Of a stretch of 45,736 bases of DNA, positions 1 through 45,736 are shown piece by piece. Location of the stretch: positions 1 to 45,736 of the IMG/VR virus record IMGVR_UViG_3300047557_004297; one strand, written 5' to 3'. How positions within the stretch are numbered: position 1 is the first letter of the stretch; every line of letters starts with the position of its first letter. The notes beneath the pieces are model-generated. The model was not told the DNA's origin. It saw only the letters and a program-made list of their open reading frames with translations, and searched no databases. A program made the translations under genes and the position numbers. The stretch is from a virus.

Positions 1-104
1 GCAGACTTCTTGTTTTTGTAAAACATTCCCTGTGAGGGTAGACCAACCACGTCATGTGGGAGGTCCATATTCATTTGTCCGTATTCTTGTGATGTTGTAT
101 CCAT
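1..104 (-). CDS. Partial unknown phage protein (N-terminus only)
   Basis: An open frame starts with ATG at 104 and runs off the left edge, giving 34 complete residues. The peptide has three early methionines (1, 11, 13) and a segment DLPHDVVGLPSQGMFYKNKK. The pattern 'LPS-x-G-x-FY' near the N-terminus resembles small T4-like baseplate-hub-associated proteins, but this is a memory-based impression and not a firm family call. It lies directly downstream of the tail tube gene on the same strand, where T4 has the portal gene, but the visible residues do not look like a portal. The ATG sits 6 bases beyond the 3' arm of the upstream hairpin, so either read-through supplies its mRNA or Met11/Met13 is the true start. 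Confidence 0.55.
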   Translation of the reverse strand, partial: MDTTSQEYGQMNMDLPHDVVGLPSQGMFYKNKKS

Positions 105-135
105 AAAAAAAACCGTAGAGTTTCGCTCTACGGTT
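103..135 (-). terminator. Rho-independent terminator after tail tube gene
   Basis: On the minus strand a perfect 10-bp stem (AACCGTAGAG / CTCTACGGTT, arms at 135-126 and 120-111) with a 5-base loop is followed by a run of eight T. It begins 36 bases after the stop of the tail tube gene, a typical intrinsic terminator position. The T-run ends at the ATG of the next gene. Confidence 0.85.
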
Positions 136-171
136 AAAAATATTCTGAAAAAAGTTTAAGTAAATAAAATC

Positions 172-660
172 TTAGTAAATCAATACACAACGGTCCATTC
201 TCAAAGTCGCTGAGATTGTTGCCAAAGCATCTTGTGAGTAAGATAATGAGTTGAAGTTGACGTCAGTTAAGAAAGTACCATAAAGAATCCATTTTTCAAC
301 TACTACTCCTGTTGGGTCGAGCATCTCGAGGTCGATGTCTTTTTTGTAACCTGCAGCATAACCCATACGACCTGTTACTGATTCAGCGTGTAAACGTACC
401 CACTCCATAAGAGCTTGAGCTGCTGAAGGTCCGATTGGGTCACGGAACACAACAGGAATTGTTTGCCAGTTGAATCTTCCCGCAACGAACGTTGAGGTGT
501 TCAAAAACTGAATTTCAGTTGGTGCAATTGTGATGTGTGGTCTGGCTGTTGACTCTACAAACCATTCGTTAATTCCCAAAGTTGAGGGAAACCTAAGAAT
601 GAAACGGTTCTGACGTTTCGGTTCGTAGGGAATGGGCATTTTCATTAATAAATCTGCCAT
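172..660 (-). CDS. gp19: T4 gp19-like tail tube protein
   Basis: This 162-residue protein matches the size and style of T4 gp19 (163 residues), the subunit that polymerises into the inner tube of contractile tails. Recognisable stretches are the N-terminal PKRQNRFILRFPS strand, the ARPHITIAP segment, the GRFNWQTIPVVFRDPIGPSA segment and the C-terminal DVNFNSLSYSQDALATISATLR strand, all typical of the tube-forming beta-sandwich shared with Hcp. It lies downstream of the sheath gene on the same strand, as in T4 (18 then 19), but a HAD-like gene is inserted between them. A TATTTATA motif stands 34 bases upstream of the ATG and a hairpin terminator follows the stop, so it is probably a single late transcription unit. 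Confidence 0.93.
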   Translation of the reverse strand: MADLLMKMPIPYEPKRQNRFILRFPSTLGINEWFVESTARPHITIAPTEIQFLNTSTFVAGRFNWQTIPVVFRDPIGPSAAQALMEWVRLHAESVTGRMGYAAGYKKDIDLEMLDPTGVVVEKWILYGTFLTDVNFNSLSYSQDALATISATLRMDRCVLIY

Positions 661-694
661 GGTATTTCTTTTTCTTTAGATTTTTATCTTTGTT

Positions 695-702
695 TATAAA
701 TA
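695..702 (-). promoter_or_regulatory. Putative late promoter TATTTATA
   Basis: The minus strand reads TATTTATA, 34 bases before the tail tube ATG. The same octamer precedes ten other genes in gene orientation. No -35 hexamer is visible at the usual spacing. Confidence 0.7.
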
Positions 703-769
703 TACCTTGTTAGAAAATTTTTCTCTTGACTTCCGAAAGACAAAAATTACTCTTCCATTAAATCCGGTA

Positions 770-1591
770 CTAGTATTCTTTTTTAGTTCCTCCTTTAGTG
801 GTATATGTTTTAATTGGTTCTTTTATCCCTTTAAAATGTTTTTTCATCGCTTCTACATTCTTTTCATCATCATCTGAAAAACCAATAGTTGGCTCTTTAG
901 GAATGAATTTGTTAGCAATGTCTCTTTTTAAATAGGCTTTTTTCTGAAGTAGTGCTGCCATCGATTTTACATAACGTACAAAATCTTCCATAGCTTTCAC
1001 TTTTAATTCTTCAGGACTTGAGGCACTTGTCTCATTTCCGAAACTAACAGGGTTATATCTGTTGAGTTCTAAATAAGAACGGATAAGTTCTTCATCTGTC
1101 ATGTCTTCCTCACCCACAAAATCACGGTACTTTTTCAGGTTTTTTAAAAGTTCATCACGATTGATACCCTTATAGTTGTTTTGGATAAGATTATAGATAC
1201 CTTCTTTAATTGTGTTTGGGTTATGACCTCTTGCGGTGATTATCGCAAAAATTGACCCGTTGTTAATTGCCTCCCGAAAATCATCCCACGCAGGACCAGG
1301 TTTAGCAACTAAAGAATCTTCTAAAAATTGAGTATCTCCTTCTACACCAAAAAATCGGAATGGTTCCTCAGCAAAACCAACAACTTTAGAACCCTTGTAA
1401 TTGAATGGGGTTTTCCCAATTTGAGACCTATAGTCCGCAAAGTCAGAAGTTGTCATCATTACCTCATCACCATCTTCATCCACCAAAACAATCTTGGTTG
1501 GCATATGAACGATGTTGTCGTCCCAATCAAATGCGTAATATTTCAAATCGGGACCTAGTTCGGTGATTTTTTCGGAAATGAGTTTTTTCAT
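770..1591 (-). CDS. HAD-like phosphatase/hydrolase
   Basis: This 273-residue protein has the layout of a haloacid dehalogenase (HAD) fold. Residues 21-26 (FDWDDN) give the DxD nucleophile motif. IITARGH at about 117-124 fits motif II with its Thr. GFSDDDEKN at about 234-242 supplies the acidic motif IV that binds Mg2+. The roughly 90 residues between motifs II and IV are helical and charged and may form a cap or partner-binding region. Substrate is unknown; phage HAD proteins act on nucleotides, polynucleotide ends or sugars. It sits between the sheath and tube genes, an unusual spot for an enzyme. The sheath terminator lies 18 bases before the ATG, with no late-type octamer between, so expression may depend on read-through. 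The sequence shows no Shine-Dalgarno. Confidence 0.75.
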   Translation of the reverse strand: MKKLISEKITELGPDLKYYAFDWDDNIVHMPTKIVLVDEDGDEVMMTTSDFADYRSQIGKTPFNYKGSKVVGFAEEPFRFFGVEGDTQFLEDSLVAKPGPAWDDFREAINNGSIFAIITARGHNPNTIKEGIYNLIQNNYKGINRDELLKNLKKYRDFVGEEDMTDEELIRSYLELNRYNPVSFGNETSASSPEELKVKAMEDFVRYVKSMAALLQKKAYLKRDIANKFIPKEPTIGFSDDDEKNVEAMKKHFKGIKEPIKTYTTKGGTKKEY

Positions 1592-1604
1592 TTGGTATGT
1601 GGCT

Positions 1605-1629
1605 AAAAAGGGGGAGTTGATTCTCCCCC
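1605..1629 (-). terminator. Rho-independent terminator after tail sheath gene
   Basis: On the minus strand a 7-bp GC stem (GGGGGAG / CTCCCCC) with a 6-base loop is followed by TTTTT. It lies 12 bases after the sheath stop codon and just upstream of the HAD-like gene. Confidence 0.88.
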
Positions 1630-1641
1630 TTTACAAAGATA

Positions 1642-4600
1642 TTAAATATTCTCAAACGAAGCTCCTGTTGGAGTAATCAAGAATTCGATGTCGATGAATT
1701 CAAGTGCCTTCGTTGGTTTGAGGTAGATTTTACCTGTTAATGTGTTTCTATCCAAATCTTCAGGAGTAGAACTTACAGTTACACGGAAGTCATACAAACC
1801 TCTGTCTCTTCTGATTGAGTCAAGAATTGGGTTAACCGAATCCAAGAACTGTTGTCTCACAATATCATCGTTCTGTTCGAACAACAATCTTACCGCTACA
1901 GCTGAAATCAACTTACGAGCTTGTAACAACAATCTTCTTACGTTCAATCTGTTAAGAGCAGTGTCTCTAACTTGGAGAGTTTTGTTACCCCAAATTACAG
2001 TACCTACATCAGAGAATGTTGCAATTGGGTTGATTCTTCCTTGATAAAGAATGTCTCTGTCTTCTTGAGTGAGTCTCAATCTTGCCTTCACGGAGTTAAC
2101 AAGACCTCTTGTGTAACCCGCCGATGCGAACCAAGGGAACGAAATGTTATCCGTGAGTGCCAAGTTTCTACATACTTGTCCTGTTGGAGGAATGTAAAGT
2201 TGGGTATTGTTAACCGTGTCTCTTTCCAAAATCCATGGGTAGTAAGTTGCCGTGTAAGATGAATCGATACCTGTGTCGTCAAGGTTATCAACCGCAGCTT
2301 GTGGGTAGATAATTTCGTACTGAGAACCACCGTCCGAAGTGTACATGTTGTAGTCAGGTGTAGTAACAATGTAAACAGAATCCGCTCTTTGGTTGGTTAC
2401 CATATCGATAGCCGACTCGCAAAGATTGTTGTTGTTTACGTAGTCGATACTTCCTGTAGCAAACACGTTGATGTTTGTTGATTCAGGATTGTTGAACGAC
2501 AAGATACCGAGAAGATATGCGTAGTAGTCAGTGTTAGCAAAATCCTGAGTGTTGTCAGCAACTACAATTCTCTTGAATGTACCATCGCCCGATGCGGTTG
2601 GGTATCTCTGAGAGATGTAAGCCCCTTGCAGGTATCCTGAAGCTCCAAGTTGGAATCTGTCGGTATTAGTTCTAAACTCTCTGTAGATATCCCATCCGTC
2701 AAAACCACCTTGGAATACCATTGTAAACTTACGAGAATACAAGAAGTAATAAGGGTTAGTTTGGTTTTGAGGTTCAGCACTAAAGTCAGCAACACCACAA
2801 ACAAATGCTGGTGTACCACTTGTAACATATGCGTTACCAATTGTTACAACAGTAGCACCTGAATCAAAGTGGAATCCTTTAGTTTGATAGTTCCAAGGAA
2901 TTGAATCCAAAGCTTCATACCAACCCACAGTAGGATTCTTCTTACCCTTGTAAGCCAAGAGGTCTGAATCAATTCCAAACTGTGAAGAAATACCAAGATA
3001 AGTTCTTCTTACGTTGTCACCACTTGAAGTCACAACATTAGAACCACCCGCAGTTGTTCCAAATGGGGGGTCGTAAATAGTTTCTCCAGGATAGAAGTAT
3101 TTGTTCTTGATGATTGGGAATGGTGATGGATTAGTTGGAGATTCGTAAATTCTCTCATCCAAACCGTAGAATCCACAAGGGAGTGCATCGAATGGTGCTT
3201 CATCAGCAATTTCAACCATGATGTAAGCTGAGTTCAAAGGATACTCACCATCAAATGAACCAATTTTTTTACCTACGAAACTGTTCGTTGAAGGGTCCAT
3301 AGTACAGTTTGTGTACTTTTCGTACACAACAGGATTAGCGTCCGTATCGAAATAATCTCTAACCATAACATCAAAGGTTTGGTTGGAGAATGAAACGTTG
3401 GTAATTGAAATTTTAATTTGTGTGTTAGCAGCATCACCATCAGAGATACTTACAAATCTAAACAAGTTATAAACTTTGTTACCACGAAGTTCAGAAACAA
3501 CATAAGGAGTCCTAGGACTTTGATATTGTTGTAAGTTCCACGCAATTGAAGTTGTAGATGTGGTATCACGTGCTTCGGGAAGTGCGATGTAACCACAGTT
3601 CAACCCTCTGATGTATCCTTTATTGTAACCGTAAGTAAGTAAACCTGGATAAGATTCTTCAACGTAAACAGGAACCTCGAATCTTGATTTTCCAAAGTTT
3701 GTAATTCCAAGAACCTTAGTAATGTAGTTAGATTGATTTGCTCCAAACGATACATCAAAATCAAAGGAATCTCCTGTTCGTGTGACACCACTTACTTGGA
3801 ATGTTGCAAAAGGATTTTGACTAATACCTGAGTAAGGTCCAGTACAAACCATTTGTAAATCAGTTAATCCTGTTACTTGATATTGAGGACCGTGTTGAGT
3901 CGATGAGTATTCTGAGATACCTCTCGAACGCATTGTAGCAACAACCAAATTACAGTAATCTGTGAATGCGGTACCGCTATAGAAGTAAACGTTACCTGAA
4001 ACCGTACCCGAGAATGTGTTAGAAGCTCCTGTGTAGTAATTAGAAACAACATAGTTCCACGAATAACCTGAGTAATTACAAGAAGAACCGGTTGTATCAA
4101 AAGTTGCGTAATACCAAGGGTCATTTACACTGTCGGTTAGGTCATTAGCCAATGGGTCCAAACTATCAACACCAAAATTATTACTCAAAACACTGTACTG
4201 TCCGTTCAATTGGTCATATCCCACTTGAGAGGGAACACCATAGAATTGAGCGGTTGTTGCTGACAAAGAAGTATTTCCTGAAATTGAATTCATGAAAGCT
4301 TGAATATCTCTCGAATAAGAAGAAGTTGAACCGTCGTATAGAGTGTATTGGTTTGTTAGGTTGTTGTTGATAATTGAAGGTAACGATGAAGTGAAGGTCA
4401 CTGAAGTACCAGTAGAGGTACCTGTAAATGTTGCAGACCAAAAAGTTTGTGCAACACCCGCATCAATACCGACAGTTTCACCATCTACGTTAGCAATTGC
4501 GGTAATTGTCCAAGAGGGACCTGCGTCATAACCTGAAAGTCCCAAAACTCTTGTTACAAAAAGTTGATTTGATTGTTGAAGATAGGCTTTAGCGATGTAA

Positions 4601-4854
4601 GCCGCCTCGTATTTAGGAATTTGGGTTCCTATAAATTTTTCAGGGTTGGTACCACCGAAGAACGTTTGGAATTCGTCAAAGTTTGTGATGAAGATTGGTT
4701 CAAATGCAGGACCAAACATAGTCTCACCAACCAATCCCAAAGTTGTTACACCAACGCTCTGAGCAACAAACGATAAATCAGTTTCTGAGGTGTACACACC
4801 AGGTGATACAAATACCTTCTGATTAGCTTGTGTAGATGTTACTTGAAAAAACAT
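1642..4854 (-). CDS. gp18: T4 gp18-like contractile tail sheath protein, enlarged
   Basis: The N-terminus (VFVSPGVYTSETDLSFVAQ, about residues 14-32) and the C-terminal third (FPWFASAGYTRG, INPIATFSDVGTVIWGNKTLQ, LNRLNVRRLLLQARKLI, then DLDRNTLTGKIYLKPTKALEF) are the classic conserved ends of myovirus tail sheath proteins. Sheath subunits wrap the tube and contract during DNA injection. At 1070 residues it is much longer than T4 gp18 (659). The extra length lies between about residues 120 and 780, rich in Ser, Thr, Tyr and Asn, and probably forms surface-exposed domains. A TATTTATC motif stands 33 bases upstream and a strong terminator follows, indicating a monocistronic late unit. ATG at 4854 is the only sensible start before the conserved N-terminus. 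Confidence 0.95.
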   Translation of the reverse strand: MFFQVTSTQANQKVFVSPGVYTSETDLSFVAQSVGVTTLGLVGETMFGPAFEPIFITNFDEFQTFFGGTNPEKFIGTQIPKYEAAYIAKAYLQQSNQLFVTRVLGLSGYDAGPSWTITAIANVDGETVGIDAGVAQTFWSATFTGTSTGTSVTFTSSLPSIINNNLTNQYTLYDGSTSSYSRDIQAFMNSISGNTSLSATTAQFYGVPSQVGYDQLNGQYSVLSNNFGVDSLDPLANDLTDSVNDPWYYATFDTTGSSCNYSGYSWNYVVSNYYTGASNTFSGTVSGNVYFYSGTAFTDYCNLVVATMRSRGISEYSSTQHGPQYQVTGLTDLQMVCTGPYSGISQNPFATFQVSGVTRTGDSFDFDVSFGANQSNYITKVLGITNFGKSRFEVPVYVEESYPGLLTYGYNKGYIRGLNCGYIALPEARDTTSTTSIAWNLQQYQSPRTPYVVSELRGNKVYNLFRFVSISDGDAANTQIKISITNVSFSNQTFDVMVRDYFDTDANPVVYEKYTNCTMDPSTNSFVGKKIGSFDGEYPLNSAYIMVEIADEAPFDALPCGFYGLDERIYESPTNPSPFPIIKNKYFYPGETIYDPPFGTTAGGSNVVTSSGDNVRRTYLGISSQFGIDSDLLAYKGKKNPTVGWYEALDSIPWNYQTKGFHFDSGATVVTIGNAYVTSGTPAFVCGVADFSAEPQNQTNPYYFLYSRKFTMVFQGGFDGWDIYREFRTNTDRFQLGASGYLQGAYISQRYPTASGDGTFKRIVVADNTQDFANTDYYAYLLGILSFNNPESTNINVFATGSIDYVNNNNLCESAIDMVTNQRADSVYIVTTPDYNMYTSDGGSQYEIIYPQAAVDNLDDTGIDSSYTATYYPWILERDTVNNTQLYIPPTGQVCRNLALTDNISFPWFASAGYTRGLVNSVKARLRLTQEDRDILYQGRINPIATFSDVGTVIWGNKTLQVRDTALNRLNVRRLLLQARKLISAVAVRLLFEQNDDIVRQQFLDSVNPILDSIRRDRGLYDFRVTVSSTPEDLDRNTLTGKIYLKPTKALEFIDIEFLITPTGASFENI

Positions 4855-4887
4855 ATTTTAATTTTTCTTATTCGGATTTATTTTACA

Positions 4888-4895
4888 GATAAATA
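4888..4895 (-). promoter_or_regulatory. Putative late promoter TATTTATC
   Basis: The minus strand reads TATTTATC, 33 bases before the tail sheath ATG, matching the octamer upstream of other virion genes. Confidence 0.7.
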
Positions 4896-4976
4896 TTAAG
4901 TTCGAAGGTAAAAAACTTGACTTTTGAATATGTATTGATAAGCAGTAAGAATTTTTTCTGCCTTTTTTCTACCTTT

Positions 4977-5141
4977 ATGAAAACTTCTTCTCAGGACATC
5001 AAGAACCTTAAAATATCAAAAGACGCTCATGCAGTACTCAAAAAGTATTGTGACAAGCAAGGAATCAAAATGTATAAATTTTTAGAAAACCTTATTTACG
5101 AGAGGTGTGGAGAAAAAAAAGATATCTACGGAGAAGATTAA
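4977..5141 (+). CDS. Small ribbon-helix-helix-like protein
   Basis: This 54-residue plus-strand frame is inserted between two minus-strand virion genes. I chose the ATG at 4977 because the upstream 20 residues of the open frame are Phe-rich and unlike a phage protein start. The core (LKISKDAHAVLKKYCDKQG then KMYKFLENLIYERC) has a short beta strand followed by two amphipathic helices, the pattern of Arc/MetJ-type DNA-binding proteins. If so, it could be a small transcriptional regulator. Its stop overlaps the stop of the convergent gp15-like gene by three bases. A TTGACT/TTTG element lies at 4917-4926 but a convincing -10 is not visible. Function is inferred from a weak fold pattern only. Confidence 0.6.
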   Translation: MKTSSQDIKNLKISKDAHAVLKKYCDKQGIKMYKFLENLIYERCGEKKDIYGED

Positions 5142-6184
5142 ACTAACTTCGCATTGAAGAGAATATTCGCCTCTTCACCTACTGTAGTCTTGTTTACATC
5201 CACTTGAAATTTGTCTCCTTGATTTAATTGAATGGTAAAAACATCTGTACCATAATAATCATCATTAATGTAAACATCGTAGGTATCTACGTTTTGAGAA
5301 CTCACAAATTTTACATCAATCCTATAATCCACAGGAAAATCAGTCAACGATGTATTACCTGAAGTATAGTAAAAAGGATACTCAAACTCGTTTGGATTGG
5401 ATGGACTAATTTGATTTCGTTTCCCTGTGGGAACTTTAGTATCCACCTCATACATCTGTAGTACTCTGGCTACAGCAGGTTTTACTTCAAATTCTTCCTC
5501 ATCAATAAGATAACCCAACATGGTAAAATCGTAACTTTGAATGTAGTAGTTCCTTTTATCAATATCCAAAACAGATTCATCAGTGATATTATTCATGATG
5601 ATTGGGACGTATTGACCTTTAATGAAGGTGTAGGCTTGACGTGAAGAAAAAGTTTGAAGTACATTTTTGTTGAATGTATTCAACTCCCTCATTCTGTTGC
5701 AAATAATTTTTACACTATAATCAATATCTACTGGTACTGGTTGTGGAATGGTGTAGATATCGTAACCCTTTTGATTACCGTTCCAAGTTGGAACTGTAGC
5801 ATAATAAAATTGTTTTCTAACAGGAATCGTGTATTGGGTGGAAGGGTTAGTTCCATATTTAACCTCAGGTTTTCTAACCACTGTGATAAAAGGTAGTTGA
5901 ACGTTAAAGTCAGGGTCCACAAAGTTCCAGGTTTCAGTAAACTGAGACCATCTTTGATTGGTAATAATTTTATCAACAACATTCACATCTTTTCCCGATA
6001 CTGTTGTTTTGAGAGAATTTTTTACAAACTCTAACATACCTAAATCCAAATCCGCATGTAGAACAGATTTGGGTAAATAAGTACCATCCTTATTGATGAA
6101 TTCCGAAAGTTGTTCCCTCCTCGTAAAGAGTGTCTTAGGAGGTACTAAATCGATATTTGGTTTTACTTGTTTGGGAAATGGCAT
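5138..6184 (-). CDS. gp15-like tail completion/sheath terminator protein
   Basis: This 348-residue protein contains a region (about 150-245) with the T4 gp15 pattern: VDIDYSVKIICNRMRELNTFN, then an F-rich turn, VPIIMNNITDESVLDIDKRN and a closing beta segment SYDFTMLGYLIDEEEF. In T4, gp15 caps the tail tube and sheath and joins the neck. Location supports the call: the gene directly follows a gp14-like gene with a TGATG overlap and precedes the sheath gene, matching T4 order 14-15-18-19 with 16 and 17 absent here. The C-terminal 90 residues look like an added beta domain not found in the 272-residue T4 protein. Assignment rests on pattern and synteny, not on strong identity. Confidence 0.7.
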   Translation of the reverse strand: MPFPKQVKPNIDLVPPKTLFTRREQLSEFINKDGTYLPKSVLHADLDLGMLEFVKNSLKTTVSGKDVNVVDKIITNQRWSQFTETWNFVDPDFNVQLPFITVVRKPEVKYGTNPSTQYTIPVRKQFYYATVPTWNGNQKGYDIYTIPQPVPVDIDYSVKIICNRMRELNTFNKNVLQTFSSRQAYTFIKGQYVPIIMNNITDESVLDIDKRNYYIQSYDFTMLGYLIDEEEFEVKPAVARVLQMYEVDTKVPTGKRNQISPSNPNEFEYPFYYTSGNTSLTDFPVDYRIDVKFVSSQNVDTYDVYINDDYYGTDVFTIQLNQGDKFQVDVNKTTVGEEANILFNAKLV

Positions 6185-6699
6185 CAGGTTCCAAAGAATT
6201 CATTTTGACTAGCAGGTACAGCGATAATTGTCCTGTAGAAAGGTTTATATCCACCGTAAGTGTGTTTGTTATCGGAAACGACCCTGCCGTCATCAGACAC
6301 AGAATAGTAACGAACTTTTTTCTCAGTCTCATAATAACCCAAATAGTCACCATAAGCAATATCAACCCCCAATTCATCCAAATAAGATTGATAGATTGAA
6401 AACCTCATGTTACCGGGTTCGTCTTGTTCAATTCTTGAATTACCAAGTCGTTGTCCAGTCGGAGCCAAAATTTGTACATAACCTTTGAGTTCAACAGGTG
6501 CGTAAAACTGAATACCACCCTCAGGTGCTTCACCGTAAACGTTGTCGATTCTTGTCTTGTATCTGTCAACACGATAGAGAACAACGGTGAAGTTCATATC
6601 CCCCTCTAACCACTCTGAACCCATAGCGATGTCGAGAGAATAGTCTTCTCCACCAAAGAATTTACCAAGACGTGTAATTGGAACTAATTTCTGTGCCAT
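6184..6699 (-). CDS. gp14-like neck protein
   Basis: The 171-residue protein begins at ATG 6699 (MAQKLVPITR); the open frame extends upstream, but those residues are hydrophobic and lie across the promoter-like motif. A segment RIDNVYGEAPEGGIQFYAPVE recalls the T4 gp14 region with VYGED followed by a beta strand, and GVDIAYGDYLGYYETEKKVRYY fits the following 'EGD-x-hydrophobic' strand pair. gp14 forms the neck with gp13 and connects head to tail. Its stop overlaps the start of the gp15-like gene by one base (TGATG), implying translational coupling. TATTTATC stands 12 bases before the ATG. The match to gp14 is short, so the call leans on context. Confidence 0.65.
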   Translation of the reverse strand: MAQKLVPITRLGKFFGGEDYSLDIAMGSEWLEGDMNFTVVLYRVDRYKTRIDNVYGEAPEGGIQFYAPVELKGYVQILAPTGQRLGNSRIEQDEPGNMRFSIYQSYLDELGVDIAYGDYLGYYETEKKVRYYSVSDDGRVVSDNKHTYGGYKPFYRTIIAVPASQNEFFGT

Positions 6700-6711
6700 A
6701 ACCGATATATT

Positions 6712-6719
6712 GATAAATA
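6712..6719 (-). promoter_or_regulatory. Putative late promoter TATTTATC
   Basis: The minus strand reads TATTTATC 12 bases before the ATG of the gp14-like gene and would drive the 14-15 pair. Confidence 0.7.
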
Positions 6720-6739
6720 CCTGTTTAGTTGTTATTATT

Positions 6740-7144
6740 ATGAACAAAATGGTTATCAACCCACCATACAAAATCAGAGTAGCACCAAGTCCTATTCATG
6801 GAGTTGGGGTTTTCGCAATTCAAAAAATTTGGAAGGGTGAAGTATTTGAGGTTGCACCTGTGTTAGAAATACCAACTAAAAGAGGTGGTGAATATAACAT
6901 TCTCCCCGACTATAGATTTTTCTTTCCAAGAAATTCTTCCAACCAAATTCACGTGTTAGGTCTCGGGTATTCCTCTTTTTACAATCACTCTGAAAATCCA
7001 AACGCTGAGTGGACAGACACAAAAGGTCAAAAAAGTTTTGATTTTTACGCGTTACGAAACATTGAAGTGGGTGAAGAAATCACAGTATATTACGGAGATA
7101 GTAGTTATTGGGAAAGTACTGGACAAATAATAGACATTAAGTAA
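6740..7144 (+). CDS. SET-domain protein (putative lysine methyltransferase)
   Basis: The 134-residue protein is almost entirely a SET domain. Visible landmarks are SPIHGVGVFAIQKIWKGEVF (about 17-36, the N-terminal SET strand with the G-x-G motif), NHSENPNAEW (about 82-91, the NHS-x-x-PN core that binds S-adenosylmethionine) and GEEITVYYGD (about 111-120, with the catalytic Tyr region). The family transfers methyl groups from SAM to protein lysines; minimal versions such as chlorovirus vSET are of similar size. The target here is unknown. I chose ATG 6740 because upstream residues are unrelated to the fold. Its stop overlaps the ATG of the helicase gene (TAATG), so the two are translationally coupled. 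It is divergent from the neck gene. Confidence 0.85.
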   Translation: MNKMVINPPYKIRVAPSPIHGVGVFAIQKIWKGEVFEVAPVLEIPTKRGGEYNILPDYRFFFPRNSSNQIHVLGLGYSSFYNHSENPNAEWTDTKGQKSFDFYALRNIEVGEEITVYYGDSSYWESTGQIIDIK

Positions 7145-8898
7145 TGGGTATAGATTTAACAATAGAATCCAAAGCCATTTCAATTCTTGAATCTTACGAA
7201 GGGGCAAACAATTATATTTTGGGTTTGAAAGACAAACTCCTTAAGAACAAAAAGTTTTATCCAACTCGAAGTCAGGCAGAATATATTGTCACCAACAAAG
7301 ACAACGTTCCCAAAGTCGCAAAGAAGTGGGTGTTACTCGATTCTTATTTTTCACAAAAGATTGCCGACGATAAGTTTTTGATGAAGATTCCCGAAAAGTT
7401 GTGGATTGAAAAGTTATTGGCTGAAAAAGATAAGGCGTACCACATATGGGGAAGGTTCTTTGAAACAGAGCCAATGACTGACATTTGGGTCCCCAAAGTT
7501 TCAATCATTAAAGACAATAAAATCAAAGTTGGAGAAATTGATTATGAAAAGTATAATCATCGTCCTCCACTTGAACACCAAAAAATTGCCATCAAAAGTT
7601 TACTTGAAAACAAAAAGTATATTTTGGCGGACGATATGGGTTTGGGTAAAACCACTTCAACAATCATTGCATCGTTAGAAACGGAAGCAAAGAAAATTCT
7701 TATCATATGTCCAGCATCACTCAAGATAAACTGGCAGAGGGAATACGAACTTTATTCAAAAAAACCATCTTTTGTCTGCGAGGGTAAGAATTTTTCTCCC
7801 GACGCAGAAATTGTTATCATGAATTATGATATCATCAAAAATTTCCACGACTCCAAAGACAGAAAAAATTCGGTAATACTCAATTCCAAATTTGATTTAG
7901 TAATCATCGATGAAGCTCACTACATCCAAAATGTCCAAGCACAGAGAACCAAGTTGATAAATGACTTGGTAAAAGATGTTGATAGGTTGTGGTTGTTGAC
8001 AGGTACCCCTATGACATCAAGACCCATCAACTATTTTAATCTATTGAGTTTGGTTGATTCACCTGTTGCTAAAAACTGGATGGCTTATGTGGTCAGATAT
8101 TGTGCGGGATATCAGTTCAAAGTGGGTATAAGAAAGGTTTGGAATGTGATGGGGGCATCAAATCTTGAAGAACTTCGGGACCGAACATCAACAACGGTTT
8201 TAAGAAGACTTAAAGAAGATGTGTTGGATTTACCTGAAAAAATTATCACACCTGTTTACCTAAGACTTCGTTCAAAGTTGTACGAAGAATTGATGGGGGA
8301 CTACTACAACTGGTACGATAAAAATCCTGAGGAGAGTAAAAACTTATCGATTCAGTTCACCAAACTCACACAAGTTCGACAGGTAATTGCCGATGAAAAG
8401 ACACAACACACCATTGAACTCGCCGAGAACATTATCGAACAAGGAAAAAAGGTTATCATTTTTTGTAACTTCACAAAATCTTTGGAGGTAATTTATAATC
8501 ATTTTGGAAAATCTGCCGTCAGGTTGGATGGGTCTATGTCCAAAACACAAAGACAAGAATCGGTTGACAAATTTCAAACGGACGAAAACGTAAAAGTTTT
8601 TATAGGTAACATCAAAGCGGCTGGTGTTGGTATTACTCTGACCGCAGCAGAAGCGGTTATTATGAACGATTTGTCTTTCCTACCTTCCGACCACAGTCAA
8701 TCTGAAGACCGAGCTTATCGTTACGGTCAAAAAAATAACGTGTTGGTTTATTACCCTATCTTTGACAACACAATAGAGGGTATCATTTACGATATTTTGA
8801 ACACAAAGAAAAGAATCATCGGAACTGTCATGGGTGACATTCAAGATGAAACAAATGTTGTGGAAGAAATTTTGAAGAGCATCAACCAACGAAGATAA
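7144..8898 (+). CDS. SNF2-family DNA helicase/translocase
   Basis: This 584-residue protein has both RecA-like lobes of the SNF2 (superfamily 2) family. Lobe 1 shows Walker A ADDMGLGKTT (about 161-170), ICPASLKINWQ (motif Ia), IIDEAH (DEAH box, about 253-258) and LLTGTPMTSRP (motif III). Lobe 2 shows VIIFCNFTKSLEV, VRLDGSM, AAGVGITLTAAEAVI and the terminal arginine-finger motif SEDRAYRYGQ (about 519-528). Such enzymes use ATP to move along or remodel double-stranded DNA; the compact form resembles annealing/fork-remodelling SMARCAL1-like proteins more than T4 UvsW. The first 130 residues are an uncharacterised N-terminal domain. It is coupled to the SET gene and followed by a late-type octamer, so it probably ends that transcription unit. 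Confidence 0.93.
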   Translation: MGIDLTIESKAISILESYEGANNYILGLKDKLLKNKKFYPTRSQAEYIVTNKDNVPKVAKKWVLLDSYFSQKIADDKFLMKIPEKLWIEKLLAEKDKAYHIWGRFFETEPMTDIWVPKVSIIKDNKIKVGEIDYEKYNHRPPLEHQKIAIKSLLENKKYILADDMGLGKTTSTIIASLETEAKKILIICPASLKINWQREYELYSKKPSFVCEGKNFSPDAEIVIMNYDIIKNFHDSKDRKNSVILNSKFDLVIIDEAHYIQNVQAQRTKLINDLVKDVDRLWLLTGTPMTSRPINYFNLLSLVDSPVAKNWMAYVVRYCAGYQFKVGIRKVWNVMGASNLEELRDRTSTTVLRRLKEDVLDLPEKIITPVYLRLRSKLYEELMGDYYNWYDKNPEESKNLSIQFTKLTQVRQVIADEKTQHTIELAENIIEQGKKVIIFCNFTKSLEVIYNHFGKSAVRLDGSMSKTQRQESVDKFQTDENVKVFIGNIKAAGVGITLTAAEAVIMNDLSFLPSDHSQSEDRAYRYGQKNNVLVYYPIFDNTIEGIIYDILNTKKRIIGTVMGDIQDETNVVEEILKSINQRR

Positions 8899-8913
8899 AC
8901 CAAACTTTCCTGT

Positions 8914-8921
8914 TATTTATA
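8914..8921 (+). promoter_or_regulatory. Putative late promoter TATTTATA
   Basis: TATTTATA lies on the plus strand 15 bases before the ATG of the superoxide dismutase fusion gene. A possible weak Shine-Dalgarno (AGGA) follows immediately. Confidence 0.7.
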
Positions 8922-8936
8922 GGAAAATCTTCTAAC

Positions 8937-10460
8937 ATGGAACATCTACAAGAATCAGTGGAGAAAGTCGAAAAGAAAATCATCCACGAACAGAAAAAAG
9001 AAGAGGTAAAAGTTCTTATCAAAGAAATGAAAAAAATCGGGATTGAGAAACTCCCGTACGCCTATTCAGCCTTGAAACGTTTTATTGACCCTGAGACAAT
9101 GAACGTTCACTACAATAAACACTACAAAGGATATGTCGATAAGTTAAATGCACTTCTTAAAAAAAGAAAAGGGACAGATGACTTAGAAAAAATAATTAAA
9201 AACATATCCAAATATCCAAAAGCCGTAAGAGATAATGCCGGTGGAGCTTTTAACCACGCATTGTTTTGGAACATGCTCTCCCCAACACCAACAAAAGTTG
9301 GAAAGAAAATGTATCAGAAAATTAGGAACCAATACGGTGGTTTACCAAAGTTCAAATCAGAATTTGAAAAAATTGCTAAAGAAAGATTTGGTTCAGGTTG
9401 GGTGTGGTTAATCTTAACCAACAAGAATACTTTGAAGATTATGTCTACCCCCAATCAAGATAATCCACTAATGAATGTTATCGAAGGCGGCGGATATCCA
9501 CTTTTAGGCTTAGATTTGTGGGAACATGCGTATTACCTCAAATACAGAAACAAGAGAGATGAGTACATCAAGAACTTTTGGACGGCAGTCAATTGGGACT
9601 TTGTGGAAAATCTTTTGGAACTCAAAACAGAAACCCAATTATTAGAAACCCGTCAAATAGGACAATTACTTATGGAAGGAAAATCAGAAGCCTGCTCACG
9701 GAAGGATATCGAATTCTACCAACTGTTCTTCAATGTCAACAGACCAGCAAGAAACTTTTACCGTAACACAATTATCAAAACCCATCAGAACTACTACAAA
9801 GACAGATACCACTTCCAAAGTGACAATGGAGAAATTCCCGGAGTTTACAACTTAGAGAAAGAAGGTCGTTCAGTAATCAATAACATGAACACCAACTATT
9901 CTGTATTCTGTATTATGGTTCGTGATTTGAATAAGGTTTTAAGAAACGTCGGTGAACAAGAAATAGAGTTCCAAGAAAAAACTCCCGGTGAACAAATTCA
10001 AGAAATGAAACGTATGTGCAAGTTTATTGAAAAGTTCACCGATAGAATTTACGACCCAAAGAGTTCTACCTTCAGAAACATTATGACAACTTTAGAAGAA
10101 AAGGACAAAGTTGGAACTCGTAGGGAAACCACCGCTAAGGAAAAAATTATGAAGAGCATCTCAGGTGCGGTTGTTAATGTCACGGCAGGTGCTGGTAAAA
10201 TCAAAGACGCCATCAAAAAAATCGACATGGAAATCAATCTTGACGGTAAAATATTGACCGCTCAAGTAAAAGGTTTCGATGAACTTCAAGAAACTGATGG
10301 TAAAATTGTTGTTACCAAACCGGGTGATATCGAACATTACAATGTTGACTGGATGGTCTTTGTAAAAGGTGGTCGTGTGGTAATCTTTAAAAACAACCCT
10401 GAAATCGTGTTGGGGGAATATGTTTTTGATAAAAATGACCTTCTTTACAACTTAAGATAG
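8937..10460 (+). CDS. Mn/Fe superoxide dismutase fused to a C-terminal domain
   Basis: Residues about 39-232 form a complete Fe/Mn superoxide dismutase. All four metal ligands are present: His58 (in VHYNKHYKGYV), His107 (GGAFNHALFW), Asp193 and His197 (GLDLWEHAYYLKY). Gln174 in TPNQDNPL and Gly at the alternative Gln site fit the Mn or cambialistic type. The enzyme converts superoxide to peroxide and oxygen. Free enzymes are about 200 residues; this one is 507. Residues 1-38 form a charged helix. The C-terminal 270 residues are unrelated to the family. Their last 80 residues (Asp430, Gln443-x-Lys445, then beta strands VDWMVFVKG and RVVIFKN) resemble the PD-(D/E)xK nuclease core in its QxK form, a weak fold inference. 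A late-type octamer precedes it, suggesting late expression. Confidence 0.9.
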   Translation: MEHLQESVEKVEKKIIHEQKKEEVKVLIKEMKKIGIEKLPYAYSALKRFIDPETMNVHYNKHYKGYVDKLNALLKKRKGTDDLEKIIKNISKYPKAVRDNAGGAFNHALFWNMLSPTPTKVGKKMYQKIRNQYGGLPKFKSEFEKIAKERFGSGWVWLILTNKNTLKIMSTPNQDNPLMNVIEGGGYPLLGLDLWEHAYYLKYRNKRDEYIKNFWTAVNWDFVENLLELKTETQLLETRQIGQLLMEGKSEACSRKDIEFYQLFFNVNRPARNFYRNTIIKTHQNYYKDRYHFQSDNGEIPGVYNLEKEGRSVINNMNTNYSVFCIMVRDLNKVLRNVGEQEIEFQEKTPGEQIQEMKRMCKFIEKFTDRIYDPKSSTFRNIMTTLEEKDKVGTRRETTAKEKIMKSISGAVVNVTAGAGKIKDAIKKIDMEINLDGKILTAQVKGFDELQETDGKIVVTKPGDIEHYNVDWMVFVKGGRVVIFKNNPEIVLGEYVFDKNDLLYNLR

Positions 10461-10467
10461 TGCCGAC

Positions 10468-10475
10468 TATTTATA
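10468..10475 (+). promoter_or_regulatory. Putative late promoter TATTTATA, 3 bases from ATG
   Basis: TATTTATA ends three bases before the ATG of the gp13-like gene. If it works like the T4 late element (start site 5-7 bases downstream), the transcript would be leaderless or nearly so. Confidence 0.65.
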
Positions 10476-10478
10476 GAC

Positions 10479-11597
10479 ATGGCAGTAATTCCGGAACCCG
10501 AAAGAAGTAGAATTTATACTCGATTGAAGCACCAACTTGGTGCACCTCTACGAAGCGTAGAATTAGAGGATGATATGTTGGATTCCTTGATGGAGCTTTC
10601 CATTCAGGATTACGAACAATACGTTCTTGATTGGTTGATTGAATCACAATGGGTAAACCTTGTGAATTTAAATATGAGTGAAAAGTCGGTCGCTAACGCA
10701 CTGATTACACGAACTCTCAACTTCGAAGACCAATTCACCTACGCATACTCGAAGATTGTAGGACTTCAAACTATGGGACCATGGGTCTTAAAACAAGATT
10801 ACTTTGTTTTGAGTGCTAATACCCAAACGTATGAAATCCCTGCGGGTAGAGAGGTAAACGAACTTCTATGGTTTTCTAACCAACCATTCCAAAACTTAGC
10901 CCTTTGGGGAACCACTGACTATGGATTTGGTGGTGTTGGTTTGGGTGCTAACCAAGCAGGTTATGCACAAATTGGAACTGCCGGTTCTTACTTTATGTTA
11001 AGTGGATTTGATTACCTCTTGAGATATCAAGAGGCAAACATTCTTAACAGAATCTTGGGTGGTGAATTAACTTACAAAATCACAGGATTACCTGATGGTA
11101 AAAAGTTAATTACCCTCTACAACGCCCCGGGTAGTAATTTCTCATGGAGTAACTACTCTGAATATACAGGTAAAGCTGTTTGGTATTTCTATTACGAAGT
11201 AGACGGTGACAGTAGAGCTCAATGTCTTAAAGATAACCCCGACATCATCAAGTTACCTTCGGATGTACCCATTGAAGAACTATCATGGGAAGATTTAAAT
11301 GTTCCTGGTCAACAATGGGTTAGACGTTGGTTCACTGCTTATGCTAAAGAAACCTTGGCTCGTGTTCGTGGAAAATATAGTGGTAACTTGAAGACTCCCG
11401 ATAGTGAAATCATCATGGACTATCAAGTACTTCAGACTGAGGCTAAAGATGAAAAAAGTAAGTTAGAAGAAGAATTAAAACTACGTCTTGAAAGACTCCG
11501 TCCTGAAAACCAAATGAAGAAGGAAGCGGAGATTGCTGAAAACCTCAACAAACAAATGAAGTTCAGAGCAATGCCAAGACAAATTTACGTAATCTAA
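10479..11597 (+). CDS. gp13: gp13-like neck protein
   Basis: The N-terminus (IYTRLKHQLGAPLRSVELED then DDMLDSLMELSIQDYEQYV) carries the hallmark of T4-like gp13 proteins: a short helix, an LGAP motif, an acidic strand and a long helix. gp13 joins the head vertex to the tail through gp14. At 372 residues it is somewhat longer than T4 gp13 (309). A C-terminal charged coiled-coil-like stretch (about 325-360, Lys/Glu-rich) is visible. The gene lies on the plus strand, away from the gp14/gp15 pair at 6.7 kb, whereas in T4 these genes are contiguous. The first ATG is used here although it almost touches the promoter-like octamer; the next in-frame ATG would destroy the LGAP domain. Confidence 0.8.
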   Translation: MAVIPEPERSRIYTRLKHQLGAPLRSVELEDDMLDSLMELSIQDYEQYVLDWLIESQWVNLVNLNMSEKSVANALITRTLNFEDQFTYAYSKIVGLQTMGPWVLKQDYFVLSANTQTYEIPAGREVNELLWFSNQPFQNLALWGTTDYGFGGVGLGANQAGYAQIGTAGSYFMLSGFDYLLRYQEANILNRILGGELTYKITGLPDGKKLITLYNAPGSNFSWSNYSEYTGKAVWYFYYEVDGDSRAQCLKDNPDIIKLPSDVPIEELSWEDLNVPGQQWVRRWFTAYAKETLARVRGKYSGNLKTPDSEIIMDYQVLQTEAKDEKSKLEEELKLRLERLRPENQMKKEAEIAENLNKQMKFRAMPRQIYVI

Positions 11598-11601
11598 TTT
11601 T

Positions 11602-11937
11602 ATGTCTGTCATCAAAAGTGTCCCTTCACAAAGGGTTTTTAATAACAAAATAATCCACACTTCAGAGGTTGCCGTAGTATCGGAACCATTTTACGAAACT
11701 CATGGTGAGTCTTGTGTTGTAATTAGAGGAATAGAAAGTGCTAAAGTACGTTTGGATTCTATTTCAACAGACCACACCACCATCAAGGCAATGACAAAAG
11801 TTTTGATTATTCCCGATATGGGAAAAATTGATGAGGAATACGATGAAATCCTTATCGACAAAGGTGCATGTGTAGAGTTCCGATTCTGTGCCGGAACTTG
11901 GTACATTATATCCTCAGATGGACTTAAGCAGTCCTGA
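11602..11937 (+). CDS. Small unknown, probable virion protein
   Basis: The 111-residue protein follows the neck gene after four bases, on the same strand. It is rich in beta strands (VVIRGIESAKVRL, TKVLIIPDMG) and ends in the phrase GTWYIISSDGLKQS. That terminal pattern ('G-x-W-hydrophobic-SSDG') occurs in small structural proteins of T4-like phages, which supports a virion role but not a specific one. I cannot name the family. Its last 14 bases overlap the 3' end of the convergent HsdS-like gene. Confidence 0.7.
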   Translation: MSVIKSVPSQRVFNNKIIHTSEVAVVSEPFYETHGESCVVIRGIESAKVRLDSISTDHTTIKAMTKVLIIPDMGKIDEEYDEILIDKGACVEFRFCAGTWYIISSDGLKQS

Positions 11938-12211
11938 TAGGAACATTCTTAACGTCTTTAATACTGATGTTCTTCAGGTTAGTTGTGCCGTGAGCAAGTT
12001 GAGAAAACAATCCTAATTGAGCAAAATATTTGAACATATAGAACAAATAATCGGGTATAACCAAATCAGGGCGAGTTACAGTGACACCGATGTGTTCAGG
12101 TGAAAACTCACGAGTGGGTGTACCGACAGTATTTTCACTTCCTTTACGGATAATCCAAAAGTCGGCTTCGGGATTGTTGACATTAAAGTCAGCTATGTGT
12201 TTCAGCTTCAT
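11924..12211 (-). CDS. HsdS-like small protein (target-recognition-domain-like)
   Basis: The 95-residue protein looks like the second half of a target-recognition domain from a type I restriction specificity subunit: DLVIPDYLFYMFKYFAQ, then GLFSQLAHGTTNLKNISIKD and a final VKNVPI. The family pattern is 'YL-x-Y-hydrophobic ... GT-x-x-NIS-x-x-D-hydrophobic-x-x-hydrophobic-PI'. In HsdS proteins this fold reads a DNA half-site; whether this solitary copy binds DNA is unknown. Full HsdS proteins exceed 350 residues, so this is a minimal version. It starts inside the 3' end of the DNA polymerase gene (23-base overlap) and has its own promoter-like element within that gene. Confidence 0.6.
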   Translation of the reverse strand: MKLKHIADFNVNNPEADFWIIRKGSENTVGTPTREFSPEHIGVTVTRPDLVIPDYLFYMFKYFAQLGLFSQLAHGTTNLKNISIKDVKNVPIRTA

Positions 12212-14990
12212 AGCTGTAAATATACTGCTCCCACCCTTCTTCTGCCAAATCGTACATATAAGTTGGTGACAATCCTCTTTTTTCCCAATATTTTACCTCA
12301 CCATCAGACATTGTCATAACCTCGTTCAAATCGTCTTGGTCACCAGGTCCCATAGGATATCCGTTGATAAGTTCACACTGACTAGCGGTAAAGATACCCA
12401 TATCGTCAGGATTAGTCACAAGTAACCCACTACGTATTTCATCTTTAAAACAAACCAACAGAGGTTCAATCCGTTTGTTGAATGTGGTAATTGCTCGAGG
12501 TACATTGTAATCCCCCGTCATATCAGGATTGTTTTCAAGTTCTGCAGGGTCAAGAATATAACAATTCAAGTTAATGTATGATGGAACGTCTTCCAAAACC
12601 TCACCCGTTTTCTCAAAATGTTTTTTTCTCTGTAGGTCTGAATATTTCTTTGCAGGTACTTTTTGTACGTCACCGTGAGATGCTTTCTCCCCGTTGTTTA
12701 CGTACATGATAACATCCCCCAAATTCACATTCATATTGTGCTGAATTGCAAGTTCCATGTGAGCTTGTCGTGACATCAAAGAACCCGCTTTGGTGGTCTG
12801 TGTACAACGTACCTTATACTCCTGAAGGGTTTGTTTCACTTTTGCTTTTTGTGCAATCTGTGCAAGAGGAATTTGTTGGTTGTAAATCTTTTCGATGTAC
12901 TCGTAGTAGTAATCAACAAATTCTTTTCCCTTACCTTCCAATAGCATTTTGATTCCCTTGTCCAAGAACTTCTCGATGTAACCAGGTAGTTTCTTTGATT
13001 TAATGGAGTTACCTGTGAGTTTGATTTTACCCTTAAAGTCCATAACCGCATAGTTCTTACGAGCAAGGTTAATACAGCTGGGCCATACCCCATCGGTGTC
13101 CAAAGCCATCTCACCCCTCATGAAGATGTCGTTGTACTCAGCAACATCCGCTTCAGGACCTTCGTATACTTTTCCTACCTTCACCTTCCAATTCAAACCA
13201 CGTCCCACATATCTACGTGACTTAGCCTCCTCAGGAAGTGAGAAGTTCACACCGTCCGTATCCATTACAAGAGGTGTGTACCCACGAGACATAAAGAACT
13301 TAATCATCTGACGAAGATACTGACGACCCGTACAGGTGATTTGTTCACCCATATACATATCCCCCCAAGCATAGACCTGTGGAGCTGATAGTGCACCGAA
13401 CATCGAGTTGATGAAGATTTTAATAGGAAGTTGTTTGTTGTTATAAGTCGCCGCCTTTTTGGGGTCCGTCTCGTAACATTCCTCAGCGAGTTGTTTGTAG
13501 AGGATACGAGTGTCACGGAAGTACTTCAACATACCCTTCATCGCACCTGTCACGTCACATTGGGGGAACACATCGTGTACCAACTGAATGGAAGGATACA
13601 GAGAAGAGAAATCAAGTTTGAGTACGTCCTTAGAATATCCAACCTTAAGAAGTCGTGACAGACCACCAACGAAGTCTGTTTTGGATTGTTTAGCTGGTAT
13701 TGCCAAATTATGTTTGTAACTCCACGCGAGCATCAACATCTTCCACAAAGTTGCGGTTCCCATAGTGGAAACTCTTTCATAGGTTGTTGGAATCATCGAA
13801 GCAAGAAGGAAAGAACCTTGGTTGAATTCCTTGTCAACTTTGAGAGTTTCATCCAAGTCATCTTGGAGGTATCGTTCCACAATGTCGGCACCGTCAGTCA
13901 AGACGTAGGTATCGGGGAACTTCTTATCCAAATCTGTAAAGTTACCCTTCTTACGGTATTCACCATTCTTTATATTCAACCAATACTCTTCTTTTTCGGT
14001 GTACATCTTACCAATACTATCGTGGTTGATGTAAACTCGGTCGGGTTGTTTGGCGTTGATAAACTCAGAGATGTATTTCAAACCTGCCGACTTGATGGAA
14101 GAGTTGATTGCCTGAGCCCGACGTACTGCGTGGATAATATCAATAACGTTATACCCCCAAATAGAAGTCTGCATAAAGTCCTCAACTTCGTTAGCAAGTT
14201 TGAGAATATTCTTCTTCTGAGAGATAGAATGTTCAGGGTGTAGAGAACGAACAATCTTTCTGATGTCCATTCCCAAAATTCTACAACGTTCAAAAATCCA
14301 ATACCAGTCGAAGTTCGCTGAATTGTAACCACCGATGATACTTGGTTTGAGTTCGTTGATTACTTTGAAGAACTCTAAGATTCCTTCCTTCTCCTGACTC
14401 TCGTCGATACACTCAATAATTTTGTTGTATCCTTTGTTTGTTCTGATACCAATCATGAAGATACGACCGTCCTTAGGTTCAAGAGAGGTGGTCTCCAAGT
14501 CAAATACCAATCGGGTTACGTCATCATAGTCTTCATAACCTTTGAACAATCGTTTTTCTTTTGAGATAAAGTATTGCTCAACAGGTGGAAGAATCATAAT
14601 CTTATCACGGAACTTCTCACCCCAAGGGTCTGCCCCTCCTTCACGAAAAAACTGAATTAGACTTCTGTACCCTTTGAGTGACTTAACCATATAGGTAAGT
14701 CCCTTTTCCATTCGTTCGTCACCATGAGTATCCAACTTGGTAATCATAATACCGTGTTTACTCATTGCCTCTTTCTGAAGTCCCTTGGAGTTGTTATAAA
14801 AACCCAAACCTTTCAGGTCACCAACCCAACAAAAAGGGGTAAACGTATCCTTACGAATCTCTTTACCCTTACCCGGAATTTCTTTGATTTTATAGATTGA
14901 ATCCGACATATAATCGAACTCACACGACACGATAAACTCTTCAGGGTCGTTACCCTCCAAGAAGGCTTTGATTTCTTCAGGTGTAATCAT
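12189..14990 (-). CDS. gp43: Family B DNA polymerase (T4 gp43-like)
   Basis: This is a complete replicative polymerase with proofreading. The exonuclease domain has Exo I FDLETTSLE (about residue 163), Exo II NSANFDWYW (about 222) and Exo III YLQDDLDE (about 373). The polymerase domain has motif A LDFSSLYPSIQ (about 459), motif B KIFINSMFGALS (about 524) and motif C MDTDGVNFS (about 576), with Gly after DTD where Ser is common. Length is about 933 residues, near T4 gp43 (898). The frame is open to a GTG at 15026, but I prefer ATG 14990 (MITPEEIKAF), which begins a sensible N-terminal domain. A vegetative-type promoter lies about 70 bases upstream, unlike the late octamers of virion genes, so earlier expression is likely. 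Confidence 0.96.
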   Translation of the reverse strand: MITPEEIKAFLEGNDPEEFIVSCEFDYMSDSIYKIKEIPGKGKEIRKDTFTPFCWVGDLKGLGFYNNSKGLQKEAMSKHGIMITKLDTHGDERMEKGLTYMVKSLKGYRSLIQFFREGGADPWGEKFRDKIMILPPVEQYFISKEKRLFKGYEDYDDVTRLVFDLETTSLEPKDGRIFMIGIRTNKGYNKIIECIDESQEKEGILEFFKVINELKPSIIGGYNSANFDWYWIFERCRILGMDIRKIVRSLHPEHSISQKKNILKLANEVEDFMQTSIWGYNVIDIIHAVRRAQAINSSIKSAGLKYISEFINAKQPDRVYINHDSIGKMYTEKEEYWLNIKNGEYRKKGNFTDLDKKFPDTYVLTDGADIVERYLQDDLDETLKVDKEFNQGSFLLASMIPTTYERVSTMGTATLWKMLMLAWSYKHNLAIPAKQSKTDFVGGLSRLLKVGYSKDVLKLDFSSLYPSIQLVHDVFPQCDVTGAMKGMLKYFRDTRILYKQLAEECYETDPKKAATYNNKQLPIKIFINSMFGALSAPQVYAWGDMYMGEQITCTGRQYLRQMIKFFMSRGYTPLVMDTDGVNFSLPEEAKSRRYVGRGLNWKVKVGKVYEGPEADVAEYNDIFMRGEMALDTDGVWPSCINLARKNYAVMDFKGKIKLTGNSIKSKKLPGYIEKFLDKGIKMLLEGKGKEFVDYYYEYIEKIYNQQIPLAQIAQKAKVKQTLQEYKVRCTQTTKAGSLMSRQAHMELAIQHNMNVNLGDVIMYVNNGEKASHGDVQKVPAKKYSDLQRKKHFEKTGEVLEDVPSYINLNCYILDPAELENNPDMTGDYNVPRAITTFNKRIEPLLVCFKDEIRSGLLVTNPDDMGIFTASQCELINGYPMGPGDQDDLNEVMTMSDGEVKYWEKRGLSPTYMYDLAEEGWEQYIYSYEAETHS
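12216..12248 (-). promoter_or_regulatory. Vegetative-type promoter inside polymerase gene
   Basis: On the minus strand TTGGCA is followed after 18 bases by TATATT, inside GTATATTTACAG. It can also be read as the Bacteroidota form TTTG-N21-TAnnTTT. The same 12-mer GTATATTTACAG precedes the DNA polymerase gene. It would drive the HsdS-like gene. Confidence 0.55.
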
Positions 14991-15057
14991 AATACAGTTT
15001 TTTCCGAGTGACACATTATCTTCCACACCATGTGGAGTTTGTCTTCCTCATTCAACT

Positions 15058-15089
15058 GTAAATATACGACAAAGGTTTGTTTTGGTCAA
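15058..15089 (-). promoter_or_regulatory. Vegetative-type promoter of DNA polymerase
   Basis: On the minus strand TTGACC is separated by 17 bases from TATATT within GTATATTTACAG. Equivalent Bacteroidota reading: TTG-N20-TAnnTTTA. It lies in the 63-base or larger gap between the BppU-like gene and the polymerase. Confidence 0.65.
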
Positions 15090-15467
15090 TTAACAACACG
15101 CAGTTTCAGAGATGAAACTATCTTCGATATTGATATAAAGGTCCTCCCTGATTGGCATAATCAAATTACCATCAGCGTTTTTGATAAGGAACTGACCTGT
15201 GTATCTTCCCGGTGTGTTCGTGTCCCTTGAGGTAAACCTGTAGTAGATGTAATACTCCGTAGGTGCACCGTCAGCCAAAATCAAACTCACAATGTAACAT
15301 GGTGCTGATACAATCTTAGGAATGCCTGTTGCCTCATTTATCATAGAAAAATAGATAGTTGCATTCTCTAAAGATTCCATGACCTCTAAATAACCAGTCC
15401 TACCGTCCTTAACAACCTGCATCTTCAAAACAGGTAAAGTCGCATTCTTTCTGATAAAAAATTCCAT
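15090..15467 (-). CDS. BppU-like baseplate/tail protein
   Basis: The 125-residue protein follows the pattern of the BppU N-terminal domain found in phage baseplate upper proteins: an N-terminal LPVLKMQVVKDGRTG, a middle beta region with ATIYFSMIN, and a late stretch TPGRYTGQFLIKNADGNLIMP followed by a closing strand (LYINIED). That domain anchors receptor-binding proteins to the baseplate in Siphoviridae; here it stands alone. The role as an adaptor or fibre-base protein is an inference. TATTTATC lies five bases before the ATG, so the transcript may be nearly leaderless. The last residues contain a Cys pair (ETACC). Confidence 0.65.
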   Translation of the reverse strand: MEFFIRKNATLPVLKMQVVKDGRTGYLEVMESLENATIYFSMINEATGIPKIVSAPCYIVSLILADGAPTEYYIYYRFTSRDTNTPGRYTGQFLIKNADGNLIMPIREDLYINIEDSFISETACC

Positions 15468-15472
15468 ACAAA

Positions 15473-15480
15473 GATAAATA
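15473..15480 (-). promoter_or_regulatory. Putative late promoter TATTTATC, 5 bases from ATG
   Basis: The minus strand reads TATTTATC five bases before the start of the BppU-like gene, the second case of a near-zero leader. Confidence 0.65.
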
Positions 15481-15485
15481 CTTTG

Positions 15486-17153
15486 TTAGGACTCTTTTCT
15501 TAAACCTGCTTCATAAAACTCAAATCTATTGTGTTCCGTGGGAGTAATCATCATCAGAGCTGGTTTGATGTTTCCCGCTTTTGTTTCTTGGAAGATGTAA
15601 CTCATCCACGTTTGTTCAAAAGGACGGTCCCACTTAGTTGTTAAAAACATTTTCTCATTTCCATACTTTGAAACTACTTGCGGCCAGTTACAATAGTAAA
15701 CCTCACCTATGGCAAAGGGGATATTCTTATAAGAGAACATTTGATTGAATTTGGTCCTCGGAGCATTCGGGTCCAAACCATGAACGGGAAGATTGGGTTT
15801 TTCCGGCCAATACTCTTCTCGTTTGTTTTGTGGTACATTATACCACGACCATTGGACTCCATTATCACCATAAAACTCAGAATAATTGAGTTTGATGAAA
15901 TCCAACGAATGGTTTTTGGTTATTTCCAAGGACTTTTCATAGATTCCACTTACGTGTCTATTGAAACCATTTCTACAAACTGAATCTTTTCCATTGTAGA
16001 AAAACATGTCATCTTCAAAAAACCAATAAAAGTCAAAGTCGTTTTCCTGAGCGTGTTCTGCAATCCATTGTCTACCACCACAAATTCCTAAATTATCTTT
16101 TTTGATATGTTCAAAACCATGTTGTTCGCAAAGTACCGAGTATTTCTCGGTAGTTGAAAGGTCGGATGAATTGTCTAATAAAAACTTTTTCGGTTTCGTC
16201 AAAAAGTTATTATCATAAAGTTCCATTGATTTAATCAAAGTTTCAAACTGGTTCGGACTATTGAATGTGATTACGTAAAGTGCCGTATTATTAACATCTA
16301 ACTTGTTGTAGTTTGAAATACCATTTACGTTTTTCAATACGTGCTTGTCATTTTTTAAATCTTCACAGAATTTACCAATCAATCCATTGTCTTCAATTTG
16401 ATAGTAGTCAAACATGTCAGAATGACGATATAACATAATACTGAAAATTGACTCTTCAGTACCCATGTAACCATCCGATAGAGTTGATTGGAGAATGTTA
16501 TAATAAATTCCGTTAACATCTGCAATCACATTTTTATTTCCACCAAACAGACCACCTCTACAAACTAACTTTACATCGGCGCCGGCGTATTGATTAATCT
16601 TTGGATATGTGAAACCATGAATTTCGGTTTCAGCTTTGTAAGGAAATGCAATGAAACCAAATTTTTGGAAAAGTTTATCAAACTTATTTTGGATTTTATC
16701 GTGTGTGAAGTATCCCCAATGAACTGTGTTGGTAATTCCCGCATCAATCCAAAATAGATATTCAGAATCAAATTGGTCCATTATACGGGCATCATTTAAC
16801 AAGAACATCTTGGACATGACAAGTGGGTTGTACATTTCCAATTTAGCTTGTGTTGATTCTGGTAACCAACCTGATTGACCATACCAAGAAGGATTCGTTC
16901 TTATTTTTTGAATTTTCTCGTAGATATCGTTTTTGAACCAATCTTGTGACCTTGGTATGAACTGTGTGTTTTCTCGATTTCTTCTCTCGAAAACAAATGT
17001 TTCTAACTCAGGGTCACCAAAAATTATCATGTTGTTCTCAACTTTTAAAAGTTGGTCAAACTTTTCCAAGTAATGTTCAAAACTTCTTGACCATCCTTCA
17101 GTCAATGAGTCTCTTTTAATGTTCCATAATCCTGTTACTAAAGTTGTAGACAT
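15486..17153 (-). CDS. HtrL/YibB-like domain fused to GT-A glycosyltransferase
   Basis: The 555-residue protein (ATG 17153; upstream frame rejected because it overlaps the methyltransferase) has two modules. Residues 1 to about 270 match the HtrL/YibB family: VTGLWNIKRDS at the start, AKLEMYNPLVMSKMFLL and the acidic strand EYLFWIDAGI, a likely DxD-type nucleotide-sugar site. Residues about 300-555 are a GT-A glycosyltransferase: ALYVITFNSPNQFETL, NLGICGGRQWIAEHA and YWFFEDDMFF with the EDD metal-binding motif. Together they could add two sugars in sequence. It is the last gene of an eight-gene minus-strand operon, one base after the methyltransferase stop. Sugar specificity cannot be read from sequence. 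Confidence 0.8.
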   Translation of the reverse strand: MSTTLVTGLWNIKRDSLTEGWSRSFEHYLEKFDQLLKVENNMIIFGDPELETFVFERRNRENTQFIPRSQDWFKNDIYEKIQKIRTNPSWYGQSGWLPESTQAKLEMYNPLVMSKMFLLNDARIMDQFDSEYLFWIDAGITNTVHWGYFTHDKIQNKFDKLFQKFGFIAFPYKAETEIHGFTYPKINQYAGADVKLVCRGGLFGGNKNVIADVNGIYYNILQSTLSDGYMGTEESIFSIMLYRHSDMFDYYQIEDNGLIGKFCEDLKNDKHVLKNVNGISNYNKLDVNNTALYVITFNSPNQFETLIKSMELYDNNFLTKPKKFLLDNSSDLSTTEKYSVLCEQHGFEHIKKDNLGICGGRQWIAEHAQENDFDFYWFFEDDMFFYNGKDSVCRNGFNRHVSGIYEKSLEITKNHSLDFIKLNYSEFYGDNGVQWSWYNVPQNKREEYWPEKPNLPVHGLDPNAPRTKFNQMFSYKNIPFAIGEVYYCNWPQVVSKYGNEKMFLTTKWDRPFEQTWMSYIFQETKAGNIKPALMMITPTEHNRFEFYEAGLRKES

Positions 17154-17154
17154 A

Positions 17155-17787
17155 TCAATATTTCTTTTTACACACCCAAACGACAGACTCAAAAATCTGA
17201 CGGTTATAGTCAACTAAATTATTTTCTTGACAACATGCTAAAATGTCTGATTCGGACATTTCGTGCCAATTCCAAATTTTTAGATAAATTGATTCTTCAA
17301 AAACTTGTCTGTTGAAAGCGTAATCATGACCCAAGATGTAATCTCCTCTTTTAATAAATTTGGACAAAAGATTAAATTCTCTGATTTTGTCACCACCATC
17401 ACATAGAACAATAGTTACACCATCGCCCTGAATGAAATCTTTGTATTCCTGTGGAATGTCTTGATAACCGTTCAAAAAGATGTCTTCAATTCGAAGGTCA
17501 ACACCCATTTCGATAATACCTTGATACCAAGATTTTTCGTGGACATCCAAAGATAAAATGTGAGTGTCTAAACCCAAACGGTCACAGGCATACTTTAAAA
17601 ATTGCGTGAACCCACCGTTTGATGTTCCAATTTCCAAAATTCTTTTTGGTTGTACATCTCTAATGAAGTTATAAAAAACTTCGAAAGCATTATGATTTTG
17701 TTGGGCACCCCAACCGTTGTAAGTTGAAATACTGTCATTGTGTTCCAAGTTACTCTTTTTAAAAATTTTGTCTTCAAATTCCATCAT
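17155..17787 (-). CDS. SAM-dependent class I methyltransferase
   Basis: The 210-residue protein has a Rossmann methyltransferase core: PKRILEIGTSNGGFTQFL (about 48-65, motif I with G-T-S-N-G), HILSLDVHE (motif II acidic residue) and VTIVLCDGGDK (motif IV), then a DYILGHDYAF strand. The CDGG and HDY pattern recalls the CmcI/Methyltransf_24 type used on small molecules and sugars. In this cluster it probably methylates a sugar hydroxyl, an inference from context. ATG codons at 17787 and 17784 are both possible. The start overlaps the end of the upstream GT10 gene by 14 bases. Confidence 0.8.
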   Translation of the reverse strand: MMEFEDKIFKKSNLEHNDSISTYNGWGAQQNHNAFEVFYNFIRDVQPKRILEIGTSNGGFTQFLKYACDRLGLDTHILSLDVHEKSWYQGIIEMGVDLRIEDIFLNGYQDIPQEYKDFIQGDGVTIVLCDGGDKIREFNLLSKFIKRGDYILGHDYAFNRQVFEESIYLKIWNWHEMSESDILACCQENNLVDYNRQIFESVVWVCKKKY

Positions 17788-18676
17788 TACACAAATTATT
17801 AATTTTCTTTAACAAGTTATAGTTGTTAAAATATTTTTCTTTTATTCTTAAAACTTCAGGTAACATTTTGTCATAAAGTTCTTCAGCATTATTCTCAATG
17901 TGATTAATTAATTCTAAACATTGTTTGTGGTTTGTAACGTCTTCAAATGTAAAATAACCGCACTCGGGATAAATTTCTTGTAAATTTGTACAACCCATGT
18001 AGATTGGTACTGTGTTGTACAAAATTGAATCATAAAACTTTTCGGTAATCCAATTTTTAGTATATTGGTTTTCCAAAGCAATACTGAATCGATAAGATTC
18101 TACCGCACTTTTTTTGTCAGATTCTTTTTTCAAATCCCAACCAGAATAGAAATCAATAAAGGGTGCGTTTTCAATGAGATATTGATTCAGGTTATGTCTA
18201 CTTCTGTAGGAACATCCTTCGGGATTAATGTCATCCGAATTGAGTTTTGTTATAACTGAGGAAATGTTTCTTGTTTTTGTTGGATTGATATTAATTAGAG
18301 TTTCGTAATTCCAATCCTCTTTCTTGTCAATCCAAGGACCTCTTCCACCGTAAAAGGTGTGAGCCGGAGTTTCAACACAGACTTCTTGTGGTGAATAAAA
18401 CTTTTTGTCGAAACCAAAAACTGTGATGTCGTTATCCTTTGGATAATTCACTTGGTGTGAACCCGCCCATGTTGGTTCGTGGGGAAAAACAAAAACTTTG
18501 GACCCTTTTTTAATTGGTAAATTGATATGATTGAAAAATACCACAACATCGTATGAATCATCGTAAACAAACTCAATGTTAGAGGTGTCTTGTTCTGATG
18601 TTTTAAATTGATAAATCAACCTTTGTGTGAGGTTTTCAGAGGTGTCCCAATTTGCAGATATTCTTACTTTTTTCAT
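17774..18676 (-). CDS. GT10 family (fucosyltransferase-like) glycosyltransferase
   Basis: The 300-residue protein ends in the GT10 signature, about residues 195-230: YRFSIALENQYTKNWITEKF then YDSILYNTVPIYMG. This corresponds to the alpha-1,3-fucosyltransferase motif 'FENS-x-x-x-DYVTEK ... PV-x-x-G' that binds GDP-fucose. The N-terminal half carries FVFPHEPTW, the position of the acceptor-binding domain. The family moves fucose, or a related GDP-sugar, onto GlcNAc-containing glycans. It lacks a membrane segment, as bacterial members do. It overlaps the FkbM gene by four bases (ATGA). A second GT10-like gene lies at 43.3 kb. Confidence 0.85.
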   Translation of the reverse strand: MKKVRISANWDTSENLTQRLIYQFKTSEQDTSNIEFVYDDSYDVVVFFNHINLPIKKGSKVFVFPHEPTWAGSHQVNYPKDNDITVFGFDKKFYSPQEVCVETPAHTFYGGRGPWIDKKEDWNYETLININPTKTRNISSVITKLNSDDINPEGCSYRSRHNLNQYLIENAPFIDFYSGWDLKKESDKKSAVESYRFSIALENQYTKNWITEKFYDSILYNTVPIYMGCTNLQEIYPECGYFTFEDVTNHKQCLELINHIENNAEELYDKMLPEVLRIKEKYFNNYNLLKKINNLCNDGI

Positions 18677-19320
18677 ATCGGTTTTTTTATCAGGGATTTT
18701 TTATTCTGAAAAAGAATATCTACTTGAATCAAGTCCAAACCATTTAGTCTGTGGAACTCCAAAATCTCATAGATGTCAAACTTATCTCTCAGATATTCAA
18801 TTACATCACCAATCATACATCCACCAACATTCCATTCGACTAGAGAACATTCAATTTCAATGAACTCAACCTCATCCAACATTTTACCAAGACCTTGCAT
18901 TATAATAATCTCTGAACCTTGAGTATCTAATTTCAACAAATCTATTTTTTGGATGTTGTGTTTTTCACAAAGGGTTTTTAAAGTTGTACTTACTCTTTTT
19001 TCCTCGACTAATCTGTCACCCTCATAGTGCATTGTATTTTCTCTGAATAAAGAATCACCCGTACAATGTCCTTCAACCTTTTTGTAGAAAATAACTTCTT
19101 TTCCGTCTTCATTGGATAAAACTTGCACTTCACCGATGTTAACGTGTGGAAAACTTCCATTCTGATTCCAATCATTAGCGTCCACACCCATTAATGTTGT
19201 TTCAGGAAATGTTGCCCTTACCGATGCACTCCACTCACCATGACAGGCACCACCATCAACGGAAACTTTGGGATTGAACCCAAATTGTTTTAATCTGTTG
19301 TAAACTAACTCCCGATACAT
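18673..19320 (-). CDS. FkbM-family methyltransferase
   Basis: The 215-residue protein shows the FkbM signature: VSVDGGACHGEWSASV (about 19-34, SAM-binding motif I) and KIDLLKLDTQGSEIIIMQG (about 124-142, with D-T-Q-G-x-E in place of the usual D-V-E-G). FkbM enzymes O-methylate sugars and polyketides and are frequent in surface-glycan clusters. It is the second methyltransferase of the operon. Coupling is tight: TAATG with the upstream gene and ATGA with the GT10 gene. Confidence 0.88.
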   Translation of the reverse strand: MYRELVYNRLKQFGFNPKVSVDGGACHGEWSASVRATFPETTLMGVDANDWNQNGSFPHVNIGEVQVLSNEDGKEVIFYKKVEGHCTGDSLFRENTMHYEGDRLVEEKRVSTTLKTLCEKHNIQKIDLLKLDTQGSEIIIMQGLGKMLDEVEFIEIECSLVEWNVGGCMIGDVIEYLRDKFDIYEILEFHRLNGLDLIQVDILFQNKKSLIKKPI

Positions 19321-20099
19321 TAAACTTTAACTTTTTCCCAATTGTTAGCATTGAATCCAACCTTCAAAATTTGAATTTGGTTTCCCCATCCCATTTCACC
19401 CATATTGATACCAGCCAAATGAGCTGAAACACCAATTTCAAATGCTTCCATATCATAAGTGATTGGATGATTTTCATCTTGAGTTTCGAACTGAGTGCAG
19501 AAGTCCTCAAAGTGTTTTGCCATCAAACTCAAACGTTCTGAATTTTTTACAAGGAACACGTGTTCGGACGGTAGTTTAGCACCACTCCACTCGGGGTGAA
19601 TTCCATAAAATAAAAACTTCGCATTAAAAAGTGGTTTGGGCCAAGAGTTGAAATCTGTAGTTTCTTTAAATTCTTTCTCAGCCCAATCGTAGGTGGCATC
19701 AGTTCTCAGAGCAACCATATCGAATCCATTATTTTCCCAATGCTCAATCATTCTTTCTACATCCTCAACATTGACTTGTTCTGTGAATCCCGCATCACAA
19801 TCCATGTAAAGAACATAGTCATACGAACTGTCAATATCTTTGATGGCAGCGAACTTTAACAACTGATTAAATGCACCTACATGGGTTTTGTGATTTTCTA
19901 ATTTGTCTTCTTTGATAATCACCCGTTCTGTATTTTTAATATCTTCAAACAAATCTGCTCTGTTTGTAGATACCATAACATCCCATGGAGTTTTTGTTAA
20001 TACGTCGTTAACAAGTCTTTTTGCAAAAGTTGTGTAGATTTCTGAACCCTGTTTACGTTCATTCACAAAAGAAATTGCTGAAACTAAAATTTTTCTCAT
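19320..20099 (-). CDS. Probable GT-A glycosyltransferase
   Basis: The 259-residue protein begins with a GT-A-like strand (KILVSAISFVNERKQGS) and has an acidic metal-binding motif YVLYMDCDAGF (about 95-105, DxD), followed by an amphipathic helix. A later stretch (SGAKLPSEHVFLVKN) and EAFEIGVSAHLA fit acceptor-side elements. I do not recognise a CAZy family with certainty. Its role as a glycosyltransferase follows from the DxD motif and its place among sugar-modifying genes, overlapping the upstream GT-B gene by four bases. Confidence 0.7.
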   Translation of the reverse strand: MRKILVSAISFVNERKQGSEIYTTFAKRLVNDVLTKTPWDVMVSTNRADLFEDIKNTERVIIKEDKLENHKTHVGAFNQLLKFAAIKDIDSSYDYVLYMDCDAGFTEQVNVEDVERMIEHWENNGFDMVALRTDATYDWAEKEFKETTDFNSWPKPLFNAKFLFYGIHPEWSGAKLPSEHVFLVKNSERLSLMAKHFEDFCTQFETQDENHPITYDMEAFEIGVSAHLAGINMGEMGWGNQIQILKVGFNANNWEKVKV

Positions 20100-21034
20100 A
20101 ACAGTTTTTCAAATTTTTTCATTATTAATTCAGGACTAAATTGTTTATATGGTTGGTCATAGTCCGTGTACTTTATGTAATTAGGTAGGTTTCGAAAAAT
20201 ATCCAAAACATCCTCATAACCTTTATACAAAATTGCCCGTTCACCTAAAATGTCCAAATGACTTCTCTCACCCGATAACTCATAAGTAACTATGGGTTTG
20301 TTGGATAAAGCAAATTCAGAAACTGCCAATCCAAAAGTTTCTCCACCGCTACGGGCATGAATCATTGCATCACAAGCGTCTACAAATGCAGACTTTTCTT
20401 TCAAATCATAATTACCGGGTAGGAACTTAATTTGGGGGTGTTCAGCAAATTGGTTTATATTCATAAAGATGAAATAGATGTCATCACGTTCACCAACTAC
20501 CGTACGTATAGCATTTTTTGTTGACTCGATGTTAAATTCTGTCGACCCACCATAACAACCAAAAACTCTCGCATTTTCAGGTATATTATGTTTTTCTCTA
20601 AAGTTATATTCTGAAAGAGGTAACTTCTCACAAATGTGTGGTAAGGAATGTGTTTCAGGGTTATAACCTTGGTCTTTAGCCAACCAATCAGAAACATAAA
20701 AATACTTGTGACCGTGGGGGTCATTAAATCTGAAAACCGCATGAATTAGACACGGGGTCGATTGGAGACAATATCCGTCGTTGAGACCCATTTTGATTAA
20801 GTATAAATAATCAAAATTGTTTTCTTTAAGATATGATTCGTATTGCCACCAATCCATCAATACAACTTCAAACCTGTCTTGGAACTTTTGTAATGCTCCG
20901 TGGTCACTGTTTGGGAAACTGAAAATTACACTTTTGTTTCCTAAGATTTCTTCGTTGTATTTCGCGTATTGGTACATGGCAACTTCGGTTCCTCGAATAC
21001 CTAATTGGTTAGAATGAAATGCAATTTTTTTCAT
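20096..21034 (-). CDS. GT-B (GT4-like) glycosyltransferase
   Basis: The 312-residue protein starts with a GT-B Gly-rich turn (FHSNQLGIRGTEVAMYQYA) and contains the GT4 donor-site motif DAMIHARSGGETFGLAVSEF (about 227-246), the E-x7-E pattern that contacts the nucleotide sugar, followed by NKPIVTYELSGE. It is shorter than typical GT4 enzymes (350-400 residues), the N-terminal lobe being reduced. It overlaps its upstream neighbour by one base (TGATG). The octamer TATTTATA occurs at 20803-20810 inside its coding sequence but without a gene start nearby. Confidence 0.85.
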   Translation of the reverse strand: MKKIAFHSNQLGIRGTEVAMYQYAKYNEEILGNKSVIFSFPNSDHGALQKFQDRFEVVLMDWWQYESYLKENNFDYLYLIKMGLNDGYCLQSTPCLIHAVFRFNDPHGHKYFYVSDWLAKDQGYNPETHSLPHICEKLPLSEYNFREKHNIPENARVFGCYGGSTEFNIESTKNAIRTVVGERDDIYFIFMNINQFAEHPQIKFLPGNYDLKEKSAFVDACDAMIHARSGGETFGLAVSEFALSNKPIVTYELSGERSHLDILGERAILYKGYEDVLDIFRNLPNYIKYTDYDQPYKQFSPELIMKKFEKLL

Positions 21035-21732
21035 CAGTTGAAATAATTGTTATAAACATAATCGTAAAGTTGGTAATCTTTTTGGTTACGTTCCATGAAA
21101 ATGTTTTGAATCTCCTCAGAGATGATAATCTCATCAGGATAGTTTTTGTTATGATTTATTTTTTTTTCTCCCTCGTACCTCACAAATTTATAATCAACAA
21201 TTTTTTCAAACTCATCAAATTGTTCTTCAACTCTCTCTGAAATAAAAACATAATCATAAAGAAAAAAAACGTTTTCAGGTTCGAGTAATCCAAGATATTG
21301 TAATTGATAGTTGTCCAAACTGTTATAAACAGGTTCAAAATGTCCTAATTCATAATTTGGTTTCCAGCCAAATTTTAATTTTGGTAAAGTGTTATTGTGA
21401 TAGTTCAAATACCACTCATTGAAATCCATTTGGTTTTTATAAATGTTTGAAAAGTAGTAATGAGAGACCATTCTTTCCAATGGGTCTCTCACCGAAGTCA
21501 AAATTAAAGAATCAAGTTGTCTATTATTTCTTGTAAAAAAATGTTTCAAAACTTTGGGTGACATCATAATGTGTTCACATGAATATTCAAAAAAATCCTT
21601 TTTGAAATATTCACCCAAAGAATTTGAATTTCTTGTCAACTCTGCAGCATCACCATACAACCTCAGATACCTCTTGATTAGTTCTGAAGCAGTCTTTGGT
21701 GTTTTGATATACAAGAAATTGAACTTGTTCAT
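21034..21732 (-). CDS. Carbohydrate sulfotransferase family protein
   Basis: The 232-residue protein carries both PAPS-binding elements of sulfotransferases: the 5'-phosphosulfate loop YIKTPKTASELIKRYL (residues 8-23) and the 3'-phosphate loop LTSVRDPLERMVSHYYF (residues 78-94, with R82 and S90). The R-D-P-x-x-R-x-x-S-x-Y form is that of the Sulfotransfer_2 family that sulfates sugars such as heparan or chondroitin chains. It would move sulfate from PAPS onto a glycan. No signal peptide is present, so action is cytoplasmic. It lies six bases downstream of the GT60-like gene. Confidence 0.85.
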   Translation of the reverse strand: MNKFNFLYIKTPKTASELIKRYLRLYGDAAELTRNSNSLGEYFKKDFFEYSCEHIMMSPKVLKHFFTRNNRQLDSLILTSVRDPLERMVSHYYFSNIYKNQMDFNEWYLNYHNNTLPKLKFGWKPNYELGHFEPVYNSLDNYQLQYLGLLEPENVFFLYDYVFISERVEEQFDEFEKIVDYKFVRYEGEKKINHNKNYPDEIIISEEIQNIFMERNQKDYQLYDYVYNNYFN

Positions 21733-21738
21733 TACAAC

Positions 21739-22986
21739 TTACAAAGTCCCTGTCAAACGTTCGCACCAACCTTTAGATTCTGAGTGCGGCCAAACCACCC
21801 AATATGTTGGTTTAGTTTCGGTTTGGAACTCTCTCCAAACTTTACAGTATCCATCGGGGTCGTTCATCATTCTCTTGATTTCATGAACGTCAGCATCTTT
21901 TCTGAATAAAGTTTCATCATTCGGTCCGTGGAAAGCCACAACCCAAAAATCATAATCTTTTTCAGGTACTGATGCATAGTTTACGTCAATACAATGTTTG
22001 AATACAGATGCAAAATGTTTTTTCCATTCTTCTTCACTTTCGAAGTTGTATGGATTGGGTGGGTAGTGTTTCTCTAAAGTATATTGTTGAACAGCACGTT
22101 TTTCAAACAATAATCCTGCGTATTTCTCATAATCTCTAAGACTTCGTTCCGTGCCGAATCCATAAGGACCATCATGACCTTCTTGGTCCAAACCATCCAT
22201 ACCAAAAAGTTTACGGTTCAATAGGTGAGACTTGTTGTTTCTTTCAACCCATTTCTTATCGTCATCCCATTGTTTGGTTCTACCTTTACGAGTGTATTCG
22301 TGCCAAATCAAAACTTTGTGAGGGTGAAACAAATCATAACCCCAAGTGTACGCTCTCGCGGCGATTGAAATTTCCTCACCATGGAAATAGTATTCAGGGT
22401 TATGTTGAACCTCTGTTGAGAACTGACCTAATGTAAAACAATAGTGTGCTGAGTAAAAACGAGCTGGCACAGGTTCCTTCAAATCTTGCCAACCAGGAAT
22501 TGTTTCTGGTAAGAAAAATACGGCACCTTCAGGAATAAAACGGTCGAATGCCATTCTCCATGGTTCTTGTACACGACCTGCGGGGTCATTGTCGGGGTCG
22601 AATGAAGAAACATATCCTGTAAGAAGTGGTTTTTTATGTCCCTTCTTTTGGAGTTGTTTAATCATCTTAATCATCTCATCATCCCAATCAGGTGCAAAAC
22701 GCATGTGAGAATCAATTTGAAGTGTGTATTCTTCACCTTCGTAGAGTTGTTGTACTAAGTTTCTTGCCCAACAAACACCTTCAGCTTCTTGGTATGGAAT
22801 ATTAAGGATTCTGAATCTTTTATCTTTTTCAAATTCTTGTAGGTCGTCAAATCCATCTTCAGGACTAAACTGACGAGCAATACCTATTCTTAAATTTTTT
22901 GGTCTTTTAGCATTCTCCAACATGTTTTTAATTGTTGGAATGAGTTGGGGGTCACGATAAGCTGCAATTTGGACGAATATTTTCAT
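21739..22986 (-). CDS. GT60-like GlcNAc-transferase
   Basis: The 415-residue protein matches the GlcNAc glycosyltransferase family typified by Dictyostelium Skp1 GnT1 (GT60): FVQIAAYRDPQLIPTI at the N-terminus, LRIGIARQF, QIDSHMRFAPDWD (D92-S93-H94, the DxH metal site) and YFHGEEISIAARAYTWGYD (about 200-218). Skp1 GnT1 adds GlcNAc to hydroxyproline of a cytoplasmic protein; bacterial and phage members have unknown acceptors. This makes it a candidate for adding the first sugar to protein Thr, Ser or Pro-rich linkers (inference). It is the first gene of the minus-strand glycan operon. A 12-bp inverted repeat and a near-match to the late octamer lie just upstream. Confidence 0.88.
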   Translation of the reverse strand: MKIFVQIAAYRDPQLIPTIKNMLENAKRPKNLRIGIARQFSPEDGFDDLQEFEKDKRFRILNIPYQEAEGVCWARNLVQQLYEGEEYTLQIDSHMRFAPDWDDEMIKMIKQLQKKGHKKPLLTGYVSSFDPDNDPAGRVQEPWRMAFDRFIPEGAVFFLPETIPGWQDLKEPVPARFYSAHYCFTLGQFSTEVQHNPEYYFHGEEISIAARAYTWGYDLFHPHKVLIWHEYTRKGRTKQWDDDKKWVERNNKSHLLNRKLFGMDGLDQEGHDGPYGFGTERSLRDYEKYAGLLFEKRAVQQYTLEKHYPPNPYNFESEEEWKKHFASVFKHCIDVNYASVPEKDYDFWVVAFHGPNDETLFRKDADVHEIKRMMNDPDGYCKVWREFQTETKPTYWVVWPHSESKGWCERLTGTL

Positions 22987-22994
22987 TTACATAG

Positions 22995-23025
22995 TTTTGA
23001 GAAAAAAATAAAATTTTTCTCAAAA
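22995..23025. repeat. Perfect 12-bp AT-rich inverted repeat
   Basis: Arms TTTTGAGAAAAA and TTTTTCTCAAAA flank a 7-base loop, in the 75-base gap between the GT60-like gene and the PT-rich protein gene. It may end transcription of the latter's neighbour on the minus strand, or form a hairpin in the leader of the glycan operon. Confidence 0.55.
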
Positions 23026-23026
23026 T

Positions 23027-23034
23027 TATGAATA
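23027..23034 (-). promoter_or_regulatory. Possible late promoter variant TATTCATA
   Basis: The minus strand reads TATTCATA, one base off the TATTTATA consensus, 40 bases before the GT60-like gene and just upstream of the inverted repeat. It would be the only such motif before the eight-gene glycan operon. Confidence 0.35.
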
Positions 23035-23061
23035 CCAAAAAAAGACAGAATACAAAGTATT

Positions 23062-24174
23062 TTAAACTACGTCAAGAGTCAAAGTTTCTGTCGCACCGGA
23101 ACTACCCCACTGAGTTATGTAGGTGCCGACAACGGCTCCTAAAGTGGATAGAGTTGTACCTGTAAACGTTGAGGTTCCATTAAGAACACCTCCAGAATAC
23201 CCTTGTGGGACTTTGATACCACCAAATCCATCGGTACCAAAATTATCACCGGTTACCGAGTCGGCAGTAGTAAGGTTTCCTGAACCAAACGATGGGGGTG
23301 TGCCCAAACTAGCTCCTGTATAGACTTCTTCATTTATTGATGAACCCACACAGAAAAGTCCTTGTGACGGATTAATAAAACTTGAACCAGCACTGTAAAG
23401 CGCTGGTGTGAGAGATGATAAGTCCACACTTCCAGTTCCCGATAACACAACGTCAGGTCCAACTTCCTGTAATGTAAAGAAGAATCCCTGAATTGGTGGT
23501 GTTGATGATGGTGTTGGTGTAGGTGTTGGAGTTGAAGTTTGTGTTACCGTTGGAGTTGGGGTAACAGTTGGACAGTTACCGTAAACTGAAATTGTTGAAC
23601 CAGTAATACATCCAGGACCACATCCAGTACTTACTTCATATATGATATTATTCTCAAGGTAATAACCTTCAGGGTTACCCGTATTTACACCCGCCTCATC
23701 AGACCATACTAAAGTTGAATCAGATAGATTAGTTCCATTGACAAATAAAGTTGCAAATCCTGGACATCCACAAATTGCTACAGGGTCCGCTTCATCATGA
23801 CAAACATTCTCCAATCTAGTTCTAATTATGTTTGTTGGTGTTGGTGTAATTGAACTTGTCAAAGTCATGGTTGGTGTTATAGAAGGTGTTACCGATGGCG
23901 TTGGGGTCATAGAGGATGTCACCGATGGCGTTGGTGTCATAGAAGGTGTTACGGATGGCGTTAACGTAGATGCTGGCGGAAAAACACCGTCATCAACCAC
24001 ACTGAGCATAGATGTTTGGGGCACTGTAAATGTTCCGTTGATTGCCCAAACGTTTTTGATTTGACCTGCCTCAACAACAAAATCATAATTCCACATCAAG
24101 TTATTACACTCTTGATATGAATATACCTGAGTAGTTGCGGTGTTGTTTGTTAAAGTATATTTACGACAAGCCAT
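23062..24174 (-). CDS. Modular fibre-like protein with Thr/Pro linkers
   Basis: The 370-residue protein has four parts. Residues 1-60 form a beta domain also present at the start of the 1378-residue neighbour (shared YSYQE and MWNYD patterns, then KN-(V/L)-WA-(I/V)-N). A Ser/Thr/Pro linker (about 68-115) is followed by a Cys-rich domain (about 115-200), a second PT linker, and a C-terminal beta domain (about 230-370). The last domain (DLSSLTP, then SFGSGNLTTADSVTGDNFG, VPQGYSGG and a final strand) resembles the repeating lectin-like part of many PEP-CTERM surface proteins, though no sorting tail is present. Probably a virion fibre or decoration protein; attachment site unknown. TATTTATT precedes the ATG by 14 bases. 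Confidence 0.75.
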   Translation of the reverse strand: MACRKYTLTNNTATTQVYSYQECNNLMWNYDFVVEAGQIKNVWAINGTFTVPQTSMLSVVDDGVFPPASTLTPSVTPSMTPTPSVTSSMTPTPSVTPSITPTMTLTSSITPTPTNIIRTRLENVCHDEADPVAICGCPGFATLFVNGTNLSDSTLVWSDEAGVNTGNPEGYYLENNIIYEVSTGCGPGCITGSTISVYGNCPTVTPTPTVTQTSTPTPTPTPSSTPPIQGFFFTLQEVGPDVVLSGTGSVDLSSLTPALYSAGSSFINPSQGLFCVGSSINEEVYTGASLGTPPSFGSGNLTTADSVTGDNFGTDGFGGIKVPQGYSGGVLNGTSTFTGTTLSTLGAVVGTYITQWGSSGATETLTLDVV

Positions 24175-24188
24175 TTGGTGTTTTTTAT

Positions 24189-24196
24189 AATAAATA
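24189..24196 (-). promoter_or_regulatory. Putative late promoter TATTTATT
   Basis: The minus strand reads TATTTATT, 14 bases before the ATG of the 370-residue fibre-like protein. It is the only T-ending variant in the set. Confidence 0.55.
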
Positions 24197-24219
24197 TTTC
24201 ATTTTTATCAAAGACCCTT

Positions 24220-27200
24220 TTACCAAGGACACCAATACCCTCCGATTTCTCCGGCAACTATACAACCATTAACGATTGTGGGACAGGTTGGGAATGTTCC
24301 TGTACCTGTTGCGGTTACAGAACAACAACTATTGGAGCCAGGACTTGTACAATAATTGTAAGAAGAATAAATTGGTGTGCTAATGTGACATCTTATTTCA
24401 TTTCCAAATGTTGCGATGTTTGCAACATCAACTCTTAATGTATACCAAGTGTTATTAACAGGTGATGGAATATTAAACACTCCATACTTACAATCACCTT
24501 GTAACCCTGTACCAACAGCAATTCTAATGTTGGTAGAAGCCGTCGAGACTTGTACATATTTGAATGAAATCATGTAAGAATAAGACCTTGTTGGGTATGG
24601 GTCACTTACATGAGATTCTGTTTGTAATGAAAGTGGCTTTGTGTCCGAAACAATATATGGTCCCAAACCTACCCCACCATCATTACATGGTTGTAGATAT
24701 GAATACCATTCACTAATATTTTGATACAACGCCGCCGAAGACGGTGCTGCAATACTTTCGTAAATTGTTATACTCTGTGACGTTCCCGCAACACACGCAC
24801 AAGCTGAAGTTGGTGTTGGAGTCGGAGTTGGTGATTTAGTTACCGTTGGTGTTACTGTTCTGGTTGGAGTTGGTGTTGGAGTTCTCGTTGGTGTTCTTGA
24901 AGGAGATACAGATGGTGTTGGAGTGTTTGTTGGTGTCGCGGTGTTAGTTGATGTTGGTGATGGTGTTATCTGAGCTTTACAACTATTAACGGTTTCACAT
25001 GTGGCACAATCATTATAAGTTGTCGCACCTTCGGTGTAAGGTATATTATTACCCTCACCCGTACCATAGAAAGTTCCTGTCAAAGGTCCTACGTTAACGA
25101 ATGAAACTGGTTGTTCAATAATTGTATAACAAATATTTGTTAAACTTGTCTGACCTGTAATGTACCAAACTCCGTTAGGTGGTATTTGTGAAGATTGATT
25201 ATCCAAATAAGAAATTGCGTAGTAAGAACCTGGACTACAACAGTTTTCCAAGTATACAAAGTTCAAATTGTTAGTTGGAGTTGGGGTTGGAGTTTGTGTT
25301 CTTGTTGGAGTAACCGTTGGGGTTGGTGTTGGACAGGGGTAATCTATTATACATTCTTCACAGTTTAGCTGACCATATTCATCAATAACAAAACTACCTG
25401 ATTCTAAAATTTGTGTGGGTTCACTAATAATTTTCCAACATTCAATTGAACCTGTGAAGTTGGCGGCTATCGTATCGTTAGCACTTGGAACATAACCATT
25501 TAGAATGTTGATGTTTTGGTCCGTAAGTTCTATTCTCGTATCACAACAATTTTGTACCGTAACTTTGTAATAAACCGGTTCTGAACTTGGTGTCACTGTC
25601 ATAGTAGGGGTAACAGTAGGTGTTGAAGTTGGGTCAGGTGTTACCGTTGGAGTAAGTGTTGGTGTTACACTGGAACTTGGTGTATTAGATGGTGTGTTAG
25701 ATGGTGTGTTACTTGGAGTGTTTGATGGTGTGTTACTTGGTGTATTCGATGGTGTTTGAGTTGGTGTAATTGATGGTGTTATAGTTGGAGTAACACTAGT
25801 ACTTGGTGTGTTACTTGGCGTATTGGATGGTGTATTACTTGGTGTATTACTTGGTGTATTTGACGGAGTATTACTTGGTGTTTGAGTTGGCGTAATTGAA
25901 GGAGTGATAGTTGGTGTGACACTAGTACTTGGAGTGTTGGAAGGTGTGTTACTTGGTGTATTTGATGGAGTATTACTTGGAGTGTTGGAAGGTGTATTAG
26001 ATGGTGTTTGAGTTGGTGTTATTGAAGAAGTAATTGTGGGTGTAACACTAACACTTGGAGTATTGGATGGGGTGTTCGAAGGTGTATTTGATGGTGTATT
26101 ACTCGGAGTATTACTAGGAGTGTTTGATGGGGTATTAGTTGGAGTCTCTGTAGGTGTGATTGAAGGAGTTACTGATGGTTCAGGTGTATTTGAAGGGGTA
26201 TTACTTGGAGTATTCGATGGTGTGTTACTTGGAGTATTACTTGGCGTATTCGATGGTGTGTTTGTTGGTGTTTCGGTCGGTGTAATTGATGGTGTTAAAG
26301 TTGGAGTAACACTCACACTCGGGGTATTACTTGGTGTATTCGAAGGCGTGTTGCTAGGAGTATTACTTGGAGTATTCGAAGGTGTATTACTTGGAGTATT
26401 TGTCGGGGTTTCCGTAGGTGTGATTGAAGGAGTTACTGATGGTTCAGGTGTATTTGAAGGTGTATTACTTGGAGTATTTGATGGCGTGTTACTTGGGGTG
26501 TTTGTTGGAGTTTCAGTTGGTGTAATTGAAGGACTCACACTCGGCTCAGGTGTGTTGGATGGAGTATTAGATGGTGTGTTTGTTGGAGTATTGGTCGGTG
26601 TAATACTTGGAGTGTTGGATGGTGTATTAGAAGATGTATTCGTTGGTGTGTTACTTGGAGTCACACCTGGGGTATTACTTGGAGTATTTGAAGGTGTATT
26701 CGTTGGAGTGTTAGTTGGAGTTTCAGTTGGTGTTACTGAAGGACTTACACTCGGCTCAGGTGTGTTACTTGGAGTGTTTGATGGAGTATTTGTTGGGGTG
26801 TTAGTTGGAGTTTCAGTCGGTGTCACTGAAGCACTGACGCTTGGCTCAGGGGTATTACTTGGAGTATTAGATGGAGTATTTGTTGGAGTGTTAGTTGGGG
26901 TTTCAGTCGGTGTGTTTGTTGGGGTGTTACTTGAAGTGACTGCTGGTGTATTCGATGGAGTTTGAGTTGGAGTTTCTGTAGGTGTCACTGAAGGTGATGC
27001 GCTCACAGATGGGGTATTACTTGGCGTATTTGAAGGTGTATTTGATGGAGTATTTGTCGGTGTTTCAGTCGGAGTATTTGAAGGTGACGCACCTGGTGTT
27101 GCAGTTGTCGAAGACGTCGGTGTTTGAGTTGGGGTCTCAGTTGGTGTAAGAGTGTTTGTGGCTGAAGGTGTGTTCGTAGGAGTTTCTGTTGGACTTACAC

Positions 27201-28356
27201 TCGGAGTATTTGAAGGTGTGTTAGTCGGAGTTTCTGTTGGACTTGGAGATGGTGATGCACCAGGTGTTTCACTTACAGAAGGAGTAATCGAAGGTGTTAC
27301 AGTTGTAGTATTAGTTGGTGTTTGCGTTGGGGTTTCTGTAGGTGTAGAACTATTTGTTGGTGTTGGAGTTTCGGTACTAGTTTGTGTAACTGACGGACTT
27401 GGTGTTGGGGTTGTTGAACTTGTTGGTGTGTTTGTTGGTGTTTCTGTCGGTGTAAGAGTTGGTGTTTCTGTATTAGTTGGAGTAGGTGACTGAGAAGCTC
27501 CAGGACTCATGGTTACAGTTGGAGTTGGTGTCTCACTTGAAGTAATACTTGGCGTTGGAGTGACAGATGATGTAATTGTTGGAGTTATTGTTGGAGTAGT
27601 CGTTGGACTAACGGTTGGTGTTGGTGTTATAGAACTTGTAACTGTTGGTGTAACAGTATTTGAAGGTGTGACCGAAGGGGTTGATGCAATACTTGATGTT
27701 GGTGTATTGGTTGGTGTTTGAGTTGGTATCAACGTACAATCAACAACTTGAGTTACGATACTACCTGACAGAGTTAATACTTGTGTGTAACCAACAGGTG
27801 ATATTGTACCCAAAATGTAATTTCCAAAAAGTGGATAACCGTCGACTTCGAATGAAGTCCCCGAGGCATTTTGAATTTGTGTTCCAATGATAGCAGGATA
27901 AGTACCTACATAAACCGGAGCGAATTGTCCGTCGGCATTCAGGGGATTTACTTGTAGGTAATCGTATGCTTGACAAGCATCTGTTGTTGAACCTGTGAAA
28001 ACACCTTCATATAAACTTGAATATGTTAGTTGTAAAACATATCTTGGGTCGGTTGGAGTTATGGTTGGGGTCGGTGTAACACTTGATGTGATTGTTGGGG
28101 TTTGAGTTGGTGTAATAGTTGGTGTTGGTGTCGAGGTTCTTGAATTTGTTGGAGTGAATGGGTATTGACAATCCTCATCCACAATCATGGTATAAGAATA
28201 TGCTGTTATAAATGTATTATTTACCGCCCATAAATTTTTGGTCTGATTGGGTAATAATTCATAATCATAGTTCCACATTCCTGTGGTATACTCCTGATAC
28301 GAATAAGTCATTATCTCATTCGTAGGATTATGAATAGTAATAAAACAGCCCGCCAT
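24220..28356 (-). CDS. Giant mucin-like fibre protein with TPSNTP repeats
   Basis: The 1378-residue protein starts with the same beta domain as its neighbour (residues 1-60). A globular segment at about 105-215 precedes a low-complexity stalk of about 700 residues (about 215-920) built from SNTP, TNTP and TETP tetrapeptides, in which almost every other residue is Thr or Ser and every fourth is Pro. The C-terminal part has two related Cys-rich beta domains (about 922-1010 and 1030-1130, each with an N-C-C start and a closing C-x-x-C), a PT linker, and a final domain (about 1185-1378) with several Cys. The stalk resembles eukaryotic mucins and would be a rich O-glycosylation target. A fibre or surface-decoration role is inferred from domain layout and location beside other fibre genes. 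Confidence 0.85.
25590..27735. repeat. 12-base coding repeats for SNTP/TNTP mucin-like stalk
   Basis: About 2.1 kb consists of 12-base units encoding Ser/Thr-Asn-Thr-Pro and variants, organised in blocks of six to eight SNTP units separated by segments of the type [12 protein letters not shown], giving a higher-order period near 42 residues. Neighbouring units differ at many third codon positions, so the DNA repeat is much less regular than the protein repeat. Confidence 0.9.
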
Positions 28357-28373
28357 TATCTAAGTCAACTTTT

Positions 28374-28381
28374 TATAAATA
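28374..28381 (-). promoter_or_regulatory. Putative late promoter TATTTATA
   Basis: The minus strand reads TATTTATA, 17 bases before the ATG of the giant mucin-like protein. Confidence 0.7.
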
Positions 28382-28414
28382 CAAAAAGTATTGTAAACTT
28401 TAAAATAATGTTTT

Positions 28415-29647
28415 TCAAAAAATCTTATTTAGTACAAATAAATCAGCATAAATTTCGTTTCCTGGGTCTGTAGCGCTGAATTCTATGGTAACATCTAAGG
28501 TGTTGGGGATTGTTGTATCAAAAGTCGTGTTATTTATATTTAGGAAGCCTTCACCATAGACTTGACCATTATTCTTTACAATTTGAAAATTTCCGTGAGT
28601 GGATATTGAAGCAATTCCGGCAGCACCGATTGTTCTAATTGTAAAATACGCATTGAAAAACCAATTATCGTTAAGCGCTGAAGGTGCAAATGCCGCACTT
28701 TGGGCTAATACAACTGAACCCGATTTCAAACGAATAATAATGTCATCATTTGTGGTGCTTGCAATTCCTCCCATAATCAATTGAAAACTATCACCAATTG
28801 AAAATCCGTTCGCCGGCACGGATAGTGTACCAACACCTGTACCAACAATAGATGTTTCAGTTGTTGCAGTTGCTGTTAAACTATTTCCTGTCAAAGAGTA
28901 AAGTCCATATACTAAGGGATATGGTGGTGTTGGCGCCGAGATTCCTGAAGACCCTGAAGTACCTGACGAACCGTTATCCCCGTTAATTCCCGAGGTACCA
29001 TCAATTCCACTACTACCACTTGTGCCTGAAGTTCCATCAATTCCACTACTACCACTTGTGCCTGAAGTTCCATCAATTCCACTACTACCACTTGTGCCTG
29101 AAGTTCCATCAATTCCACTACTACCACTTGTACCTGAAGTTCCATCAATTCCACTACTACCACTTGTGCCTGAAGTTCCATCAATTCCACTACTACCACT
29201 TGTACCTGAAGTTCCATCTGTTCCGCTAGTCCCACTACTTCCACTTGTGCCAGAAGTTCCATCTATACCACTACTTCCACTTGTGCCAGAAGTTCCATCT
29301 AAACCGCTAGTACCTGAAGTTCCGTCAATACCACTACTTCCACTTGTGCCAGAAGTTCCATCTAAACCGCTAGTACCTGAAGTTCCGTCAATACCACTAC
29401 TTCCACTTGTGCCAGAAGTTCCATCTAAACCGCTAGTACCTGAAGTTCCGTCAATACCACTACTTCCACTTGTGCCTGAAGTTCCATCTATACCACTTGT
29501 TCCTGAAGTGTTGGATGAAGTGAAAGCAGAATATGGTATTTTGTATGTTGCCCCTGATGGGTCTACATTGTAATTGACTATAACCATCCAAGAATCTGAG
29601 TATCCTGTGGATGCTAATGGTAATTGGGAGATGGGTAAATTTGGCAT
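28415..29647 (-). CDS. Collagen-like tail fibre protein
   Basis: The 410-residue protein has an N-terminal region (1-45) that opens like many phage fibre proteins ([12 protein letters not shown]), where such segments bind the virion. Residues about 48-240 are collagen-like Gly-x-x triplets in the form [12 protein letters not shown] and [10 protein letters not shown]. The C-terminal 170 residues form a beta-rich head ending in [21 protein letters not shown]-type strands, likely a trimeric C1q/TNF-like receptor-binding or capping knob. Gly-x-x stalks of phage fibres fold as collagen triple helices even without hydroxyproline. TATTTATA precedes the ATG by 12 bases. The stalk is encoded by nearly perfect 36- and 63-base repeats, so its length may vary among relatives. 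Confidence 0.88.
28998..29213. repeat. Six tandem 36-bp repeats in collagen-like stalk
   Basis: Six consecutive 36-base units starting at 28998 (then 29034, 29070, 29106, 29142, 29178) are almost identical, differing mainly by one G/A at the Thr codon. Each encodes 12 residues of Gly-x-x triplets. Confidence 0.92.
29275..29463. repeat. Three perfect tandem 63-bp repeats in collagen-like stalk
   Basis: Units start at 29275, 29338 and 29401 and are identical as read. Each encodes 21 residues (seven Gly-x-x triplets). A partial fourth copy follows. Confidence 0.92.
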
Positions 29648-29659
29648 TTTATTTTATTT

Positions 29660-29667
29660 TATAAATA
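29660..29667 (-). promoter_or_regulatory. Putative late promoter TATTTATA
   Basis: The minus strand reads TATTTATA, 12 bases before the ATG of the collagen-like fibre gene and just after the stop of the next gene upstream. Confidence 0.7.
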
Positions 29668-29672
29668 TGTTT

Positions 29673-32600
29673 TTATAATCCGTATTTGGATTTATCGGCA
29701 TTGTAGTTTTGTGAAACTTCTGAACCCGTTAGTGCTTTGTTATACATTCTAACAACACCCATTCTGCCATTCAACCACTGACCAAATTGTCCTCCGTTGA
29801 ATGAACCTAAATACAAAGGAGATGTTGTGTTTTTAATACTTGTGAATGAGTGAGAGTTGCTCCCAATAAAACCACCATTTATGTAAAGAGCCAATGAATT
29901 GCTTGCAACGTTGGTCCACACACCAACAACTTGGTACCATGTGCTGATACTTAAACCTGTGGTTGGTGATGTAATTGATGTCGAGCCATTACCTATTTCC
30001 ATAAACGTATTACCGTTAGATTGAGTTCTTAACCCATATCCCCAATCAGCAGCATTACCACCATCTGTTTTTCCAATTAAAACTCTACTTGACCCCGCAA
30101 GTACCGAATGATTCACCCAAAACTCAATAGACCAATCACCACTACCTGGTTCTAATAAGGTATTGTCTGCAACACTAATTTGAGATGATGTGCCATTGAA
30201 TAAGAAATATGGTGATGTGAATGTAATGTTAGACATAGTTCCATTTAAACCATTACCCGATAAATCATTTATCACGGTCCCACTACCAGAATAACTTGAT
30301 GGATTACTTGGGTCATAATACAATACGAGGTTACTTGTTACAGGAGCGTTAGGTGTTGAACTCGGAGTTGGGGTTTGTGTCGGTGTGATTGTTGGTGACG
30401 TGGTTGGTGTTACGGTCGGAGTTAGTGTGTTTGTTGGAGTTGTTGTGGCAGTTGGAGATGGTTCAACAAACCTTGGAGCTAAAAAGTTGTATTGTTGAGT
30501 AATTTCAGAAATATTGAGAGCCCTGTTATAATAATACATGTTAGCAACATATCCTGATGGTTGTCCTGCAATTGAGCCCCAATAATCATGACGATTACCA
30601 CCGGCGGTGTAAGGTACTGTATTTCCAACCTGTGTTGTATTGACATAATACGTACTACCTGTTGAAGTAGCAACAACGGTTAATTGTACCCAAGTATCTA
30701 CAATTGGACTAACATCATAAGTTGAATTAATAAATGAACTTGTATTATTATCGTAAAAACCTAAATTATTAGAACCAACCGCGACTAATAATGGGTGGTC
30801 ATTTGGTGCAGTTCTGTATAATGTTCTCCAATATGTTGTGTCATTACGTAATCTAACCCAAGAAATATATGTATATCCTGATGTTGGTAATGTTGGACCA
30901 GTACCATTTACTCTAATATTTGTATTGACGGCACCATTACAATCAAAACATTTAATGGTATTTAATTCTGTATAAGGAGCGTTTGTTAGAGTATGATTAA
31001 ACGAACTCGTTAAATCGAATACCGTATTTCCTGTACCGGGATAACTTTCACTATCATAAGCATCAAGTTGAATTATCAATCCTGAAGTTACAATACTTGG
31101 TGTTGTAGATGGTGTTGGTGTTATTGTGTTTGTTGGCGTTACTGTCGGAGTTTGAGTATTAGTTACACTTGGCGTTGGTGTTACAGTATTAGTTGGTGTC
31201 TCTGTTATTGTAGGTGTTACAGTATTGGTTGGTGTCTGTGTTATTGTAGGTGTTTGTGTAACTGTTGGTGTTTGAGTATTTGTTGGTGTTAAAGTTGGTG
31301 TCTCGGTCGATGTAACAGACGGCGTAGGACTTGATGTTGTTGTTTGGGTTGGTGTACTTGTGGATGTAGGTGTGGGAGTAACATCAAATTCAGAATTTGT
31401 TTGCACCAATATCGAAATTGTCGAACCTGTAAATGAATAATCTAAATCTGTGAAATTTGATACTTTATTCAACTCGGCATAATTTCCTGGTATCGTGTAA
31501 TAACTAGCACCCGAGGATGTTCCCGAGTAGACTATAACAGAACCACTCAAAGATATTGGAGAACCTGTAGTTGTACCCAAAATATCAACGAAAGAAATTT
31601 CAACATCCGAGCTCAATGTTGTGTTAGCGGTTGCGTTATAAAGAGCGTTTATAGAACCTGGTGAATATTCCCCAACTAATTCGATAATCACCGTACCAAC
31701 ACTTACCGATGGAGTTGGAGTTTGGGTTTGAGTTGGGGTTGGAGTTGGTGTGGGAGACTCAAACTCAATTATTATTGCCGACCCATCTTCTTGTTCTATT
31801 AAGAAAAAATCTTCTTGTAATAAAAAATTTCCATCAGGTATAGTTTGTGTAACAGTAGGAGTTAGAGTTGGTGTTACTGTTGGCGTTGATGTAAAAGATG
31901 GTGTTGGTGATTGTGAAGAACCCGGACTCATTGTCACTGTAGGTGTTGGGGTCTCACTATTTGTAACCGAAGGGGTTGGTGTATTCGTCGGTGTTTCCGT
32001 TGGTGTTTCTGTTTGACTTGTTGTTGGAGTTAATGTTGGGGTTGCGGTAAAACTCGGCGTTGGTGATTGTGATGAACCAGGACTCATTGTCACAGTTGGA
32101 GTTGGCGTTTCACTACTTGTTACTGAAGGTGTTATTGTTGATGTTGGGGTATTTGTTGGTGTAACCGATGAGGTAATACTTGGAGTTGGAGTGGGAGTAG
32201 GGGTTTGGGTTGGAGAATTTGATGGTGTTGGTGGAATGGTACAATCAATACAACTCAAATCCAAAAGGAAGTATTTGTCCTTTAACAATCTGAAATTGTG
32301 TTGAATCATTGAGGCGTCCAAAGGCTCGGAATAAAGTCTAAATGCGCTTATATCCCCGATGAAACTACCACCAAAAATTTCTTCCATATAAATGTCCGTA
32401 GTAAGACCTGAATATAGAGTTGTTTGACGAAGAATATCCGTAGTCAAATCTTCAGGGTCTTGTTGGTAAGTCATACCTGTCAAAGAAGGTGGACAAGAAC
32501 CTGAGAATGTAAGGTTATCTTTTAAACCTTGCGTACCCCCACCTACAGAAATGTTATATGGAACCCCTACTTGTTTTTCTTTTTCGGTATTGAGTGGTCT

Positions 32601-34100
32601 TGGTATAATCTCTTCAAAATCGTCAACGGTCATAAAAGGTCTGCCGTTAATGAAGACTTTAAGTTTACCCAATCTGTATTTTCGTTGTTCTAACCAATAG
32701 TCGGTAATTTTGACTATATCGGTTTTGGCTGGTGTGTATCCCGAGAGTCCCTCTTCGTGTGTGAACGGTGCTTGAACCAAAGCTGCGGAGTTTCCTGCTG
32801 TTGTTGCCGTGAACACAGGAAACACCACTTGTCCGAGACCACCTAAAGCGCTCAGGTCTTTACAATCAAACCATTCATCTCGTTGGAAGACCACATCCAC
32901 TTGAACCCAATGTTCTTCATCTATGTAAGTGGTTCCACTACAGGCATCGAATATTCCCTTTGTTGAACACCATTCAATAACAGTTGTTCCTGTTGTCCAA
33001 GTAGTTGCCGTCAAACAAGTTCCTGATGGAACACAAGAACCTGTAATCAAATATTCTTTAACACAAATTCTTGGGTTACCAGTATCACCACTAAATCTAA
33101 CGGACATACCATTTGATACACCGTCGTAAAGTGGGTCGTATTCTCCAACTACTTTTGTAATAGGACAAGAACATGGACACCCACATCCACAACTATTTGA
33201 TGTTACGGCGGTGAGTTGATATACTGGAAAACAATCTGCACCCGTTCCTCCCGTTACCAAACATCCACAGGTATTCATACATGTGAGTCCTGATGTTACT
33301 CTTGTATAACCTGTGTCACTTGCAGGACTTCCACTTGCGGGGTGGTAGAATTTGTTTTCGGCTCTTGTACCCATAAAGAAAAACGTTCCTTTATTATCGG
33401 GGTATCTGTAGTTCAATCCGACACTCGTATCTCCTGTCCATCTGTATTTCAAAAGGAACTCAGCAGTCCAACCATAGGAATATCTCTCAGGTAATACTTC
33501 ATAGTCATAACCTTGGAGTTTGTAGAAACCTTGGTAGAATCCACCAGCAAGACGAGCAACCTGACCAATGTCACCACCGACGTTTACATAAGAGAGTCCG
33601 TAGGTGTAAGAGTCGTCATTGAAGATTCTGTTTGCAGGTGTAGTACTTCCTGTAATTGGATGCATTTTGAATCTTCTGTCGTATGCTAATCTGTTGTAGG
33701 TAAGGGCGGTTGTTGTGTATAAACCTGTGTAGGCAGTAAGAGTCAAACCTGAAAGTTCGGTGGTAAGTCCATTGTCGATACCTGTTAAACCAACGTTACA
33801 AATCTCTGTAGTTACAGGACAAAAGTTCGGGTCAATTTCTGAAGGGTTATAATAGTTTTCAGAAACGATGGTGTCATATTCAAAAGTTTGAACGAGTGGA
33901 TAAATGGTTGTACCCGTTGAATTGAAATTCATTTTTACGGGAAGTCTGTTACCATCATTTTCCCACATCAGCAAAGGGGAAAAGATTACTTCTTCATGGT
34001 AATCTTTTTCGTCGGCAGCCAAGCAAAAGTCATTGATTTCGCCATAGGGAATAAGTCCCCATCTCCTGTAATAATACTGATTGATATTTTGATAAGACAT
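29673..34100 (-). CDS. Giant multidomain fibre with LamG-like lectin domains
   Basis: The 1475-residue protein alternates folded domains with Thr/Pro/Ser linkers. Residues 1 to about 620 form a large N-terminal part whose second half ends like a concanavalin/LamG domain (GSFIGDISAFRLYSEPLDAS); it includes Cys-rich loops (CGCGCPCSCP). A PT linker (about 625-775), a small beta domain (about 800-905) and a second linker (about 907-1000) lead to a LamG-like domain (about 1005-1205, with SYTYISWVRLR-type strands and YYYNRALNISEI). After a short linker a clearer LamG_3 domain closes the protein (about 1250-1475: DWSIEFWVNHS, WYQVVGVWTN, GRMGVVRMYNKALTGSEV). LamG lectin domains bind glycans, so host-surface adhesion is likely. 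A divergent promoter pair lies upstream. Confidence 0.85.
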   Translation of the reverse strand: MSYQNINQYYYRRWGLIPYGEINDFCLAADEKDYHEEVIFSPLLMWENDGNRLPVKMNFNSTGTTIYPLVQTFEYDTIVSENYYNPSEIDPNFCPVTTEICNVGLTGIDNGLTTELSGLTLTAYTGLYTTTALTYNRLAYDRRFKMHPITGSTTPANRIFNDDSYTYGLSYVNVGGDIGQVARLAGGFYQGFYKLQGYDYEVLPERYSYGWTAEFLLKYRWTGDTSVGLNYRYPDNKGTFFFMGTRAENKFYHPASGSPASDTGYTRVTSGLTCMNTCGCLVTGGTGADCFPVYQLTAVTSNSCGCGCPCSCPITKVVGEYDPLYDGVSNGMSVRFSGDTGNPRICVKEYLITGSCVPSGTCLTATTWTTGTTVIEWCSTKGIFDACSGTTYIDEEHWVQVDVVFQRDEWFDCKDLSALGGLGQVVFPVFTATTAGNSAALVQAPFTHEEGLSGYTPAKTDIVKITDYWLEQRKYRLGKLKVFINGRPFMTVDDFEEIIPRPLNTEKEKQVGVPYNISVGGGTQGLKDNLTFSGSCPPSLTGMTYQQDPEDLTTDILRQTTLYSGLTTDIYMEEIFGGSFIGDISAFRLYSEPLDASMIQHNFRLLKDKYFLLDLSCIDCTIPPTPSNSPTQTPTPTPTPSITSSVTPTNTPTSTITPSVTSSETPTPTVTMSPGSSQSPTPSFTATPTLTPTTSQTETPTETPTNTPTPSVTNSETPTPTVTMSPGSSQSPTPSFTSTPTVTPTLTPTVTQTIPDGNFLLQEDFFLIEQEDGSAIIIEFESPTPTPTPTQTQTPTPSVSVGTVIIELVGEYSPGSINALYNATANTTLSSDVEISFVDILGTTTGSPISLSGSVIVYSGTSSGASYYTIPGNYAELNKVSNFTDLDYSFTGSTISILVQTNSEFDVTPTPTSTSTPTQTTTSSPTPSVTSTETPTLTPTNTQTPTVTQTPTITQTPTNTVTPTITETPTNTVTPTPSVTNTQTPTVTPTNTITPTPSTTPSIVTSGLIIQLDAYDSESYPGTGNTVFDLTSSFNHTLTNAPYTELNTIKCFDCNGAVNTNIRVNGTGPTLPTSGYTYISWVRLRNDTTYWRTLYRTAPNDHPLLVAVGSNNLGFYDNNTSSFINSTYDVSPIVDTWVQLTVVATSTGSTYYVNTTQVGNTVPYTAGGNRHDYWGSIAGQPSGYVANMYYYNRALNISEITQQYNFLAPRFVEPSPTATTTPTNTLTPTVTPTTSPTITPTQTPTPSSTPNAPVTSNLVLYYDPSNPSSYSGSGTVINDLSGNGLNGTMSNITFTSPYFLFNGTSSQISVADNTLLEPGSGDWSIEFWVNHSVLAGSSRVLIGKTDGGNAADWGYGLRTQSNGNTFMEIGNGSTSITSPTTGLSISTWYQVVGVWTNVASNSLALYINGGFIGSNSHSFTSIKNTTSPLYLGSFNGGQFGQWLNGRMGVVRMYNKALTGSEVSQNYNADKSKYGL

Positions 34101-34108
34101 AAACTACA

Positions 34109-34116
34109 GATAAATA
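34109..34116 (-). promoter_or_regulatory. Putative late promoter TATTTATC (leftward of a divergent pair)
   Basis: The minus strand reads TATTTATC eight bases before the ATG of the LamG fibre gene. A rightward copy lies 13 bases away. Confidence 0.7.
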
Positions 34117-34129
34117 CCCGACCAAAGAG

Positions 34130-34137
34130 TATTTATA
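34130..34137 (+). promoter_or_regulatory. Putative late promoter TATTTATA (rightward of a divergent pair)
   Basis: TATTTATA on the plus strand lies 12 bases before the ATG at 34150 and would drive the five-gene block up to 36.7 kb. Confidence 0.7.
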
Positions 34138-34149
34138 GTAAAAAAACTC

Positions 34150-34956
34150 ATGCTCACAATTAACGAGGAATATTTTGACAAACATTATTATTTCCTTCTT
34201 CGTGAAAAAAAGGACGGAGGACACCTTTGGTTTGCTGCAGAACCTACTTTATCAGAGGCAAGAAAAAAAGATAGTTACATCAAACTTCCCAAAAACGCAA
34301 TTGAAAAAGTGAAAAAACATTTGGAAAAATTAATTAAGTCCAAAAACAAAAAATCCACCAAAGAAGTAAAAAGTGAGATTGAAGAATTGGTTGATTTGGA
34401 TGGTTCATTGAAGACTTCGGCAATTCCTATTTTGGACCCAAGACTTCACCCAAGAAAAACCATGGACCAAACCATCCAAGCCACCACACAACCTGGTAAC
34501 TATTTGGCAAGAACTTATGCTGGTGGTAGAACATTCTATTCTGAAACTGAAATGAAGGAAGAGGATTTGTCAGGAGCATTTGGATACGAAGAAACAAAAG
34601 ACCTTCCACCAAAACAAACGGTAAAAAAACTCAAATCTATGGGAGTTGACAATCCCGTCGAAAGAGCAATCGAATTTGGTAAAGACCCAAAAATTTCTCA
34701 AGAGAAAAAGAAAAAGGGTAGTCAAATGAGAATTCGTCTTCAAGAAAAAGAAATTCTTGATAAAATTGCTCGGGAGAGAATGGCAAAAATGGTTGAAGAT
34801 ATTTTGGTTGGAAAAGAAAAAACAAAATCATCAAAAGACGTACAAAAATTAAAAAAAGACAATTTGGAAATTTCTAAATCTATGACCAAGGACTTTTTGG
34901 ATTTACTCAAACAAATTGAAGACGAACAAAGTAAAATATTAAAATCTTCTAAATGA
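34150..34956 (+). CDS. Unknown Lys/Glu-rich protein, coiled-coil ends
   Basis: The 268-residue protein has a folded N-terminus (about 1-45, with HYYFLLREKKDGGHLWFAAE), a charged helix rich in Lys (about 48-80), a central segment with Pro and Gly, and a long charged C-terminal helix (about 180-268) with coiled-coil character. No enzyme motif is visible. Position behind a late-type octamer and ahead of other small genes suggests a structural, scaffold or assembly role, which is only an inference. Its stop overlaps the next start by four bases (ATGA). Confidence 0.75.
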   Translation: MLTINEEYFDKHYYFLLREKKDGGHLWFAAEPTLSEARKKDSYIKLPKNAIEKVKKHLEKLIKSKNKKSTKEVKSEIEELVDLDGSLKTSAIPILDPRLHPRKTMDQTIQATTQPGNYLARTYAGGRTFYSETEMKEEDLSGAFGYEETKDLPPKQTVKKLKSMGVDNPVERAIEFGKDPKISQEKKKKGSQMRIRLQEKEILDKIARERMAKMVEDILVGKEKTKSSKDVQKLKKDNLEISKSMTKDFLDLLKQIEDEQSKILKSSK

Positions 34957-35432
34957 ACAGTAAATTATATTCTTCATCTCAAGGAGTTGTCCCCTTTCCA
35001 AAGGAGCTAAGATTGCACCTGAAGAATGCCTTTGCCAAGTTTCAAAATGTTGATGAGAATACCGATGGTTACAAAAGAAACCTTGAACTTCAAAATCAAA
35101 AGTCGATTGATTACAAACAACTAAAAAGAATAAAAAACTTTTTTGACAATTTCAGAGGTAACGTAAAAGACCCTTCATTTAATTTGAATGGAGGTATTGA
35201 AATGAAAAATTGGGTTGAGAATGTTCTACGTCAAATGAGAGAACGTACAAAACTTCACAACCAAGATGCCAAACCAGATTCACCAACAATTGACAAGAAT
35301 GACTTGAAAGCAAACATTGGTAATTTGGTTCGACCCTCAAAGGAACATAAGACCGCACAACAAAAATATGTTGCCGAACAAACGGTGGTTGAAAGTTTAA
35401 AGAGGATAAAAGATATAATATCTAAAATTTAA
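34953..35432 (+). CDS. Unknown helical protein
   Basis: The 159-residue protein is mostly charged helices (NFFDNFRGNVKD, WVENVLRQMRERTKLH, VVESLKRIKDIISKI) with a short N-terminal Ser-rich segment. I recognise no family. It is coupled to its neighbours by ATGA at the start and a two-base gap at the end, so it belongs to the five-gene late-type operon. Confidence 0.75.
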   Translation: MNSKLYSSSQGVVPFPKELRLHLKNAFAKFQNVDENTDGYKRNLELQNQKSIDYKQLKRIKNFFDNFRGNVKDPSFNLNGGIEMKNWVENVLRQMRERTKLHNQDAKPDSPTIDKNDLKANIGNLVRPSKEHKTAQQKYVAEQTVVESLKRIKDIISKI

Positions 35433-35434
35433 TT

Positions 35435-35734
35435 ATGTCAAATTCTAATCCCTACAGTGTAGACTTAAGTCAAACGGAACCAAACCAATTGACCGCAATT
35501 GCCGATGCTGAGAGAAAAAAACTTATTACAAGAAATGACTTCATCAAAGATGCTGATGAGTATGGAGTAACAAATTCTCAAGCTCTTGCTGATGGCGATG
35601 ATATGGGTAGAGGTACCGGTGTTTATCTTGATGTGTATAATGACAAAGCAGGTACAAGTGTCGATATCTTCGAAAGAAAAGATGATATCAAAATTAACAA
35701 ATACAATAAGTTCAAAACATACCCCAATTTCTAA
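35435..35734 (+). CDS. Unknown small acidic protein
   Basis: The 99-residue protein contains an acidic Asp/Asn-rich middle (DADEYGVTNSQALADGDDMG) and a closing beta-like stretch (SVDIFERKDDIKINKYNKF). No family is recognised. Its stop overlaps the ATG of the WYL-like gene by one base (TAATG). Confidence 0.75.
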   Translation: MSNSNPYSVDLSQTEPNQLTAIADAERKKLITRNDFIKDADEYGVTNSQALADGDDMGRGTGVYLDVYNDKAGTSVDIFERKDDIKINKYNKFKTYPNF

Positions 35735-36114
35735 TGAAATTATTTGGCGTCTTTAGAGAATTAATTACAGAAATCGCATCTTTGGATTCGATTCAAGACG
35801 CCATTAAAAATAAAAAACGTGTTGTTATCTATTACGATGGAGATGAACCAGGTGGTCGTGGTCTTCGTTTGATTGAACCTGTTTGTTTGGGAAGAAGTAA
35901 ACGAAACAACTTAGTACTAAGGGCTTGGGATGACGAAGGTGCCTCTCACCGTGGTTATTTAGGAACAAGACCTATGCCGGGTTGGAGACTTTTCAAAGTA
36001 GATAAAATATTGTCTTTCAAACCAACCGCCGAAGTTTTCACAACACCAAGACCAAATTACAATCCAAATGGTGACAAAAGCATGACTTCTGTTATTATTA
36101 ATGCAAAGTTTTAA
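35734..36114 (+). CDS. WYL-like domain protein
   Basis: The 126-residue protein has the beta-barrel pattern of WYL domains: KKRVVIYYDGDE (about 27-38), GLRLIEPVCLGRSKRNN (the R-x-IEP strand), LVLRAWDDEG and PGWRLFKVDKILSFKPT (the final strand with W-R-x-F-x-x-D-x-I). WYL domains sense ligands or nucleic acids, usually in larger transcription regulators or Cas-associated proteins. Here it stands alone, with a short N-terminal helix and a Pro-rich tail. A regulatory or nucleic-acid-binding role is possible but not shown. Confidence 0.65.
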   Translation: MKLFGVFRELITEIASLDSIQDAIKNKKRVVIYYDGDEPGGRGLRLIEPVCLGRSKRNNLVLRAWDDEGASHRGYLGTRPMPGWRLFKVDKILSFKPTAEVFTTPRPNYNPNGDKSMTSVIINAKF

Positions 36115-36117
36115 GAT

Positions 36118-36747
36118 ATGGACCCACAAAAATTAGCAATGGCTAAAGCCATCATGGACAGAAACTCCCAAATGGACAGAGGAGGTTCTAGTAAATCGAG
36201 TGAAAGAAGTTTTCAACCAGAAATGCAAATGGAGGAATTTAATATTCCCCAAGCCAAATACAATATCCCACAAGAGTTTTTAGCGGAAACTCCAAGACAA
36301 CAAAATATGTCGATGCCTATGAATGTGCCGATGAACATGCCTTTGTCCGAAATGGCTGCACCAACACCGAAACAATTCATGAACAAACCATATCCTAAGG
36401 CTTCCGTTGATGCAATTCAGAACTCAAAACTACCTGATGCAATCAAGAAGTTGATGATTGAACACCCTATCGAACAACCCGGTGTTAGTAATGGTGTAAC
36501 TCTAACTGACGAGCTTGTTGAAAAGGCATCTCGTTTGATGGGTACTAAAAAACCTCAAGTCAACGAACAAACTTCACAAGTCAATTCTAGCGGACTAAGA
36601 GAAATGATGAAAGATGTTGTTCGTGAAGTTTTGAAAGAGAACGGTTTGATTGCCGAGTCGGTGGAAAAGTCAAATGACAACTTCAAGTTTCAAGTCGGAA
36701 AACATTTGTTCGAAGGGAAACTTACAAAGATTAAGAAATTGTCTTAA
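36118..36747 (+). CDS. Unknown Met/Pro-rich protein with conserved-looking C-terminus
   Basis: The 209-residue protein begins with a disordered Met/Pro/Gln-rich half (MPMNVPMNMPLSEMAAPTPK) and ends with a helix and beta hairpin (MMKDVVREVLKENGLIAES, then FKFQVGKHLFEGKLTKIKK). The tail resembles short C-terminal modules in T4-like phage head or scaffold-related proteins, but I cannot name it. It is the last gene of the operon; the next gene follows after 57 bases with a possible separate promoter. Confidence 0.7.
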   Translation: MDPQKLAMAKAIMDRNSQMDRGGSSKSSERSFQPEMQMEEFNIPQAKYNIPQEFLAETPRQQNMSMPMNVPMNMPLSEMAAPTPKQFMNKPYPKASVDAIQNSKLPDAIKKLMIEHPIEQPGVSNGVTLTDELVEKASRLMGTKKPQVNEQTSQVNSSGLREMMKDVVREVLKENGLIAESVEKSNDNFKFQVGKHLFEGKLTKIKKLS

Positions 36748-36804
36748 CCCCCCTTTATTACTTCTCAGCCAATTGTTATATTTTAGGGAAACCTATTATT
36801 GACA

Positions 36805-38019
36805 ATGGCAAAAATTAACATTTTGGTGGTCCCATCCGACCGTTCGGGTGTCGGAAAGTTCCGTTCTATTGACCCCCATATTTTTTTACAAAACGAATTC
36901 CCTGATGATTTCTACGTGGAGATTGAGTTCAATCCACCTATGAATGATTTATCTTTTTACGACAAATTTCAAATTGTTGTTTACCACCGTAGTTTGGGAC
37001 CCGACTTCGAGAAGTCTTACGAAGTAGTGGAAAAACTCAAACAAAAAGGAATTGTTACTATTTGTGATATTGATGACTATTGGAGACCAACTAAGGAACA
37101 CCCAATCCATGATATAATTGTCTACAACAAGGTGGATGAAAAGATTAGAAAGAGTGTTGGACAAGCGGGTATTGTTACTACCACCACAACATTTTTTGCA
37201 GATGAAATCAAGAAATTCAACAAAAATGTTTACTTATTCCCCAACGCAATCAATCCAAATGAACCTCAGTTCAGAGAACCAACTCCTGAGTCTGACAGAT
37301 TAAGAATCGGATGGTTGGGTGGTTCATCACACCTTCACGACTTGAAACTCCTTAACGATTCTTTCGCTAAGATTACACACCTCAAGGACCAAGTACAATA
37401 TGTTCTTTGTGGTTTTGACACTCGTGGTACAATTACTGAAATCAACGCACAAACAGGGGAACACAAAAAACGAAACATCAAACCTGAAGAAACTGTTTGG
37501 GCTCGTTATGAAGAAATCTTCACTCAGAATTATAAGATTATATCTGACGAATACAAAAACCAACTTCAGAAATGGGAACAGAAAGAATACCCTGAGTTTG
37601 CCAACGAGGCTTACCGTCGAGTATGGACACTACCTGTTACTTCATATGCTAAAAATTACGCGAAATTTGACGTATCTTTGGCACCGATTAAAAACCATAT
37701 GTTCAACCGAGTGAAATCACAACTTAAAGTTATTGAGGCGGGTTTTTATAAGAAGGCACTTATCGCCTCGAACATTGGACCCTACACCATTGATTTGAAA
37801 CATTGTTTGAAAAACGGACAATTTGTCGATGGTAACGCACTCTTGGTTGATGAAAAAAGAAATCATGCCGATTGGGCAAAATACATTCAAAAACTTTTAC
37901 AAAATCCAAACATGGTCAAAGATATGGGTGAACGACTCTACGAAACCGTTAAAGATGTTTATGATTTGAACAAAGTAACAAAAGACCGAGCTGAATTTTA
38001 CAAAAGTTTAATTAAATAA
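36805..38019 (+). CDS. GT4-like glycosyltransferase
   Basis: The 404-residue protein (ATG 36805; a TTG six bases earlier is less likely) has a GT-B fold: NILVVPSDRSGVGKFRSIDP at the N-terminus with the Gly-rich acceptor turn, VTICDIDDYW, PNAINPNEP, then RLRIGWLGGSSHLHDL starting the donor lobe, and VSLAPIKNHMFNRVKSQLKVIEAGFYKKALIAS (split here as the donor-binding region near residues 290-320). Specificity is not readable. It opens the plus-strand glycan operon. A weak TATATTTTA element is at 36777-36785. Confidence 0.85.
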   Translation: MAKINILVVPSDRSGVGKFRSIDPHIFLQNEFPDDFYVEIEFNPPMNDLSFYDKFQIVVYHRSLGPDFEKSYEVVEKLKQKGIVTICDIDDYWRPTKEHPIHDIIVYNKVDEKIRKSVGQAGIVTTTTTFFADEIKKFNKNVYLFPNAINPNEPQFREPTPESDRLRIGWLGGSSHLHDLKLLNDSFAKITHLKDQVQYVLCGFDTRGTITEINAQTGEHKKRNIKPEETVWARYEEIFTQNYKIISDEYKNQLQKWEQKEYPEFANEAYRRVWTLPVTSYAKNYAKFDVSLAPIKNHMFNRVKSQLKVIEAGFYKKALIASNIGPYTIDLKHCLKNGQFVDGNALLVDEKRNHADWAKYIQKLLQNPNMVKDMGERLYETVKDVYDLNKVTKDRAEFYKSLIK

Positions 38020-38021
38020 TT

Positions 38022-38732
38022 ATGATTAAAATTCCAATAACCAAGATTTTATTTTTGGATATCGAGACTGTTGGTTTAGAAAAAAACTACACGGCATGTG
38101 TGGAAAAACATCCTAAAATCGCTGAGCAGTTTGACAAATACTTTGATTGGTTCCTCAAAAGATTTCCTGAGGACCAACTCATCGAGGAGGACCAAAAGAA
38201 CAAAGTATTTGCGACACGTTGTGCTTTGGTACCTGAATTTGCCAAAATCGTCTGCATCAGTGTTGCCTTTGTTTTAGAAAATGGTGAAGTCAAAAAACAA
38301 ACGTTTTCCAATCACAACGAAAAACAACTTTTGTCTGATTGTCAACAACTTTTGGACCGTTGTGGTCGATTGGACTTTTGGCTTTGTGGACACAACCTTA
38401 AGAATTTCGATATTCCAATGATGGCAAAAAGAATGGTAATCAACGGATTACTTCCACCTTCCATTCTACCCTCTTACGATACAAAACCATGGGACATCAA
38501 AGCAATTGATACTCGTGAGATTTGGCAGTTTGGAGCCTACACAGCAATCGGTTCTTTGGACTTGATGTGTGCATCTATGGATGTCCCATCACCAAAAGAT
38601 GGTGAAGTAACAGGTGACAAAGTCCACGACGCTTATTGGAATCAAAACAAACTCCAAGAAATTGCCGACTACTGTGAAAAAGACGTTAATGTATTAATCG
38701 ACATTATTAAAAAATTAAAATCACTTAAATGA
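38022..38732 (+). CDS. DnaQ-like 3'-5' exonuclease (PolB-exo type)
   Basis: The 236-residue protein has the DEDD catalytic signature: FLDIETVG (residues 11-18, D-x-E), GHNLKNFDIPMMAKRM (about 123-138, second Asp) and YCEKDVNVL (about 217-225, Y-x-x-x-D). This combination with Tyr marks the DEDDy class and fits predicted exonucleases related to family B polymerase proofreading domains. It may trim DNA ends or RNA. It is additional to the proofreading domain in the phage polymerase. It sits inside the glycan operon, overlapping the dUTPase gene by four bases. Confidence 0.88.
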   Translation: MIKIPITKILFLDIETVGLEKNYTACVEKHPKIAEQFDKYFDWFLKRFPEDQLIEEDQKNKVFATRCALVPEFAKIVCISVAFVLENGEVKKQTFSNHNEKQLLSDCQQLLDRCGRLDFWLCGHNLKNFDIPMMAKRMVINGLLPPSILPSYDTKPWDIKAIDTREIWQFGAYTAIGSLDLMCASMDVPSPKDGEVTGDKVHDAYWNQNKLQEIADYCEKDVNVLIDIIKKLKSLK

Positions 38733-39337
38733 GTAATTACGATTTAAATGACCCTGAATTTACCAAGGAACTCCTCAATCTCTACGAAGAAATTAAAAAA
38801 ATAGAGGACGAGGAGAATCCCGTTTTAGCCGACCTTGAAGATAAGTTAGGATTCAAGATTTCCGACTTTGAGGAATTCTTACACGAGGCAATGACTAAAA
38901 GACCTTTCTATTATAAAAAATTACATGAAGACGCTGTTGAACCTGCTTATGTTTATTCAGGTGATTCAGGTTTTGACTTACATAGTGTTGAAGAGGTTCA
39001 CTTCTTACCCTTTGAAAGAAAATTGGTTCCAACAGGTTTGTCATTTGATATTCCCGAGGGATTTGAACTACAAATTAGAACTAAGAGTGGACTTGCACTT
39101 AAACAAGGTCTTATGGTTTTAAATAGTCCTGGTACTGTTGACCAAGGTTATACTGGTGAAGTCAAAGTTATTCTAATGAACATGAATAATACGACTATAA
39201 CAGTTGATAAAGGACAAAAAATTGCTCAGGCAGTTTTGTGTTCCGTAGAATCAGGTGCTAAAGTTATGTTGATGAAAACTGAGGAAATTGACGAAAAAGA
39301 CCGAGGTGATAAAGGATTTGGTTCAACTGGAATTTAA
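38729..39337 (+). CDS. dut: dUTPase (deoxyuridine triphosphatase)
   Basis: All five motifs of trimeric dUTPases are present in order: YSGDSGFDLHS (I, about 75-85), RTKSGLA (II, about 117), GTVDQGYTGEV (III, about 134, with catalytic Asp), GQKIAQAVL (IV, about 163) and RGDKGFGSTG (V, about 191-200). The enzyme cleaves dUTP to dUMP and pyrophosphate, keeping uracil out of DNA and supplying dTMP precursor. The protein is 202 residues, with an added N-terminal helical region of about 60 residues not found in standard forms (about 140-150). The next gene starts one base after its stop. Confidence 0.95.
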   Translation: MSNYDLNDPEFTKELLNLYEEIKKIEDEENPVLADLEDKLGFKISDFEEFLHEAMTKRPFYYKKLHEDAVEPAYVYSGDSGFDLHSVEEVHFLPFERKLVPTGLSFDIPEGFELQIRTKSGLALKQGLMVLNSPGTVDQGYTGEVKVILMNMNNTTITVDKGQKIAQAVLCSVESGAKVMLMKTEEIDEKDRGDKGFGSTGI

Positions 39338-39338
39338 A

Positions 39339-39725
39339 ATGGAGAATGTAAGTCCCGTATTACCCGAAGGGGTAAAAAACTACCTTATCGATATTGATGG
39401 AACAATCACGGAAGATGTACCCAATGAAGAACCTTGGAGAATGGTAAATTGCGAACCTTACGAAGGGTCTTTATCAATCATTAATAAATGGTTCACCGAA
39501 GGTCACATTATTACTTTTTTTACTTCAAGAACTGAAGAACATCGTGAAGTGACAGAATCATGGTTGAAGAAAAATGGATTCAATTACCATAACCTTTTAA
39601 TGGGTAAACCTCGTGGTGGGAACTACCATTGGATTGACAATCATATCGTCAGAGCCACTCGATATAACGGAGCTTGGACACCCTTAACAAAAGTTAAAAC
39701 AGACATAGAAGTTTTTGAAAAATGA
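39339..39725 (+). CDS. HAD-like phosphatase
   Basis: The 128-residue protein (ATG 39339, directly after the dUTPase stop; a longer frame inside dUTPase was rejected) shows HAD motif I YLIDIDGTITED (about 15-26) and motif II IITFFTSRTEEHREV (about 50-64), then a short core with RGGNYHWIDNH and an acidic motif. Size fits small sugar-phosphate or nucleotide phosphatases lacking a cap. In this cluster a sugar-phosphate substrate is plausible but unproven. The following gene overlaps by four bases. Confidence 0.82.
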   Translation: MENVSPVLPEGVKNYLIDIDGTITEDVPNEEPWRMVNCEPYEGSLSIINKWFTEGHIITFFTSRTEEHREVTESWLKKNGFNYHNLLMGKPRGGNYHWIDNHIVRATRYNGAWTPLTKVKTDIEVFEK

Positions 39726-41368
39726 TTACAATTGCGTTTTCAACAAAATCAGAAAAACCTGAACTCATTGAACACTTCCAAAAGTCTTCGGGATATGAGA
39801 AAGGCGTTCACGTTATTCAAAAAATTAATAACGGAGAAAAATCTTTATCACAAGTTTATAATGAGGTTCTCAAAGAAAGTCCAAACGACATCATAATCTT
39901 CACCCACGACGACGTTTATTTTGACACTAAGGCTTGGTACCACAAAATAAAAAGTCATTTTGAGAAAAGTGAATATGGTATCTTAGGATTGGCGGGGACA
40001 ACACATTTGTCAGAAACAGGACAATGGTGGGAAACTTCCAAGAGGAAAGATATGGTAGGTATTGTCAATCACGAAAGTGGGGGTAGAAAATGGGAGTCCA
40101 AATATTCTGAAGCGATTGGTAATGACATCTATCCTGTTGTAATTGTTGATGGTGTCTTTATTGCAGTGGACAGAAAAAAACTCAAGAAAAACTTCAACGA
40201 AGAGTTCCAAGGGTTTCACTTTTATGACTTACCATTTTGTTATGAAAACTACATGGAAGGAGTTAAAGTTGGTGTCATTACTAATGTTAGACTGACCCAT
40301 AAGTCTGTTGGTATGACAAATGAACAATGGGAAAAGAATAGAAAACTTTTTACTGAAAAATATGCCGAGACTCTTCCCACCAAAGTTCCTTTTGACCCAA
40401 GTAGAAAAATCAAAGTTTTATTGTCTTGCATTTCTTTTAGAACTTTTACAGGTTCTGAAGTATACGTCTATGAATTAGCAAGAAGTTTAAAAAAACAAAA
40501 TTGTCAAGTGACTGTAATGTCACAAATCGGTGGACCACTGACCGCCTTGGCACAGAAAGAAGGAATAAAGTGTGTTTCTTTTGAAAATGCACCTGGATTT
40601 AAACTGGGTGACGGTAAATGGGGTCTCATCAATCCTGAAGGTAAAATGGAAGTATCGAAACCAAACATTATGTACAAAACAGGCGAAGTTGATTTTGATA
40701 TCATTCATTGTCAACACAAACCTGTTGTCGAGAGAATTCTTAACATGTACCCCTCAATCGACAAAGTTTGTACAATTCACTCTGAGGTTATGTCCAAAAA
40801 TTTAGAGGACCCAATTATTGACGATTCTATAAAAAAATACATTGCAATTCGCCCTGAAATTAAAGAACATTTGATTAATAATTTTGACATTCCTTCAGAA
40901 AAAATTGAAGTAATCTACAACCCTGTCGATAAAGAAAAATTCACACTAAAAAATCCACAAGATAAAAACTATGTTTTGTTTGTTGGCACAATCGATTATC
41001 TGAGAAAAGAGACAATTATGGATTTGATTGATTACACCGGAGAAAATAACAAAGAGTTGTGGTTGGTTGGTCAAAATAATTCTGAATACTTTGATGTTAT
41101 TGTGAGTCACCCTCACGTCAAGCATTTTCCACCTACTTGGGACTTGAAGAATTTTTTGATGAACGCCAGTGAAACTGCTGGAATTCAACTTGGTAGAACG
41201 ACTATTGAGAGTTGGATTGCCGGTAAAAAATCTTGGATATACAAAGTAGATTCTGCGGGTATTATTTTATCAAAAGAATTGACTGAAGCACCTGAAGATG
41301 TTGATAAATTTTATTCCGAAAATGTTGCAAAACAAACTCGTGAATTATTCGTAAATGTTTTGTCGTAA
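39722..41368 (+). CDS. Two-domain glycosyltransferase (GT-A plus GT4)
   Basis: The 548-residue protein joins two sugar transferases. Residues 1 to about 215 are a GT-A module: SLSQVYNEVLKESPNDIIIF followed by THDDVYFD (DxD-like), IVDGVFIAVDRKKL and FHFYDLPFCYENYM. Residues about 222-548 are a GT-B module of the GT4 type: FRTFTGSEVYVYELARSL, IHCQHKPVVERIL, VIYNPVDKEKF and a donor lobe with YVLFVGTIDYLRKE and TIESWIAGKKSWIY. Such fusions build two successive linkages on one chain. It is coupled to neighbours by an ATGA start and an ATG at its own stop. Confidence 0.85.
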   Translation: MITIAFSTKSEKPELIEHFQKSSGYEKGVHVIQKINNGEKSLSQVYNEVLKESPNDIIIFTHDDVYFDTKAWYHKIKSHFEKSEYGILGLAGTTHLSETGQWWETSKRKDMVGIVNHESGGRKWESKYSEAIGNDIYPVVIVDGVFIAVDRKKLKKNFNEEFQGFHFYDLPFCYENYMEGVKVGVITNVRLTHKSVGMTNEQWEKNRKLFTEKYAETLPTKVPFDPSRKIKVLLSCISFRTFTGSEVYVYELARSLKKQNCQVTVMSQIGGPLTALAQKEGIKCVSFENAPGFKLGDGKWGLINPEGKMEVSKPNIMYKTGEVDFDIIHCQHKPVVERILNMYPSIDKVCTIHSEVMSKNLEDPIIDDSIKKYIAIRPEIKEHLINNFDIPSEKIEVIYNPVDKEKFTLKNPQDKNYVLFVGTIDYLRKETIMDLIDYTGENNKELWLVGQNNSEYFDVIVSHPHVKHFPPTWDLKNFLMNASETAGIQLGRTTIESWIAGKKSWIYKVDSAGIILSKELTEAPEDVDKFYSENVAKQTRELFVNVLS

Positions 41369-42078
41369 TGGTAATTCTAACAACAACTTATAATTGTGAA
41401 AATTTTGTAGAACGTTCTTTGATGACAATAATGTCTCAAAGATACGGAGATTTCAAATGTTACATAACGGATGACTTGTCTACTGATGGTACGGTCGATG
41501 TTGTGAAAAAAACAATTCAAAATGACCCGAGATTTATTCTCATACAGAATTCCAGAAAAATGTATCAACCGGGAAATTATGACCAAATAATTCGAGGTAT
41601 GAACATCAAGGATAACGAAGTTTGTATTGAAGTTGATGGTGACGATTGGTTACCCAATTCAAATGTTTTTGGGAAAATCGCTGAGATATATTCTGACCCT
41701 GAAGTTTGGATGACAAGTGGTTCTTTCAAATACCATGATGGAAGACAAGGATTTGCACAACCCCCACACAGTTTCAATCAAGTCAGAAGTCTTAACTTCA
41801 CTCTTTCGCATCTTAGAACTTGGAGAGCTTGGTTGTGGAATAGAATTGACCCCCAAGATTTGAAAGATGAAAATGGTGATTATTGGAGTGTTGCCGGTGA
41901 TTTAGCTTTTATGTACCCAATGTTTGAAATGGCAGGACCTGACCACTTTAAATTTATTTCAGACATCTTATATGTTTACAATGAGTCAAATCCATTGAAC
42001 GACCATAAAGTCAACATGGGAAAAGTTATGGAATCTGTTAATAAACTTCGAGCTAAGCAACCTTACGAAAGACTTTAA
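41368..42078 (+). CDS. GT2 family glycosyltransferase
   Basis: The 236-residue protein is a GT-A enzyme of the GT2 type. VILTTTYNCENFVERSLMTI (about 2-21) starts the fold, CYITDDLSTDGTVDVV (about 32-47) holds the D-D-x-S-x-D-G-T signature, and CIEVDGDDWLPN (about 86-97) gives the DxDD metal-binding motif. It is shorter than typical GT2 proteins and lacks membrane segments. It overlaps the preceding gene by one base and is followed after one base by the next gene. Confidence 0.9.
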   Translation: MVILTTTYNCENFVERSLMTIMSQRYGDFKCYITDDLSTDGTVDVVKKTIQNDPRFILIQNSRKMYQPGNYDQIIRGMNIKDNEVCIEVDGDDWLPNSNVFGKIAEIYSDPEVWMTSGSFKYHDGRQGFAQPPHSFNQVRSLNFTLSHLRTWRAWLWNRIDPQDLKDENGDYWSVAGDLAFMYPMFEMAGPDHFKFISDILYVYNESNPLNDHKVNMGKVMESVNKLRAKQPYERL

Positions 42079-42079
42079 T

Positions 42080-43342
42080 ATGAAATTAAAAAATCCAATT
42101 GATTTAGTGACACCATTTCGTTTCGATTTGGTCATCAAATACATGTATGCAAATTCAATTTTAAAAGGATATCAAACCGATTATTTTAAAAGAGTATACA
42201 AAGACCATTTAAGAGTTTGGAATGGTTTTAAAGAATATGATAACCCCAATAAAAATAGTTTCGAAGCATTTGACCAAGAGTTTCAAAACATTATCAACTC
42301 AATAAAGACGGAAGGTTTTGACTCAAAGATTTCTGAAGTCCCAATCCTCGAAGACAAGTTTATTGTTAACGGTGCTCACCGAGTTGCCGCGGCACTAGCC
42401 CTAAAAAAAGATGTCGCAGTTAAACCATCAACATCTCCCCAAGATGGACAAAAAGATTGTTCTTGGATTAACCTTTTCAAAGGTTTAGGATTGTCAGAAA
42501 AAATTTGTGACCAAGTCGCAATTGAATATGCTAAGTTGAAAAAAAATACCTATGTGGTGACGTTGTTTCCAACCGCTAGGGGAGAATACCAAAAGGCGAT
42601 TGATGTAATCAACAAATACGGAAACATCATCTACTTCAAAAGATTAGATTTAAAAAAACATGCTCCACTTAATCTTATGAGGGAGTTGTACGTGGGAGAA
42701 GCGTGGGCAGGAGGTCCTGAAAACAATTGGGTAGGGTTCCGTCAAAAACAATCTCTATGTTATACCAATGACTCACCTACTTACGCTTTCTTAGTTGAAC
42801 TTGATAAGATGGAAATAGGAAGAACCATCAAAAATGAGATTAGAGACATTTTTCAGGTGTCAAACCACTCAGTACATATTAACGACACTCACGAACAAAC
42901 TGTGAGGATTGCAAAGTGTTTATTTAACGAAAATAGTGTTCACCACTTGACTCACACCCCACCAGTAAACTTTACAAAGTTTCAGGATTGTTTGAACCGA
43001 TTCAAAAAGTTTATTGTTGATAATGGTTTGGATTTAGATGACTATGCGGTAACCGCTAGTTCTGTGTTGTCAATCTATGGACTTCGTGAAGGTCAAGATT
43101 TGGATTACCTCCACCATGAGTTGAAACTTGTATTCGACCCTTACGACTTGATTCATTCACACAACCAATATGGAATAGGTCGTTACGACTTACCCTATGA
43201 TGAGATTATCTACAATCCTGAATTCCATTTTTACTCTCAGGGAGTGAAGTTTGTATCCCCAAGAATTGTAAGGGCACTTAAGTCTAAAAGGGGGGAACCT
43301 AAAGACATCACTGATGTAAAATTGATTGATACTATCCTATGA
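42080..43342 (+). CDS. ParB-like plus nucleotidyltransferase-like protein
   Basis: The 420-residue protein has at about residues 86-115 a ParB/sulfiredoxin-like segment (EVPILEDKFIVNGAHRVAAA): the 'hydrophobic-NG-x-HR-hydrophobic-AA' pattern, which in relatives binds or hydrolyses nucleotides. A later stretch, about 323-345 (TASSVLSIYGLREGQDLDYL), resembles the 'GS-x-x-x-YG-x-R-x-x-x-D-hydrophobic-D' core of minimal nucleotidyltransferases. The pairing suggests nucleotide-sugar handling or regulation. Both calls are motif-level. It lies between a GT2 and a GT10-like gene, with an ATGA overlap to the latter. Confidence 0.6.
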   Translation: MKLKNPIDLVTPFRFDLVIKYMYANSILKGYQTDYFKRVYKDHLRVWNGFKEYDNPNKNSFEAFDQEFQNIINSIKTEGFDSKISEVPILEDKFIVNGAHRVAAALALKKDVAVKPSTSPQDGQKDCSWINLFKGLGLSEKICDQVAIEYAKLKKNTYVVTLFPTARGEYQKAIDVINKYGNIIYFKRLDLKKHAPLNLMRELYVGEAWAGGPENNWVGFRQKQSLCYTNDSPTYAFLVELDKMEIGRTIKNEIRDIFQVSNHSVHINDTHEQTVRIAKCLFNENSVHHLTHTPPVNFTKFQDCLNRFKKFIVDNGLDLDDYAVTASSVLSIYGLREGQDLDYLHHELKLVFDPYDLIHSHNQYGIGRYDLPYDEIIYNPEFHFYSQGVKFVSPRIVRALKSKRGEPKDITDVKLIDTIL

Positions 43343-44223
43343 GAAAGTTTTATTTTGCACCCACCCCTTGGTCCTCATCCCAACAAGTCTTTGAAGATTA
43401 TCGATTTCAAACTCCAAATAACTTAGGTATTTGGGAGGATATTCAAGCAACCACAAACATCGATGAGGCGGAGTTTTTGGTCATCCAAGATGAGTGTTAT
43501 GATGTTGCAGTCATCAATAAATTCCCACCCCAAAAGAGGTTGTATTTCAATAGGGAGGCTTTATCGACCCATTTGAAAGGGAAATACCCTTCATCGGAAT
43601 ACAATAGATTTAGTTATTGGGATGGTACAGGATATCTCCCCCTCAGGTGGTGGTATGGGTCAACTAAATCCGCATCATCTCAAGGATACGGTGGTATTTC
43701 GATGGATTATGACGAATTAATCAATCTTCAACCACAACAAAAAACAAAAAATTTGTGTTGTGTATTATCAAACAAAGAGATGACTGAAGGTCATAAAATT
43801 AGAAAAAATTTTACTAAATCTTTTTTACAAAAATATTCTTTTGATTTATTTGGTTCTGTAGAATTCAAAAATTCCGAATTGAGAGACAACGATAAAATGT
43901 CAAATCTTATGGAATACAAATACTGTTTAGGTTTTGACAACCAAGATTTCATTAAGGATTTTTTCGGAACTCAATGTACAGATACTATTTTAGCTTGGAC
44001 AGTTCCTATTTTTTGGTGTGGACAAGATTTATCGAAATATCTTCCTGAGGGTTCATTCATTCAATTCAACGCTAGAGATTTGAACGAGATTGATAGAATT
44101 ATTGATATTATTGAAAATGATGATTATCAGTCAAGAATCCCAGCACTTAAAGAAGCAAGAGAGTATTTACTTAACCAACATAATTTTTTCCCAACTATAA
44201 AAAAAATAATTGATAATGCCTGA
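43339..44223 (+). CDS. GT10-like glycosyltransferase (second copy)
   Basis: The 294-residue protein resembles the GT10 enzyme of the first cluster in layout: NLCCVLSNKEMTEGHKIRKNF, then MEYKYCLGFDNQDFIKDFF and TDTILAWTVPIFWCGQDL at about 190-235. These correspond to the GDP-fucose binding region, but the consensus 'FENS' is replaced by FDNQ and 'TEK' by a different triplet, so specificity may differ. It overlaps neighbours at both ends, by four bases and by eight bases. Confidence 0.75.
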   Translation: MRKFYFAPTPWSSSQQVFEDYRFQTPNNLGIWEDIQATTNIDEAEFLVIQDECYDVAVINKFPPQKRLYFNREALSTHLKGKYPSSEYNRFSYWDGTGYLPLRWWYGSTKSASSQGYGGISMDYDELINLQPQQKTKNLCCVLSNKEMTEGHKIRKNFTKSFLQKYSFDLFGSVEFKNSELRDNDKMSNLMEYKYCLGFDNQDFIKDFFGTQCTDTILAWTVPIFWCGQDLSKYLPEGSFIQFNARDLNEIDRIIDIIENDDYQSRIPALKEAREYLLNQHNFFPTIKKIIDNA

Positions 44224-45031
44224 ACTAAACGTATACATTCCCACTTGTGATGCCAACATATTTGTTGTCAAATATTTCCAATATTTTTTTAACAAGTATT
44301 GGGGAAAACACATGAAGGTAAAAATTTTAGGCTTCAATCCGCCTGATTTTGAACTTGATGATAATTTCGAATTTATTTCTATGGGTTCTGAACAAGTTGG
44401 TGGAGCCAAAGGATGGACAAATCATTTGTTGGATTTTTTCGAAACAATTGAAGATGAGTATTTCGTATTCGGTTTAGATGATTTTATGATTTCACGTCCT
44501 GTTGATTTGGAACTTTTCGAAACCTGTAAGGAACTTTTGTGTGATGAAATTGGACGTATCGATTTACAACCTTCTCTTCAATACGCAAGAAGAAAAGAGC
44601 AAGTAAATTTTTACACCGAAAAGAATGGAGTTCAATTTTTATCGTTGAGGTCCCCACGACCTGGTGGGTCTGATTACCACATTGCCTCGGCATTTTCTAT
44701 TTGGAACAAAAAGTGGTTCCTCAAAAATATGAAAAGAAATTGGTCCCCATGGGATTGGGAACTCACTGGTAGTTCGAGTCTACAGGGTGGTGATTCAGAA
44801 CCCAAAGTAATTGGTTCAGTTGATAGGTGGACCATTAAAAAACTTGAAGTACTCAGTTCAAGATGGGGTGATTTGATTAATATCAGAGGAATTAGAAAAG
44901 AAGATGTTGAAGAAATGAAAAAATTATCAAAACCTACCGATAGAATTAAAAATTTTATTCCCATTATGGACAATCAGTGGTATTATTCAGTACCGAATGG
45001 AGATTGGGAATCCACAATTTTTGGTGATTAA
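44216..45031 (+). CDS. Probable GT-A-like glycosyltransferase
   Basis: The 271-residue protein (ATG 44216; a TTG six bases upstream is less likely) starts with LNVYIPTCDANIFVVKYFQY and has an acidic motif EYFVFGLDDFMISRPVD (about 80-96) that fits a DxD/DD metal site. ASAFSIWNKKWFLK and WDWELTG follow, the latter resembling the acceptor-side W-x-x-E pattern. No exact family is recognised. Function is inferred from these motifs and cluster position. Confidence 0.68.
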   Translation: MPELNVYIPTCDANIFVVKYFQYFFNKYWGKHMKVKILGFNPPDFELDDNFEFISMGSEQVGGAKGWTNHLLDFFETIEDEYFVFGLDDFMISRPVDLELFETCKELLCDEIGRIDLQPSLQYARRKEQVNFYTEKNGVQFLSLRSPRPGGSDYHIASAFSIWNKKWFLKNMKRNWSPWDWELTGSSSLQGGDSEPKVIGSVDRWTIKKLEVLSSRWGDLINIRGIRKEDVEEMKKLSKPTDRIKNFIPIMDNQWYYSVPNGDWESTIFGD

Positions 45032-45036
45032 AAATT

Positions 45037-45736
45037 ATGAATATGACAAAATACAATTTAAAAAACAAACTTGTTTTAGTTACCGGAGGTACCGGTTTCT
45101 TAGGTAAACCACTTATCAAATACTTACTTGGTCTCGGTGCCAAGGTTAGAACCATCGCACGTAACGAGGGTAAACTAATTGAACTAAAACAAATGTACCC
45201 TGAAGTTGAAATTCTTACGGGTGATATTTCTGACCAATTTGAAGCACGACAAGCAATGAAAGGTGTGTCTGCGGTTTTTCACTTGGCAGCATCAAAACAC
45301 GTTGGTTTAGCAGAAAAACAAGTTAGAGAATGTATCAAGGCAAATACCATCGGAACCATGAATTTGTTGGATTGTTCTATGGATGAAAACTTAGAATTTT
45401 TCATTAGTATTTCCACCGACAAAGCGGCTCAAGTAGTAGGTGTTTACGGAGCAAGTAAACTTCTCATGGAAAGACTCCACAACCAATATCAACAACTCAA
45501 TCCTTCGTGTGATTACCGAATTGTAAGATACGGTAATGTTTTATACTCAACGGGTTCTGTTTTGTGTAAATGGAAGGATTTAATCGAACAAGACAAAGCG
45601 GTCACAGTGACTGAACCTAAAGCAACTCGATTCTTTTGGACTGTAGACCAAGCAATCGATTTAATCTTCAATTGTTTGGAAAATTGTAATGACACAACAC
45701 CATATGTACCCGACATGAAATCAATGAGTATTGAAA
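45037..45736 (+). CDS. CapD/PseB-type NDP-sugar 4,6-dehydratase (partial)
   Basis: The frame starts at ATG 45037 and runs off the right edge after 233 codons. VLVTGGTGFLGKPLIKYLL (about 14-32) is the NAD(P)-binding G-G-T-G-F-L-G motif. FHLAASKHVGLAE and the SISTDKAAQVVGVYGASK segment (about 125-142, with STDKA and the Y-x-x-x-K pair) mark UDP-GlcNAc inverting 4,6-dehydratases/CapD-like enzymes. These make 4-keto-6-deoxy sugars, precursors of pseudaminic acid, FucNAc or QuiNAc. It suggests the phage makes its own unusual sugar nucleotide. The C-terminal third lies outside the window. Confidence 0.9.
   Translation, partial: MNMTKYNLKNKLVLVTGGTGFLGKPLIKYLLGLGAKVRTIARNEGKLIELKQMYPEVEILTGDISDQFEARQAMKGVSAVFHLAASKHVGLAEKQVRECIKANTIGTMNLLDCSMDENLEFFISISTDKAAQVVGVYGASKLLMERLHNQYQQLNPSCDYRIVRYGNVLYSTGSVLCKWKDLIEQDKAVTVTEPKATRFFWTVDQAIDLIFNCLENCNDTTPYVPDMKSMSIE

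Follow-up and report, generated by a model that had tools for sequence, protein, structure and literature searches.

A phage fibre-like stalk protein with Ser/Thr at every second residue, diverged synonymous codons and a linked polypeptide-GalNAc-transferase-like enzyme

Results

Organization of the stalk locus

The window, the whole 45,736-nucleotide stretch of viral DNA analysed here, carries a fibre gene cluster adjoining a run of glycosyltransferase (GT) and other modification genes. The features are as follows.

24220-28356 (-): stalk gene P0001, an ORF of 1378 aa
28156-28356 (-): P0001 N-terminal module, about 67 residues
25588-27729 (-): P0001 stalk, residues 210-923 (714 residues), with Ser/Thr at every second residue, mostly as [S/T]-x-T-P
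24862-25587 (-): two Cys-containing domains of P0001 with TP linkers between them, 85% identical to those of the sister phage L003
24223-24795 (-): P0001 C-terminal tip, without homology to the corresponding part of the L003 ortholog
28415-29647 (-): P0003, collagen-like fibre protein with homogenised DNA repeats
29673-34100 (-): P0004, a TP-linker-containing fibre/virion protein whose C-terminal domain is LamG/ConA-like
23062-24174 (-): P0002, a second N-module protein with a short TP stalk, between the stalk gene and the glycosyltransferase
21739-22986 (-): PF11397 glycosyltransferase, 415 aa, assigned by Pfam profile and predicted fold
21034-21732 (-): sulfotransferase (PF03567)
20096-21034 (-): glycosyltransferase group 1, a weak match under the curated cut-off
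19320-20099 (-): GT2-like protein, a weak match under the curated cut-off
18673-19320 (-): FkbM-type methyltransferase (PF05050)
17774-18676 (-): family-10 fucosyltransferase-like protein (PF00852)
17155-17787 (-): methyltransferase (FtsJ / RMNT_CmcI-like)
15486-17213 (-): HtrL_YibB family protein (PF09612)
36799-45735 (+): second GT cluster, including an NDP-sugar epimerase-type protein

P0001 consists, in order, of the N-module, a linker, a domain, the stalk, the two Cys-containing domains with their TP linkers and the tip. Ser/Thr make up 364 of the 714 stalk residues and Pro another 167. The N-module is 39% identical to that of P0002, which is separated from the stalk gene and the glycosyltransferase by gaps of 45 and 75 bp, respectively. 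The same module opens TP-stalk proteins of related phages; it was carried by 19 fetched loci (dereplicated, window excluded), 17 of which also contain the enzyme. Its predicted fold is small, five-stranded and beta, and every match in BFVD had E > 0.06, giving no assignment. P0001 had no match among GenBank phages and no Pfam family, collagen included; PHROGs returned only phrog_15511, of unknown function; such a lack of family matches does not speak against a tail fibre. No homologs of the tip were confirmed in IMG/VR. The gene context, with collagen-like tail-fibre and LamG neighbours, and the combination of a shaft with an exchangeable tip are those of a tail-fibre gene. P0001 is therefore presumably a fibre or fibril of the virion, and the tip is likely to be its receptor-binding part.

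An antisense ORF within the stalk (26036-26965, +) was rejected as a by-product of composition, the longest antisense open stretch being 317 codons compared with a permutation median of 457.

A polypeptide-GalNAc-transferase-like enzyme is linked to TP stalks

The enzyme encoded downstream of P0002 matched PF11397 with an E value of 2.4e-68 (231.6 bits; curated cut-off 21). Polypeptide GalNAc-transferases occupied all VIA ranks 1-29 for its predicted fold (Z 18.5-21.0; next family 16.3) and ranked above polysaccharide synthases, but GT-A folds resemble each other and GalNAc-Ts share this class with neighbouring families, so the fold match alone is no proof of enzyme function. Sequence identity to GalNAc-Ts was only 11-14%, and a search of PDB sequences with the enzyme profile gave 0 matches. 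D92-S93-H94 was invariant in 21 of 21 sequences and also in phage XacN1; we take this DxH to be the metal-binding motif of a GT60-type polypeptide HexNAc-transferase. By profile and predicted fold, then, the enzyme is polypeptide-GalNAc-T-like, and it may transfer HexNAc to a polypeptide. A review describes the related pp-alphaGlcNAcTs (CAZy GT60) of Dictyostelium and T. cruzi as initiators of the mucin type (PMC8724618).

TP tracts were concentrated around this enzyme, with 170 in 920 kb (55 GT loci) compared with 1 in 866 kb (69 tail-sheath loci), although shared descent inflates the linkage because the 55 GT loci are from related phages. Loci had been dereplicated at >50% shared 31-mers, which reduced GT loci from 80 to 55, sheath loci from 80 to 69, SNTP loci from 74 to 60 and distant-clade loci from 157 to 106. 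Of the TP tracts no more than 5 kb from the GT, 137 lay upstream, on the same strand without exception, and 1 lay downstream. Where a TP gene was upstream, it ended no more than 150 bp from the enzyme at 36/44 window-clade and 31/44 distant-clade loci. The genes that follow the GT (50 of the 55 loci taken) include many GTs, methyltransferases and sulfotransferases. No paper linking a TP-repeat stalk to PF11397 in phages was recognised in searches of the open-licence PMC literature.

Other counts run against a fixed pairing of enzyme and stalk. Among distant-clade loci with at least 2 kb of upstream sequence, a TP tract lay in the 3 kb upstream of the enzyme in only 39 of 95, and none was present in the locus in 50 of the 95; 7/42 window-clade loci likewise lacked one. 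A collagen-like substrate at the distant-clade GT loci lacking TP was considered and rejected, since upstream GXX runs reached 30 residues in 0/56. PF11397 was found in 11/50 SNTP-fetched records (50 of 74 SNTP loci, mostly longer contigs), and 4 of the 10 examined records with PF11397 had no TP tract near the enzyme. The commonest Pfam matches among genes following TP genes in SNTP-fetched records were portal, collagen, PF11397, protease and sheath.

On balance, we favour the interpretation that the P0001 shaft is O-glycosylated in a mucin-like manner by the phage's own enzymes, with the shaft as the most likely substrate of the nearby PF11397 enzyme. The GT cluster could instead remodel host surface polysaccharide, for superinfection exclusion or serotype change, and adjoin the fibre genes simply as part of a shared host-recognition region. 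A review of jumbo phages treats GT clusters as capsule or O-antigen modification systems (PMC7824862), PHROGs places the enzyme family under moron/host takeover, and the epimerase-type protein of the second GT cluster and the distant-clade loci without a TP tract would fit such a role. We nevertheless regard it as unlikely, given that the nearest solved folds of the enzyme are polypeptide transferases and that, in window-like and distant clades alike, an upstream TP gene mostly lies immediately ahead of the enzyme gene and in the same orientation.

The stalk follows a two-residue rule

The preliminary description of the stalk as a series of four-residue units is correct as far as it goes: there are 148 xxTP tetrads, of which 58 are SNTP, encoded by 32 distinct 12-mers. 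The tetrad is not the deepest repeat, however, because an alternation of Ser/Thr every two residues lies beneath it. Ser/Thr occupies 344/357 alternate stalk positions compared with 20/357 of the others, and a single phase is held in all 35 twenty-residue windows of the stalk. The second slot of the tetrad is free to vary; N occurs there 76 times, V and E 18 times each, I 13 times and Q 7 times, along with other residues. Across 387 tracts containing 9720 xxTP units, Ser/Thr was present in slot 1 in 95.3% and in slot 2 in 10.1%, and the phase was still held at lag 100 in 40 of 40 tracts of at least 250 aa. For the slot counts and the period analysis, duplicates were removed only by identity of the first 30 residues. 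The period is purely two residues, and every stalk Pro lies in the x-phase. As Ser/Thr/Pro-rich tandem repeats, the stalk has the sequence character of a mucin.

Because strictly alternating stalks also occur without the enzyme, the alternation may be structural. The stalk would then be an unmodified spacer in which Ser/Thr-Pro/x alternation forms an extended or beta-like rod, as the pure two-residue period, which is what a two-faced strand would need, and its retention in phages without PF11397 in the record would allow, while the enzyme acts elsewhere. This leaves the tight, one-sided linkage to the enzyme unexplained, and we judge it somewhat less probable than polysaccharide remodelling. 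A third arrangement, in which the acceptor is hydroxyproline rather than Thr/Ser as in Skp1, is very improbable: all stalk Pro share one phase and the Skp1 hydroxyproline GlcNAc-transferase counts among the enzyme family's relatives (PMC8724618), but PF13640 (2OG-Fe(II) oxygenase), the one hydroxylase family searched, occurred in only 2/41 GT-bearing records (41 of the 80 GT loci, fragments).

Codons diverge under selection on the peptide

Between adjacent xxTP tetrads (108 pairs), codon positions 1, 2 and 3 differ in 24%, 14% and 64% of codons, respectively, and adjacent-unit divergence is pS 0.68 compared with pN 0.21. These values bear out the earlier observation of a repeated protein with diverged synonymous codons, and divergence is far from equal across codon positions. 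pS exceeded pN in 92/92 dereplicated stalks of at least 150 aa (mean pS 0.61, pN 0.23), a set free of near-duplicates and limited to stalks that have at least 5 adjacent unit pairs. The stalk protein is 95% identical to its L003 ortholog over 650 codons, with difference rates of 0.26 at third positions compared with 0.05 and 0.03 at first and second positions; identity in the N-terminal domain falls to 77.5%. The long-term selection that had been proposed to act on the peptide pattern is thus supported, and what it holds is the hydroxyl-residue alternation and the TP pairs. Indels between the orthologs in the stalk region are of even length throughout (8, 4, 54, 4, 4, 2 and 2 residues).

The suggested contrast with the collagen-like neighbour is also real. 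At a lag of 12 codons, P0003 has a synonymous identity of 0.60 where 0.43 is expected (z 4.5), and it contains 502 exact 25-bp repeat pairs where about 2 are expected. Between TP linkers in P0001, P0002 and P0004, exact DNA matches reach at most 14-17 bp, and recent exchange between them was not seen.

The further proposal, that synonymous divergence is itself selected because it prevents recombinational collapse of the array, was not supported by permutation tests, which covered 21 lags in the window, with codons shuffled within amino acids and with context taken into account, and were extended to the 92 stalks. Synonymous codon matching of adjacent units was that of a random permutation (mean z 0.03, SD 1.27; z under -2 in 3 stalks and over +2 in another 3). 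An excess of long exact repeats was seen in 54/92 stalks; the window stalk has 26 exact repeat pairs of at least 25 bp compared with 5.1 expected from codon permutation, 18 of at least 30 bp compared with 0.7, and a longest exact repeat of 47 bp compared with a permutation median of 26.5. The two copies of the latter are direct repeats.

26414-26460 (-): 47-bp exact direct repeat, first copy, from residue 633
26150-26196 (-): second copy, from residue 721, 264 bp away

The 88-codon block that they bound is absent from L003, so the orthologs differ by block gain or loss at this repeat. The only hints of avoidance to which we give weight are a lag-4 codon identity slightly under permutation in the window (z -1.95) and lower in L087 (z -3.5), and we consider protection against collapse scarcely credible; saturated neutral third positions suffice to explain the codon divergence. 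Long repeat proteins can evidently persist without codon-level protection against recombination.

Discussion

In the mucin-like interpretation that we favour, the fibre would comprise an N-terminal module, an extended 714-residue shaft in which Ser/Thr alternates with Pro or other residues, and an exchangeable tip at the C terminus. Codons of the shaft drift to saturation, and recombination still adds blocks to the array and removes them. The PF11397 enzyme may add HexNAc to shaft Thr/Ser before the fibre is assembled, while the protein is in the host cytoplasm, as in mucin-type initiation, and the glycan could then be extended and capped by the neighbouring glycosyltransferases, sulfotransferase, fucosyltransferase-like protein and methyltransferases. 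A dense sugar brush of this kind might yield a stiffer, protected shaft that bears the receptor-binding tip.

It is possible, although we offer this more tentatively, that many uncultured phages have their own mucin-type pathway, with a shaft that, by placing Ser/Thr strictly at alternate positions for hundreds of residues, provides an acceptor lattice, an adjoining cytosolic initiator and variable genes for extension, sulfation, fucosylation and methylation that together produce a phage-specific glycan brush. If so, virus-made mucin-like glycoprotein fibres in bacteria would represent a new use of a eukaryotic mucin-synthesis enzyme fold, the long TP-repeat stalks and co-located glycosyltransferases of phage genomes would be accounted for, and simple enzyme-substrate pairs would become available for O-glycoprotein production in bacteria.

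Among known systems, mucin domains initiated by GT27 or GT60 enzymes resemble the stalk in their Thr/Ser/Pro tandem repeats, and their initiators are related to the phage enzyme by PF11397 profile and predicted fold; the stalk differs in being viral, in its strict two-residue phase and in the expected bacterial cytoplasmic site of its putative glycosylation. The Pro-Thr box linkers of bacterial cellulases are likewise alternating, extended and O-glycosylated, but they are much shorter and belong to secreted enzymes. Collagen-like phage fibres such as P0003 share the repeat shaft and the fibre cluster, but have Gly-X-Y repeats and homogenised DNA.

Phage XacN1 encodes an enzyme 48.5% identical to that of the window (ORF334) and a TP-repeat protein (ORF350), although the two genes are about 12 kb apart, unlike those of the window phage. 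At least two XacN1 glycoproteins, of which ORF350 may or may not be one, were detected by proteomics and credited by the authors to phage GTs; the same account reports that no tail fibres were seen (PMC5852040). In mycobacteriophages, phage-encoded glycosyltransferases have been tied to virion-protein glycans (Freeman 2023, cited in PMC11256854 and PMC12619734), which are described on capsid and tail-tube C-termini rather than on a repeat stalk. Gp54 of mycobacteriophage Tweety also consists of many 12-bp, four-residue units whose number differs among relatives, but these are reported to be Ala-rich, with third codon positions that do not vary and differences confined to the first and second (PMC2884959), the opposite of the P0001 stalk, in which third positions differ most.

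Stalk gene and its neighborhood

The 45,736-base linear IMG/VR virus record contained matches to tail sheath, gp19-like tail tube, helicase, DNA polymerase B, and dUTPase. Upstream of the stalk gene (P0001) on the same strand were a collagen-like fiber gene (P0003) and a LamG-containing fiber/virion gene.

Features of the stalk gene, in protein order
24220–28356 (−): P0001, 1378-aa ORF
Start of P0001 (−): N-terminal module (N-module), ~67 residues, 39% identical to the module of the next gene, P0002
Between N-module and stalk (−): linker and domain
25588–27729 (−): stalk, 714 residues (residues 210–923)
After the stalk (−): two Cys-containing domains joined by Thr-Pro (TP) linkers
24223–24795 (−): C-terminal tip, last part of P0001

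Codon usage in the stalk (25588–27729) differed from that of eight other window genes for CCA (0.65 vs 0.34), CCC (0.01 vs 0.17), and AGT (0.42 vs 0.18). Two antisense ORFs opposite the stalk, 26036–26965 (+) and 27152–27493 (+), were rejected as candidates; their length is accounted for by stalk composition. In L004, a 322-kb virus contig, TP linkers and globular domains, the latter repeated, alternate along a 3639-residue open frame (2–10921).

Hydroxyl residues occupy every second stalk position

Ser or Thr was present at 344/357 stalk positions of one phase and 20/357 of the other; all 167 Pro residues sit in the second phase, and no phase slip was detected in 35 windows of 20 residues. 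Ser/Thr pairing was 0.46–0.47 at the tested even lags up to lag 600 and 0.05–0.10 at the tested odd lags (expected, 0.26). Across 387 tracts (55,220 residues), selected by at least 70% Ser/Thr/Pro in 40-residue windows plus TP pairs, pairing was 0.45 at even and 0.07–0.08 at odd lags up to 12, and phase was retained at lag 100 in 40/40 tracts of at least 250 aa. In the four-residue unit xxTP, Ser/Thr made up 95.3% of slot 1 and 10.1% of slot 2 (9720 units). Selection on TP pairs forces some alternation, but neither this contrast between slots nor the long-range phase. Indels between orthologs in the stalk region were of even length. The SNTP serine is encoded by AGY in 25 units and TCN in 33, and TNTP coexists with SNTP, so a route via Thr is open; this fits selection in slot 1 for a hydroxyl residue rather than for serine as such.

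Repeat units diverge at synonymous sites and are not protected from recombination

The stalk contains 148 xxTP tetrads, of which 58 are SNTP in 32 distinct 12-mers. Neighboring tetrads differed in 24/14/64% of codons at positions 1/2/3 (pS 0.68, pN 0.21), confirming the preliminary description of a conserved peptide repeat with diverged synonymous codons. pS exceeded pN (means 0.61 and 0.23) in 92/92 dereplicated TP stalks from the loci retrieved in this analysis; each of these stalks was at least 150 aa long and had a sufficient number of adjacent units. The contrast drawn with the collagen-like neighbor also held: P0003 DNA is homogenized, with 502 exact 25-bp repeat pairs versus ~2 expected and a lag-12 synonymous identity of 0.60 versus 0.43 (z 4.5).

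The further proposal, that codons are kept different to avoid recombinational collapse, was not supported. Selection for codon differences would make neighboring units share codons less often than after permutation within each amino acid. Adjacent-unit codon identity in the window stalk was 0.371 versus 0.412 permuted (z −1.95), which is marginal and one of 21 lags; over the 92 stalks, mean z was 0.03 (SD 1.27), with three below −2 and three above +2. Exact 25-bp repeat pairs were commoner than expected in the window stalk (26 vs 5.1), and long exact repeats exceeded all 200 permutations in 54/92 stalks. On these results, third positions look saturated.

An 8.5-kb contig from a sister phage (L003) carries a stalk-gene ortholog. 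Protein identity was 95% in the stalk (650 aligned codons), 77.5% in the N-terminal domain, and 85% in the middle domains. Codon-by-codon register held to approximately residue 660, with synonymous identity of 0.74–0.92 in 60-codon blocks from residue 181 (random pairing, ~0.42), dropping to 0.51–0.64 thereafter. Window residues 633–648 align to L003 at offset 8 and 713–744 at offset 96, so the window has a block of 88 codons (264 bp) that L003 lacks. In the window, both ends of this block coincide with copies of a 47-bp sequence (26414–26460 and 26150–26196, 264 bp apart), which is the longest exact repeat found in the stalk. The two 88-codon copies are only ~71–77% identical over the 64 codons past the repeat; therefore, the duplication is old. 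L003 probably lost the block by deletion between direct repeats; possible alternatives are gene conversion and a gain of the block in the window. This block difference at a 47-bp direct repeat indicates that the array is not protected from recombination. SNTP units numbered 49 in L003 and 58 in the window. The C-terminal tips (window 24223–24795 versus the L003 ortholog at 744–4532) are not homologous and the domains preceding them are 85% identical, which, on sequence comparison, points to tip exchange behind a TP linker. L003 also has an extra N-module/TP-stalk gene (4560–6215) between its stalk gene and P0002 ortholog.

A putative mucin-type initiator is encoded after the stalk gene

The stalk gene is followed after 45 bp by P0002 and, after a further 75 bp, by a gene for a 415-aa PF11397 protein (E 2.4e-68). 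All genes from PF11397 to HtrL_YibB are on the strand of the stalk gene.

Genes after the PF11397 gene, in order
(−): sulfotransferase, two weak glycosyltransferase matches, FkbM methyltransferase
(−), next: family-10 fucosyltransferase-like protein, methyltransferase, HtrL_YibB protein

The best solved matches of an AlphaFold2 model of the enzyme (21 sequences; pLDDT 83.4, pTM 0.80) were polypeptide GalNAc-transferases (Foldseek rank 1, E 5e-9), with bacterial RmlT and TarS likewise high in Foldseek. In VIA-align, ranks 1–29 were all polypeptide GalNAc-transferases (Z 18.5–21.0; 264–304 residues, rmsd 3.5–5.7), followed by LARGE1 (16.3) and SpsA (16.2). Residues D92-S93-H94 are invariant and match the DxH motif of this enzyme class; we take PF11397 to correspond to GT60. 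Excerpts of one review state that, in Dictyostelium and T. cruzi, related pp-alphaGlcNAcTs (GT60) start mucin-type glycosylation and that fucose caps some of the Dictyostelium glycans (PMC8724618).

In 50/55 loci, the first three genes downstream of the enzyme (150 proteins) had matches to GT25 (23), HtrL_YibB (18), FkbM (12), GT10 (8), PLOD-GT (6), and sulfotransferases, among others. The PLOD glycosyltransferase-domain and GT25 families are known from collagen hydroxylysine glycosylation, and the window has a collagen-like fiber gene next door. Some phages have two PF11397 genes, adjacent (contigs L246 and L253) or ~2–5 kb apart (L254 and L255). A second, divergently placed sugar cluster (36799–45735, +) encodes GT4-like, GT2/GT4 fusion, GT2, and Polysacc_synt_2 epimerase-type proteins, interleaved with a PolB-type exonuclease and dUTPase.

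TP tracts are linked to the enzyme

The best 80 of 403 enzyme relatives gave 55 dereplicated loci, and 80 control loci, retrieved with this phage's tail sheath as the query, gave 69. TP tracts numbered 170 in 920 kb at enzyme loci (48/55 loci) versus 1 in 866 kb at control loci (1/69). Of the tracts no more than 5 kb from the enzyme, 137 were upstream on the same strand and one was downstream. In the window clade, a tract lay within 3 kb in 35/42 loci with at least 2 kb of upstream DNA; four window-clade loci (L043, L049, L057, and L077) have tracts ~4–9 kb downstream, not upstream.

The picture was weaker in two distant clades (L098, L120, and L136 copies, 41–50% identical to the window's enzyme): 39/95 loci had a tract within 3 kb upstream and 50/95 had none in the locus, with 134 tracts upstream versus 17 downstream within 5 kb. 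A TP gene within 5 kb upstream was usually the immediate neighbor of the enzyme, with gaps of 150 bp or less in 36/44 window-clade (median 74 bp) and 31/44 distant-clade cases (median 49.5 bp). The N-module occurred in 19 dereplicated loci, 17 of them with the enzyme, and 40/42 N-module ORF rows (duplicate contigs included) also held a TP tract. In the reverse search, PF11397 was found in 11/50 records fetched by SNTP peptides; among the ten of these fetched as regions, four had no TP tract near the enzyme.

A putative glycosylated fiber shaft

Most likely, the fiber shaft is glycosylated by the PF11397 enzyme and its neighbors and the tip binds the receptor. Beyond the gene anatomy, we infer that the shaft would be an extended Pro-rich rod, the most likely reading; that the enzyme would add HexNAc to Thr/Ser in the cytoplasm, prior to assembly; that neighboring enzymes would then extend and cap the glycan; and that the tip, exchanged among relatives, would bind the receptor. 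The main weakness of this mechanism is that alternation is just as strict in stalks without detected PF11397; alternation may thus serve structure, with sugar as an added layer. The main rival, which we consider unlikely, is that the glycosyltransferase cluster acts on the host surface (PMC7824862).

Phage virion glycosylation is already known, as are phage tetrapeptide arrays, described for Tweety gp54 in excerpts of PMC2884959. Their combination with a putative mucin-type initiator and the two-residue rule was not found in the literature searched.

In the GenBank phage collection (E ≤ 1e-5), the enzyme was present in three records: XacN1, CM1, and RAS14. According to excerpts of the XacN1 report, proteomics identified at least two glycoproteins, the authors proposed phage glycosyltransferases, naming ORF328 and ORF334, and tail fibers were not seen (PMC5852040). 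ORF334 is a homolog of the window's enzyme and ORF350 is a TP-repeat protein; together with the glycoproteins, whose identities those excerpts do not name, they may provide an independent hint of shaft glycosylation. RAS14 has one TP tract within the 31 kb fetched, on the opposite strand.
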